64,000 bases of DNA from Marchantia polymorpha subsp. ruderalis (Eukaryota; Streptophyta; Marchantiopsida; Marchantiales; Marchantiaceae). The stretch lies in NCBI GenBank assembly GCA_037833965.1, contig AP031351.1:22952501-23016500 (forward strand). Direction: 5' to 3'. Of the stretch, positions 1 to 64,000 are shown in pieces. A model generated the notes under the pieces. That model saw only the letters and a list, made by a program, of their open reading frames with translations. It made no database searches and was not told where the DNA came from. Numbering within the stretch: the stretch's first letter is position 1; each line of letters starts with the position of its first letter. Both the position numbers and the translations under genes were made by a program.

Positions 1-1333
1 TCTTACGCTGAGTGATGGCTACTGCTCCCAGTTTCAGGGGGCGACGGTGAAATCTAGCCCGGCTCTGACGTCTTGCTTTTCAAATTCCGCTTTCTGAAGC
101 ATGGTAGCGGTAGTGGACTCCACCCATAGACCTCAGCGATGGTAGCCAGGGAAAACTACAACAGTGCTGAGTCCGGAGGACAGCATCATAAATTAGAAGC
201 ACTTTTCCTTGACAAAGAGGACTCATCCTCATAGATGCCCAATAATGGCTATTACAATCAGATCCATAATCATTACGGCTCACGAAGGGCTTGAAACGTC
301 AATGCACCGAACGACCAAATGAGTCGATGTTTTCCATCGTCGAGAGACTCGAGGCCTGACTAAACGGTACACAATTGGAAGGCCGATCGATTCGTGGGAT
401 CAGATCTTGCCACAAGACAAGCGCGGAGAATTGGAGTAGGATGTCTACGTGTGGCCCGCATCAGATCAGATCAGGCTGAGCCCTGCAGAAATTCAACGAG
501 GTGTTGACACTGATTTGGTCACGAATGCGGTTGAAAATGATAAAGATAAATGTCCAGGCCTTGGATGAAACAGGAAGGAACCGAGTTTTGACAGTACAAA
601 TGTATGCAGGAACAGTGGATGAACCTTACACTGGCCAGATCTAGCGGCCAGCCACTTGCAAGAGGACCGACCATCGCAAGGACCAAGGACCGAGATGGAG
701 ATCGATGCCGACATCTCCTTCTTTAAAACATCTCATCTTCACAGTGGATATTCGCTCAGCATCTTCCTGCACTCCTGAAGTTGTGGTTGGCTCCACCGTT
801 GAAATGTTCGCCCACAGCATCCTTTTTATCCCGGCCTGCCGATGCTGAATCAGAACTATGGAACTGTGTTTATAGAACGTATGTTTAATACAGCGTATAA
901 TACAGGATCATGAATACAACTATGCGCATCAGGTTACAAGACGCGGGAGGGTCGAATCAACAGCCCCTTCCGTTCGATGGTCGAAGAAGAGGAGATCCGG
1001 ATTTAGGAGGCGAACGATAAATAGGATGGTGATGAAGAAGATGCTCTAGAGACCGATTGGGACGACCACCTCCATGAATTCAACGAGGTTGATAGGTCGG
1101 ATCGCCTGAATCGTTTTGATGACCAAATGTTGTTTGATACCGACCAGATTTTGGACTAGGGTCTCGTGATGCCTCCAGCAGTAAATTCAGCTCACATTTG
1201 TTCATTGTATTGAACAAAACGTATTATACAACCCAAAAATCATAAAACACAGTTTTATAATCACAACATGCCCTTTCGGTCTCGATCGATCGAGGTAAGA
1301 TGTTTGCTCGACATCCATGAAACCGCATCAAAT
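1..1333. other. Upstream flank without a supportable gene
   Basis: No open frame here has a recognisable family signature. The only coding-like stretch is an acidic + strand frame at about 1031-1159 (residues such as DGDEEDALETDWDD) ending in TAG; upstream it meets a stop and would need a frameshift to join an Arg/Gly-rich stretch at about 940-1020. It could be the last exon or a relic of a gene outside the window. I do not recognise it. Confidence 0.25.
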
Positions 1334-1403
1334 GTCCAAGGCTCCCCACCCTGGTCAAACGCTTTCATCAGCCTTGTCGCTCTCTCTCCCTCGCTCCAGA
1401 ACG

Positions 1404-1410
1404 TATATAA
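1404..1410 (+). promoter_or_regulatory. TATA box, promoter unit 1
   Basis: TATATAA sits in the first unit of the tandem cassette. A start about 30 bases downstream would give a leader that reaches the splice donor at 1501. Confidence 0.6.
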
Positions 1411-1594
1411 ACAAGTCCCCAACTTGTAGACGTATCAACATCCTCACCTTCAGCGCAAAATCGTGTTACAGACTCAGCAGCTCTCAACACTCGTGCTTCG
1501 GTGAGTTCCATAAAATACTCAAAGGTCCAAGGCTCCCCACCCTGGTCAAACGCTTTCATCAGCCTGGTCGCTCTCTCTCCCTCGCTCCAGAACG

Positions 1595-1601
1595 TATATA
1601 A
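1595..1601 (+). promoter_or_regulatory. TATA box, promoter unit 2
   Basis: The same TATATAA in the second unit, 191 bases downstream. A start near 1625-1630 would give a leader of about 65 bases before the donor at 1692. Confidence 0.65.
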
Positions 1602-1691
1602 ACAAGTCCCCAACTTGTAGATGTATCAACATCCTCACCTTCAGCGCAAAATCGTGTTTCAGACTCAGCAGCTCTCAACACTCGTGCTTCG

Positions 1692-1938
1692 GTGAGTTCC
1701 ATAAAATACTCAAATTTGGCTCGTTTTCCTCGAAAACTTCGATGATCTTATTTTCTCTTTGCATTCGAGAGTTCAGATAATTTGTGCATGTTGTTGCAAG
1801 TGATTGAGTGAGTATCCTTCTATTTGAAGTTAGTCACGCTCAGTCGTAGGGCTCTTCGTGTGAATGTCACTGGCACCCATCATGACATTGAATGAACGGA
1901 CGATGTGTTCATAACCAGCTGCTCGAAATATTTTGCAG
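1692..1938 (+). other. Leader intron of the spherulin-4-like gene
   Basis: The donor GTGAGT at 1692 and the acceptor TTTTGCAG ending at 1938 bound a 247-base intron placed before the first ATG of the coding frame at 1981. It is inferred from splice signals only. Confidence 0.55.
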
Positions 1939-1980
1939 TGAACTCAATTGACGATTGAACTCAATTCAGCTGCTGGCCCG

Positions 1981-2933
1981 ATGGCCACCACGCTCACGAA
2001 GCTCGCGCTGGCTCTGACGCTGGTGCACGCAGTGTGTGCGAGCAGGCAGATTCTGCAAACAGCAGGCTGCGCAGGCGTGTCGCAGTATATTATAGCGCCT
2101 TCGTACGTGTACCCGTGCTCGATCACGACGCCGAGCTGCGCATGGTACTCGTTCTCGAACGGCGCGGACATCGTCATCATCAACCCGAACAGCGGGCCCG
2201 GGAAGACAGCGAATTCGGACTACGTGAACTTGGTCAGAGCCATCAGAGCGTCGACGAGCACGTACATCACCACCATTCTGGGCTACGTGGCCACGACGTA
2301 TGGAGCCAAGAGCCAGGCCGCCGTCAATGCCGAGACCGACCTGTACAACTCTCTGTACAAAGTAGACGGGATTTTCTTCGACGAGGCGTCCACGGACTGC
2401 ACCAAAACGTCGTACTACAGCAACATTGTGACACATGTGCAGGACACGACCATGTCGCCCACTGGCCAGGATTACACCATTCTCAACTGGGGCACCAATG
2501 GGCCCGAATGCTTCCTCAAGACCGCGTCGGGCAATGTCCCCGCCGACAACTTCGTCACCTTCGAGAGTGAGTCCTGCAGTCGATGGATTGGAATGGAATC
2601 GAATGAAGATTGTGCATTCATGTCATTCATTTTCGAGCTCCTGTGAATGTGAATGATGTGACGTGATGTGTCTGTCGTGCAGATTCTCACGCGAGCTATG
2701 CTTCGTACGCTCCCGCCGCGTACATGGCCAAGTATGCACCGTCACGCTTCTACCACATCGTGTACAAAGTGACTCAAGCCAACCTCATCTCCACCATGAC
2801 CAAATCGAAGAAGTCTCGCGCCGGCGGGGTCTATATCACGAATGATGTTCTGCCGAATCCCTACGACACTGCCCCGACGCCCTTCACCTCGTACTGGAAA
2901 GCGCAGGTCGCCAAGGCGGCCGCCTCGTGCTGA
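1981..2933 (+). CDS. Secreted spherulin-4 family protein (GH135-like)
   Basis: Coding exons 1981-2566 and 2683-2933 join to 278 residues; the 116-base intron has GTGAGT and GTGCAG borders and splits an Asn codon. The frame stays open upstream of 1981 but without an ATG, so the start is Met at 1981. Residues 1-20 form a signal peptide (hydrophobic LALALTLVHAVCA). Family landmarks seen are the strand motif VIINPNSGPG (65-74), GYVATTYG (101-108), the acidic GIFFDE (130-135) and NWGTNGPECF (169-178). Spherulin-4 proteins are secreted TIM-barrel proteins; the Aspergillus member Sph3 founded glycoside hydrolase family GH135 and acts on an N-acetylgalactosamine-containing polysaccharide. A wall or extracellular polysaccharide hydrolase role is therefore possible, but the plant substrate is unknown. 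The gene appears intact and is driven by the duplicated cassette just upstream. An HMG-box relic on the other strand begins right after its stop. Confidence 0.85.
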
Positions 2934-3189
2934 TCTCGAGCGCCTTATTTCCTTATATAATTTCTTGCACTCATCAAAAAAGATGAAAAATACAATTCGG
3001 AATTTGCCACCCACAACGACACCATTCGACTCCGAATCCGAGTGCTATTCCTTACACAACATTTTAAACTCATCAAGATAATTGAAGAAGTCAATTTGTG
3101 AGGTCACAAATTGCCTTCTTCAATCAGTTTGGATCCTGCAAACGCACTTAGACTATTGTACTCTTGTTTTTTGATAGAGCCTTGGCAAT

Positions 3190-3480
3190 GTTAGAACCTT
3201 TTCAAATCTAGACATGTCTTTACTCTTATCTCCAACTCCGGGCGCCAACCGCGGCAACGTCCATAGCCTAGGGATGATCTTTCTTAAATCAATTCTTGAA
3301 CTCATCAAGAATAATGAAGAAGACAATAGATGTCTAAGTTGTAACCTTTTCAAATCTAGACATGTCTTTACTTTTATCTCCAACGCCGGCGTCGACCGCG
3401 GCAACGTCCATAGCCTAGGGATGATCTTTCTTAAATCACTTCTTGAACTCATCAAGAATAATGAAGAAGACAATTGATGT
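3190..3480. repeat. Two tandem ~150-bp units (HMG-box derived)
   Basis: The + strand shows two near-identical units (about 3190-3340 and 3341-3480), each from CTTTTCAAATCTAGACATG to a run like GAATAATGAAGAAGACAAT. They differ by point changes and a 1-base indel at the GGGCGCC/GGCGTC position. Both are HMG-box pieces when read on the - strand. Confidence 0.8.
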
Positions 3481-3713
3481 CTAAGCAAACACAACAACAC
3501 TCTTGGTCTTGTGAATATCTTCCTTCAAAGACTTACTTAAGTCATCAAGTTAGATGAAAAAGGCAGTTTGTAACCTCTTCAATTGCTTTGGATCTTGTAA
3601 CGTAACATATACTTATTGTCCTTGTGAAGGAGAGGGTAGAGTGCCCTTTCCTTCGTGATCGGATTATCAAGACATTTCGCGCCTTTGGCGCTTCCTTCAT
3701 AGAGGCAAAGAAA

Positions 3714-3763
3714 TCTCCCTATTGGTCCGAAATTGCATGCGCATCTTCGGACCCATAGGGAGA
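3714..3763. repeat. Hairpin with 18-bp arms
   Basis: TCTCCCTATTGGTCCGAA at 3714-3731 pairs with 3746-3763 (17 of 18 positions) around a 14-base loop. Function unknown. Confidence 0.7.
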
Positions 3764-4639
3764 GATATGTACTGCGAAGACTAAAGGCAGAGGTGGATAG
3801 GGGAAAAATATTTTTAATGGTTGAATGGCCTCCCTACAAACCATATGTGCAAGATTATATTGCATACGGGTCTCTGAGGGGATGCTATTCAACAACAATT
3901 GGCCGGGCGCAACGTCACTCATTCTGCAAATTTTCATATTTGTAAATTCATGATTCCATAAACTATTTCTGTTGAGACTTCGCAATGTAGGGAGCCATCT
4001 CAAATTGAGACTCTTCGGTTGATTTGGATTTTGTAAACTCACATAGATTTATCGTACTCTAACTTCTTTTGACCTTTCACAATCTACATTAACCTTTCTA
4101 GCTTCTTCTGTTGACAGTTGCAAGTGAAGGATGGCTTCTCAAATGGAGCCTCGTCAATTGCTTTGGATCTTGTAAACTCACTCTTGATTGATCTTACTTA
4201 AAGTATTTCTTGAATTCATCAAGAAAGATGAAGAAGTCATTTACACCCTTGGATTCCCACACGCTTATAATATCATCCTGAGTCCAAGGCTGTGGATGAT
4301 ATTACTTCAAAAAATTCTAACCTCAAGAAGAAAGATGAGGAGTTAAATTGGTGGCCTTTTCTTTTGATTTGTATCTTGTAAACTGATCTAGACTTATCTT
4401 ATTCTTGTTTCTACTCTTGAGACTTAGCAATGCCTTTCGACCCAACGCAGTTTAAGTTACATTGCTTCTAGGGTTTAAACTTTCGATTACAGTACTCAGT
4501 GTGAGCACAAAAATTCGCTCACATGTCTTTTTAACCTGATGAGAGTTAAAATTCTACATTTAAGCTCTTGCAAAATTATGCTTGGAGTTTTCTGAAAGTT
4601 TTGTTAAGATTAGGAGTTGGTGTAATAGCTAGTAAGCAA

Positions 4640-5640
4640 AGGTGCGGAAAAGGGCCTTCGGGGCAAGGTTTTCGGCGAAGTGCCTTCAGTGAAGTCCCTT
4701 CGGGAAAAGACCTTCGGCGAAACAGTGAAACCCTCATAACGTTTTCAATTTGTAACGCCTTGAATTAATTAGGGTCTTGTTGGAAAGAGCTTCTGACGCT
4801 GGTTCCAACGAGACCAAGAACTTTTCAAACGGATCAGAGTTCAGTGAGTTATGAATGTCTAAAGTGGCTGATAGGGTTAGGTAGCACGAGTTCGGCGGAA
4901 GGGCCTTCGGCGGTAGCTGTCCTTCGGCGGAAGCGTAGAACCGTGATAACTTTTTTGGTTCTGAACGGTTTGACTTTGTTAGGGGCTTGTTGGAAAAAAC
5001 TTAACACGCTCGTTCCAACAAGCCCAAAAACGCTTTAAACGGATCAGGGATCAGTGAGTTATGAGTGTCTCGAGTTATGAGTTATGAGTTATGAAGTTTA
5101 TGAATGGAAGGGCCTTCGGCGACGGACGTCTTCGGGATACGCCTTCGGGGATGCAGGAGAGTGCTTTCGGCGGAAAGGTAAAACCGGCATAACTTTTTCA
5201 ATTTGTAATGGTTTGACTTAATTAGTGTCTCGTTGGAAAGAACTCGCGATGCTCGTTCTAACGAGACCAAGAACTCTTGAAACGTATCATAAGTGAGTGA
5301 GTTATGAATGTCTAAAGTGGCTGATATGGTTAGGTAGCAGGCCTTCGGGGCAAGGCCTTCGGCGGAAGTGTAAAACCGTGATAACTTTTTCAATTCATAA
5401 CGGTTTGAGTCAGTTAGGGTCTTGTTGGAAAGACCTTGCGACGCTTGTTTCAACGAGACCAAGAATCCTTGAAACGAATCAAAACTCAATGAGTTATGAG
5501 TGTCTAAAGTGGCGTATATGGTTAGGTGAAGGGCCTTCGGCGACGGACGTCTTCGGTGACGGACGACTTCGGGGATACGCCTTCGGGGATGCGGGAGGGT
5601 GCCTTCGGCGCAAGAGCCTTCGGCGGTAGGATGACTTCGA
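4640..5640. repeat. Diverged ~220-bp tandem repeats with CCTTCGG clusters
   Basis: About four diverged units carry the same order: a CCTTCGG-rich patch, AACCGTGATAACTTTTTCAA, GGGTCTTGTTGGAAAGA, GTTCCAACGAGACCAAGAA, then GAGTTATGAATGTCTAAAGTGG. The patches consist of many close copies of GGCCTTCGGCG-like words (near 4655-4720, 4890-4940, 5105-5180, 5340-5370, 5525-5640). Translated on +, the units give similar peptides (for example TVITFSIHNGLSQLGSCWK) with stops, so any coding past is decayed. No long terminal repeats or polymerase motifs were found around it. Confidence 0.7.
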
Positions 5641-5929
5641 CGGTGTGTGGATTAAGATTTCCGACGGCGGAGGTCAACGTGGTCATGAATGTGGAATGTG
5701 CAAGTGCGGCATGCAAGCGGCCTGTGGGCACCTCGGCCCTTGGACTTTTGGAGATGAATTTTTGGCCTGGGGATAGAGATCGTGTGGTGTGCCATTGTGT
5801 GGAGACGCTGGTGGGATCGGTAGGAGGAATACAGTGTGGATGTGAGTGATTTTCGCCGGGAAGTGGTGAGAATTAGGAGGGGAATGTAGAGAATTCGAAG
5901 GAGGAGGGAGAAAAATCTCGAGGGTGGAG

Positions 5930-6270
5930 AGTCGTATCTGAGAGTGAAATTTAATCGGGGTCTGAAATCGAGGTGTCGAATCTGTGAGTGGGAGCTGAAA
6001 TCGAAGTGGAGGTTCTGAGAGTGGGAGTTGAAATCGGACTGAAATCTGAGACTAAAATCTAACAGTCGGGATCTGAATTTGAAATTGAAAAGTGAGAGTT
6101 AAATCAGAGAGAGAAATCTGGTGGGGTCTGAAGGTGGAAGCTGAGAAATTGACACCGAAATCTGAGTAGGTATTGGGAGTGGAACTGAAATCGAAGGTGA
6201 GAACTGAGGCTTTGAGACTGAAATCTGATACTCGACATTGTGGGTGGAATCTGATAGGAGGGAGAAATCC
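5930..6270. repeat. Purine-rich degenerate minisatellite
   Basis: The + strand is a run of short G/A-rich words such as CTGAGAGTGGGAGTTGAAAT and TGAAATCGAAGTGGAG repeated with many changes. The antisense frames here (Ser/Pro/Gln-rich) are products of this composition, not genes. Confidence 0.6.
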
Positions 6271-7101
6271 CTGAGTGCAAGGGCGTTGAGTGCGTGGGGC
6301 CGCTGATAGTGTCGCCGGAGGGCTGAGTGGAGAGTGTGTGTGAAGGCCAAGAGGGTCGCTGGGCTGAGAGTGAGTTGATCACTAAGAGGAAGAATCAAGC
6401 AAAGTGTTGAGAGTAGAATCGTGTTCCCTGGGTGTGAAGATTGCTGTTAAGAACGGTGTCACCTCGTGCTGCCGGTGTGTTACCTGACTTAGTCTGAGGC
6501 AATGTGTCCGAGATCTGGCACTCATTCTAGGATAGGCCCGCAGCGGCCGTAGTATTGAGAAAGTCACCCAGAGTGGGGATAGATCCTTATGTTACGAGGA
6601 GCTTGTCTGCTACTCTTGTGAAAATAGCAGACAGCAAGTTGTTAGTGTCAGTTCTGGACAATTTGTCTGCGAAAAATCGAGTATTTATAATTTCATTGTC
6701 TTGAATACACTTTGAGCACATGGTTTGAGATCAGAGAAGTTGGATTATGGGAGCTAGAACCCCCACCTGGATTACAAACGCTGAAGGGTGGGGAGTTTCG
6801 GCTCACACTCAGCTCTATTTATAAACATGTTATAGCTTTGTTTCCACTTGATTGACGGTCCAGTCGGTAATTTCATCCGATTGAATCTTAGTTTGAGATC
6901 CAGATAGGCAGTATTAGAAGTTCACGAACTCTACCCGTTTCAATCATCGGTTGACCTTCAGTTTAGGAGAATTGGAGCTCACCATCGGTGGGAAGGTGAG
7001 CAAAAAACTGCGTAGGGTCTGTACCCACTTCTCCTGATAAAGGCAGTCTCATTCATCTGCGCTTCATCTTATGCATCAAGGATTCGTGAACTGAACGGAA
7101 C
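6271..7101. other. Spacer without a supportable gene
   Basis: No family signature is visible. A TATA-like CTATTTATAAA lies at about 6815-6825 (+), but no convincing frame follows before the duplicated segment starts. Confidence 0.4.
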
Positions 7102-7381
7102 CATATTCAGGTATTCACTGGAATACGAACAGGTGTACAATGTTGTGTGCATTGAGTGATGAGAGGGGTCAAAGGAGCAAATTTTTATGATCCGCACTAC
7201 TCGGAGGGAATGAGAATCCTCCGATATTCCTAAATTTTCATGTCGAGATTTTCAGATGAAACAGCACTCATCGTTCCTGAGTCAATTGACTCGTTCAAGA
7301 CGAAACGGATGGGACAAAAGATCTGACTACCAAATTACAATAGCGTGAGCTTGATCGTAACAAATATTTCAGTTGGAACAA

Positions 7382-7612
7382 CTAACCAAGTCGAAAAAAT
7401 CTTAACATTGGACTAGGAGGAAGAACAGATTTAGAATTACTCAATTGGAACCCACCAGAGAATCCACAGCACTTACAAAAATGAGAGTCAAGTCCGAGGT
7501 AAAATGCTTGATCAAAAATGGTACCCAACGAAATATATTTTTTAATCAACGTACATGTTGTCCCTGTAGAGATACGCTGATTTGCTGAGTGCCGTGAACC
7601 ATGATTATTCAT
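7382..7612 (-). other. Conserved small ORF of unknown status, copy 1
   Basis: This 76-codon ATG frame is preserved in copy 2 (12240-12470) with only two residue changes. A third, much more diverged copy near 15240-15310 keeps the pattern C-x-C-C-x-Y/F-S-G-x-F in the same frame. That hints that the stretch around SHFCKCCGFSGGF was coding, perhaps as one exon. There is no signal peptide or known domain. Preservation between copies 1 and 2 alone proves little because the DNA is near identical. Confidence 0.25.
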
Positions 7613-8056
7613 TTTCTATCTGGTTTGATTACCGTGGCACTAAAAACATTACACTGCTTATTTGTCTCTGATCAGGTCCATATTTATAGACTAAGCGCTT
7701 TGATTTAAATCCTGCGTCACCAGTAAGAGCAGGAAGTATATCGGGCTTCCAGGATACTAGAGACTGGATGCCTTGAACAACCATTTTCAGCAGTAGAACA
7801 CATCAGTCCACCTCCGACCGACGGGACTGATCAAGATGGCTAAGAAACTTCAGGAAGTACTCATTGTTCTGGTAGAAGCTGCGGACAGAGAGAATCACCC
7901 GATGACAGTTGCTGGAAGATGCGCTCATCTTCCAGCGATGCGTCCCAGCGTTTTGTCTGACCGTGCTAGGAATCCGAACGGGGAAAGATCAAGATGAAGG
8001 AGCTGGAGATGGTGATTTAGATGGAGGAGAACGGGGGACAGATTGAAGACGAGCAG

Positions 8057-8482
8057 TTAGATGTGAGTGGGAAGAGGTGGAAGAGTCGGAAGAGGAGGTA
8101 GCGTAGGAATGTGAGTAGGACGAGGTGGAAGCGTTGGAAGAGTTGCGAGAGGAGGTAGCGTTGGAATGTAAGTGGGACGAGGTGGAAGCGATGGAAGATG
8201 AGCAGGAAGAGGTGGAAGCGTGGGAAGAGGAGGCGGCTTTCGGATGTCAGTAGGAAGAGGTGGGAGACTTGGGAGCGGAGGCAGCGATGGAAGATGAGAA
8301 AGAAGACTTGGTAGAGGAGGCAACGTTGGAAGCTGAGTAGAGAAAGTTGGGAGGGGAGGCAGCGTTGGAAAATCAAGCATCATACGAGCTCCCAGCACCG
8401 AAGGAAAGCATATCGCCGTAAAACAGATGAAACTCATGAGTTTCACTGGAAAGTCCCTCAGAGATCGATACATCGTCACCAT
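8057..8482 (-). CDS. Small secreted proline-rich protein, copy 1
   Basis: A 141-codon frame starts at ATG 8482 (an in-frame Met at residue 16 is an alternative). Residues 16-31 form a signal peptide (MSFICFTAICFPSVLG, Ala next). The mature part is built of Pro/Leu repeats, with units like PTLPPLP, PSLPPLP and PTHIPTLPPRP. This composition is typical of structural or cell-wall proline-rich proteins, though it lacks the SPPPP of extensins and has few Tyr or Lys for cross-linking. A TATA-like element lies 90 bases upstream. The second copy has 122 codons and a different repeat number. The product class is supported by signal peptide plus repeats; biochemical function is unknown. Confidence 0.6.
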   Translation of the reverse strand: MVTMYRSLRDFPVKLMSFICFTAICFPSVLGARMMLDFPTLPPLPTFSTQLPTLPPLPSLLSHLPSLPPLPSLPPLPTDIRKPPPLPTLPPLPAHLPSLPPRPTYIPTLPPLATLPTLPPRPTHIPTLPPLPTLPPLPTHI

Positions 8483-8571
8483 CTTGATAGAACGCTGGAC
8501 TGAATCTGTCCTTTGTTTCGAGTTGCTTCGTCCTCTGCAAGCTGATGACGGATATGCTCAAAGTAGGAAGC

Positions 8572-8577
8572 TTATAA
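8572..8577 (-). promoter_or_regulatory. TATA-like box of proline-rich gene copy 1
   Basis: TTATAA (within CCCTTATAAGC on the - strand) lies about 90 bases before the ATG at 8482, a normal distance for a short leader, and is conserved in copy 2. Confidence 0.45.
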
Positions 8578-9100
8578 GGGCCCGATTTGGACTCAGATCT
8601 GTGAGAGTATTATGGCAGGCCGGATATGACAGTCAGGGCGGGTGGGCAGTTCCGTAGTAAGTTACACTTTCCTACCATGAGCAACGACATTCGATCGTTT
8701 CGGAATTCTAGAGCCTGAATCTGCGGACCGAAGTGATGGACCTTAGAAGTCGTGCTGGTTTATCAATATTATATTGCTTAGGCGTCGTTTGATTTTTGCA
8801 GTCAATTGTTGCTGAATAATGTCAGATCAATAACTGCACATGTCCAAAACTTTTGTCAATTATCATGTGAGCGTGTAATCTATACGTACGAGCAATAGCG
8901 ACCGAGATTGGTTCATTTGTTTTCTTTCGTGATTGTGGGTACAGTAATTCGGAAGGGTAGATGGTTTCTCAAGGTAATGAGTATATTATTATTATATGAG
9001 TTTCTTATTCGAATTTTTTCCTGTCAAATTTGAAAAGGTATTGAGCAGATCATGTTACGATATCTATCTTTGAAGAAATTTGGAAATGTCTCTTTAGATA

Positions 9101-9314
9101 GGGTAGTTGTCCTCAGTTTGGGTTTATTATCACTCACCCTAGTCTAATGTGCACTACTTCTTCTTTTCCCAAGCTCGCAAATATTATATCATTCAACTCT
9201 AGTATACATAAAGATAGCTCTAACCAATCACAGATATTACCAATCACTGTTATGTATAGTATAGTAATGTGAAGAATAATTAACCCAAATTGAAGTATAA
9301 TTGGACTCTCCCGC
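9101..9314. mobile_element. Candidate 214-bp MITE in duplication copy 1
   Basis: The block is absent from copy 2, where the flanks read continuously. Its ends are imperfect inverted repeats: GGGTAGTTGTCCTCAGTTTG at the left against the complement of the right end, which reads GCGGGAGAGTCC and then CAATTTGGGTTAATT. ATA flanks both sides, as expected for a 3-bp target duplication. It has no coding capacity. The filled/empty site comparison is the main evidence. Confidence 0.6.
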
Positions 9315-9640
9315 ATACAATAGATATATCAACTCTACCCATATCCATACAAGCATTGATCAAGACCTTCCGGTTGAATTAACTATACGTACCTTCCGTG
9401 TCTTAAACTACAACGCCGAGAAAAGAGATACAACAATTTTTGCAGTATAAAAATCTGCAAAAATTACTGTTGTTAGGTGGTTTCCAATACAATTGTAAGT
9501 AGACTTCTAAATATTGTGGTAAACGAATGCATGTTGGCTTTACCACTAGCACTGTAAGGTAATACCAAACTCTTATGTAATCAATAAAAATTGCCTCGTA
9601 CGTCTTTACTTTCTCATTCCATATTTAAGTATGTAGGTTA

Positions 9641-10256
9641 TTTTCAGATCTAAATCTCCATCCATAATTTAATAGATAGATAATTTTCAGCTCTAGAACT
9701 CCACCCTTGTGCAAATTTGTCGAGGTGGAAGTCTTATGCTTCCATATACTTATTTAGCTCTACTTAGCATTTGAAACTCGCTACAACCAATTTTCCTGAA
9801 CTCCCCTCTGGAAGATTCTGCGTCCCCTTCAAGTCATCTCCAGATTGTAACAACAAGACAAGCATCAAAACTTTTCAGACAACTCACTCCAAGCATTAGA
9901 TCTGACTCAATCAAGCTGCTTTAGATCTTGACTCCGCTCGTGAACGGTGGTCCACGAGCAAAACATCATATTGTTCTCACTCTTTTTTAACCTAAATATC
10001 TTTTAATAAAAATCCCCTTCCAAAATGCTCCTTGTACTCTTCTTGAATGGCATAAGTTGAATTGGCATAACCACCTTACAAATGTGTACTAAGGAATGAT
10101 GAAAATTGTCTTGTGAATGTCTGCTGATGATATCAAAATTTGATTGTAACTTGCATATCCATCCATAAAACTATAATGATCATAACCACCAACTTCTCTA
10201 ACAACTAGGTGATGAAAGGCAAGGAAGAATGATACTTTTGGATGTTGATATTCAGC
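9641..10256. other. AT-rich spacer without a gene
   Basis: Nothing recognisable was found between the end of duplication copy 1 and the HMG-box array. Frames are short and without family motifs. Confidence 0.4.
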
Positions 10257-11965
10257 TTATTTTAATCCACAAACATACTTAACTTTCCATTGCTCTTCTT
10301 CAATGACACCATAAAAAATCCAGTTTTTGTTATCCTTTTCCTTCAACGCCTTCTCATTGTACTCATTGATTTTAGATTGCTTTGACTTATACAATTTTTC
10401 ATGTGTTTCTTGTCGTGCTTTCATTGTTCTGCTTTTGATACTGTATGCTGATATTAGCTTATCATACACTTGCTTCTTTTGTTGAGACTTGGCAATATAG
10501 GGAGATTCTCAAATTCTAACATGTTTTTTTTTTCTCTCCTTTTGCTTTGCCAACCAAGGCGACACCCTTTACCTCAGAATGATCTTTCTTAAATCACTTC
10601 TTAAACTCATCAGGAAAGATGTTAAAGTCAATTGATGAATTGGCCAACCACAGCGACATACTTGGCATTGGCATGATTTTTCTTGAATGACTTCTGAACT
10701 TATCAAGAAAGATGAAAAAAAAAGTTGGTATTCTTATCAACCATGGCAACACCCTTATATTTGGGATATTTTGACTTATATGACTCTTTTAATTCATCAA
10801 AAAAGATGAAAAAGTCAATTGATGGCATCTTCCATGGTTTAGATCTTGTAAGTTGACATAGACTTATTACTTTCTTGTTTCTTCTATTGAGTTTTTGCAA
10901 TACAGGAAGCCATATAGTATATATGGCAGTACAGCCAGCCATCTTATTATAGTAAGATATTTCATTACTCTTTTATCTTTCAGCTTTGCCAACAACGGCA
11001 ACATCCTTGGCCTCAAGATGATCTTACTCAAAATAATTCTTGACCTCATAAAAAACATAAAGAAGCCAATTGATGGCCTTGACAATCATGATGACCGTCT
11101 TGATCCGAGTATGATCTTTTTTTAACGAATTCTTGAACTTATCAAGAAAGATGAAGAAGTCACTTGATTGTCTTGCCAATCATGTCAACACCCTTGGCCT
11201 CAAGATGATCTTCCTTTAACAACTTCATGAACTTATAAAAAAATGAAGAAGTTAGTTCGTGGAATCTTTGGTTGGTTAGGATCTTGTAAGCTGACATAGA
11301 CTAATCAACTTTTGCTTGTTTAGTTGAGTCTTGACAATGTATGGAATCTTTTCAAATTTAGACATGTCTTTTCATTTTTCTATTGTATTTGTCAACCACA
11401 GCAACATCCTTAGCCTTAAGGTGATCTTCCTTAAACAATATCTTCAACTCGTCAAGAAAGATGTAGAAGGCAGTTAATGATCTTGCCAACCACACTTGCA
11501 TCCTTAGCCTTAGTTTGATATTTCTTAAATGACTTATTGAACTTATCACTTGCATCCTTAGCATTAGTTTGATATTTCTTAAATAACTTATTGAACTTAT
11601 CAAGAAAGATGAAAAAAGTAGTTGGTGATCTTGCCAATCATAGCGACATCCTTGATCTAGGTATCATCTTACTTAAACTTCCCAAACTCATTAAGATAGA
11701 TAAAGAAGTCAATTGATGGACTCTTTGGTTGGTTTTAATCTTGTAAGCTGACATAGACTTATTAATCTCTTGCTTCTTTTGTTGAGACTTCTCAAATTCT
11801 AACATTCTAACATTCAGTTTTATTTTTTTTCTTCTGCTTTGCCAATCACAAGGTCATTCTTGGTATCCGTATAATCTTCCTTCAACGAACTCTTTTGCTT
11901 CTTCTATTGAGCATTGTCAAATTCAAGCATGTTTTTCCATTTTTTTTCTTCTGATTTGCCAATAT
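10257..11965 (-). pseudogene. Array B of broken HMG-box copies
   Basis: At least ten partial HMG boxes follow each other on the - strand. Reading from high to low coordinates: IGKSEEKKWKNMLEF (11890-11965); NDLVIGKAEEKK (11830-11870); EKSQQKKQEINKSMSAYKI (11735-11795); DFFIYLNEF and KDVAMIGK (11630-11715); FFIFLDKFNKLFKK (11560-11620); FNKSFKKYQTKAKDASVVGK (11490-11545); LTAFYIFLDELKILFKEDH, KAKDVAVV, then KDMSKFEKIPYIVKTQ (11280-11480); AKGVDMIGK (11170-11210); DFFIFLDKFKN (11115-11160); DHLEAKDVAVVGKAE (10980-11040); PSIDFFIFFDELKESYK and GVAMV (10740-10825); EVKGVALVGKAKGEK and SPYIAKSQQKKQVYDK (10450-10640). These match the three HMG-box helices of plant HMGB proteins. Stops and shifts break every box. 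The lowest part continues open as a Lys-rich tail to 10257. Confidence 0.75.
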
Positions 11966-12239
11966 GCAGGTATTTACTGGAATACGAACAGGTGTACAAT
12001 GTTGTGTGCATTGAGTGATGAGAGGGGTCAAAGGAGCAAATTTTTATGATCCGCACTACTCGAAGGGAATGAGAATCCTCTGATATTCCTAAATTTTCAT
12101 GTGGAGATTTTCAAATGAAACAGCACTCATCGTTCCGAGTCAATTGACTCGTTCAAGACGAAACGGATGGGACAAAAGATCTGACTACCAAATTATAATA
12201 GCGTGAGCTTGATCGTAACAAATATTTCAGTTGGAACAA

Positions 12240-12470
12240 CTAACCAAGTCGAAAAAATCTTAACATTGGACTAGGAGGAAGAACAGATTTAGAATTACTC
12301 AATTGGAACCCACCAGAGTATCCACAGCACTTACAAAAATGGGAGTCAAGTCCGAGGTAAAATGCTTGATCAAAAATGGTACCCAACGAAATATATTTTT
12401 TCATCAACGTACATGTTGTCCCTGTAGAGATACGCTGATTTGCTGAGTGCCGTGAACCATGATTATTCAT
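12240..12470 (-). other. Conserved small ORF of unknown status, copy 2
   Basis: Counterpart of 7382-7612: 76 codons, two residues changed (Ile to Met, Phe to Tyr in CKCCGYSGGF). Status as a gene is unproven. Confidence 0.25.
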
Positions 12471-12914
12471 TTTCTATCTGGTTTGATTACCGTGGCACTA
12501 AAAACATTACACTGCTTATTTGTCTCTGATCAGGTCCATATTTATAGACTAAGCGCTTTGATTTAAATCCTGCGTCACCAGTAAGAGCAGGAAGTATATC
12601 GGGCTTCCAGGATACTAGAGACTGGATGCCTTGAACAACCATTTTCAGCAGTAGAACACATCAGTCCACTTCCGACCGACGGGACTGATCAAGATGGCTA
12701 AGAAACTTCAGGAAGTACTCATTGTTCTGGTAGAAGCTGCGGACAGAGAGAATCACCCGATGACAGTTGCTGGAAGATGCGCTCATCTTCCAGCGATGCG
12801 TCCCAGCGTTTTGTCTGACCGTGCTAGGAATCCGAACGGGGAAAGATCAAGATGAAGGAGCTGGAGATGGTGATTTAGATGGAGGAGAACGGGGGACAGA
12901 TTGAAGACGAGCAG

Positions 12915-13283
12915 TTAGATGTGAGTCGGAAGAGGAGGTAGCGTAGGAATGTGAGTAGGACGAGGTGGAAGTGTTGGAAGATGAGCAGGAAGAGTTGGAA
13001 GCGTTGGAAGAGGAGGTAGCGTAGGGATGTGAGTAGGACGCGGGGAAAGTGAGGGAAGAGGAGGCAGCTTTGGAATGTGACTGGGAAGAGGTGGAAGCGT
13101 TGGGAGAGTTGGGAGAGGAGGCAGCGTTAAAAGATGAGTAGAAATTGTTGGGAGAGGAGGCAGAGTTGGAAAATCAAGCATCATACGAGCTCCCAGCACC
13201 GAAGGAAAGCATATCGCCGTAAAACAGATGAAACTCATGAGTTTCACTGGAAAGTCCCTCAGAGATCGATACATCGTCACCAT
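12915..13283 (-). CDS. Small secreted proline-rich protein, copy 2
   Basis: A 122-codon frame starting at ATG 13283. The first 46 residues, including the signal peptide ending in FPSVLGA, are identical to copy 1. The mature part has fewer and rearranged PTLPPLP / PTHIPTLPPRP-type repeats, so the genes differ mainly by repeat gain or loss. A TATA-like element at the same distance upstream is conserved. The role is inferred to be extracellular or wall-associated; partner and substrate are unknown. Confidence 0.55.
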   Translation of the reverse strand: MVTMYRSLRDFPVKLMSFICFTAICFPSVLGARMMLDFPTLPPLPTISTHLLTLPPLPTLPTLPPLPSHIPKLPPLPSLSPRPTHIPTLPPLPTLPTLPAHLPTLPPRPTHIPTLPPLPTHI

Positions 13284-13372
13284 CTTGATAGAACGCTGGA
13301 CTGAATCTGTCCTTTGTTTCGAGTTGCTTCGTCCTCTGCAAGCTGATGACGGATATGCTCAAAGTAGGAAGC

Positions 13373-13378
13373 TTATAA
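13373..13378 (-). promoter_or_regulatory. TATA-like box of proline-rich gene copy 2
   Basis: TTATAA at the position equivalent to copy 1, about 90 bases before the ATG at 13283. Confidence 0.45.
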
Positions 13379-14553
13379 GGGCCCGATTTGGACTCAGATC
13401 TGTGAGAGTATTATGGCAGGCCGGATATGACAGTCAGGGCGGGTGGGCAGTTCCGTAGTAAGTTACACTTTCCTACCATGAGCAACGACATTCGATCGTT
13501 TCGGAATTCTAGAGCCTGAATCTGCGGACCGAAGTGATGGACCTTAGAAGTCGTGCTGGTTTATCAATATTATATTGCTTAGGCGTCGTTTGGTTTTTGC
13601 AGTCAATTGTTGCTGAATAATGTCAGATCAATAACTGCACATGTCCAAAACTTTTGTCAATTATCAAGTGAGCGTGTAATCTATACGTACGAGCAATAGC
13701 GATCGAGATTGGTATTTTTTTTTCTTTCGTGATTGTGGGTAATTTGGGAGGGTCGATGGTTTCTCAAAGTAATGAGTAGATTCTTATTTTATGAGCTTCT
13801 TATTCAGTTGATTTTTTCCTTTCAAATTTGAAGAGCTATTGAGTAGAACATGTTACGACATCCATCTTTGAAGAAACTTGGGAATGTCTCTTTAGATTAT
13901 ACAAAAGACATATCAACTCTACCCATACGCGCATTGATCAAGACCTTCTGTTCTGAAAAAACTGACTCCGTCCAATATTCAATGTCTTGAACTACAGTGC
14001 CGAGAAAAGAGATACTGTACAACAACTCTGCTGCACCAGCGAGTATAAAAATCTGCAAAATTGACGATTGTTAGGTGCTTTCCAATACAATTGTATGTAG
14101 ACTTCTAAATATTTTGGTAAACGAGTGCATGTTCGCTTTACCACAATCACTGTAAGGTGATACCAAGCACTTATTTAATCAATAAAAAAATGCCTAGTAT
14201 GTCTTTACTTTCTCATTCCATAACTTAATATATAGGTCATTAAGATAATGTATATCATTCCAGACAGTAAGATCATGAGGCTGGAACTTGTAATGCCCAA
14301 TTGTTTGTTTGTTATAATGCGATCCATGCTATCAAACTAACTTGTACGATAAATTCATCCCCAAACCTCTTTTCTCAAATTCTAGACTTGTATCCGTAAT
14401 ATCATAAATTTATAGAAGGTAACATGATATTCAATTACATGAATGACACTTCATCACGACCCACCACCAGGAGTAATCTTACATAAAACCTCGCATGTTC
14501 GTGAAATATTGAAACTAATAATAACTACCAATGTGATTACTAATCATATTAAA

Positions 14554-14574
14554 GCACTAATCACTGATTAGTGC
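14554..14574. repeat. Perfect hairpin, 10-bp arms, 1-base loop
   Basis: GCACTAATCA and TGATTAGTGC face each other around a single C. Confidence 0.75.
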
Positions 14575-14711
14575 ATTTTATTATAAATAGTTTTAAACAT
14601 CAGTATGAAGTTTGCAAAATAAATAAAAATGAGGATCCCTTCGCTACATTGCAAATTCGTGACACATAAGGACTATAGAATGTTGCAAGTTCAAGTATTC
14701 CTCACATCAAG

Positions 14712-14744
14712 TCATTTCTAATGGCTGTAAACCATTAGAAATGA
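14712..14744. repeat. Perfect hairpin, 13-bp arms, 7-base loop
   Basis: TCATTTCTAATGG pairs with CCATTAGAAATGA around CTGTAAA. Confidence 0.8.
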
Positions 14745-15052
14745 TTGCATCCACCTAGATTTGCTAAACTCTCAACCTTACTGAATTTAAAATATCACCG
14801 AAAATACCTGCTCCTCAATGAACTTACATTTTAAGGCTACAAACAGAGGCTATAAGTTATCTTCTACAATCAATGCATGAAAATTACTTTCAAGTTGTAT
14901 TTTAAACGTTTAAAAATTTGAATGGTTCCAAGTCAATTGATTCGTTCGAATCCAACTGACAAGAGGAAAGTTGTGTCCACAAAGTTAATATAGCAAGAGC
15001 ATGATGGGGACTATTTCAGCTAGAATGTTTGAAAATCCCCATAAAGGGTCGG

Positions 15053-15084
15053 AACTTAAGTATGGCTTGTGCCATACTTAAGTT
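15053..15084. repeat. Perfect hairpin, 14-bp arms, 4-base loop
   Basis: AACTTAAGTATGGC pairs with GCCATACTTAAGTT around TTGT. It sits inside the third segment copy but is absent from copies 1 and 2. Confidence 0.85.
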
Positions 15085-15154
15085 TCAGGTAACAGCCCAA
15101 CTAATGAATCTTCGAGTCTCTTCGCGGATACGAGGTATCAGTGAACAGTTCAGC

Positions 15155-15184
15155 TGATCCACTGTAAAGGATTACAGTGGATCA
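15155..15184. repeat. Perfect hairpin, 13-bp arms, 4-base loop
   Basis: TGATCCACTGTAA pairs with TTACAGTGGATCA around AGGA, about 70 bases from the previous hairpin. Confidence 0.85.
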
Positions 15185-15515
15185 TGTTGCTGCCTCCGTG
15201 TAGTAGAAATTAACCATTTTAGCCAAAATTCTGAAGTGGAATTCACCAGAATATGCACAGCATGTACACAAATGGGAAGGAAATCCTAGTATAATAACAT
15301 GGCCATTATTGCTTGATAAAAAAAAGTGTACCCAATAAGAAATTTTATTCGATTAAGATAAGATAAACAATAATAATGCCCTTTAAATCTTATTTGATTT
15401 CCATCACACTAAAGATATCACACTGCTTATTACATTTATGCAAGCAAATAATATTGCAGTCTTTGTTTGCAAGGCACTGAAGTTTGTCTCCGATCAGGTC
15501 CATTGTAAACAAATA

Positions 15516-17274
15516 CGTGTACTACAACGTGACTTGCAACGAAAACATGAATGTCGTAACCTACGAAAACTTAAAATACATTCGCTCGTAATATGAACTT
15601 AATAAATTTCATATATTGAGTAGTTTTAGAAAGGAAGATTTGGGAAATTGACGGAAAGTCTGATTTCTCACCGAATTCCCACGTTATCATCCTATGTCGT
15701 TGATCGGCATACATCTCTTAACGTTACAGTGCTTGCACAATAGTAAAAACTATAACTTGAAGGTGTAGCTTGGCTACAAATTTACATTTGTATATATGTA
15801 AATCTAAACATGTGTACACAGGTCGTATGACCGGTGTACTTTAGAACGCCGCAGGTACGGCGGACCGGTCAGAAAAAAAAACAGAGATTTAACTCTTGTA
15901 AGATCAATCATTGCGAAACAGTGCTGATCTCTCCAGAAGGTGAAATGAATTGCTGAAACAACTCACACCGCACAACATGCGCTTATGCGCTTATACGTAC
16001 GTTATATGATATATAAGATGCGCTCATATTATCTCCATGTGAATCAATCGCAATTGGTCATACATCAGGTTCCTGCATACAAGCCGGCCTGCCGTGTCTC
16101 ATGTGATGAAATCAACTTCAGTGTAAAGCAATAGACGGAATTCTAGTAGACAAATATGCCTCCGATATGCCATATCCTGGAAAAAGTGCGACCGACCTTA
16201 TATTGTCCTACTTGTCAGGACTGATAAGACAATTTCCTCAAAGGAGCATTACCAACTATGAGTGTTCCCTGATCTAGTCTTCAAACTGACGGTCCAAACA
16301 TTCTACCTATGAAAACGAGAGGATTCTAACGACTGAAAAGTGCACTAGAGTAAAGATCGAGCAATGCTCCAAACCCCTCGCTTCCTCTTTCAAACTCCAC
16401 AGGCTATCTCCATGTACATATGTACATGGAGAAAAGATCATGCAAACAGAATCACGTCCCACATTGGGAGGAACTAAGAACTGATTCCACAACAGATCCT
16501 AGCTTGCTTAAACAGAAGGTCCAAAACCTTGAAAGACGAACCAAAATGAAAAAAAAGCAACGCTGGTCCACTGGTCAGCAACATCAAATGATAATGAATA
16601 CAAGGGAATTCGTCTTCACATCGGGTCTAGGGAATATGGACGAGGCCAAAATTTGAATGGTCAGTAGTCGATCCAGCATTCGAAATCATCCTTGCACGAG
16701 AAGAGCTACGGCCTGAAGGTCAGCTGGCGACATCACTCGACCAGTAAAACACAGAATTCTCGACAAACTTCTTTTCAATTGCCCATCAAAACTTCTGATT
16801 ATGCTCAGAACTGAACTCTAGTGTATACATAATTGGTATCCCATGAGAACTATTACATGCTCAGACAATCCATGGGGATGTGACATCTTTAAACTTTCGA
16901 AGTCTACAATCCCCCCTAGTAATATCTTCAATCTACAATCAAATGTGGTGGTGAATTTGGCTTGGAAGGTGAATACCATGGCCCGCGGAGTGAGACATGT
17001 CGTCTCCCTCGGCAGCTGGGTCAAGTGAACATTGGGAGAAGAATGAGCACCAACCACAGACGGACAAAATGACTTCCACCATCCAGAGCTTCTGTGAGAG
17101 AAAGGATGTACCTACCTACCAGCTAACTTTGCTGACGCTAAAAGTGGCTTAGGACCCACTCTGTCTCGGTCTTTCCAAGGGTGGATTCAGTCCCGTACTC
17201 ATAATTACAACAAACAAGACTGCAAACAGATCTGCATAATATCCGAGGTGCTAAAGGTAATACTGCAAACCTCA
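15516..17274. other. Gene-free DNA downstream of the giant gene
   Basis: No supported gene. The part next to 17275 (about 16.8-17.27 kb) probably includes the 3' untranslated region of the - strand giant gene, but I could not fix a poly(A) site. Confidence 0.4.
16407..16432. repeat. Perfect 26-bp palindrome
   Basis: TCTCCATGTACAT is followed at once by its own complement. No loop separates the arms. Confidence 0.85.
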
Positions 17275-20200
17275 TCACATAATTGTGCAGCTGCATTTCG
17301 CCTTCGATGATTTTATTGGCGCAACGTCCTTCTTCGCGCTAACTTCCACGATTGTGTGTGCAGGAGAATCCATGGAGTTAACCTCCTTCACTGGAGACAA
17401 CATGAACTTTGGTGGAGACAAATGAACTGGAATTTTCACATCCTCTACAACGACCTTCGTTTCGGGAACTCCACCATCCTTCTCCGAAGATTTCATGTCT
17501 CTCTCAAACAGTTGAGTAGGAGGACTTTGCAAGCAAGTATCAACAGGTGTAAATGATGATACTTGCTGACCCATGAAGGCTAATGCGCGCCGTACAGACG
17601 CAGGACTGGAGTTCACTCCCTCTCCATTCCACTTCCCCAGCTCTCCTCCTACGTTTGCAGAATCAACTGTATCCCTGGTACCGTGCGCAGGTAAACCTAC
17701 ATCTCAACAAGTTTGAGAGCGTTAGTTGCACTGGTTTGCTTCTCGTTGCTGTAGCTTGGACATACTGATATTGGTGACTATGGGTTGTAGGTTTGACTAT
17801 GCAATAAATATGTGGTCCGGTCTGCAGTTTTGTTCTCGTGAGAATGCCTATCACCAGCACTTAAGGCAGAAGTGATAATAGAAAGCGTTGAAATAGTAGT
17901 TGAAGTGTTCTCTGACTCGCGGTCATATTCTCACTCAGAAAACAGGAAGATAGTGTGAACTAGTATAATCAGTGGAATCTTAACACATCTGTAGCTCCTA
18001 CTCCCATTCATTACAATCTCCAACCTATGTGAAGTAATATAGGGACTATTTAATAGCTCTAGGCTCCACTGAAAGGCGAGATTCAGCAAGGTGAGCTCCA
18101 CACCTCCTCACTCTTTGATTCTCTCGTTGAAAAATCTGGGTAGCAAAACAAGGACTCTCAAGTTCCTATAAATGACTCCACAATTTTCAATTCCTGACAT
18201 TTCTACCTGAATGGTATTGTATTCGAAGAGCTTACTCTTTGAGTACAATTCTTACTCTTTGTAGGTAAAAGAACCACACCGAGTAAATGATCCAGAATGT
18301 CAGCTTTGCTATGAACCACGAGTAAGATAATACCTGTTGTGCTTGGTTCCCACTGAAGGCTCTCTGGTGAAACAACCGTGACGCTCGTGTACCCTGTTGG
18401 TCTCTGCGTTTGTACTGCTTCATCGGGTGAAAGACGTTCCTCCACGGCTGGTTCATTCTGAGAACCAGAATTCAGCGACATTGTTCGGACGGACTTAGCC
18501 TTGCTTATGGGTAGTTTTTTGGCCAGCTGGCTTCCAACACCATTCATTTTTTCGCCTACAACAGCAGCATCAGCCAACCCAGCATCGAATGGAGTGCCAC
18601 CTTCATTGTTCAATTTCGACTCCACTTTTTCATCCCCAGTTACCCTTTCTGACGGAATGATCTCAATAACAGGAACTCCAGACTGAGCACTTGGTATAGT
18701 CACATCAAACCTTCCTCCCGTTGGGCTTCGAGAAAGTGCATGTCCTTCGGAATCTTTTTGCGCTTCGGAAAGGTTGCCCAAATTTCCTACTTGTTCCACG
18801 TTCTCGCTGTGACTTGAACTTGGATCCATGTTGCACGCTTTATCATCTGATGGCAAGCTCTGTTGTCGATCAACTTCCTTGGGCCCATTAGCTACGTGCA
18901 ACTTCTCGCTCTGTCTGAGATTTTCGGCGGTATTCCATTTCTCATCGGAAGGAGTCGAGCTTCTTTGTTCATTCCACACTTCTTCCTCAATGCTGATGAA
19001 TTCCTCTTTGTAAAGTGCAGGAATTCTACTTTCAGAAACCGATGGTAAATGTGGAACATCGGGCTTACCTGCGGATGTTTCTGCTGACTGTACTTCGCCA
19101 CTCTTCGAAGAATCCTCGATTCCAGACGAATTTACTGACTCCGCTTCATCGCTCTTCGAGACATGCGAAGACTCAGTACATACAGGACTCTCACCTAGAG
19201 AAATAAGAGACCTCTCAATATGTCCACTATCCGTTCGATCCTCATGTCCACTCTCATCTTCCGCACGAGATGCTTCAGTCTGAAGCTTCTCAGCACCACT
19301 GGCCACTACAGCGATAGATTGAATAGGCGCGTCAGGAAGGAATTCGTGATCTAGGATTTCTGGAGCCTTGGCAACCATAGATGACATTTCCTCCTCCCCA
19401 TCGGCTCTCGCGCTGAAAGTATTGTCAGCTGGACCTACTTCCGAGTCGTCCAGTGGTTTGTCAGTACCAAACGATTCGACCACGATACTTTCACCACTTG
19501 TTATCTGGTCCTCACTGCTTTTACTCGGCAACGTCTCTGATTGAGACTTTGAGTCACTGACCTCGGCCGTTGGGTTTGTAGGAGGAGAAAGTAGCATCTG
19601 TGAGGTCTCCTCTTGATCTTCCTCAGCGGCACCTTGAGTACCCGCGCTGTAAGTCTCTTGTTCAGAACTAGCAGCTAAACTGCCCACTGATGTAGAAAGG
19701 GAGCTGGAGTTATGACTGACGCATTCTTGGTATGAATCCTCCTCGTCAGTTACAGCTGTGTTCTCTACATCAGTTGGGACCGGCACATTGTCAAAGGTTA
19801 CTGAGTTTCTGCGTTTTGAATGAGAGCTTTCCTCGCCGTCCCGCTCATCAGAAGCTTGCAACTCAAGCAATAACTCCTCTTTCGGAGGAATAATATCCGT
19901 TGCAGATATGTGGACCTCCCGTATATATAAAGGCTCCTCGCTTCCGACTTCCGTAGCTTTCAGAGACTCCACCTCACTCTGCTCTTCACTTAAACTGTGA
20001 GAAGCAAGAGGTGGATGTGAGTCTGGGGCCACCTGCGACAGGCTTTCTTCGTTCAGTGGAAGCCGATCTCCGCAGTCTTCCTTGATAGAGTCATCGCACG
20101 GTGTTTGAGATGCATCTTCGCTGGAGACAACCCTAAGACCAAGAGTCAAACCGTCATCTCCCTCGAGGTTTGCAGATCTTGTATCTGTCACAGAATCTTC

Positions 20201-23200
20201 GAGGACAATATAGGCATCAGGCTCCCGTGAATCTGAATCAGGCACGGCATGGACGTACGTGGATTCCTTTTCAGCAACAGCTACCTTTCCATCTTGAAGT
20301 TTCTCCTCATACTCTCCTGCCAGAACAGTTTCCACAGTTGAGGATTGGATTGATGGCTCTCGATCAGAGATTATGACGCTGGACCCTACAGGGTAGTCAC
20401 ATGAGGAAGCACCTTGAGCTCTGTCCGCTTCCAAGACTTCAGAGGTCTGGCCATTGACTTCTGAGTTCAGTTCAGCTTGAAGTGGAAGAGCATCTGCAGT
20501 AAACCGTTCTTGTGGACTCTCCGGCATTTCTGCAAGTGGATCTTGATCTGCTGATGGTACTTTCGGATACTTTGGTGCTTCATTTACATCATGCTGCTCT
20601 GCAGATGCTCCTTCGCTAGGAACTGCAGGCATCTCTCCAGGCAACGTTTCCTCATCAGCTCCTAAAACTCCTTCAGTGCTTCCTTCATTTCCTCCGGCAA
20701 CGTTATAAGGCTCGATCAATTTCTTCTTCTCTGTAGATAAGTTTGACGTCGAGCTTTGGACTCCATCCACTGAAAACTTGTTTTCACGACCTGGATCGTC
20801 TTCGTCAGAGTGTTCTGATCCAGGACTCGTTCTTGACAGCTGGTTTCCAGTCGGCTCTACCTCAGCACATGGACAATCGGCAAGTACAACGTCATCGAGC
20901 ACCACTGCGCCTACCGTTGGCCCTACGTGAGGATCCTGGAAGCTCTCTTTTTCCAGGTGCTCCTCATCAGCTGAACGTTGCCCTGCCGATCCTTCTACAT
21001 CTTCGACAGCGTGAGACCTTAGCCCTACAGAATGGCATTCACCAACGGATTGCACGTCTGTAGAGATGTCGTCCTCAAGTCTCAAGCTTTTCTCCTCTTC
21101 CACCTGACCATCGACGACAGCAAGTTGATGCGGAGAAAGCGAGGCTACAGGACTCAAAACCCCGTCTCTGCTGACTGTCTCAGAGATATCCACATACAAG
21201 GCTGGAGAACTCGCGGTTTCATCTGGGCCACGGATATCAGGCACTGAGATGTTTCTTTCATCCTCAACAACTAAACTTGAGACCAAACTCTCAGAGCTCA
21301 TTTCTTTGTCAGGTGCGGAGTCCTGCAAAACATCTTCATCCAAACCTTCTGAAACGGGCCCTTTGTGGACTTCTAGACTTTCTACACATTCCGGCTGCTC
21401 CAGAACCACATTATGATCAGCAGCACTTACGTCTTGCTCGTCAGAGTTTGGGGTAGTAGTCGCATGGACTAACGCTCCAGCAAGTAAGGTTCTTGGTGAA
21501 GTTGGGTCACCTTCATTGACGTTGTTGTGTATCTGTAGAACCTCCAGTGAGCTTTTAGGTGAGTCTACGAACTCCACATCCTCTTCCGCAAAGACTGGTG
21601 TGGATGTCTTCGCCTTATCCAGTGAGACCTCATTCGGATGGCCATTTGAGTAAAGTGTCAACCCATTCTCGCTGGACCTCGAAAGTCTGATTTCGCCGTT
21701 GACTTGGTTTGTATTAGCATCTTTCCCGGAGGGTTTCGATTCCTGAAGTTGGGACAGGTCATCCTCCCCAGATCCTTCAGGGTAGGCACTGTCATCATCC
21801 TCAGCCCACAACATATCCAGCAAATCTTCCTCTTCATTTGATCTAACTGGCCCCGGAGATTCATCTTGCTCCTGTTCCCGCAAAAGCTCCGAGGTCCGAG
21901 CTGACAGCTTGTCCTTGCCGACCATCACGTCCTGCTGGCCAGAAATGAAAGGTTTACTAGATTCTTCGATAGCACTGTCGATCTTTTGGATCAACCCAGC
22001 TAACTGCTCCTCAAGGGCTGCACAGAGACTGCCTGCACTTCTCATTTCAGAAAGTGGTGTTGGCAACCGACTTCTGGGTCTAGTAACACCTTCGGACATA
22101 CCCGTTCGTTCGTCAGTAGATCGAACAATTGGACAACCAAGAACTACCTCCTTACTCTCAACAAAATGTGCAGAAGATACCTCCTCGCTGTCCATCTTTT
22201 CTTCTGAAATTGCTTCAAAGTAGTCTGAAGTCTCCACCGACTTAGTGTCAAGGTACTCCAGACTATATGACTCTTCAACTACGTGATGTTTCAGTGATGA
22301 TTCACTTACATTCGACGAAAACTCTTCTGAAAGAGTAACGCTCTGAGGGAAAGCTACTGATTCTTTCACCTCACACACATTACTGTCCTCGCCGATTACC
22401 TCTTGTGAAAATTCCAGATTCTTGGAAGAGGCGGCCTCGGACGTATCCAGACTGCTCGCGTCCCCTGGATGATGAGGCCCTGAGCCCTGGTTCAGCTCTT
22501 CAGAACGGGCTCCAAAATCCTCAACATCATGGGGAAGAGGAACATAAGGCTTTGACATAAGAGTGTCAGCGGTTGGTTCATGTAAGACTTCACTGGGGCC
22601 CAGACTCTTCACGGATGATGTTTCGTCATCCTCCAGACTCTCCATCATCTCATTCTCCAGAATTCGAGAACGCTCTTCTGAGAAGATCGAGCCCTCAGGT
22701 CTGGCTTCTTCGACAACCTTGCTTTCTGATTCACAACCGTAATAAGGAGTTGCTTGGCGTTCCTGCTTGTCCTCCATCTCATCACCAGAGTGAAGGGAAA
22801 GCTCATCCACGTATGGAGGGTCAGGAACCGAATCGAGGGCTGTATCTTTTAACTGAAGTTGGCATTCTTCCAAGGCCGCCTTAACAAAGATCTTGCCTAA
22901 AATGTCATCAGATGCAGAAAAGCCCTCAGATACTGCTTCTGCGCAGCTTCCTTCATCCTCAGGAGAAGCCATGAAAAGGTCTTCTTTCACCTCCTTCGAA
23001 CTGACCACGTCAAGATCCTTCACGATCTGACTGTCGTCAACCTTTCCAGAATCAAAAGTTTCAGTGCTCACATCTTCTTTCCGGAAACTGCCCACCACGG
23101 CCTGGGGTTCCGGCAGTACTGGATTGTCCATCACGCTCGACTGGAAACTGGTTCCTACCGAGACATTTTCTAAACCTTGCTCATCTTCCTTGCCTACCAC

Positions 23201-26200
23201 AATGTGGAAATTGAGCGGAATAGACTGGTCCATCCCAGTGCCCAGGTGACCAGCCTCAACAGACATACTACTTGAGCCTTCTTCATCCCTGCCCGCTATA
23301 GTCTGGGAAGTGGGCAGAATTGGCTGGTCCATTTCGCTCTCCTTCGAACTGACTCCTACCAGCATCCTCGATAAAACTTCTTCATCCTCACTGCTTGCTA
23401 TCATCGGGGCCGTAATCGGCAGTGGCTGGTGCATTGCACTCCCTTCATTGCTGAGTTCAACTAACACACTACTCGAAATTTCATCATCCAAGCCATGTAC
23501 CGTTGAGCTATCCAGTGTCTGCGCCTCCTCTTTCTCGACATCCTCGACAGTCAAATATCCCCCACCTGCGCCGCCCAGAATCGATGCGCTGGTGTGATCT
23601 ACTTCCTGATTAACAGAAACGCCATCGGCATCCTCTGTCAAGACCCTCTGGTTCTTCACCAAGTCGGGCACTTCTAGGTGTTTCTCCTGCTCTGAGCAAT
23701 GTGAGACATCCGTAGTCACTATATTAGGTTCACTACATTGTTTGTGATTAACTTGCTCCGGTAAGATATCCTCAATCTGTAGAAAATCGTTGATTTCTTG
23801 ATGGCCAACATCAGATGGAGCTGGAGCATCGACAATCACCGTATGGGCTTCCTCAACCTCACTGAGCACAAGACCCTTGCCTCTACTAGGTGGTTCCTCT
23901 TCCACGACCATTCCGCTATTTGAAACATCCAGCTGGTCTTCCTTGACCGGGGTCTGTAATATGACAGGGCTGATGGCAATGAGGTCCTCCTCTTGCAGAG
24001 AAGAGCAGACCCCAGTCGGACTTGGCGGGTTGGTCTCCTCTCCGTCCCTTTCAACAACGTCTTGGGCATCTTTCTCAGATGTCAGGTGACGCTCTATCTT
24101 CACCGTCGGCGATATTCCATCGAATTGCACCGAGGCCTGAAAGCCACTCTTAAGAGGTGTCACCGGCTCAGGTTCATCACTTGCTTCTACTTCTATTTGA
24201 TTCTCCTTACCAGATAGTAGGAAGTCGTCCAAATTCATATTGGTGACATCGAATTCCGGTTCTTCATGTGAAAAGCTAGGACTCCCGTGTAGCACAATGG
24301 CGTCTCCGGAGGCCACATTTTCACTGCCTTTCACTTCGACACACCTCCTTTTCGGACTTTCATGTAAATCGCCTGCTTCCATCGAGGACACATCTGCTTC
24401 CACTGCCATAACAAATCTTCTTTTCGGGCTTTCATAACCTACTTCCTCCTCCATCGCCCTCACCTCCTCTTTACGAAGAGCACTCCTGTGGAGACTCTCC
24501 AGTAACTCCAACTCACCCTTTCCACCGTCGTACATTATAGAGTCATCTTCAATGTCATGTAGCTCAGGAGTGTCAACCTCATCCATTGCATGAATCTCTT
24601 CGTAGCTTAGACCACGTCTGATGTCAGATGCTTGAGAGTGAGAGGGCCTCCTTAGACTGTCAACATATAGCTTACCATCCAGCACAGCAACTGTTGGGCG
24701 TATGGTCTTTGAACCCTGATTTTCCAAGTCTAAGTATTTAGGCTGAGACGACTCGTGCTTGATTCTCTCCATCACATCCACGAGACTTAAAAGGGCTGAG
24801 TTGTTAGCATTGTCATTCTCGTCCGCCTGGAGCCGCAGGACATCTGCTTTCGATGAAGCCTCCTGCATGTGAGAAAGAACTGGCTCGGAATTTCCAACCT
24901 TCCCTCTCGACTGAGGACGACGAGGCAATTTACTTTCCATCTGCGTAAACGAAGTTGTTCCTCCTGAAACTTTGAGCTTCTGCTGAGAAAAGTCGTGGGT
25001 TTGCCTCACATTTCCGAAGTCTTTGCGACTCATTATGCTGCCAACTCCATCCCCGACCCAGCTAGTGTTGGTTGCTTCTTCTTCGGGAGCAGATGAGCTA
25101 TAAGAAATAGCTGAAGCTATCTCCTCACCTTGAGGGGGAGCAAGACCCACTCTGAAATCGCGCACAAACAGACATGCAGCATTGATATCTGCATTGGAAA
25201 CCTTGCTCTTCTGTGAACTCAAAACTCTCTCTCCCGTGGCCATGTGAACATCTGCATCGTACTTCCGGGACTCGTTCAGAGCATCTAGCAGTTCCTGCCT
25301 CTTCAATTTCGATCCGAGTTGTCCCGAACCGCTGTGTCCCTCATGGCCTAGTTTGTCGTAACCAGCCCTTGTGTACCCGTTCCCATCATCTGAGCGCTGA
25401 ACGTCCGGTATCCGGCTGTCCTCGATGTTGCTGGCTCTCCTCTGCAAAGGCCTCTCCCCTGAACGACGTAACTCCACCTTACCATCCTCAATATTGCTGG
25501 CCCTTCTCTCCAGAACCCTTTCTCCCGGTATTATTTTCTTGGTGTTATATACTTCACCCATGAGGCCAAGTTGCTCAAGCATCTCCAAACTTGCGATACC
25601 GTCACTTTCATAGAAACTGGTTACTTCGGTATCTAAAGTGCTCTGCATACCTGGCTTATATGAGGCCACAAGGTCATTACTATTCAGACGATCGTAGTCT
25701 TGCCATGCGACCAGCTTGTCTTCATCCTTGTCCAGCATTAATATATCCGCTTGCCGTCCTCTAGGACTAGGGGACAATCTTCGACCGTAACTATCCCAGC
25801 TCAGGAGGTCATCGTCATCTCTCTCACTGCCCTCGGTATCAGGAGCTACAGTAGTACCATGTTCCGAACTGGCGTTGCTGCTGGTGGTTACAGAAGAATT
25901 CATAGCAGAGGCTGGCCTCACGATGAGACTATTTGCCCGTGTCCCATAGAAAGGAGATCCAGGACTACTTGCCATCAAATGTCTGTATGAGCTTGGGGAA
26001 TGTTGGTATGCCTCCTGAGCAGTCGTAACATCAGGTGCCATGGATTAGATAGCTGTCTAGAGAGAAAGAAAAATTTCATCGAGTTGATCCAATACCCGTC
26101 TTGTCTAGTTTCGAATATGAGGAAAGTCGGGAACGAAATAGTACTTCGGCTCTCGCTAGTTGGACGAACTAAACATTATCTTACAACAGTCGTAACAATC

Positions 26201-29134
26201 AACTTCTTACCATCAGGAATGGCTGATATCATTACTGGCTATTACCAATCAAGAAAATGAATGAACATATATGCAGCTCACTGAAACTGAAAAAAGAAGC
26301 TTCTTTTACAGCGTTTACTTACCCCTTGCCACTTATTTGGTTCCAGAGATTTTTTAGAAGGCGTTCCTCCCGAAACAGAAGAACTACTCGAAACAACCAA
26401 CGACCTCGTTACACGTTTCGACTGCACATTCGTGTTTGCCTTCCCGCTGAGCAAATCTTCATGACCTGCTGCGTGCCACTTTCCAGCGGCAGAGTTCCGG
26501 CTGCTTTGATTGGTTGGTCGACTGACCTCAATCCCATCATCATAAGACGATATGACTGACCCTCTACTCGTCTGTGAGCTGGTGCGTTGATCTTGACTGC
26601 TGGAAGAGCTGAAACTTCTTGACACGCTTGGTGATCTAGGTCGTCGTCTGCTGCGACCACTAGCATCCATAGCATCTGATGCGTGACCAGAGTCGGAGAG
26701 CGCCCTAGAGCCATTAGAACTGCTCTTCGGAGTGGAAGAGGTTCGTTCCGGGACCGTAGTACGCAGATTCGGAGGAGCCTCAGAGCACATACCGGCTACA
26801 GTCGTGATGATTGGAGTAACCCTCTTGGCAGAAGGGGAATTCCCACGGGATGACGTAGTTCTTTTAGGTGAAGGGCCACCCCGAGTTGTAGCAGGTGATG
26901 CTATCCTACCTCCGGACAAGCTTCTGCGCATGGTTGGAGTGGAAGGCTTAGACGTCGGGGTCGAGGACCTGGCACCAGGTGTCGAGGGCCTCACAGGAGG
27001 AGTTGAAGACCGAGCATTTGGTGTAGATGGTCTTGTGGCTGTGGGAGTGGAAGCAGTAGAAGAGGATGATTTGGATGCAGAAATCGAAAGCTTCAAGTTT
27101 GGAGTAGATGCTCTTACGGAGGGCGTCGAGGTTGATTTGGCAGTAGGGGTGGAGGGCCTAGTAAGAGAAGAATTCGGGGTGGAAGGCCTAGAGACAGTCG
27201 CAACCACGGGAGTTGAGTTGTGAGGGGTCGATCGAGATCTCGACATCGTGCCATTTGGGGTGGTGGAGCCTGCCCTTCTGGGACTTGGATTGCCTCGAGA
27301 GCTCTTAGGAGACGGATCCGCTGGAGAATGTGATAACTGCAAATTCGATAACAACCACGAACATATCACCAAAGGCACTCACGACAGTAATCCATTTGTT
27401 GCAAAAATACCAGTGTAGAATGAGGTTTACGTGGACAATAATAAGAATCATGAGGGTCCACGTCAGTCCACCACATGGTGCACACTACAACCATAACATA
27501 GTACAAAAAACGATGACATCAAAGAGGGGAATGAGAAAGAATTCCAAGCTTTCTAGACTTTCCCAGGCCTGAGATATTAAGAGAAAGCTAGTTACTACTC
27601 GTTAGTGTTAATTCGAGCAAGCTGCAATCGAAGGGCCTATACCGACGCTGTCCACTCAAAGAACCCGTACTGCTGCCCTGCAATGTCTGTTTTAGAGGAT
27701 TCATGCATATTTACTTCCAATCAAATAGAAATTTCATCTTCTACTCTGTTGATGACGGGGACACTTTCACAACGGATAACTTTGAAAATATAATTTCGTT
27801 TTGAGCTGAACACGGGGTTGAACATATACATGCAGATGACAATTGCCGGACATTTCACCTAGAAAGACAAAAAAAAATTCATGAAGGCAAAGCAGGAAAA
27901 CTCGGGCGAGAAAAGGCCTCAATATTCATGACAGAAGTCGTGAAGGTGCGTCAAACCTTGGAAGAGTTTGCCGTCGACGAGCCATTGAGAAGCGGAGCCT
28001 GAGGAGATATGACAGCCAGAGCTGCAGCTTCTTGGTCCAGCGATGGAAACAGAGGAGTTCCCGGTGGAGTCAATAGCCTGAGACAAAGTGCCCAAGATAA
28101 AAGACTCAGAATGGTGACATTCATCCGTTTTGCCGTTCTGCTCCTATAGCAAGTACCAGGGCAAGATACACTTTGAGGGCAAAACCATGACAGGAAGATT
28201 GGAGGAAACGAAATGTGTCATCTTCTCCAAGACTGAACAGCTTGAAGGGGATGAAAATGGAAGCATGACGATACATGTCGTTCCAATGTAATTCGATGCA
28301 AGTGCTCACTGAGTAATTGGTTCTCACCAGTCGTAGTCGTTCTTGTCCACGTCCGATGTCAGCAGGTCGGTTCCGGACTTCTTCGCTGGAGCCCCCATAC
28401 CCCCAAATTTAGAGGCTGCAATACAAAAATGATGTTACATCTTCCAACAAAAGACTCCTGACCTACGACCCTGATCGATCGGGCTGTCTTTCTTCGTGGA
28501 GAGGCGTCTGAAGACCCCACAACAAGTCGAATTCAGACAAGTTCCTTCCACCGCGAAGGCTTTCGGCGCAAAGTGTGCTGGGCCGTAAGCGCTGGAAAGA
28601 TGACCGATGAACCAAATGTGTGTACATTTCCAGGGCGAATGCGTCTTCGCGATCCTGGAGTCCTGGTCACCATTCGATCTCCGAACATTTCCAGAAGAGA
28701 CTAGCCCTCACAAACGCAGCAGATTCGGGAAATGGCACATTGCTTGTACCACTCTTGTTTCACCGGCACTCTGCAGCGTGTAGTCTCCTCTGGCTTCGTC
28801 GGGACGAAATCTAACCTATGCGAGCAACCAGATCTTTTGCCCCCATGACATTCAAAACGAGGAGAGCGAGAGAACAGAAGGCTCATGAAAATCGGGGAGC
28901 TACAGTAACCACATTTCCTGTTTAACAAACCGACTGCACAACAACAATGTGGAGGAGGCAAGGGAGGTACGTACAGAGAGACACATCCAGGTCGTCCGGC
29001 GACGGATGTAGAAAATTGTGCTTCTCACGGCGCTTCATTTCATGGAACAGAGCCAAGTCCTCATCTTTGTTGTCGGGCCCAGGAGTAGTGCTCCCCATGC
29101 TTCGACCACGCCTGTGCTCCCCACCACCCTTCAT
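17275..29134 (-). CDS. Giant plant-specific Ser/Pro-rich disordered protein with C-terminal CaaX
   Basis: Six coding exons: 28975-29134, 28328-28415, 27957-28077, 26323-27336, 18334-26014, 17275-17648. All borders are GT/AG and keep frame, giving 3143 residues. The ATG at 29134 is the first in frame. The N-terminus carries DEDLALFHEMKRREK (24-38) and NDYDWLLTPPGTPLF (79-93), followed by RPSTP repeats (about 170-260), APPNLRTTVPER (310-321) and VTTSSNASSE (503-512). These are the hallmarks, in the same order, of the plant Ser/Arg/Pro-rich family that includes Arabidopsis At2g40070, as I recall that sequence; its molecular role is not established. Residues ~520-3020 are an acidic, low-complexity tail encoded almost wholly by one 7.68-kb exon, much longer than the Arabidopsis relatives I know. 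The last exon ends KCSCTIM, a farnesylation-type CaaX box. The exon 4/5 junction uses acceptor GCTCAG at 26015, supported by an upstream CTAAT branch-like motif. The last exon is the least certain; without splicing at 18333 the frame would end at 18203. Confidence 0.8.
23080..23490 (-). repeat. Internal protein repeats in the giant gene (MDQP type)
   Basis: Roughly four units of 35-45 residues (about residues 1300-1440) share the order acidic stretch, S-x-x-VGVSS-like segment, MDQP/MDNP/MHQP, then a hydrophobic I-V-G. This marks intragenic tandem growth of the large exon. Confidence 0.65.
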
Positions 29135-29691
29135 TCTCGCCAAAGTTTGTGGCGGTATACAATGCTTCCCGGCCGAGGCCAATGTCGTCGCCTCTGACTT
29201 TCTCTTGGCTCGCTCACTATCTGTTCATCTTGCACAAGTTCCGTTCATGCACGTACTCCTCTACCACTAAGGTTATCCCTCTCCTAGCTCGTGACATTGG
29301 CTGCCGAGTTCACCGTGTTTCTCTCTTCCCTTCCACTGTCCCGCATGCCCAAAAACTCTCACAAACAATGCACAGGCCTCTGCTGCGGCCGCTCCAGCTT
29401 GCACAACTTCTCTCCCCGCTCCCTCCACCATATCCTTACCGCCCTTTCACTCTCATTCGTCTTCTGTCACACCGAGCAATTACATCTTCCCCACGGAAGC
29501 CTGCTGCCCTGCAGTTTTCTTTTCTTCCTCTTCTTCGCTCGATCTTCTCTCATCAGTGCAAAGGCTCTCGGACCGCACGCTCTCTCCAACGTACGAGCCT
29601 TTCAACAACCACACGCGGACTTCGTTCGCACTCCCGCTACCTCTGAGCTCCTTTGCATGACACGACGGTAATCTCTATCTCTCGCGCGCGC

Positions 29692-29733
29692 GCTCTCTCT
29701 CTCTCTCTCTCTCCCTCTCTCTCTCTCCCTCTC
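29692..29733. repeat. (CT)n microsatellite
   Basis: Long CT runs broken by CCC, preceded by a short GC alternation at 29683-29692. It lies in the probable leader of the giant gene. Confidence 0.9.
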
Positions 29734-30352
29734 TTTTCCTTGCTCCCGCCCAACTACACTGCCTGCCTCATGGCAGCAGCACCTAGCTGCGGTGCAGCTC
29801 TGTCTTTCTCCCGCTCTGAAACTCCCTCGGACGTTGTTTGTTGTCTCCTTCAGCGAGGGGAGAGGAGGGGAGGGGAGGGGAGAGAACAAAATCAACTGCG
29901 AGCGCGCAGTCGCTTACCGAGGCCCCGGCTGCTCGCCATCATCTCACCGCTCGAGCATTTCGCACGGCATAAATGCGCCGGGCCCCATCTCTCGCAGCTC
30001 TCGGACGCAGCGCAGCGCAATGTCCAAATACTGGTCTGATCATCACACCACGGCGCCCGCCTACATTACCACTCTCACTTACTCTCCGATCATTTCGTGT
30101 CACCGAACAAATAGGCATCCAGACAAAAAGCCTACTCTCCATCTCCGACCCGCATTGCTGCGAACTCGCGCCCCGCCTTGCTTTGCTTTGCCAGCACGAG
30201 CTCCAGCAGACCGCAACCGAAAGCTCAGAATCTGCTGCCGTCGCTTCGCTCTGCTCTGCGCTGCGAGGCGCAGCTCCCCCAAAAGTGTAAAGAGAGCTCC
30301 GCAGGTGCGACCGACGGAGCGTCGCAAGGAGGGCAATGGAGTCGCTCCGGTC

Positions 30353-30372
30353 GGGCGGGCGGGCGGGCGGGC
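30353..30372 (+). repeat. (GGGC)5 repeat with G-quadruplex potential
   Basis: Five GGGC units give five GGG runs with one-base spacers on the + strand, which is the template strand of the giant gene. Confidence 0.85.
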
Positions 30373-31100
30373 CCGGGCAGCTCCGCAAGCGACGGACGGA
30401 GATTAGGGAGCGATGTTGTGACGACAGAACGCTGCCTCCCAGAAAAAGAAAGGCGAGCCCTCTCCTCTTTCCGACAGCATGCATATCCATGGGACCATAG
30501 GCCATGGCCCTTGCCTCCCAGACCCCCACCTCCTCCTCCTCCCGCGGACGGCGGGTCCCCCATGTCATATGGGCCCCGATCTCGTGTTCGCAGATCCACA
30601 TACATACCTATATACCTACATACATACCCATCGCCCCACCTCGTATCTCTGTACCCTGGCCTGTACATGCACGCTGTACGCCTGCAGGCTCTGCAGTCTA
30701 CCGGTTACCGGTCTGATTACGGTACCATGACATTATACCCTCCAACGGTACACTGCTCGGTACGTTCGACGTGAGTTCTCTCTCTCCCCTCTACCTTTCG
30801 TCCGAGTCTTACGCTCGCGACGCTGGACTGCATCGAGGCCCGGGCATGATCGACGATCTGCAGCTGTTTTCCTCGAGGACGCAGCTAATCCGACGGTGAC
30901 ACGCCTTCCCCTGCCAAAGACTTCGGTCCCTTGCAGTACCGGAGCAGTCGTCGTCCCTCACGTTGAATCTGCGGAATCTTCCCTTCCATTCCGTCCCCGG
31001 AGGCCAGATGGCATCCGACGGCCCCGTCGCCATCACCGAACGTTACTTGCTCCTCAACGCTCGCGATCTCTTCGTCTCCGCAGATCTAATTAATCATCTC

Positions 31101-34016
31101 TAGCCCTCGGGGTGTGGGATAGGGTTCGACCTGGTTCGACCGCGTCTACTAGGTCCGGTTTTCAACCGCGTAAGGACATGCCATGCCGCCGAGGACCTTG
31201 TTGAAGAAGTCCGGACTCGGAAGCTCGAGCTTTCTCAATATGATTCGAACCGAGGATCTTCAATTTCTCGTCTAGATGTGGACATCATTGATGGGGGGCG
31301 CGGGGCGGGTCTGTTGTGCTCGAGGGATGAAGCTCACATGAGTAATGGTTTTCTTCCACTCCACCTCGACTTGTATGGTTCCACGAACCACAATCTCGGT
31401 GACCGAAGATGCAAATGGCAATGGATGCGAAGATGCGAAAAAAAACCCGCACAGAAACCTGTGCGGGTTTTTTAAACTCGAAGGGCTTGCTCATAAGTTT
31501 GGCTAGGTGAAAAGTGGTATGCGCTCAGCTACCACAGCTTCCCAGTTCGTTTCTGGAATCCGCAGATTCTGACCGAACGTTTCCTCGAACGGAAGGTTGC
31601 GAGGGTCCACCGCAACAATCATTTTGTTTCGAATATATGCTTCATCGTTTGGTAGCTCAACATACTTTTCTTTCCTCCAGATTCAAGAAATGAGTTCCTC
31701 ATTATTTCCCTCCTTCGAAGTATGGAGTCCTAGCACATCCCAGTTCAACATTCCATGGGAGGGATGAAAGGTCCACCAGTTTACGCGCATCCAAATGCGA
31801 TATGACTCCATCATTCGATTAGTAGAGGCTCGAAAGGAGGGTGACTTTGAATCGCGTAATCTTTCCTTCCTACATCGACTTTTCAGATCTTTTTGAATCT
31901 AGGGCATAACAGAAATCGACCAGAGCGGGAACCAAGCTGTGATTGGAGCAGGCAAGGGTCCACCCTTCAATCATCAGAACTCGAACGAACATACATGCAT
32001 AATAAAAACGCTGCCATAGTCACAAGCTGACGATTGAGTGTAAGCAAAATTGGAAGATGGAAGTGCAATCATTCTCATGCGCGCTTTTTGAGCACCTCGG
32101 TCAGGAACATTTGCCCAAGGAATCCCCTAAAGCGGAACTCGCCAACTGGACAGCATTCCTCCCCGATCCTTGCTCACAAGGTCCTAAACTAGCAAATGGA
32201 CAAAACCACAGTCGGCGTTAATGGAAGACAGGATGTCTGTATGAATCTCTTGTGGCTTTCCGGCATTGGCCACCGTGGCCTGAGGGGCATGTGGACAAAA
32301 CGGCTGCCGGTCTATCTTCTACCTAGAACACACCAAAATTGATTGCAACATCTTTGCTTTACTAACGTAAGCCTCGACGAGCATCTGGACAAACCCGCAG
32401 CAAAATCACCGAGACACCCAAACTGTTGAGTGATGACTGTGGCCTCAGCTGTGACTCTGATTCACTGGAACATCTAGAACTGAACGAGAGGCACGGCAAA
32501 GTTGTGATCACCTCGAGTTTATAACCACAAAGCTCCACGGCCACATGTAATGAGCTGGTCTTCAATGGGGGCAGATTCTTTACTTTGTCTTTCTCCAACG
32601 GGAGTGACAATAAGAGTTCGACGCTGGACATCGACGAATTTAATTCCATAAACAAAAATCTGCTTCTTCCTTCCCCCTTCTATTGCTCGTTCACTTTTCC
32701 CATCGTACCTCTTCTCTCTACTGGCCGCAAGAAGTAAAGATTCATACTATGATTAGCTGAGATTGTATAAAGGGAATTGGAAGAAAATAAATGTATATTC
32801 AAAGAACCTCACTGTGAGATTATTGCCTATTTAATCCTTTTCCCGACGATGAGATTGAACCCGTTGACCTCTTACTTGTCATTCATCTTCCCCATGGGGC
32901 TGGTATTCTTGGAACAACTTCGCCTCTTAGTTTTTGCCTGTTGTAACCACCACTCGCAGGTGACTGACATGACATGTCTGCAAGAAATAAACTGAATGAG
33001 TGGACATGATTTTCTTCAGAGAACTATACATGACAATGACGATAGTCGAGAGAGTACAATTGGACATAAGCATATGAATTGTTGACTTCATTCGTTCCTG
33101 CACATTTAGGTTCGCGGTACTTTAAGGTATAAAGGCTGAGTGCATGTTGGATGTCGAATGTAGTTTACATGATGAAAGTCAGGATGGAAACAATATTCTA
33201 ACTAACAGCATTCTTATCCTTCATAAAATCGAAAAGAACATCAAAACATTCAAGAGGCAATAATATACCTCGCTGAAGTGATACATGACCGTCTTAAAAA
33301 ACATATGAAACGCAAGGGTTCACTAGATTTGATTGAGAAGATAGAGTCAACCTTTAAGATGACGCCCTTAATTTGTTTGTTATTAGAGTGTTGGAATTTT
33401 ATGGAATATTAGACGCCAATTTTGACATGTTTGTGAATGTACAGTCCATTTGATAGTACATTAAGCACGTTGTATAACATATCGTACGTTAGATGTCTTT
33501 ACTGATCTAGAGTACCACTAGCTAGGGCTACCTTAAGAAAACAATCACTTGGGATGATCCGTCTAATAATAGTTTTCTCATATTAGTTTAATTGGCCTAC
33601 ATACCTTGCATATCTTATAATATGACGCTGCAATATGACACATTTTTTATTGTGATGTTACGAAGAACTAGCTCCATCAATACCCGCTGAAAATCATCAT
33701 CATGTGGTTTGATTATTAGTGAAAATTATTGTTCCGATTGCAAAAAACTCTTTTTTGAAAAATAATAAATAGGATACACATCATTTTTTTCAAGTATTGG
33801 TATCCAAACCTAAAATCATACATTTGGCACTTTTATGGAACTTATGCATTTTTCAAAATGTTGTAATCATTTGTATGTTATTGATAGATAATTTCTTGTT
33901 GTATTCCACCATAAAGTGAAAGCCATATTTTACGTCACATTCAATGTACTTTGAATAATATATTTTCATACATTAGTTGTGCAGCTTGTGACACAAAGAG
34001 CCCGATTGAGTTGTGT
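31101..34016. other. Gene-poor region
   Basis: No gene could be supported. A 95-codon ATG frame on the - strand (32362-32649) has no recognisable motif or splice context. The terminator-like hairpin at 31440 is listed separately. Confidence 0.4.
31440..31473. repeat. Perfect A/T-tailed GC hairpin resembling a bacterial terminator
   Basis: AAAAAACCCGCACAG (31440-31454) pairs with CTGTGCGGGTTTTTT (31459-31473) around AAAC. The shape, a GC stem followed by T6, is that of a Rho-independent terminator, but the surroundings are eukaryotic. Confidence 0.85.
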
Positions 34017-34196
34017 AATACCTTGGTCATATATAGAAGTTTGAAATCAAGAAATACCTTGCCGTCAACCTCGATATATCTCCCCAAATAATATCTTCCA
34101 CGTCCAGAATCTCAAAGGTGTTGCAGTTGCCGATTGCCTCCAGCACTCGAAGGAAAAATACCTTGGTCATATATAGAAGTTTGAAATCAAGAAATA
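34017..34196. repeat. 40-bp direct repeats flanking an exon-like piece
   Basis: The same 40 bases, beginning AATACCTTGGTCATATATAG, occur at 34017-34056 and 34157-34196. About 100 bases between them look like an exon remnant. Confidence 0.8.
34053..34160 (-). pseudogene. LRR-like exon relic
   Basis: Between the direct repeats, the - strand frame reads FLRVLEAIGNCNTFEILDVE and continues DIIWGDISRLTAR before a GTATTT donor-like sequence. The LEAIGNC.TFE.LDVE pattern resembles leucine-rich-repeat units. A possible acceptor lies near 34145. No neighbouring exons were found, so it is probably a fragment; family assignment is tentative. Confidence 0.35.
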
Positions 34197-35423
34197 ATGG
34201 GAGTAACTAAAGACTCGAGTATACATACATGACGATACCAAGACATTATGACATCATTTGTTCTAATGTTTGGGTCGAGCTACAGACATTGGTAGAGATT
34301 CTTGATTCCCTGATTCAAGCAGTAGCCCAAAGAACATATAACCTTTCAGAAGCAATGTAATGATTATAACAGTTCAAGACTCAGATCCAGTATATTCGAC
34401 ATACTACATCATCAAACTCACGGGGTGAAGACCGAAGCAACTCAAGGGTGACATTGAAAACACACTAGATTAAGGGAAGCATGAAGACGGAGAAGAAAAC
34501 CGAGAGCTGTCTTGCATGAACTGCAACTAAATGGTAAGTGAGTGGAAGACAAAGAATGCTCAAGTGGAAGAACACGAAGAGTAAAGATACGGTGGAATAT
34601 GGTAGACTCGGTTGCTTCATCAGGGGATGCCAAGGTGCATAGGTTGCTGCAGTGGACACGAAAGGGTCTCATGACAGCTTCAAGCCCATAATGCTAAGGA
34701 GCATACGAACATAATAGCAAGTTGAAGGCAACATCCAAGAGAGATCTGAGAGAGCTCCAAGTACAACAGGACTTTCTATTTGTAAATTAAAATGATACTA
34801 TATATTAGATTTTGAAAGCATGTGATCAATTTCCTGTAACCGTGTAGTAGATTATGTATAACTTTAGGTTATGTGTTATTTTAGGTCTGATTGATTGATT
34901 GACGAGATTACTCGAATTATTCATATTTAACAATTTTATTCATCTTGATATGCATAAGACACATGACAAAGATATGATTGCAATTAGTGAAACGATGACC
35001 ATCATGGTATCGTGATTTCATACTAACACACTTGGCTTGTGCAATGTGTATGAAAATGTCTTTTGTCAAATACTTCATCCCCTACTTGAAATTCCAATTG
35101 TACATCTCGACATTTCAATTTCATACCTCTTCAAAGTTTTCGAGTATGCATCACAAACATCACTTGTGTATTTCACTTTCCGGTGAGACGAGTGTACCAA
35201 GAACAGATCCTTTTGTACCCAAAATGACGTGACAACCTATATCCTCACATGAAACATTTACAATGCCTTAGGTTCATTGTTAATAGATAGCCATTAACGG
35301 AAGAAAGGAGGAAGGCGTTATCAGACATCTCTAGGCAGCGAGACATTAATGTGAATGTATCACAACAAAGTTATGGAGCTTAACTGGGCGAAAGTGTCAA
35401 TAGCACTTAAAGATTATCGGAGG
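34197..35423. other. Gene-free spacer
   Basis: Only short frames without motifs lie between the LRR-like relic and the tRNA. Confidence 0.4.
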
Positions 35424-35428
35424 AAAAA
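35424..35428 (-). terminator. Pol III terminator of tRNA-Arg
   Basis: TTTTT on the - strand two bases after the tRNA discriminator base, as expected for RNA polymerase III. Confidence 0.8.
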
Positions 35429-35429
35429 G

Positions 35430-35502
35430 CACACCCGGTGGGACTCGAACCCACAATCCCCTGATTAGAAGTCAGATGCCTTATCCATTAGGCCACGGGT
35501 GC
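35430..35502 (-). tRNA. tRNA-Arg (anticodon TCT)
   Basis: The - strand folds as a cloverleaf of 73 bases. The acceptor stem GCACCCG pairs with CGGGTGT (last pair G-T). The D arm holds TGGCCTAATGGATAAGG (A box), the anticodon arm is CTGACTTCTAATCAG with TCT, and the T arm holds GTGGGTTCGAGTCCCAC (B box). There is no intron. This is the nuclear Arg tRNA reading AGA codons. A T5 terminator follows. Confidence 0.95.
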
Positions 35503-35770
35503 CAGATGTTCCATTGCGTTCAAATTTAATATTACTATAATCAGTCTGATAAAATTGACTTCGACGTTTCCTCTCTTGTGATGAGAGGGTTCGATTAGTC
35601 AAGTAGCAGTAATGAGAAAAACGATGGCTTCGAAACTTTCTCCACGGAGAAGAAGAAGAGCGACGCCAACAGGGAATTAGGAAGTATCACATGGAAAGCA
35701 AATGATTAGGCAGTTTAGTTCACAGCGCCGTATTGAAACTTCTTAGACCGTAGTCCTTCAACAATCTCTC

Positions 35771-35798
35771 TAGCTCTCTCTCTCTCGCTCTCTCTCTC
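35771..35798. repeat. (TC)n microsatellite
   Basis: CT repeats interrupted once by CG, upstream of the tRNA on its strand. Confidence 0.85.
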
Positions 35799-38700
35799 CA
35801 CCAGGTCTGAAGAGTCCGAGGACAGGCTAGTAAAAGTCAGTGTAAGACTTTAAGGGGCGTGTCGGATAAGACTCACCGCCAGCATTCCTGTCGTCTAGAG
35901 CTAGCGAGGCAGTGCACAGCCTAGACCACAGAGCACATTAAAGCGGGTCGTCCAAGGCTACAAAAGAAAGTTCTGAGTCCTGACCAAAACTCTCTCGAGA
36001 TCTAAACTCATCCAACAACTCGCCCGCCGTCCCCCAGCTTTACATCTCTGATACAAGAGGCGAGGGCCCTTCCCTTCTACGGCGCTCGTAAACAGGCCCC
36101 AGCTATTTGCACCCAAAATCTCGACGGTCATGTGCGTGAGAGGTGTCCTTGTGCTGATGTGATACCGCTGCTCTGGAGAATGTGGCTGTGCTAGAGAATG
36201 AGATGCATGAGGAGGAGGAGGAGGGGAAGGGGATGAAAGAGGGCCATCTACACAAAGTGCTGCTGTAGACAGTGTGTTGGACTCTTGGCTGCTACTTGTA
36301 GCTGCGAGCCTCCCTCCCTCCCTCCTCACCGCCTCCAGATTCTAGACCTTATGGACAGTTGGCCTAATCTGGAATGGAGTCCAGCCAATTTAGAGCTGCA
36401 GGAGCTCGGTGCGGGTGGGTCGATAGGATTCTCTGCTCTTCGTGGTACCTACTGTACTGAAATGAGTCTTTTACGTCGTAGGGTCGCAACGGAACCGACG
36501 GAATGCCGACTTTACCCACGACATGGGAAACGGTGACGGGTGAGGTTTTTTCACATCATCCGTCTGTCAACATTCTTCGGAGCAGTCGAGTAGGAGGAGC
36601 ATCTTCGCTTTTGGGGAAAAAGACACCTTTTGAATATGTCAATGCCTGCGTTTAACACTCGGCACTACAGTTGGAACCATTCGGTCACCACGCAAGAAAA
36701 CGAAAAGTTACGGAACTGCTCAGTTTTGTCACATTGAGATCCGATGCTTCGTCGTGCGAAGAGATCGTCATTCTGTCGTCATCCATTAATACTGCTGAAA
36801 GGGGGGGCTAAGTTATGATAGCATGCAGAAGATTACGATTGCGCCAAGACAAGGAAAGCAGCATCAGCATCACTTCCATATCCGGTCCGTGTAGCTTCTA
36901 TGGGTGTCATTTCTCCCCCGATCGACCAGGAATGTAGCATCCCTCCTTTAGATGACACCGTGTCAAAGCCAGGTGCGTCAACTCTGAGAGCCATGGCATC
37001 ATCGTCGTTGCCTATGTGATTACCGCATAAAGAGGTATGTTTAAGTGCACAACTGTTTGTGCTCCTTTGCGAATAGCAACCTTTGGGAGGTGATGGTCGA
37101 TAAACACGGAGCTGGTTCATCATGGGACGGGGAGTTGTTGATTTTTCACTGAAGGGATGAAACTAAAATAGATGGGCGGCTAGACCCGAAACTATCTATT
37201 GAAAACTATACCTTATAATATATACATAGTCATTATAGTGTTCTCATTATTTAAACAAAACAGTTTAACAAAAGTAAAAAGTTCAATATGACATCATCAA
37301 TAATGTAACGAAATAAATATTTCTTACAAACACATCATTCATATTATCATAAAAGTGAAAAAATTATAAAAATGAAATATCTATAGTACGTCATTGAACG
37401 TGTTTTTATCATGTATATGAGATCAAAATATGAGTTACGCTAATTGAAGGATTTAGAATATAAATCTAAAAAAACTGTAATATTCATGATCAGATCATGT
37501 AGCATGTTTTTTTCCTTATGCATGTTACACGAAAAAAATGTTCCATTGAAGAAAAATTGCTATCAAGTTAATAATCTTCTGTACAACGCGAGCAAACGTA
37601 GAAGGCGTTGAGGAGAAGTAAAAGATGATGCGAAAGATGGAGAGGCTCTGAGGGGGACGAACCAAACGGGCGGCCTATCTGATGATGTTTAATGATGATA
37701 TTTTCTAGGACGTGAATTGTGTATGTCCTCCTCCGACAGGTACGTACCACACCACAAAAGCCTTACAACTCCAGGGAGGGAGAATTCTGACATTTGAACC
37801 TGGTCCCAAATCCCTCTCACCTCTCCAGGATTCTCGTTTGTAATCTTCCATATTGGTGACCGATTTCCCTATCCCAACATGCTTTTTCGTGAAGCGTGAA
37901 CAATAGCCCGCATCCTTTCTGTGGGAACAGGGAATATCATCACAAGTACTGCGATTTCCGTAGAAAGGTTCAAAGTATGTTTCTAACACAGTCCTTCGAT
38001 CTTTCGGAGTTGCAATATGTGAACTTCAAAGGAATGAGTGTACCGGACCGACCACCTAGTTGCAACAGAGAGTTTTATCCGGAGACAAATGCTCCGCTAG
38101 ATATAAGACTTCGTGGGATGGACTTTAAGAGAGAGTGAATGGAAGGTTGAGGAACAAGGGAAATACGCCAGGCAGAGAAGTTCTGAAAATATAGTGGTTC
38201 TGATTTCGCCATCTCAATTGAAACGACTACTCCAGCTCTGATTCTCCCGTCCAATTTCGGGATACTTCCCATACTCTTGCCGATCATCTATCTCTCGTCG
38301 GGATCAGTCTTACAATCCAACGTCAACTTTACCACTCTGAAAAGAGCAGTCCAACTCTATCACGTATTTCGTCATCGCTTCAGAATGTCAGAATAATTTT
38401 ATTGCATAAATCAAGAGGGGTCCCAGTGCGAGGGCATGCAGAGGAAAATGCGGGACTCCACATTCTGGCAAGGCGACCGGCTCGCTCCCACAAGTTGATT
38501 CAAGCCCACCAGCACCCACATGCTGGAACACCACGCTGCCGTACACCAGTCGACCGTAGCTGAGCTCCCTGCCCTTGGAATTACATACGGTCGTAGGCCT
38601 CGGGGCGAGGCACGTTTCCGGTTTCAACCACATCAGCGTGTAACGCAATCACCGTGAGATCGATCAACTAACCACTTCCGCTAAATCGGCGTGAGGAAGC

Positions 38701-39313
38701 TACCACGCCGCACCACGCCACACGCGCAGTAATTCGAATTACGGAAGCAGGTCGCCTCCTCAAGAACCGAACTACTCCGCCGTCCCAGAAAGATATCGCG
38801 ACTTCCGTCAACGGAAAGGACTGTAGTAACTGCCATCCTCTACATGCTCTCGTTGACCGCAGTCCCATTTGTGTTAGTTCGAATTGACCGAGCAGGAGGG
38901 TCTGCCGTCGTACCATCCACACGCATAAAGGACCGCAAACCGTCTTAACTCTGATATTCATGTCCTAACCGTGGTTAGCACGCGAAAGAAAACCTCTACA
39001 CCTGTGCGGTTAACGAATTTCTGTAGGCCCGCACCGTACGCCTCCGCTAATTCCAACCGGAAATCAACCCAAGGTCTCTTGAAACCGGAGTCAAACCCGG
39101 TCCATGCGGGTAACCCGACTCCGCGGATACAGAGTGAGGAGAAGGTCGGTGCATGTTCCCAGATATCGGTGATTAGTCATGACCCGTCGTTCGCGTATAA
39201 CCGCCATTCATTGTCCACTAACCACGGTTACGAGCCAGCTAACGGGACTAACCGTTTGCTCCCGAGGGCCGCTGTACTGTGATCTGACCGGCACATGAAA
39301 CGTGGTGCTGTGG

Positions 39314-39339
39314 GAGAGAGAGAGAGAGAGAGAGAGAGA
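39314..39339. repeat. (GA)13 microsatellite
   Basis: Uninterrupted GA repeats in a GC-rich patch. Confidence 0.9.
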
Positions 39340-41398
39340 CCTATACCATTGCATCGTATACGACGTCCCCAAAAGGAACAAGGCGAAGGCACGTAACCCA
39401 GGAAGGAGTTCTGGAAGGATAGGCTCCGATGGAGGCCTGCTCTGCAGACTGCCGACACACTGCGACAACTGGAACTATCCACAGGTCCATTCGTCTGACC
39501 GTCCAATTAATTGGGACCCGCCGCCCATTTTCTCTGACCTCCTCAACGTGACTCCATGTGAAATGCTGCAGCGTATAGTATGGGGATGCGGACGAGGATG
39601 TGTGGATATCTGTCGACGTACATGTATTTCTATCTATACGCGCCGCCGGTGTGTTCTGCCGGACCATGGGTCCACAGGCCTGCATGGTGTTCGTCCCGTC
39701 CTCCGAACATCACGGCTACGTCTCTCTGCTCGCGGACCTGGCCTGGTCTGCAGCGTACCTTCGCAAGGGAAGTCCTTCGATAAGATTCTCCTGCGGGCCT
39801 GCACTTGGCGCAGGTGGGGCAGAAAGGTCGCCCGCTCTCTCTGTGTCTCTGTGTCTCTGTGCCAGTTGACAGATCTGCAAGCGTTGGTACTGCACTTAAT
39901 AATGTCGATTCGATCGGTTGGATGCATCGCTTGCTCGAGAGTCCGGGGTGTTGACGAAAACGCTGCGATGTCCATCTCCGACGGGGTCATTCATTCCTTC
40001 AACAGACCAGGAGCAGTTCAGTCCAGGGCAATCCCGTGAGTGATGTCACACGGTTTTGGCACTATGTTCGACCTGTAGACATACACTCACATTGTGTGTG
40101 TGAGCTTGAGTGATACTATGGTGTGTCATTGGACTGCTGCTAGGTCGAAAGTCCATACGACAGTTCAGTGAAGTATAAATACGTGGAGCTTATTCGTGGT
40201 GTTCGAGGATTTATAGTTGAAGAAAATATATCAGAAGGTCACCTTTTCCTCTTGGGTGTTCCCAAACCTCTTCCCTGAGAAAATTGTCAGAGTTGAAGGT
40301 AAATATAACTCATCAGTTTTAGTTCACAGTGGCAAAATTTAGCATCCGTAGGAAGTGCTGCATCTGCCGGGGACAGAGAACGAGGAGCTGAACTTCGGTC
40401 TAGCAAGCACGTCCTGCATAAATTGCAAAGGTTTGAGACAAGTTCGAAATCTGACATGCCTTTGATACAAACTGTGTTCACCAGCATAACCCGTCTGCAT
40501 TGTGGAACATTTCCTTGCGGATTTTCTTTCTTTCTTCCTTTTAGCAAAAAGGGGGAGCTCTCTGAAAGATAAGAACGGATGCTTTCTAGGCAAATGTTGC
40601 TCAACGCCCTTCTACTGCAGCAAGCTGCAAAGAATATATGACACAGAGATATCTTTTCACGTGTTCCCCGACGAAGCAAAAGCTGAACGGCAAAACTCTC
40701 GGGAAAATCACAGTCAAAACAGAGGTTCGCAGAAGGCTGGATACAATAAATAACCACAAACCTTCATCCATCATTGCACGACCTTTTCTCCCACACACTC
40801 AAATGCTCACTCCTCCGGCAATAATTTCATGCATGCCCACACTGCTATAAAGTGAAATGCGTCAAAACTCAGCACCTTCATGTCAGCCGAGCATCAACCG
40901 AACACCACCTCCACTCTGAACAGACCCAATAGAAAACACCGGTTCAAAAATATGGAATAATTACAATAATCACCATCATCACCAGTGTCCTAACGGAGCG
41001 CAAACATTTCCTACCCAGTGCACAGCATTGCCATTCACAGGGCATACACCGAATGTATTGTAGCACCTCCCAGATCATTATCTCGAGCCTAATACATAAG
41101 CGAGGCTCGGAGATGTGGGACCTCTGATGCATAGGCCCCGATGGGATGGAGGGAATGTGGAGATCCCGTACCTATCAGGAACAGAAGAGCGGATAATGTG
41201 GGACAACGAGACAACGCGACGCTTTTCCCGAGGAGCGAAGCCCCGAGCGCAGCCCAGGAGCCAATGGCGAGCAGCCCTCCGCCTCTCCGCCGGTCCTCCG
41301 TTCCCCCGAGGCCCAGGGACCTGCCCCCTCCCCCCCCCGGACGGAGTAGACGGCAGCGGTCGCGGTCTTGGTCTTCGTATCCCGATCTTGGTCGGACC

Positions 41399-41424
41399 GG
41401 ATGGATGGATGGATGGATGGATGG
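41399..41424. repeat. (GGAT)n microsatellite
   Basis: About 6.5 GGAT units, followed at once by TCCATCCGCTCCATCC, which can pair back onto the repeat. Confidence 0.9.
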
Positions 41425-42693
41425 TCCATCCGCTCCATCCGACGGCATCTCGACGATCGCCCATCATTCTACATCCGCCCTGCGGCGACGTACGCTCTGT
41501 GCTGTAACGGGGCTCGGCGCGGCTCATGTTCTGGTGGGGACCACGTCAGCCATACCTGGATAAATGCTGAAATACGTGTATGTACATACTTCGTGCACTC
41601 TTTCGTATTTCGATCTCGTATGGGTTGTAACGTACGAAGGATGGAGGGGACGGGAGGGGAGGTCCGAGGCTTGCGTCCTTGTACGAAGGCGAAGTTTGCT
41701 GTTATCTCTCTCCGTCTCTCGTCCCCCTCGTCCTCCCGAGGAATTCATATTTATGTTTCGCCGTGAATACAAAAGAGGGGGAAAAGGCAGGTCAGAGAAC
41801 TTATCACACTGGTACTCAAGGAGGGCATCGGTTGTATGAAGGAGCTTATTCGCTTTTGTGCCCGGTGACAGAAAAGGCAGGGAGGCAAATAATTCTCACA
41901 CGTACAATTTGTGAGCCGGTCTTGGAGAAGCATTGGGCGGACACTTCCGATTTGCTCTTTATATCAAGGTCTTGTCATTCAGAGCTTTTGGACTTGCAGA
42001 GGACGCATCGCGGTGCATGTGGGCATATTACGACCCAGGCTTGACTTGACTCGACTCGATCGATGGGCCCCTTTGCGATGTTGTTGAGGTTGCTGGTTAG
42101 AAATTTGCTCACTTCCCTTTTGGCGTAAAATTCTAGTTGCTAAGGAACAACTTCTCGATGCAGTGGAAGTAATGAATGTAGTCGCGTGATCTTGTTGGAT
42201 TTTTCGGCTTTCCAGTCGACGAATAACCCGACCGATGGATTATTGTGCACTTATTTTAGTATGCTTCCTGTCTGTGGCATTTATGGAGAAAATCCTGCTC
42301 GTTCAACCACTTGGAGGGAGACGCACAGAGAGGAATTTCAAGAATCTGATGAGTTCCAACTAGCTCCGGCGTTTTGTTCTGTTTTGTTTTTTACCATTTT
42401 CTCTTCTCTTCTTTTCCTGATGTCATCTGACTGGAAGCTCGCTTTCCATCTCGATGCGTTTCATCATTGAAACTCTGATGGAATGCACGTCGGCTTGTCA
42501 ATATGCTCACTGTTTGATCTGACGCCTTCTCCAACGAAATGTACATCCGTGCTCCAGTGCTGCATGTACAACAGCAAGGGAAGACTTGAGAGCCTCGGTA
42601 CACAAACTTTATGCTTTCTTTAACACTCGTCGTTTTATATTCGTATCAATAGCGACACCGTTTCTTTTCTGCCTGATCTTCGAGAGCCGCGAG

Positions 42694-42795
42694 ATGCTGA
42701 TGATGGAGGAGGACAAATACGGTGCTTTCGAATCGCCCATTAGAGTTCGATGTCTTAGGTTTGCTTCTGAGACCCCCTTTCCGCCGAGGAGTCAG
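42694..42795 (+). other. Possible first coding exon, unrecognised
   Basis: From ATG 42694, 34 codons (including DKYGAFESPIRVRCLRF) run to a consensus donor CAG|GTAAGA in phase 0. The frame also continues open upstream. No downstream exon was identified and the sequence matches no family I know, so this may be chance. Confidence 0.15.
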
Positions 42796-45700
42796 GTAAG
42801 AGAATTAAAAAATGCTCTGTCAAAGCTCAAAGATGTAATCCATAACCACGGGACTTCAAGATTGAGGCATCCTTCTCTGAGTATGAAATACAGTGCGGTT
42901 GTCGTTCTTTGAGGGAGAGCCTTCAGCACGTTCCACACTTCAGTCACATGAGGTATGAGGTACAGGAGTGTAATGCAATAAGTCGATTAAAACGTTTTAG
43001 TACCTGTACATGACACGTTTCTCACTAGGCGATTATCCATCATAATGGATGTGTGGAGATCTGAAGAGATATGCAAGGAGATAAAATTTATGAAATCTCT
43101 TTTTTATGATATTGAGCTATGTGGATATTGACATGCTATATAGGATATGATCTTTGTGAGTTATTAGCCGATAAATCCATAAGTAAAAGTAAAGTTAAGT
43201 ATTCATTACGGATTTTTTTTCGGACATTTCGGTTCATACGTTGAGTATATCTTGATGCAAGAACTGTTAAATCCGGTTGTGATACTATGGAACCTAGCCC
43301 CATGTTATATAAACCCATGGTTCCATACGTGTATAATGGGTATTCCCGTCCTTCTTGATATCTAAGCTGTACCGGTCATTAAAGCCTTTCCTCAAGTAAA
43401 AAATATGATATGTGTTGGGCTAAAGTCTTTACAGTGGATGACTGTCTAAACTGCATAACACAAGTTTTCACAAAGTAAATGGTCTCTGCTGAGAACTATT
43501 TAAAAAAGATATAATTCTACGTAATAGCTTCAAATAATGTTGGCACATAGCTAAAATTTGCAAGCTATTTGTATTACAACTGCTAGGTTAATGTACTTCC
43601 TTCTCTTGGATTGAGAGTATATTGTATTGAATATGATTTCTGCTGAACGTATGCGTTGTCCTGTTCCCTCCAATCTTCTGATTTGTTCTTGACTCATGAA
43701 GACTAATAGAAAACTCATTGTGAAAATTCTACTTCACATGATAATGCGACAGCGTATCTGCAAGGAAGCGGGCTAATCATATGACAAGCAAAATAATTCC
43801 CCCCACCGAGATGAAACGTTCGCCCTAATTCTCTATATGGGTCTGAGAGGGAAGAGGTTCGCTTTATGACTGACATATTTCATGACACATCATATCTGAT
43901 CCATTTGTCAGGCCAGAATTCAGAGGCTCTGGTACTCAAGAGAGAAACGTATTTAAGCCCGTTCGCATACTTTTCAGAGTTTGTCCCCGTTGTACTCATT
44001 ATAGCAAGAGTCGGAAAATAATGTCGCATCTGAATGTTTGCAAACCTAAGGATGTGTAACGCAAAAAAATATTGAAGCCACATTCGTATCATGACAGTAT
44101 ATTTCCTCGTCTGCCACCTCCACACAGTTCAGGCTGCAACAAATGAAAAATACCAAGAGGATTTTTTTCACGGATTCTAACTAGTGCACGATAACTAGCA
44201 AACGAGATGAAAACACATTCGAGTTGCTTTTCCATAGACACTGCATGTGCTAGATTCGTGCAGTTTTCAGAGGTTATGAGGAGTAGGAAATTGTTCAATC
44301 TTCAATCAAGTAGGAATCGAATCAGATGATTTTTTAATTTTTTTGAGATCATCATTTTGCCTTTTGGGAAACCTGGAGGTGGATCGACGAACCTTGATTG
44401 TTCACATTTAAATAAGAAGAAAAAAAAAACCACCGGATGCAAACTTCTCCATGTAAGAATGCAAAATGATAGTTGCAGTATTAAAAGGTATGTTCGGCTT
44501 CAGACTATTTGTTTAAAGCCAAGCGACCATATATCTCAAGAGATGAGAAAGGATGGGGTTTTTATTCCGTTTCATTAATTGTGGCTGAGCGGATCTGGGC
44601 CCTTTCATTATTCATATGTTGTTCGGATCTCACAGCTTTCAGTAAAGGTAAAGGAAGTAAGAAGTGTAGACAAATCAAAAGCTGGTTTCATGTGCTGAAG
44701 CAGGTTGCACTCGATAAGAGTAGAGGCCACTTTACGTTGCTGTAACTGTTCCACAGATAGGAATTCTCGAAACCCAGTCAGAACGATGGCAGATATATCA
44801 ACCTCTCTTGGGGACAAATTCTCACCCGAACACCAAACCCTATCCCAGGTAACACAGTGTTGGGCAAGTTGCACACCTTCTCTGTTCAAAGAACACTTTG
44901 TTTCTATTGATCACAGTTGTCTTTCCTCGAAGGGCATTGGATGAGCTAAGATGAGATCTTCAACTCTATGCTTCCAGGAAGATAGAATTCCCAATCTGGA
45001 GGAAGGATTTCAGCAGCATTCATTCTGCTGAAATCCTTCCTCCAGATTGATTGGGTATACATTCCTTTTCACCTTCTGCTACTTTAAGACTTCTTTGACT
45101 GGACGAAGGAGAGACTGTAAGGAATTACATTTTGATGATGTTGTCACTTGTATTTGTCAAGGAAAGAACTAAAACTTAACACGTGAATCAATGGCTGGAA
45201 GTGTATATCGTTTCAAGTTACAACCATGTTACCTCACCTGGTCAGTAAACATAGCACGTCAGAGAACACTGACTGGAGTAATGAAAGTACAACTGCATCG
45301 TAAGAATGGGCATGTATTTTTACAAGCTCCAAACTCTTGCAATCGCGAATTTATTGATGTTCTGAGCAACCTAATTTTGAAAGCTTGTAGATTTTACTTT
45401 TCGTTCTCATACTACGTGATTAAGGCGCGTATTTCATTGCACGTAGAAACTTGATCTTTTCTGCAGCAGTCCCCTTTAGATAATATCACATAGTAAAGAT
45501 TGTCTCAATTCCCAAAAACAATGTCCGATTTCAAATATACACAGTCAAATTTCAAATAATCACAAGTCATACATGTCTTGGGTCCTTGGGTAGATATTAC
45601 TGACCAGATGTGCTACTGTTGTAAATACGCACAAAGCAGCAAGATATTCCATAGCCAAAAAAATGGCTTCGTTCGACCACACATTTATTTATAACATATA

Positions 45701-47374
45701 AGGTTTGCCCAACTACAGAACAAATATAGTACTGTACAAATGCAGAAAGAAGTGGTACATCATTAGACCTGAGTAGAATAACCCTCTGTTGTACTACAAA
45801 GCTTCTTTATCTGTTTCATTGACGCATATCTCTCCGCAAAGGACAAAGAAATCATTTCAATAGTAACTATTCGAAATCATTTGATGTTTTATATGCAACA
45901 AGGTAGAGTCCAGTAGACTTCTCTGTACTCCTTTAGGTTCTCACGATTTTATGGGCTGATCCAAGGCTATCAATTTCCTGCTCATGAACTTCTGTCATGT
46001 CCATGAGTTGCATGACAAGAGTATATTTTGTATAGGAAAATACGTCGACTTTCCCGTTGATGTTTTGAAAGGGTGGCAATGGTCGTGCAGAATCAACCAC
46101 ATACAGACGCTGTGGTCAATTTCAGGTCCTAGATCGTTTCACCACCTACTTAGTCTGCATGGCTACAACAGGCTGGCAGGATCGGTCACTAAAGTCGAGC
46201 TATTTCGCAATGTCGCCGACCAGAATGAATCATATCAGACAGCATCATCAAGTTTGATTTCACCCCTAATACCCAGAAGACCAGAAAAGGTGCAGCAACC
46301 TGAAAAGTTGACGAGGTGGAAATCATCGATTAACAAAAGGGAACTGGATAGCTGGCTGGAATCAAGAGAATATATATATTTTGGTGTGTTGAAACATTAA
46401 CTGTGTGGTAAAGCAAGAGCATACAGCTGACAGAGTCAAAATGGCTGCGATGTGGGTTATATCCGATAACACAAAATTGCTATAAAAGAGCTGTCACATG
46501 ATTTCTGTCAGGAGACTCAACAAGTTGGACTTCAAATGTGCGTCATCAAAGTCGTAGGGCAATCATGGAAGACTGAAGATTCTATTTTGTTTATACATAA
46601 CCATCAGACACGTATGCTTTAGTGTCCAATGTTGACATCGTCATACCCGATGTAGCTTCAATGTGATCAAGATCCGTCAAACACTTACTTCGTTAAATAT
46701 TAGCATGACCACAACATTCTCTCCTCTTGAGCACAAAGCGCATTTCAGACTCTTCAAAAGGACTAGTAGAAATGGACGTGGAAGAAATCATGACTGTTGT
46801 ATAGATCGTCAAGTAGACAACATCATTGATGACGTCGTCAATGTTCAAACTCACACAGGAAATTCTATACTAGTGAGTCTCCGGTCGACAATAAAATAAT
46901 CCGGAAACGCAGAAGAAGGTGCATGCATGTAACTAAAATCCTTCAACGAAAATGTATAATGTACGACGTTGTAGCATCTATTTAGGCGCCAAGAATATTT
47001 CGGTGTATCTCAGAGATTTGAACCGAAGCACTGTGGGTTACATCCCCTTTCATTTATCGCGAATGCTTGGACGATTTCCTCCGGAAGTATTCGTACAATC
47101 AATAGGGAGGTGCCTACTTACAACATAGACGTCAGAGAATAACTCGACGGTCATTTCCCTAAGCTAATTACTTCGCGTGACAGTGGTTAAACATTCTCCC
47201 CATGCTCAGACGGAAGGAAACTGGTAAAGGTCGGACTTGCTTGTCCGTCAACTTTACTTACCACAGTTGTCGTTTAGAGGAGGCAGCAAGAACTAGCTCT
47301 AGCGACGTCCATCAAAGTTCGTAGGTTTACACTACATCAAAACGAATGCTTTCAAGGATGAAGGCAGACGGTTT
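42796..47374. other. Gene-poor region
   Basis: No supported gene. The longest frame is a 138-codon + strand ORF at 45984-46400 without motifs or conserved context. A long perfect hairpin lies at 44992-45049. Confidence 0.4.
44992..45049. repeat. Perfect hairpin, 25-bp arms, 8-base loop
   Basis: Arms 44992-45016 and 45025-45049 are exact complements (beginning CAATCTGGAGGAAGGATTTC) around CATTCATT. It is the longest perfect inverted repeat noticed in the window. Confidence 0.9.
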
Positions 47375-50300
47375 CTACATCCTAGACGATGGTAGTCCAA
47401 GCTCTGCAAGCATATGATGCGGCGCAGGGCTGACTCCACCTGAGGGTGAAGCAACAAGAGCATCGTCTCCTAATAATTTCTGCAGCATCCGAGCAGGATC
47501 CTTCGCACCTCCAAACTGCAGCAAACCGCGTCGTAGTTTCTCCCCTGTCTCAAGGTTGAGGGGATCTTCTTGGCAGTGTTGATGCCAAATGCTTGCAGCA
47601 AAACATCGAGCATACAAGTAGCTGTAGTAACCTGTAGGAATTGAATGATTTACCATTGAAGAGTTTTAGCATTTTCGCAAGCAAAGATGATAGCCATTAC
47701 AAAGCGTGCTGTAAGAAGTAAGGAGAATTGAAAGCAAAGTCTCGCTTCCTCTTGATCAAAGATTCCAATCTGATCTCACACAGTTCACATTCCGTACTCT
47801 TCCTTTCAGTGACAATCCAAAATATGGGGCACTTACAATAAATTTACACCTATTCTCCCACACTAATCACCGATGAGAACATACATATACGGGTCACATA
47901 CCAGCACCATAATTGATCAAGTGATTGAATCGAGTTTGCCAATGGGTGCCCTCGACGTGCTTCATGCTAGTGTGTCGATGCTTTAAGTCAGCAACTACTG
48001 ATGTTGTGTCTTTTCCAGGAAATGGTTGTTTGCCAAAAAAGGTTTGATCAATCATGGCGAATAGAACCTGCAATTACAACTCTAATCCATGAATCTGGAA
48101 TCCACTAGAAATAAAAATAAGCAAAGCATGCACTTCTCAGATACGATTCAGACAAAGGACCTCCCACCTGCCGTTGTATTTCGGTAGCAGCCAACATGCG
48201 TTTAGCATTATTCATAGATTCAACCATCTTCTCTGGTATAGGTTCCCCTGTTTGATAATGTTTGGCAAATTTGCTTAGGACCCGATAATCCCAAGCGTAG
48301 TACCTGTTCCCAATCAATCCTAAAGCTCAGTACGTAAAATAGGCGACACATTTGACCTATCTCATTGAGCAACAGAGTTTTAGCCTGGGGTTTACGGTTC
48401 GATTTATGCCCCCAATAAACTGAGTTTCTGATAGGATGATGAATAGATTAGAAATTTGTAGTACTTACTCAAAGAGGTGAGATGGGGTCTCAGAGAAGTC
48501 TAGGACTGTTCTCGTTCCTGAAAAATGCTGATAGTCCTGCTTACAAAACATGGAAGATAGTTGAAGTCTTCCAAAATTTACTTTCCAAAGTAGTTCTGTC
48601 CAAACAAAGCTTTTTTGTCTTTTTTCATCATACAATTCCAGATTTACGTAGACAAATTTGGGTTATATCCGCCACGAAGAAATGAAGAAGTAAAATAGAT
48701 ACTGAAGATGATACTATAAGAGTAATCGGCGAACAATATACAGGACCTATATAACACAATTAAGGATATCTTGATTGCAGAGGTGCTTACCGTGCGTGAG
48801 AGCAAAGAATGAAGGGCATGACCAAATTCATGAAATAGAGCTTCGACTTCCCAATGATTCAAAACAGGGGCCTCAGAAGCATGAGGGCTAGAAAAATTGC
48901 AAACCAATGCTACCACCTGCACAAAGTCAATTATTTTGTACATATTAAAAAGAAGAAGGATATGATAGATGTGGTACATCTTCTCTCTGCTGGTCATGTG
49001 TCGCAAATGACTTGGATCTCCCTAACTGCTATTTTCCTTCCTCAAACTAGAGTTGCACTACTGTGCACATTAAGCGAGTACACGTACCGGAATTTGGTAC
49101 TCCGTTTCGTTAAGTCTCCTACAACCTTTGAGTGTGAAATGAGCACAGCTGGGAAACTTGCCGTGGCGAGCGTACAAGTCGAGATACATGTGTCCAAGAT
49201 CCCCCTGGACCAAAAACAGTCGGAATACATGAATATATAAACATGATGATCATAACGCTTCACGAGCAATCTCTTCTTTAAGAGTTGACGTAAGAGAGAC
49301 AAAGAAAACTCAAGCATTACGGGCGGGTTGATGGTAATGAAACCTCTGTAGCATGTTTGAGTGTTAGTTTTTGGACGTCCGGGTGCCAGGCTTCATCGGG
49401 GCCCATTGGCACCTGTTCGAATGTAGCATTAAATAAAGACTGGCTTATAACTCTCAATCCTTCAATGCAAGACGTCAATGGAAAGTATGAAGCTACTGCC
49501 TGCATGCAATCATCGTGAAGTCAGGTTATTGTAAAACTCAAACTAACCAAGAATAAAATAGAAGATTCTCAACGAACTCAGACATGAACGAAGAAACCAG
49601 ACGATAAGTGTCAGATGATATTACGGTTGCAGTGAGATCATGGGTACGGGCTTTGAGCAACCCAGAGTAATAAGACTCATCCCAAGCTTGCACTGAGCTG
49701 TTATTCCCATCTTCTAATTGCTGGCGAAACTCCCCCAGCATCTTCAATTCCTGCAACACATTATAACAGTAACTTCAATCTTCCACAAACTAGATAGTTC
49801 TTTAATTCAGCAAGAAAACAACTGGCACTTATAGTAACCTGTGTCCTGATTAAAAGACATAAAACTTGATCTATCAACTCTGGGCAGCAGCCTGAGCGAA
49901 AGGCATCAGAAGCCATGGCATCTAGCAAAGCATAAAGCACAAAAAGGCTTGTACCCGATTGCTTGCTTGCCAGGGTTTCAAAATTACATGAAAGCGTAGA
50001 ATTTCACATGTCTCAAATATATTGAACTCACTTGATACAGGTCACTAAATGGAGCTTTTAAAACATACAGTACCTCATCTGCCTTTCCTCTTATTTTCGT
50101 GCTGAGATCCACGAGAAAGTTCAAAACTGCCTCTGGCTTTTCTGCCATGGTCGGTGCAAGCGCGAATTCAGCATACGAGTTGTATCCCAAAAGCTGCACA
50201 TAAGCATCTGAGTCATCAGATCGTCTGGCCCGTTTGAGCTTGACCACAGTAAGGTCAAAGAAGAATCACATGGTTTAATCAGTGATATGTACACAAGTAC

Positions 50301-53131
50301 AAAGAAGACTAGTCTGACAGTCACTTGTCGCGATGTCAGTTGTACATCTTTTGTTCGATATCACCAGTTTTACTTCTACATCTGATCACACTCAAAAGAC
50401 GTGATCAAGCGTCACCTGTGCAAGCTCGTGTCGGGCACAAATTAGATGATCGAGAACGCGCAAATTGCTTTTGGGAACACTATTTCCCACCAAATAAACC
50501 TTCCTCCTCACCTGCAACCACCAAAGGAGTGAACAATGTCAAGTGTCAGCGTTTTGAACAAAATGAGGGATACTCTTCCTGGGAGGAGTAGACTTCCTAA
50601 AGTTGTTACAGTAAGTTAAAAAAGCAGGTTAGTAGGTCCACAAAACGATGCTAGCCTGCATTTGAGACGCATAAAACCCTTTTCACATTTCAAAATAAGC
50701 AGAGTAGTTCGCAAGTGAACTTCACAACACTCACCTCAGAATCCGGTACATACTTAAGAACAGGAAAGAGGACAGCAGGCTCAGTCGACATGCGCAAGCC
50801 GGTAAGACTTCCACTGCCACCTTTTTTGGGGCGATAGCGTCCCACCATCCCACCCTTCGACTTCGTTATGGGTTCCATCATGCTATGCAGATTTTTTGGG
50901 ATCAAGCTCGCGGGAAATATATCCAACTGACCCTGTTCATACATAACATTTTCTGTGAACCTGAAATGACAGCAAACTCATGATGAGTATTGTTCTTTTT
51001 CTGAACTCACGGGGTACGCTACCTCTCGTCTGAAACAGTTCTCATCTTCCAAGCAATCCATTAGATTATGCTGAACAAGAATGCATACAGATCAACTGCA
51101 AATTTGATTGATCAATTAGAACACTTACTCTCGGCCCAGACGGGTGATCTCCAAGTTAAGCTCACTCGCTCGTTTTAGTTTATCTGTGAATGGATGGCAT
51201 TTGTTAAAACAGACAAATTTTTACAATAAAACAAGGACGCGTCAATACTGTTCGCCTGTCACAAAGCCATCTAACAGCCGAGAAGCTGTCACTAAAAATA
51301 CGAGCCAAAAGTAAACTCACCGGGAGGAAGATGAATGCCTCCTCGTTCAAAATCTACCCTAAGAGTCTTTGCTGCCCTTCTAGCTTCATCGGTTGTCAGA
51401 GAGTCAGACTGCTCCACATCAACCACAGCTTTGTATAGTACTGGATGTGAATTTAAGTACTGCAGACATAAGAGAAGGCAATCCACATTTTCATACAAAT
51501 CAATATTATATGCTGATCATTTACAAAAACTTGCAAAGCGTCTATAACAGACACAAACAGTACGTGTTTAGGAAAAATTTCCTGTATGATCGTACAGAGA
51601 AAGTCAACCCCAATATACTCCACTAGTTTTATTTGAAAGTGTCTGCCATAGCCTGGTCCTGCCATCCTGGCTGGACCTTGCTAGCGAGCGGAGAAGAAGA
51701 ATGAGGAACAAAGAGGACAACGTAATAATGAAGAGATGCTCTCAAGTAGTGGGCTTTGTTCATGCTGGTGTGATCTTCCATCTTTCAGTCAGACTCATGA
51801 CCGCCTCATCAACTAAAACTCCCAGTGAAGACACATGCGATATGTGCAAAAGTTATAATTTGGATTCTCTCAACACCATATAATTTCAACATCCAACACC
51901 AAAAGAACTTGATGTTCACTTGAATAGCTCCAATGACTGCGCGGGCCCTGGAGACATTATTTTCGGTATGAATTCAAGTAGATGCAGTATAAGAGGAGCT
52001 ACTCACTTGCAAGTACTCATAAAGTTTCATAGATGCCTTATTTGCCTCTCTGACAAAGTCCCTGCGAAAAAATCTTATAATCAAGACATTGACGAGTAGT
52101 GTCTACTCCCATACCTGCAAACACTGTAGATCTTGATCGAAGCCCAGAATTCACTAATTCATCCAGCAGAATCTGATCACTCATGAGCTATGAAAGTTCC
52201 GAATGATGGTATAAATTCAGCAACTAAGGGTCTTCCCGAGCTTGATATTTTATTACACTAAGGAGCAAGAGAAACTACTTCATAAAGGTAAAAATTGCCA
52301 ACAGAACAGTAAAGCAAGAAAACTATGTACATCAAAGTCATTTGGATGCAGGAACGCACCTTACTTGTCAGGATGAGTACTTCTACACAACTCAGCTGCA
52401 TCGATAACAGTGCACACCTGAAATGAAAAATCCACTAACGACTTAACTGATAAGTCGGGATACAAAGAAGGACTCACTCATATCCCCGTTTTAGAACCAA
52501 AGTATTATGAATCAACAACTCACCACATCGGAGATATCATCGAAGGCTCGTATTGTAGCCATAGATGGCGGCAAAACTTGAATTTCTTTTATTATATCCT
52601 CTGACCTGTACGTCAAACCAACGACAGCTTAGACACTCCCTGATAATATGGTTCGAGCTTCTATCAAAACATCAGTCGTGTTCAACATTTGTTTTTAAAA
52701 TGCTGAATTACAAATTTCTGTCTAATTATTTCACAGAAATAAACTTACTTGTCTATTGCTTCTTGAGCAAAAGCTTGAAAGCCATGGGGTGACTTAAGCA
52801 AACCATAACCATAAAGGCCAACAGGTTCTCTCCGCAGAACAGAACTGGCTTCTGACAAATATAATCGCCGAAATTGACTTGGAATTTTCCCATCATCTTT
52901 AACAAGCTGACCCAACCCCGTTCCTGAAGATTCTTGAGAAAGCAAACTATTGGGCCCTCTCGACGCGATACAAGTCCAAGAGCGCTTGTGAACTGGAACA
53001 TCCCAACGGTGAAACGATCCTGAAAAGTAACTGACATGTCGGCCATCGAGCACACCCTCTACAGCCGAACAATTTTCAAAGATAGAAGCTGCTCTCAGAA
53101 GCACGTGATGTGCCACTCTTCTTGACTGCAT
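47375..53131 (-). CDS. MIP: Mitochondrial intermediate peptidase (M3 zinc metallopeptidase)
   Basis: Seventeen coding exons join in frame to 786 residues: 52749-53131, 52524-52605, 52365-52417, 52007-52061, 51321-51459, 51129-51183, 50735-50960, 50416-50511, 50074-50193, 49625-49750, 49344-49499, 49088-49204, 48791-48916, 48469-48536, 48168-48303, 47902-48067, 47375-47631. All introns are GT/AG. The N-terminus (MQSRRVAHHVLLRAASIF) is Arg-rich and amphipathic, as for a matrix targeting sequence. Landmarks are GLYGYGLLKSPHGFQ (105-119), ERGGIHLPP (229-237), the zinc site HEFGH (565-569) with third ligand Glu 594 in DFSETPSHLFE, and GAGYYSYLYA near 700, where M3 enzymes place substrate-binding Tyr residues. 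The enzyme removes an N-terminal octapeptide from imported precursors after the main processing peptidase. All catalytic residues are present, so the gene looks functional. Exon sequences follow the Arabidopsis MIP (At5g51540) as I remember it. Confidence 0.95.
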
Positions 53132-53739
53132 TCTCCTATCACTTACGGGCACCAATTAGTTTGCTGGTAATTTTCCAGATAATGTCTTCGAAAAACTTTC
53201 GCATCCAGTCTTCCTCAATCGCGGATAATTCGACATTCGAATTCTTGCAGTTTAGCTAGACTGTACTTCCATTAAAAAACCTGAAATCCATTCACAAAGA
53301 ATGCCATGAGAAGACAGGAGCAACCAATGAGACCACAATTTGAGTGGAAAATTTTTCGACGACAAATGCAGATCCAAGGAGGAAACAAACAGAACCCAAA
53401 TGGCAATGTAAACACAAAATTAGGAAGAAACCAGAAGAGCAGATATTAGTCTTGCTGCAAGACCTCTACAAAATATATTTATTTCCATTTCCTGTCCTGA
53501 CTTCACCTTGAAGAATTAAGCTATTGAACTCCTTTCCTTTCCGGCATATGAGGACATTATAAACCTACACATGAGACACTCACGTTCCTTTTCGTTCTTG
53601 TTTTTGATAATATACCTTGTCTAGAAGAGATAATCATGGATCTTCATACCACCGTGGGAATTCAGCCCAAAAATATATAAATTCATAGATATCTCAAACC
53701 TGGTCTTCAACATTAAATATTAAATCTGAACAGAGATAC

Positions 53740-53852
53740 CTGAGCTTATCCCCAGCATCGGAAAACCAATCTTCTGCCTCGGTGAACTGGAATGCCAGCA
53801 ATGCTAGAACACCGTCACTTGTAGAAAATGGGAGCCTGGATGGTCTATGAAG
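53740..53852 (-). other. Candidate upstream exon (leader exon of MIP or separate gene)
   Basis: Bounded by an acceptor TTTTACTAG and a donor CAG|GTATCT, this stretch is open in one frame and coding-like (for example DGVLALLAFQFTEAEDWFSD). It contains no in-frame ATG and no matching upstream phase, so it may be an untranslated leader exon of MIP, or part of an unrecognised gene. Confidence 0.3.
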
Positions 53853-55160
53853 CTAGTAAAATCAAACTTTGGCAGAGCAAACGAAATGTGCTTCACTGGT
53901 GACCTATGTAGACCTACTGATTGACGCAAAGAACATAGCTTGCATTCAAAAAGAAAAATCGAGCCGATTCAATTTTTTGAAATTATGAATACAAGAAACA
54001 GGGGATTTAGGGAACTGGTCAAATTTGATCTGTACAGGGGGACAATATAAATAAAGGTAGCATCAATTCCGAAAACGAGTGATCGACCCAATTTACAAAC
54101 CACCACATTCCAATTTAATTGCAGAAGAAATGACGAAAAGAAGACAATCAACTCAAATTCTGAAAGCTGCTTCTTTCGGCGCCGATTCACATTGAGACTC
54201 GAGAAACTTACCGAATAATTTCACTCTTGTAGACGAAAAGGCCACAGCAAGTCCACAAATCAATTGAAGAAGTCCTGGTAGAGGCGACCGTGTGGGATGG
54301 ACTCCATGACAGAACAAAACAGAAACGATCTCACCCACTGCCCTTCCCTGCCCGAAGGATAATCGATGGAAGAAGCACAGCACGCCCACGCAGTCGCACA
54401 GACCCACACAGCGTTCCACTCTTCCTTCGTGCTCCCAGTTCGAACCCACACATAAAATCCTAACTTAACCTAACCTGTGCACAACCATTTGTTGGACCCA
54501 AAGCTGAAATTAAATAAATGGAAGATAATTTCCATGAAATCAGAAGAGTGTTGTACAAAGAATAAGCCAAAACAGGCTAGAAAAATACCTACCTTGGTAA
54601 AAGGTCGAAATGAAAAAAACAGTTACACAATTTTCCTGATATATCATTCTTTCACAACCCCATCTATAATGTCTAGTACAAGCAAATTGATGGTCAAAAT
54701 GGTACCTATAGACCATCTGTTGTATTCAAGAGGTCTGCAACAATCATCATCAAATCAAAGCTATAGTTCCCTCAGGGCCATAAACTAATATCACATCCTC
54801 ATCCGAAGCGTCTATGTCAAATGAAATAATAGATGTAACAAGTCGACAATGTATGTATGCTTATATCTATAATGCTAAAAATGTCACAAGGATCTTATGT
54901 ATTATAGTGATGAACATTGCTTTAATCCCTATCATGTTACATTTTGACGAAGCTTTGAAAGCATAAACTTTATTTTGGACTGGAACTCTCCAATGATCAA
55001 TGCAAACCTCGGGAATGATATAAAAGTATATTCAATGGCAGAAAAAACAATTTAATATTCACATATGAAACAAAAAACTCCACGACAATTCTAAGGCTTT
55101 AAGAGGTTGTGGCATGAGTGAAGTGGGCTTATTGATCATGTCCAACATTGAAGCTTCAAT
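53853..55160. other. Probable MIP promoter region and spacer
   Basis: A further splice donor TTCG|GTAAGT at 54211 on the - strand ends a GC-richer block (about 54212-54460) that would serve as first leader exon of MIP. Upstream of it, at about 54458-54475, is a telo-box-like AACTTAACCTAACC. Nothing coding was recognised beyond that to 55160. Confidence 0.35.
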
Positions 55161-55385
55161 ATTGTTCTAAAGGGAAGACTTGCGTTCGGAGGCCAAACAG
55201 AGATTGTCAAAGTCGATACAGGAAGCGATTTACTATTGAATATTTAATTACTCGAACAAGGTGCAAAAAGGTGCATCTTTCCAACTTGCAATTTTTTGTT
55301 GGACTTCGCATACGCAGAGCTCACCTTTGGTTTGAGAGCTCAGCAAGAGACCAGTCAGAAATGTATCATCTACGAATTTTAGTAT
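55161..55385 (+). pseudogene. A1 aspartic protease relic
   Basis: One frame reads GRLAFGGQTEIVKVDTGSDL before a stop. VDTGSD (55212-55229) is the first catalytic motif of pepsin-like proteases of the plant nepenthesin type. After the break, a second piece AELTFGLRAQQETSQK resembles the later TFGC.xQQ stretch of the same family with the Cys lost. No second DTG/DSG motif was found, so this is a truncated, dead copy. Confidence 0.45.
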
Positions 55386-55589
55386 AACTCATGTTAATCA
55401 CTCGCATGGGAACTGATTTCAAATGCATACCCCGGACAAAAGTAATTCTTGCACAAAATCTTGCTCCTTGTATTTTGGTTCTGTTTGTTCTTTAGTCATA
55501 TAGGGTAAACGACTACATACTGAAAGAGCTGATTACTGTACTAAACAAATTTTGCAGATGGTTTCATGAGAGTTACATATGTGTGGGAT

Positions 55590-55670
55590 GGACTAACCTG
55601 ACTTGTGGAACCCGAGTTCCGCTTCGGCTGATCGTCTAACCCAATGGACTACTCATGCCAACTAAATGGA
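55590..55670 (-). repeat. tRNA-like relic (possible SINE head)
   Basis: The - strand has an A-box-like GAGTAGTCCATTGGGTTAGA and, about 25 bases on, a B-box-like CTCGGGTTCCACAAG. No clean cloverleaf forms, so it is a tRNA pseudogene or the head of a tRNA-derived SINE. Confidence 0.3.
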
Positions 55671-56262
55671 GCAAGCTGATTTTCCAGCCCTACGTGAGTA
55701 TCTGTCGGTCGTCAGCACAACCCACTAATTCGAGTCCGTGACCAGAGGGTGGAGGAAAAACTTGGGGATTTGTTGACGTCCAGGCTTTAAAAGTATGAAG
55801 GAATAATTGTAAGTGGATATTAAGTCAAACGCCAACGCCTATTATTTAACCATCAACGCATCAGGCTTCTATCAAAATGAAAACAGTAGTTTTAATCGAA
55901 TCACTAATGGGATATTTTTTTAAGATCAATTTTCAATTGTCATATTCAATTTGTTTTTTACTTAGTTATTTAATGATATATTCATAATATTTAAAAAAAA
56001 CTGACTATTCTAGTCAATGAAGACGGGTTTTAAAAATTAGAAGAAGAAATAGGTATCGCGAGATAAATGTTACACCTAGACATGCAGATAAATGCAGATT
56101 TTACTTGAACACACCACAATGATTTTGAACATGTCCTTAAGGGAAATATAGCTTTATTGATGATGCTTGTTCTGGAACTCTTGATTATAACATAAAGTTT
56201 GGAGAGCCATATTTCTTTAGATTATATATTTGAACGTAATGTTATTGTCTTTCAGGCTGATT

Positions 56263-56300
56263 TGTATACACTGATTTTTTTAGTAAAATCAGTGTATACA
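56263..56300. repeat. Perfect hairpin, 16-bp arms, 6-base loop
   Basis: TGTATACACTGATTTT pairs with AAAATCAGTGTATACA around TTTAGT. Confidence 0.85.
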
Positions 56301-58243
56301 AATGATGTTTTTATAGAGTAATTTTCACCTACATAGAAATGCTAATACACTGATATTTTCAATTTCAATATTCGAAACTATTGCTTACACACAAAGAAAT
56401 TAAAAGACAGCCATTCATCTAAGTTGAGACACATATATGATTTATCTCAGTGAGGGTACATCCAAACGGATACAACATCATTTCAATAATATTCTAAATT
56501 TTATGACAGTGAGGGTTACGACCAGTTCTCTTATAAACTAGTTAAACAAATCAAAATATATTAGATTTGAATCAACTCCTGATAATGTACCTCTTGATTC
56601 ATGTTTCATCAAATGTTGCTCTAATTATCTCAATGATAATTCTATGAAAAAAAATAGTTCACTTGGTGACTTTGTTGCCACTATATATTCATTGTGCATA
56701 GTGCATATTGCTATGCATCCCTGCCAGATTTCTTTTCTAACTAATGCATCCACCCACAATAATAAACACATATTAAAATTTCTCTGGTGTAGATACTTTA
56801 GTTTTTACTACGTTTTCAATAAAAATAAAAGGTTTTTTTTTTAAAAAAAACTCTTCTTCAACAATCACCTTAATGTTATAGTATTTCTTAAACTGAAAAT
56901 TGTCACGCCAATTGCAAATCCAAAAACGTTAATCATTGAATATAGGATCTTTGAAAAGATACTTTTATTCTTGATTATAAACAGAAATCAAAAATATTTT
57001 CATAAATAATTAATTATGTCTAAATTAAAATGATGTCAACAAATGTATGACAATTGATCATATACATTGCGGTAAGTCTAATTTCAATCTGAATTTATGT
57101 AGTAGATCAGGTTAATTCAACATACCACATACCTTTTTCAGAACATTTTCGTTCAGTCTTTGAGGAATAGCATTTTATTGTAGAAATAAATGATTGTAAG
57201 AGTAAAATTGGTACTTTATCCTTTGCAATTACTTCTAAACTCCGAAACAGTACATTTATCTGCACTTTATGTAGATCTATTTCAACTTGTGATCAATCTT
57301 TTTTTTTGCTTATAAATTTGGAAATTTCAAAAATTTCAAATGTTTTTTGAAAAAATTTACTCCACAAAAATTTTAATTAATTATAAAAAAATGTGATATT
57401 TTGGAATATAATTTCAACACATAAAAATATTGAAATTTATATTAAAAAATTTCAAAATCTCAAATTTTTATCATGATATTTGCTGAAAACACAATGTTCA
57501 TAATTTTAAATATTAACATTTTTTTCAAACTAATAAAAAATTCCTATTGCTTAAAAATATAGAATATTTTTTAATATTTTTTAAAAATAATTTATTGAAT
57601 ATTGGAGATACAATTTTTAAAAATAATTTACATGAAAAATTTTAAAATTTAGTTAATTAATTTCATCACTGACATTATTGTCTACGAGTATATATTTTTT
57701 TATTTTATTTTATATAATAAATTCATCATAATTACTATCACAAGAGCAATTAACTATCATTCAAATTATTATTTGAGATGATTTCATTTTATGAATATAT
57801 ATATTATACAGACATATTTCAAATTTATTTAAAATGTGAAACTATAATTATAAATCAAAATTTTAACGAATTAAGTCAAAAGTACCAAAAATAAAAATTT
57901 ATGTATTTAAATTAATTTTATTATTATTTTTAAAATAGTAGGATTTAAAATTTATAAATAAAATTACAATGTATATGTTAAAATTTTATTTGGTACTAAA
58001 CCGCTATTCAAAAAATTTTGTAATAAATGAAATTGTTGTGCAAATATTCAAGTGTTTGGTTGTACATAATTTTTTTGAGGTTTTCATGTGAGTATGTTAC
58101 TTGAAATATACCATCTTATATTTATTAGCTCTTTGAAACAATAACATATTAAAAATTTCTGGCAATTTTTATTTATTTTTTTTCTTCAAGTGAAGAAAAT
58201 TTTATTTTCTTCATTATATAGAAGTTTTCTTCATTTTTCTTCA

Positions 58244-58476
58244 TTTTTGGTACATTATGTTGAGTTTTGTACTTATCTTCACTTTTTTAAAAATAAATGA
58301 AAAAATTTTTAATTTTTATTTTCGTAAAAATTTAAGTTGTTCTTTCTGCGTATAACTAGATCATTTGCTTTTAAATTTTTCTTACTAATCATTTAAAAAC
58401 ATTTTCAATCATTAGATTGTATCACCGGTTTATCTATAGAGTATTATGTACAAAACCCAACATAATTTACCAAAAA
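58244..58476. repeat. Inverted repeat pair, 28 bp, 177-bp spacer
   Basis: The 28 bases at 58244-58271 (starting TTTTTGGTACATTATGTT) match the complement of 58449-58476 at 26 of 28 positions. This could be the ends of a small foldback element of 233 bp in the AT-rich block. Confidence 0.65.
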
Positions 58477-60901
58477 TTGATTCAATCAATAGTAAATTTC
58501 ACAGAAATATCAATTCAGACTAATCTTCTCTCAAAGATTTTTTTGGAAATATATACCTATATATCAACAATAATTGCTATATAACAACAATCTTATAGTC
58601 AATTTAAATCTTGTATATAATTTAGAGTATCAATTTGCACTAAAAATCACTTGAATTGAACTATATTTTACCTCAGCACAAAATACACATTGTACGTTTA
58701 CTGATGTTCAAATCATGTTGTTGAATAACCTTGTGATGTTCATGTAATCATTTGAAATCCACTCTCAAAATTGAATAAATTGTAATTACATCTTATACAG
58801 TTCTAATAAGATATTCAAGAAATATATTGTGAAAGTCATATTACTATTATAAACTCATTAATGTCTAGATGTATTGAATTTTTAATTTTTTTTTACATTT
58901 ATTTCTAATATTTTTCAAACGTAAAATCAACTGATTTTAGATTATATTTCTTAATTTTTTAATTACATATATCTGATAATTTATTTTTTTGGATTGGCAG
59001 AGTAAAAAATGAGATTACTAACAGAAATCCCTTAAAAAAATTTATTAGCTTTTGTTGTAATAACTTATGAGAAATTTTTTTTTATTAATTTAGCATGTAA
59101 CTATTATTTAAATAAGTTCCAAATGACGAATAAAATTTTTAACTTCGGTAAATAGTAAATTTTAAAACCTTCATCATCTAATCACCTGGATGTTAAAATA
59201 AAGATTTTATAAGATTAAATCTAAGAAATATACATGTTCAATAAAATATTAAATTTTTCTGTTACTTTCATTAGAATTTGAGCAATTTTTTAAAATCGGG
59301 ATTTTTTGATATTTAAGTGTTATTTTCAGCATTTGAAATTTTTACTTAACATTTTATTGTAGAGTTAAATTGACCCTATTGTACTATAACTTATCTTAAC
59401 TCTGATGTTTAAAAAAAATAGATTAAAAAAATTCTGCTTAAAAATCATTTTTTTACGAGTTTTTTGATTTGATGAATAATAAAAAAATAAAATAGTTGGC
59501 AGTTGAAATGTTGACTGCTTAGATATTTAGGATATCTTATTACAGATAAAAATAGGATGAAATTCTATATATTATTAATTTTACTAGAATATTAAAATTT
59601 AGTTAATATATTACTTAAATAGAAGTATGAAAATCACGTAGTTGGAACATATTGATTCATCTTAAAAATTAGCTATTATTTCAAGAGAAAATCTATAAAT
59701 CATTCACATATTATATTTGAAATCACTTATTTACACCATTATGATGTGCATTTTATTGATATATAGTATTATACTTGTAAACATTCAAGAAATTCCACAT
59801 ATATACATGATGAAAATCTTGGAACTTTTAGTTTTTTTTTTCTATTTAAATTTTCAAACAGTATTTGTTTCGTTTGAAGTGTTAGATAATTTTTACATTC
59901 AGAAATTAATGATTCAAATTACTAAAGATATGAATATTGGTAGAATTTAGGTTTGAGTAAAACTACCATAGGTAAATTTCACAATAAAATATTCAAGAAA
60001 AGAAGCCAAGAAAAAATACATCAAATGATAAACATTTGCAATCAATATCTCTGCTGTGTTATAAAAAGTGATGTATATGTAAAAATATCAATCTGCGGTG
60101 GTTGTTTTCTTTTCGAATTATTGGCTTGGATATTCAATGAATGATTGGCGTTGATACCTATTTGACTAACTGGGTCCAAAATTGAGAATAGAAGAAACCC
60201 CGAGTAAGGTCTAAGATTTCCAGTAAGATCTAAAGAAGATGTATAAACGGATTTGTAGATTTCTTTTTAAAAAAAGCATGATAAAATATAATTAACAGAT
60301 AAATATTTCAATTCAAAATTTATTTCCAAAAGAATTTATATTCAATCATATATTGAATAGTACTATCACCTCAATATAATGTTAAAGAGGTTTCCTGAAT
60401 ATTGGATTATTGGATAAAATTGTAAGCGATTCCAATGATACCTTGACTCACATTTCTAAGATGCACATATGTTTAACTATTAGATGTTTATGCATATGTA
60501 ATTATATTGTTAGATTTGTCCACGTAACACACCATATAAGTACATATTACGTATCTACATGGATAAAAGTAAATTTACAAACTGTAAGAGCATAAGAAGT
60601 CAAGTTCTATTTTAAAAACGAGGTGAATAGCTACACAATTGGACGCATGTCATATTTATGAGCGTTTTATGAAATTTTTGGAGTAAATTATTTGATGGAT
60701 CTCTTGGAAACATCTACAGTTTTGAAAGTACCCATCAGATTTCATTTTACCCTATGGGACCCAATTAGACTGTCTCCGTCACCTATGTTCTTACATCCTA
60801 ATGATTTGCTTTGTGTGGAGTGTCCAACTCTGTCAACCAGAGTATTTTCGCGACTCGTTCCGAGCCAAGTCCGAGAAATAGACCGGCACCATTAGTCCGA
60901 G

Positions 60902-61636
60902 TTAATCCGGATATGGTCTTGGCTGTACATCATGTTCTACTCGAAAATATTGGAACATCATCGAAGGTGGTGCTCCAAGGCCGTCGCTGGGTCCCATCGG
61001 GTAAAATGAAACCCGATGAGTCCCGTCAAACAATTTTCTCGAGATTTTTGTCATTGGAGTCAGTTTCAAGGAACGGGGCAAAAACCAAATTACGTTCAAA
61101 CGTTGAAATATTTTCCCATAGGAGCTAACAGGCAGAACGAAAAGAGTACAATCGAAACAACTTCCAGCCACGAAAAAGCAAGAACATAAGAATCGCCTGT
61201 CGCTGACGTCGTCTGAAAGTGCTGCTTCGACATACTTATGCTTTGCATTCTGAACATGCTTCACGGATGATACACATGTTGCATGTATCGAACTGTTGAT
61301 GCTGTATATAGAAACTGGATCCCACCCTCGAATGAATCTAAGTCCACCAGACGGGAGCTTTCTAATGTACGCTACCGTGAGATTTAAAGGCTTGTGTCTC
61401 TTCGTACGGCGTATCACAAAACGTATTGCTCTCCTATAGTAAAAGGCAGCGCCTACACACGTATGGAATACGTATGCGCACGTATAGTCAGACAACTTGA
61501 GATGTACCTGTGAGTTCCTGACACGTTTGCGTTGAACACTAGTCACATGTCTAACTTGAGTATGGTAAGTTGACTCTTCCGAAAGCAAATCAGCTGACAG
61601 GCTTGGATCCGCCGATACGGTCAAATTGAACACCAT
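60902..61636 (-). CDS. Hypothetical protein, 244 residues
   Basis: An uninterrupted frame from ATG 61636 to 60902. It is the longest frame outside the recognised genes that is not in a strongly GC-rich patch, so it is unlikely, but not impossible, by chance. The protein starts MVFNLTVSADPSLSADLLSE, has basic stretches (FVIRRTKRHK) and several Cys/Phe-rich segments. No signal peptide, clear membrane helix or family motif is seen. Neighbours give no clue. It may be one exon or a decayed element frame. Confidence 0.3.
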   Translation of the reverse strand: MVFNLTVSADPSLSADLLSEESTYHTQVRHVTSVQRKRVRNSQVHLKLSDYTCAYVFHTCVGAAFYYRRAIRFVIRRTKRHKPLNLTVAYIRKLPSGGLRFIRGWDPVSIYSINSSIHATCVSSVKHVQNAKHKYVEAALSDDVSDRRFLCSCFFVAGSCFDCTLFVLPVSSYGKIFQRLNVIWFLPRSLKLTPMTKISRKLFDGTHRVSFYPMGPSDGLGAPPSMMFQYFRVEHDVQPRPYPD

Positions 61637-64000
61637 TTCATCGATGTGCTGTTTGCAAGGAAGCTACAAGATTGCACCGAGGTCATCGGAATCATCTACC
61701 CCTACGTGTGATCATTTTCGACCATCAAAGGGTTTGACGATTCTCAACAATCCCAAATCATCCGACCCGCTTTTTATCTGAATTTGTCAATTTTATATTA
61801 TAAAATGTTGAAATCAAAACGTGCTGGTCTAGCAAATTATGTCCAGTTTCTTCTTTCAATGAATGTCTTTTTTCGTATCCACTTTCTGATTACTGAGCCA
61901 GTCTGTAAGGATGGCTACAAGCAACCCTCAGGATTATAGATCTGGGCACTTTTATCATAGTGATGTGCCTGCAAGCGAGGGCAATGATGGTCGACCTTTG
62001 ATGTCGTAAGATTTGCACCTCAGACGAAATTCTGATGTTGAGTGAGAGCTCGATATGAGAGGAAAATACAAAACTTGAGTTTCCCAGAAGCATGACGGGC
62101 ATGAAGCTCACTCACTCTTCGTATCTGCTCTCGGACGATTCACTTGTTCCAGCTGACGATGTGCCTTCAAGGTTAGTACACAGCTTTTGAATTTTTGTTG
62201 CGTTTCGTTTTACTGTTTGGTAGAGCCAGCTCGATGCTGTCGCTGTAGCTGACGCGACCAAAATCCCTTTCCCATACCGGATTTATTCCAGTACTTATCA
62301 ACCAGATGCACCGTAAAAAGAGAGGCTTTAAAAGAAAAGCAAATCATCTGAAGAAATCGGAGAAAGATATTTTCTTCGCAGCCATGCATTGCCCTTTCCG
62401 ATTAATCTAGAATTTCTGGGTCTGCAATCGACAAACACACGAGTGACTGAGCGGGAGAGAGAGAGAGAGTCCGTGATAAAGGACGTCGGGTCGCATGCCA
62501 GACAAATCTCGGCACATGAAGCTTGATGGAGAGCCTAAAAAATCACTCACTAGCTATAGCCCGAATGCTCACTCGATTCGCCCGTTACAGGTTCAGGTGC
62601 GGTCAATGCTCGGGGTGTATGTCCACAGCTCTGGCTTGGCTGCCTGCCTCATGGACCGCAATCGGACTGCAGCATAAAAAATGTTCGCTTTGCAGGGATT
62701 CGAGTGGAGGAGAGGATCGTCGTAAGAGAGTGGCGGGGAGAGACTGGGCCGTAGTAAACTCAGCGAGGATACCGTTTTTCGCATGCTGCGGTCATGGTTT
62801 CAACGAGTCAACTGAGAAGTTGAAACATTTTCCTCAACCTGCGCTCGTCGATGGCTCCGCGGGTGGGGCGGGAGGGCAGGGCTGGGCAGGGCCGGGGTGG
62901 AAAGCCGTGTGCGAGGAGGAACACGGAAACTCCACGTCGATGCGAGTTCATACGATGAGATCGACCAGAGCCGAGGACCGTGTCATCGAAACAGCTCACG
63001 CGGAGGCGAAAAAGGTGCCGTGGAATGTTTCAAACGCTCAGCTGCTGCGCCTTTTGGGGGCCACAATCGAACTGACCGCCCGTCGATCATCGATTCGCGA
63101 GGCAAGAAGACATCGGATCTGACTGCCTCGCGGCCCGACGCGAACAGTGGACGGATTCAGGTCCGATCAAGTCAGCCATAGGGGCTCGGATTCTGTAGTC
63201 CCGCTGGTTTCAACGAGCATGAGGCAGGCAGACGTGCGCGGTTGGCAGGGTCAGCCGGTTGACAATGAATCGGACGACTACACGACGAATCGCTCGCTCT
63301 GGGGGTGGGGTCGCAGTTGATTGAATCTCAGCTGCGTCCTGGATCAGAGCGGGATCCGTGGACAATCGAGGGTCAGTCATGCTGTTGCCGAGCAGCTTCC
63401 GTCCAGATGGTGCAACATCCGTCAAGTCCACGGTCTCCGATATGAATGTTCGATTCCAGCACCGGTCACGCGCGGAGTAACTGCGGTATGACCTCCAACA
63501 GCAATGATCAGAGGTGATCTCATCCCCGTAACCTTCCATGCCACGAGCATTTACTTTGATAATCTTTCGCACGAAAGCTGGATGAGAGCAGATTCCGTTC
63601 CCATCAACAACGACGACGGATCGGCGTGACTGGCGAAAATCCCCACCAGTGTGAGTTACTAACCGATGCAATCGTCTTCCAGATTGCACAAGGGTCGCGT
63701 TGCTTGTATATGGGCCGAGATTCTGCTGTAATCTTGCGCACGGCTCGGTTTACTCGGTGGGGACAGATTTGTAATGACGGAGATGAGATGGAACAGCCCA
63801 GAGACAAGTGGTGCACGAGCAAGGGTTCGGTAGATTTTATGAGTTGACGACCCGTAATGCATGAAGAGATATAGATGGTCTCGAACTTTCGATGTCGGAT
63901 TGCGCAAACGGCGACGCTTGGTCCCTCTCGCAGTCATCAACAGCCACCATTTGGATGTTGGATCGGCTGTGTCAAGGTGAGAAGATTTGCTATGAATCTC
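61637..64000. other. Terminal flank without a supportable gene
   Basis: From about 62.4 kb the DNA is GC-richer and has frames of 160-200 codons on both strands (62523-63122 +, 63210-63689 -) that lack motifs. A promoter island of a gene beyond the window is possible. Confidence 0.35.
62454..62469. repeat. (GA)8 microsatellite
   Basis: A short GA run at the start of the GC-richer terminal flank. Confidence 0.85.

Follow-up and report, generated by a model that had tools for sequence, protein, structure and literature searches.

The array of HMG-box pieces at positions 10257–11965 of the window, by which we mean the whole 64,000-nucleotide stretch of Marchantia polymorpha subsp. ruderalis DNA that was analysed (C2:22952501–23016500), very probably derives from the plant's own HMGB gene, which has a single box, as a retrocopy that is dead and internally repeated; it most likely has no function for the plant today. 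This array, designated as array B, does not stand alone. The commonest repeat joints are common to arrays on other contigs, and array B therefore belongs to a dispersed family, of which we counted by hand, among the matches listed, arrays or copies at no fewer than about 30 places on C2–C9 (eight of the nine contigs, 241 Mb, that were searched). The HMGB arrays are a retrocopy family, and neither a multi-box gene nor a homogenised satellite.

Array B and its surroundings in the window

The preliminary description of this DNA read the segment as a series of plant HMGB-type boxes, all on the − strand and all broken. With the box and acidic tail of the intact HMGB gene on C9 as the query, which is independent and not derived from the window, the segment gave 13 HSPs of at least 25 bits, some of them overlapping and all on the − strand, with a best score of 50.8 bits. 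Among 200 dinucleotide shuffles of the same segment, the best score was 22.3 bits and none reached 25. Likewise, the partial spliced parent mRNA covered 1549 of the 1709 bp at 30 bits or more and 0 bp of every shuffle. Taken together, we confirmed that the array is real, lies on the − strand and stands far above chance, and both the type of box and the single orientation were as first described.

An nhmmer DNA profile of 183 units, which was built in part from units of the window so that the parent-gene query remains the independent test, resolved array B into 12 pieces. Three of these are near full length (10437–10639, 10840–11079 and 11279–11483), and half-boxes, recurring with a period of about 94 bp, make up most of the rest; TRF detected the 94-bp period at 10999–11252, inside the array. 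The pieces are indeed broken, most being half-boxes, and the earlier count of at least ten boxes holds for pieces rather than for boxes. The last unit runs from most of a box into the acidic tail without introns and corresponds to positions 108–421 of the partial spliced parent mRNA (77.7% over 314 columns). The Pfam HMG_box (PF00505) search that had been proposed as a check reached only 10.9 bits (E 0.63) on the stop-masked frames of 10257–11965, and a genome-wide search with the same model at E 0.001 listed 21 matches, none in the window. This check is too insensitive here, because the pieces are short and frame-shifted and a protein model of 69 positions tolerates that badly.

Table 1. Array-related features of the window (positions are those of the window)
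Feature	Positions	Strand	Basis and remarks
Array A	2949–4432	−	11 pieces; nhmmer, TRF, Pfam HMG_WDHD1
Dispersed high-copy element	4498–6808		Inserted at the 5′ edge (− strand) of array A
Proline-rich-ORF segment, copy 1	7103–9099	−	Beside array A and the inserted element; self-comparison
Last unit of array B	10329–10637	−	blastn of the spliced parent mRNA
Array B	10437–11962	−	Head-to-tail box pieces; nhmmer, tblastn of the parent box with shuffle control, TRF
Proline-rich-ORF segment, copy 2	11962–13897	−	92.7% identical to 7103–9099; self-comparison

Array A, which had been overlooked, contains a 147-bp duplication whose copies are 95% alike (3195–3485, TRF), and one of its stop-masked frames matches Pfam HMG_WDHD1 with an E value of 6.4e-6, under the curated cut-off of that family. 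A third array, of 23 pieces (nhmmer), lies directly upstream of the window at C2:22948149–22951364. The arrays at C2:22.91–22.97 Mb have common flanks and the same strand. In the window, the second proline-rich segment has an edge exactly where array B has its 5′ end, and the proline-rich ORFs (8057–8557 and 12915–13358, − strand) are duplicated with this segment of about 2 kb. The array in the window thus shared in a local segmental duplication with a proline-rich gene. The ORF has a signal-peptide-like start, as judged by eye, and a Pfam search of the copy at 8060–8557 returned no family.

The high-copy element beside array A gave 2525 and 733 first-look candidates genome-wide, 40 being scored each time, and it contains internal tandem repeats of about 190 bp and TTCGGCGGAA motifs. 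Elsewhere in the window, the + strand carries at 1942–2646 an ORF with a Spherulin4 domain (PF12138, E 3e-26), a family known mainly from fungi and slime moulds. The − strand has a 2613-aa open frame at 18203–26044, acidic and low-complexity in appearance and without a Pfam match at E 0.01. The GC content of 56001–61000 is 20–27% in 2-kb windows, far under that of the rest of the window.

A spliced HMGB mRNA as the template

The parent HMGB gene, for which a search of the assembly had been suggested, was located on C9. A canonical plant HMGB query, with which the broken arrays rank first, also matched C9:9583526–9583606, and this match led to an intact gene at about C9:9.58 Mb (within L062, C9:9580500–9587000). 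Its product is a protein of 170 aa with a basic N-terminus, a single box (PF00505, E 2.7e-21) and an acidic tail. The exons are open, the box is interrupted by three introns, and there are further introns on its flanks. All seven introns from the ATG exon onwards start with GT and end with AG, and two further introns in the 5′ UTR, likewise GT–AG, lie between 1172 and 1336 and between 1417 and 2175 of L062. The exon ends in the partial parent mRNA fall at 132, 190, 235, 319, 409 and 468. The consensus of the array units is itself an intact box (PF00505, E 1.8e-17), and the units are mostly 70–85% identical to the parent.

A 77-aa unit query gave at least 153 matches in the genome (150 of 284 candidates scored), with none on C1 among the matches listed; the best 30 all contain stops, and some weaker ones have no stop. 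From the roughly 30 places we analysed 24 merged stretches, some with several arrays, exclusive of C2:26.38M, C2:27.33M, C4:5.60M, C4:5.71M, C6:29.07M and parts of others. The stretches C2:22.91M and C2:22.94M duplicate one another locally and hence are not independent. The array at C2:28.92M is partly inverted, with 19 pieces running one way and 6 the opposite way (nhmmer).

We decomposed the 24 stretches against the parent mRNA with free jumps and counted how segments scoring at least 18 pass the splice joints. No more than 3 nt was inserted at the three joints within the box in 209 of 210, 133 of 134 and 137 of 144 spanning segments, and at the joint that follows them in 82 of 84. Pooled, this makes 561 of 572, against 21 spanning segments (5, 0, 5 and 11) in one shuffle of the same stretches. 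At the remaining joints (ATG exon, tail and stop exon), clean spans numbered 12 of 13, 18 of 19 and 14 of 15, respectively, with 14, 3 and 13 spanning segments in the shuffle. The counts at the ATG-exon and stop-exon joints are thus at noise level, and the case there rests on BLAST alignments with E <1e-30, which cross the former at C2:28.38M, C3:10.07M and C8:12.0M and the latter at C2:28.92M (twice), C2:9.8M, C3:6.3M, C5 and C9:3.3M. Because the decomposition is permissive (shuffled versus real segments, 269 versus 528 at a score of at least 18 and 75 versus 396 at a score of at least 25), single short segments were not relied on.

Spanning counts favour spliced copies by design, and a search for introns served as the counter-test. 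The nine parent introns, the queries for the two in the 5′ UTR being a few bases off, gave a single chance match of 28 bp in the 24 stretches, and the box introns are absent from 23–24 of the 24. In addition, untranslated sequence was carried along at both ends. The stretches at C3:10.07M and C2:28.38M start with the two 5′ UTR exons in spliced order, and C8:12.0M has the end of the second 5′ UTR exon as a weak match (E 0.011). Sequence past the stop codon is kept in C2:9.8M, C5, C2:28.92M, C9:3.3M and C3:6.3M. C2:9.8M is a single-box copy aligned over 534 columns. The copy at C5:7.17M extends far past the stop codon. It lacks 69 nt, has gained an insertion of about 0.9 kb and shows no poly(A) where its match to the parent ends. 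This insertion, past the stop codon (L011/L063, C5 ~7167690–7168579), has inverted ends, as judged by eye.

Given that the units cross the three box introns of the parent, the template was spliced mRNA, and specifically that of a gene like the intact HMGB gene on C9. The copies bear the marks of retrocopies, namely intron loss, UTRs carried along and disabling mutations, with stops in 135 of the 183 units (270 HSPs minus those of fewer than 30 positions and overlapping ones).

Repeat registers and decay of the units

The decomposition yielded 240 backward joints (jumps of at least 40 nt between segments of at least 35 nt, with gaps of at most 12 nt), compared with 27–45 joints and no cluster larger than 3 in five shuffles. 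A joint of 94 bp occurred 58 times in 12 stretches, one of 221 bp 57 times in 13 stretches and one of 345 bp 24 times in 7 stretches; three further registers were private to one stretch each (81 bp, 14 times; 249 bp, 9 times; 111 bp, 8 times). The occurrence of the same joints on different contigs suggests that the arrays, or an arrayed ancestor, dispersed. Back-splicing, i.e., a circular RNA, was considered as the source of the joints and rejected, since the common joints, 306>86, 197>104 and 356>15, do not match the exon ends given above.

The mean distance between units (segments scoring at least 20, with a length limit) was 0.282 within stretches and 0.281 between them for the half-box core, and 0.263 and 0.281, respectively, for the 345 family. 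The nearest neighbour lay in the same stretch for 23 of 133 half-box cores (shuffle mean 14.8, maximum 31), for 6 of 33 units of the 345 family and, in mild excess, for 14 of 73 second half-boxes (shuffle mean 6.6, maximum 16). In the half-box core, units of one array are thus not more alike than units of different arrays, as they would be in a homogenised satellite; the second half-box and the 345 family do show some closeness within arrays. A few very close pairs, such as one at a distance of 0.021 at C9:3.3M, reflect later local duplication. On the whole, these distances suggest a burst followed by independent decay with little homogenisation, and the amplification and subsequent decay that had been proposed from array B alone found support.

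The changes are biased, with C>T and G>A at 0.22 per site and the other transitions at about 0.06, and CG and CHG sites are altered more than CHH sites in the two large families. Such a pattern would fit methylated repeats, and a general GC-to-AT bias could also produce it.

Origin and dispersal of the arrays

The course of events that we consider very probable would begin with the reverse transcription of HMGB mRNA by the enzyme of a retrotransposon. Pieces of the copies were amplified in head-to-tail order, in six or more registers (94, 221, 345, 249, 111 and 81 bp), for which template slippage, concatemer formation or unequal exchange may have been the route. The arrays may have dispersed when transcripts of arrayed copies were retroposed anew or when extrachromosomal circles reinserted, and they may have been silenced through cytosine methylation. 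The units of the two large families then decayed, chiefly through C>T and G>A changes and with no visible sign of coding constraint.

Tandem growth in six or more registers is odd for processed pseudogenes of one gene. A more speculative version, to which we attach a rather low probability, is that of a "retrosatellite", in which HMGB mRNA was repeatedly reverse-transcribed into concatemers, through slippage or a circular template, so that six or more registers would have been present at birth. Partly inverted arrays such as that at C2:28.92M could still be a source of small RNAs that reach the living HMGB gene. Within a 1060-nt stretch of the parent mRNA, 50 positions start an exact 21-mer that is present in the array stretches, and a regulatory role for the arrays is possible, if hypothetical.

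That identical internal joints recur on several contigs calls for a means of movement, and a DNA transposon or Helitron might have taken up an HMGB cDNA together with its repeats and spread it, as a hAT element did with histone H3 in Pseudocercospora. A high-copy element does border array A and is also present within the array at C9:6.4M, and fragments of it occur close to other arrays. However, this element far outnumbers the arrays and is missing from the corresponding sites in L060 and L061, which makes it an unlikely carrier. We compared the flanks with the units masked, as an unmasked all-against-all comparison is swamped by the units themselves. Among the 24 unit-masked stretches there were 142 flank matches, not all of them classified, and those that could be placed trace to leftover mRNA sequence, to the local duplication, to the high-copy element or to a repeat of 244 bp, which occurs at three loci and is inverted between some of them. 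No flank was found in a consistent position in these stretches, many flanks being 1.5 kb or shorter. We therefore regard carriage by a transposon as improbable.

Less probable still is that the arrays are remains of a true multi-box HMG gene family, an enlarged relative of the 3xHMG-box proteins, which expanded as coding genes and then died. The intact box in the unit consensus would agree with such a history, as would the registers of 345, 249, 111 and 81 bp, which are multiples of three and preserve frame. That four of six periods are divisible by three would by our own estimate arise by chance with a probability of about 0.1, a point against the main reading. The commonest registers, 94 and 221 bp, break frame; arrays with such joints could not encode a chain of boxes, and their boxes are not joined in one open reading frame. 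The longest open frame among the matches listed, 203 aa, is shorter than three boxes, and the stops in all of the best 30 matches also speak against coding arrays.

The mode of decay points in the same direction. Corrected for base and context (segments scoring at least 25, with an identity of at least 0.66), the observed/expected ratios of mismatch to the consensus at codon positions 1, 2 and 3 were 1.01, 1.05 and 0.96 in the 94/221 family and 1.05, 1.00 and 0.95 in the 345 family, and by codon position these two large families decayed neutrally. The smaller and noisier sets gave 1.13, 0.93 and 0.93 (249 bp) and 1.29, 0.60 and 0.99 (111 bp), and C8:12.0M, as evidence to the contrary, had 18 changes at second codon positions versus 30 expected. 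The consensus of the 94/221 family differs from the parent at 19 of 121 third positions and at 8 of 120 and 7 of 119 of the others, a preponderance of third positions that is expected if the parent stayed under selection. A poly-box protein is thus rejected for the common registers on account of both the 94- and 221-bp periods and the neutral decay.

The preliminary description had supposed local amplification of an exon or small gene. Simple tandem duplication in place, whether of an HMGB exon or of an HMGB gene with few introns, for all that the tandem layout, the common orientation and the local segmental duplication resemble it, has next to no likelihood given the intron loss, the spliced UTR exons and the joints common to several contigs.

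In the open-licence literature of PubMed Central, as judged by title and the start of the abstract, we found neither HMG arrays nor comparable retrocopy arrays in plants. Processed pseudogenes of HMG genes are abundant for mammalian HMGB1 and HMGN2. The retrocopies described here resemble these in their spliced-mRNA origin, retained UTR pieces, disabling mutations, dispersed sites and intact parent, and differ in that most copies are internally tandem, that repeat joints are common between loci and that the host is a plant. In the PAI inverted-repeat silencing of Arabidopsis, repeated and partly inverted gene copies are likewise present, which, as here, could feed small RNAs onto the parent; the HMGB units, however, are mostly 70–85% identical to their parent.

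Two further systems come close. The D4Z4/DUX4 macrosatellite arose by tandem amplification of an intronless DNA-binding-domain gene copy and has many dispersed relatives (PMC3004920). It shares these traits with the HMGB arrays and differs from them by an ORF in each 3.3-kb unit, whereas the HMGB units are decayed gene pieces of 81–345 bp. In Pseudocercospora fijiensis, a hAT transposon amplified histone H3, with inactivation through RIP (PMC6710886). There too, a chromatin housekeeping gene gave rise to dispersed, cytosine-decayed repeats and the original remained intact; unlike that case, no carrier transposon was found for the HMGB arrays, and their copies are intronless and internally tandem.

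In Marchantia, a conserved chromatin gene thus gave rise, via its mRNA, to tandem arrays that form a dispersed family and have since decayed, and the intact parent persists. With the parent, near-single-box retrocopies, and several registers and joints in one genome, the family offers a readable record of how retrocopies become arrays. Given that such sequence resembles anonymous AT-rich spacer and falls under the Pfam cut-offs in the window, similar families may be missed elsewhere.
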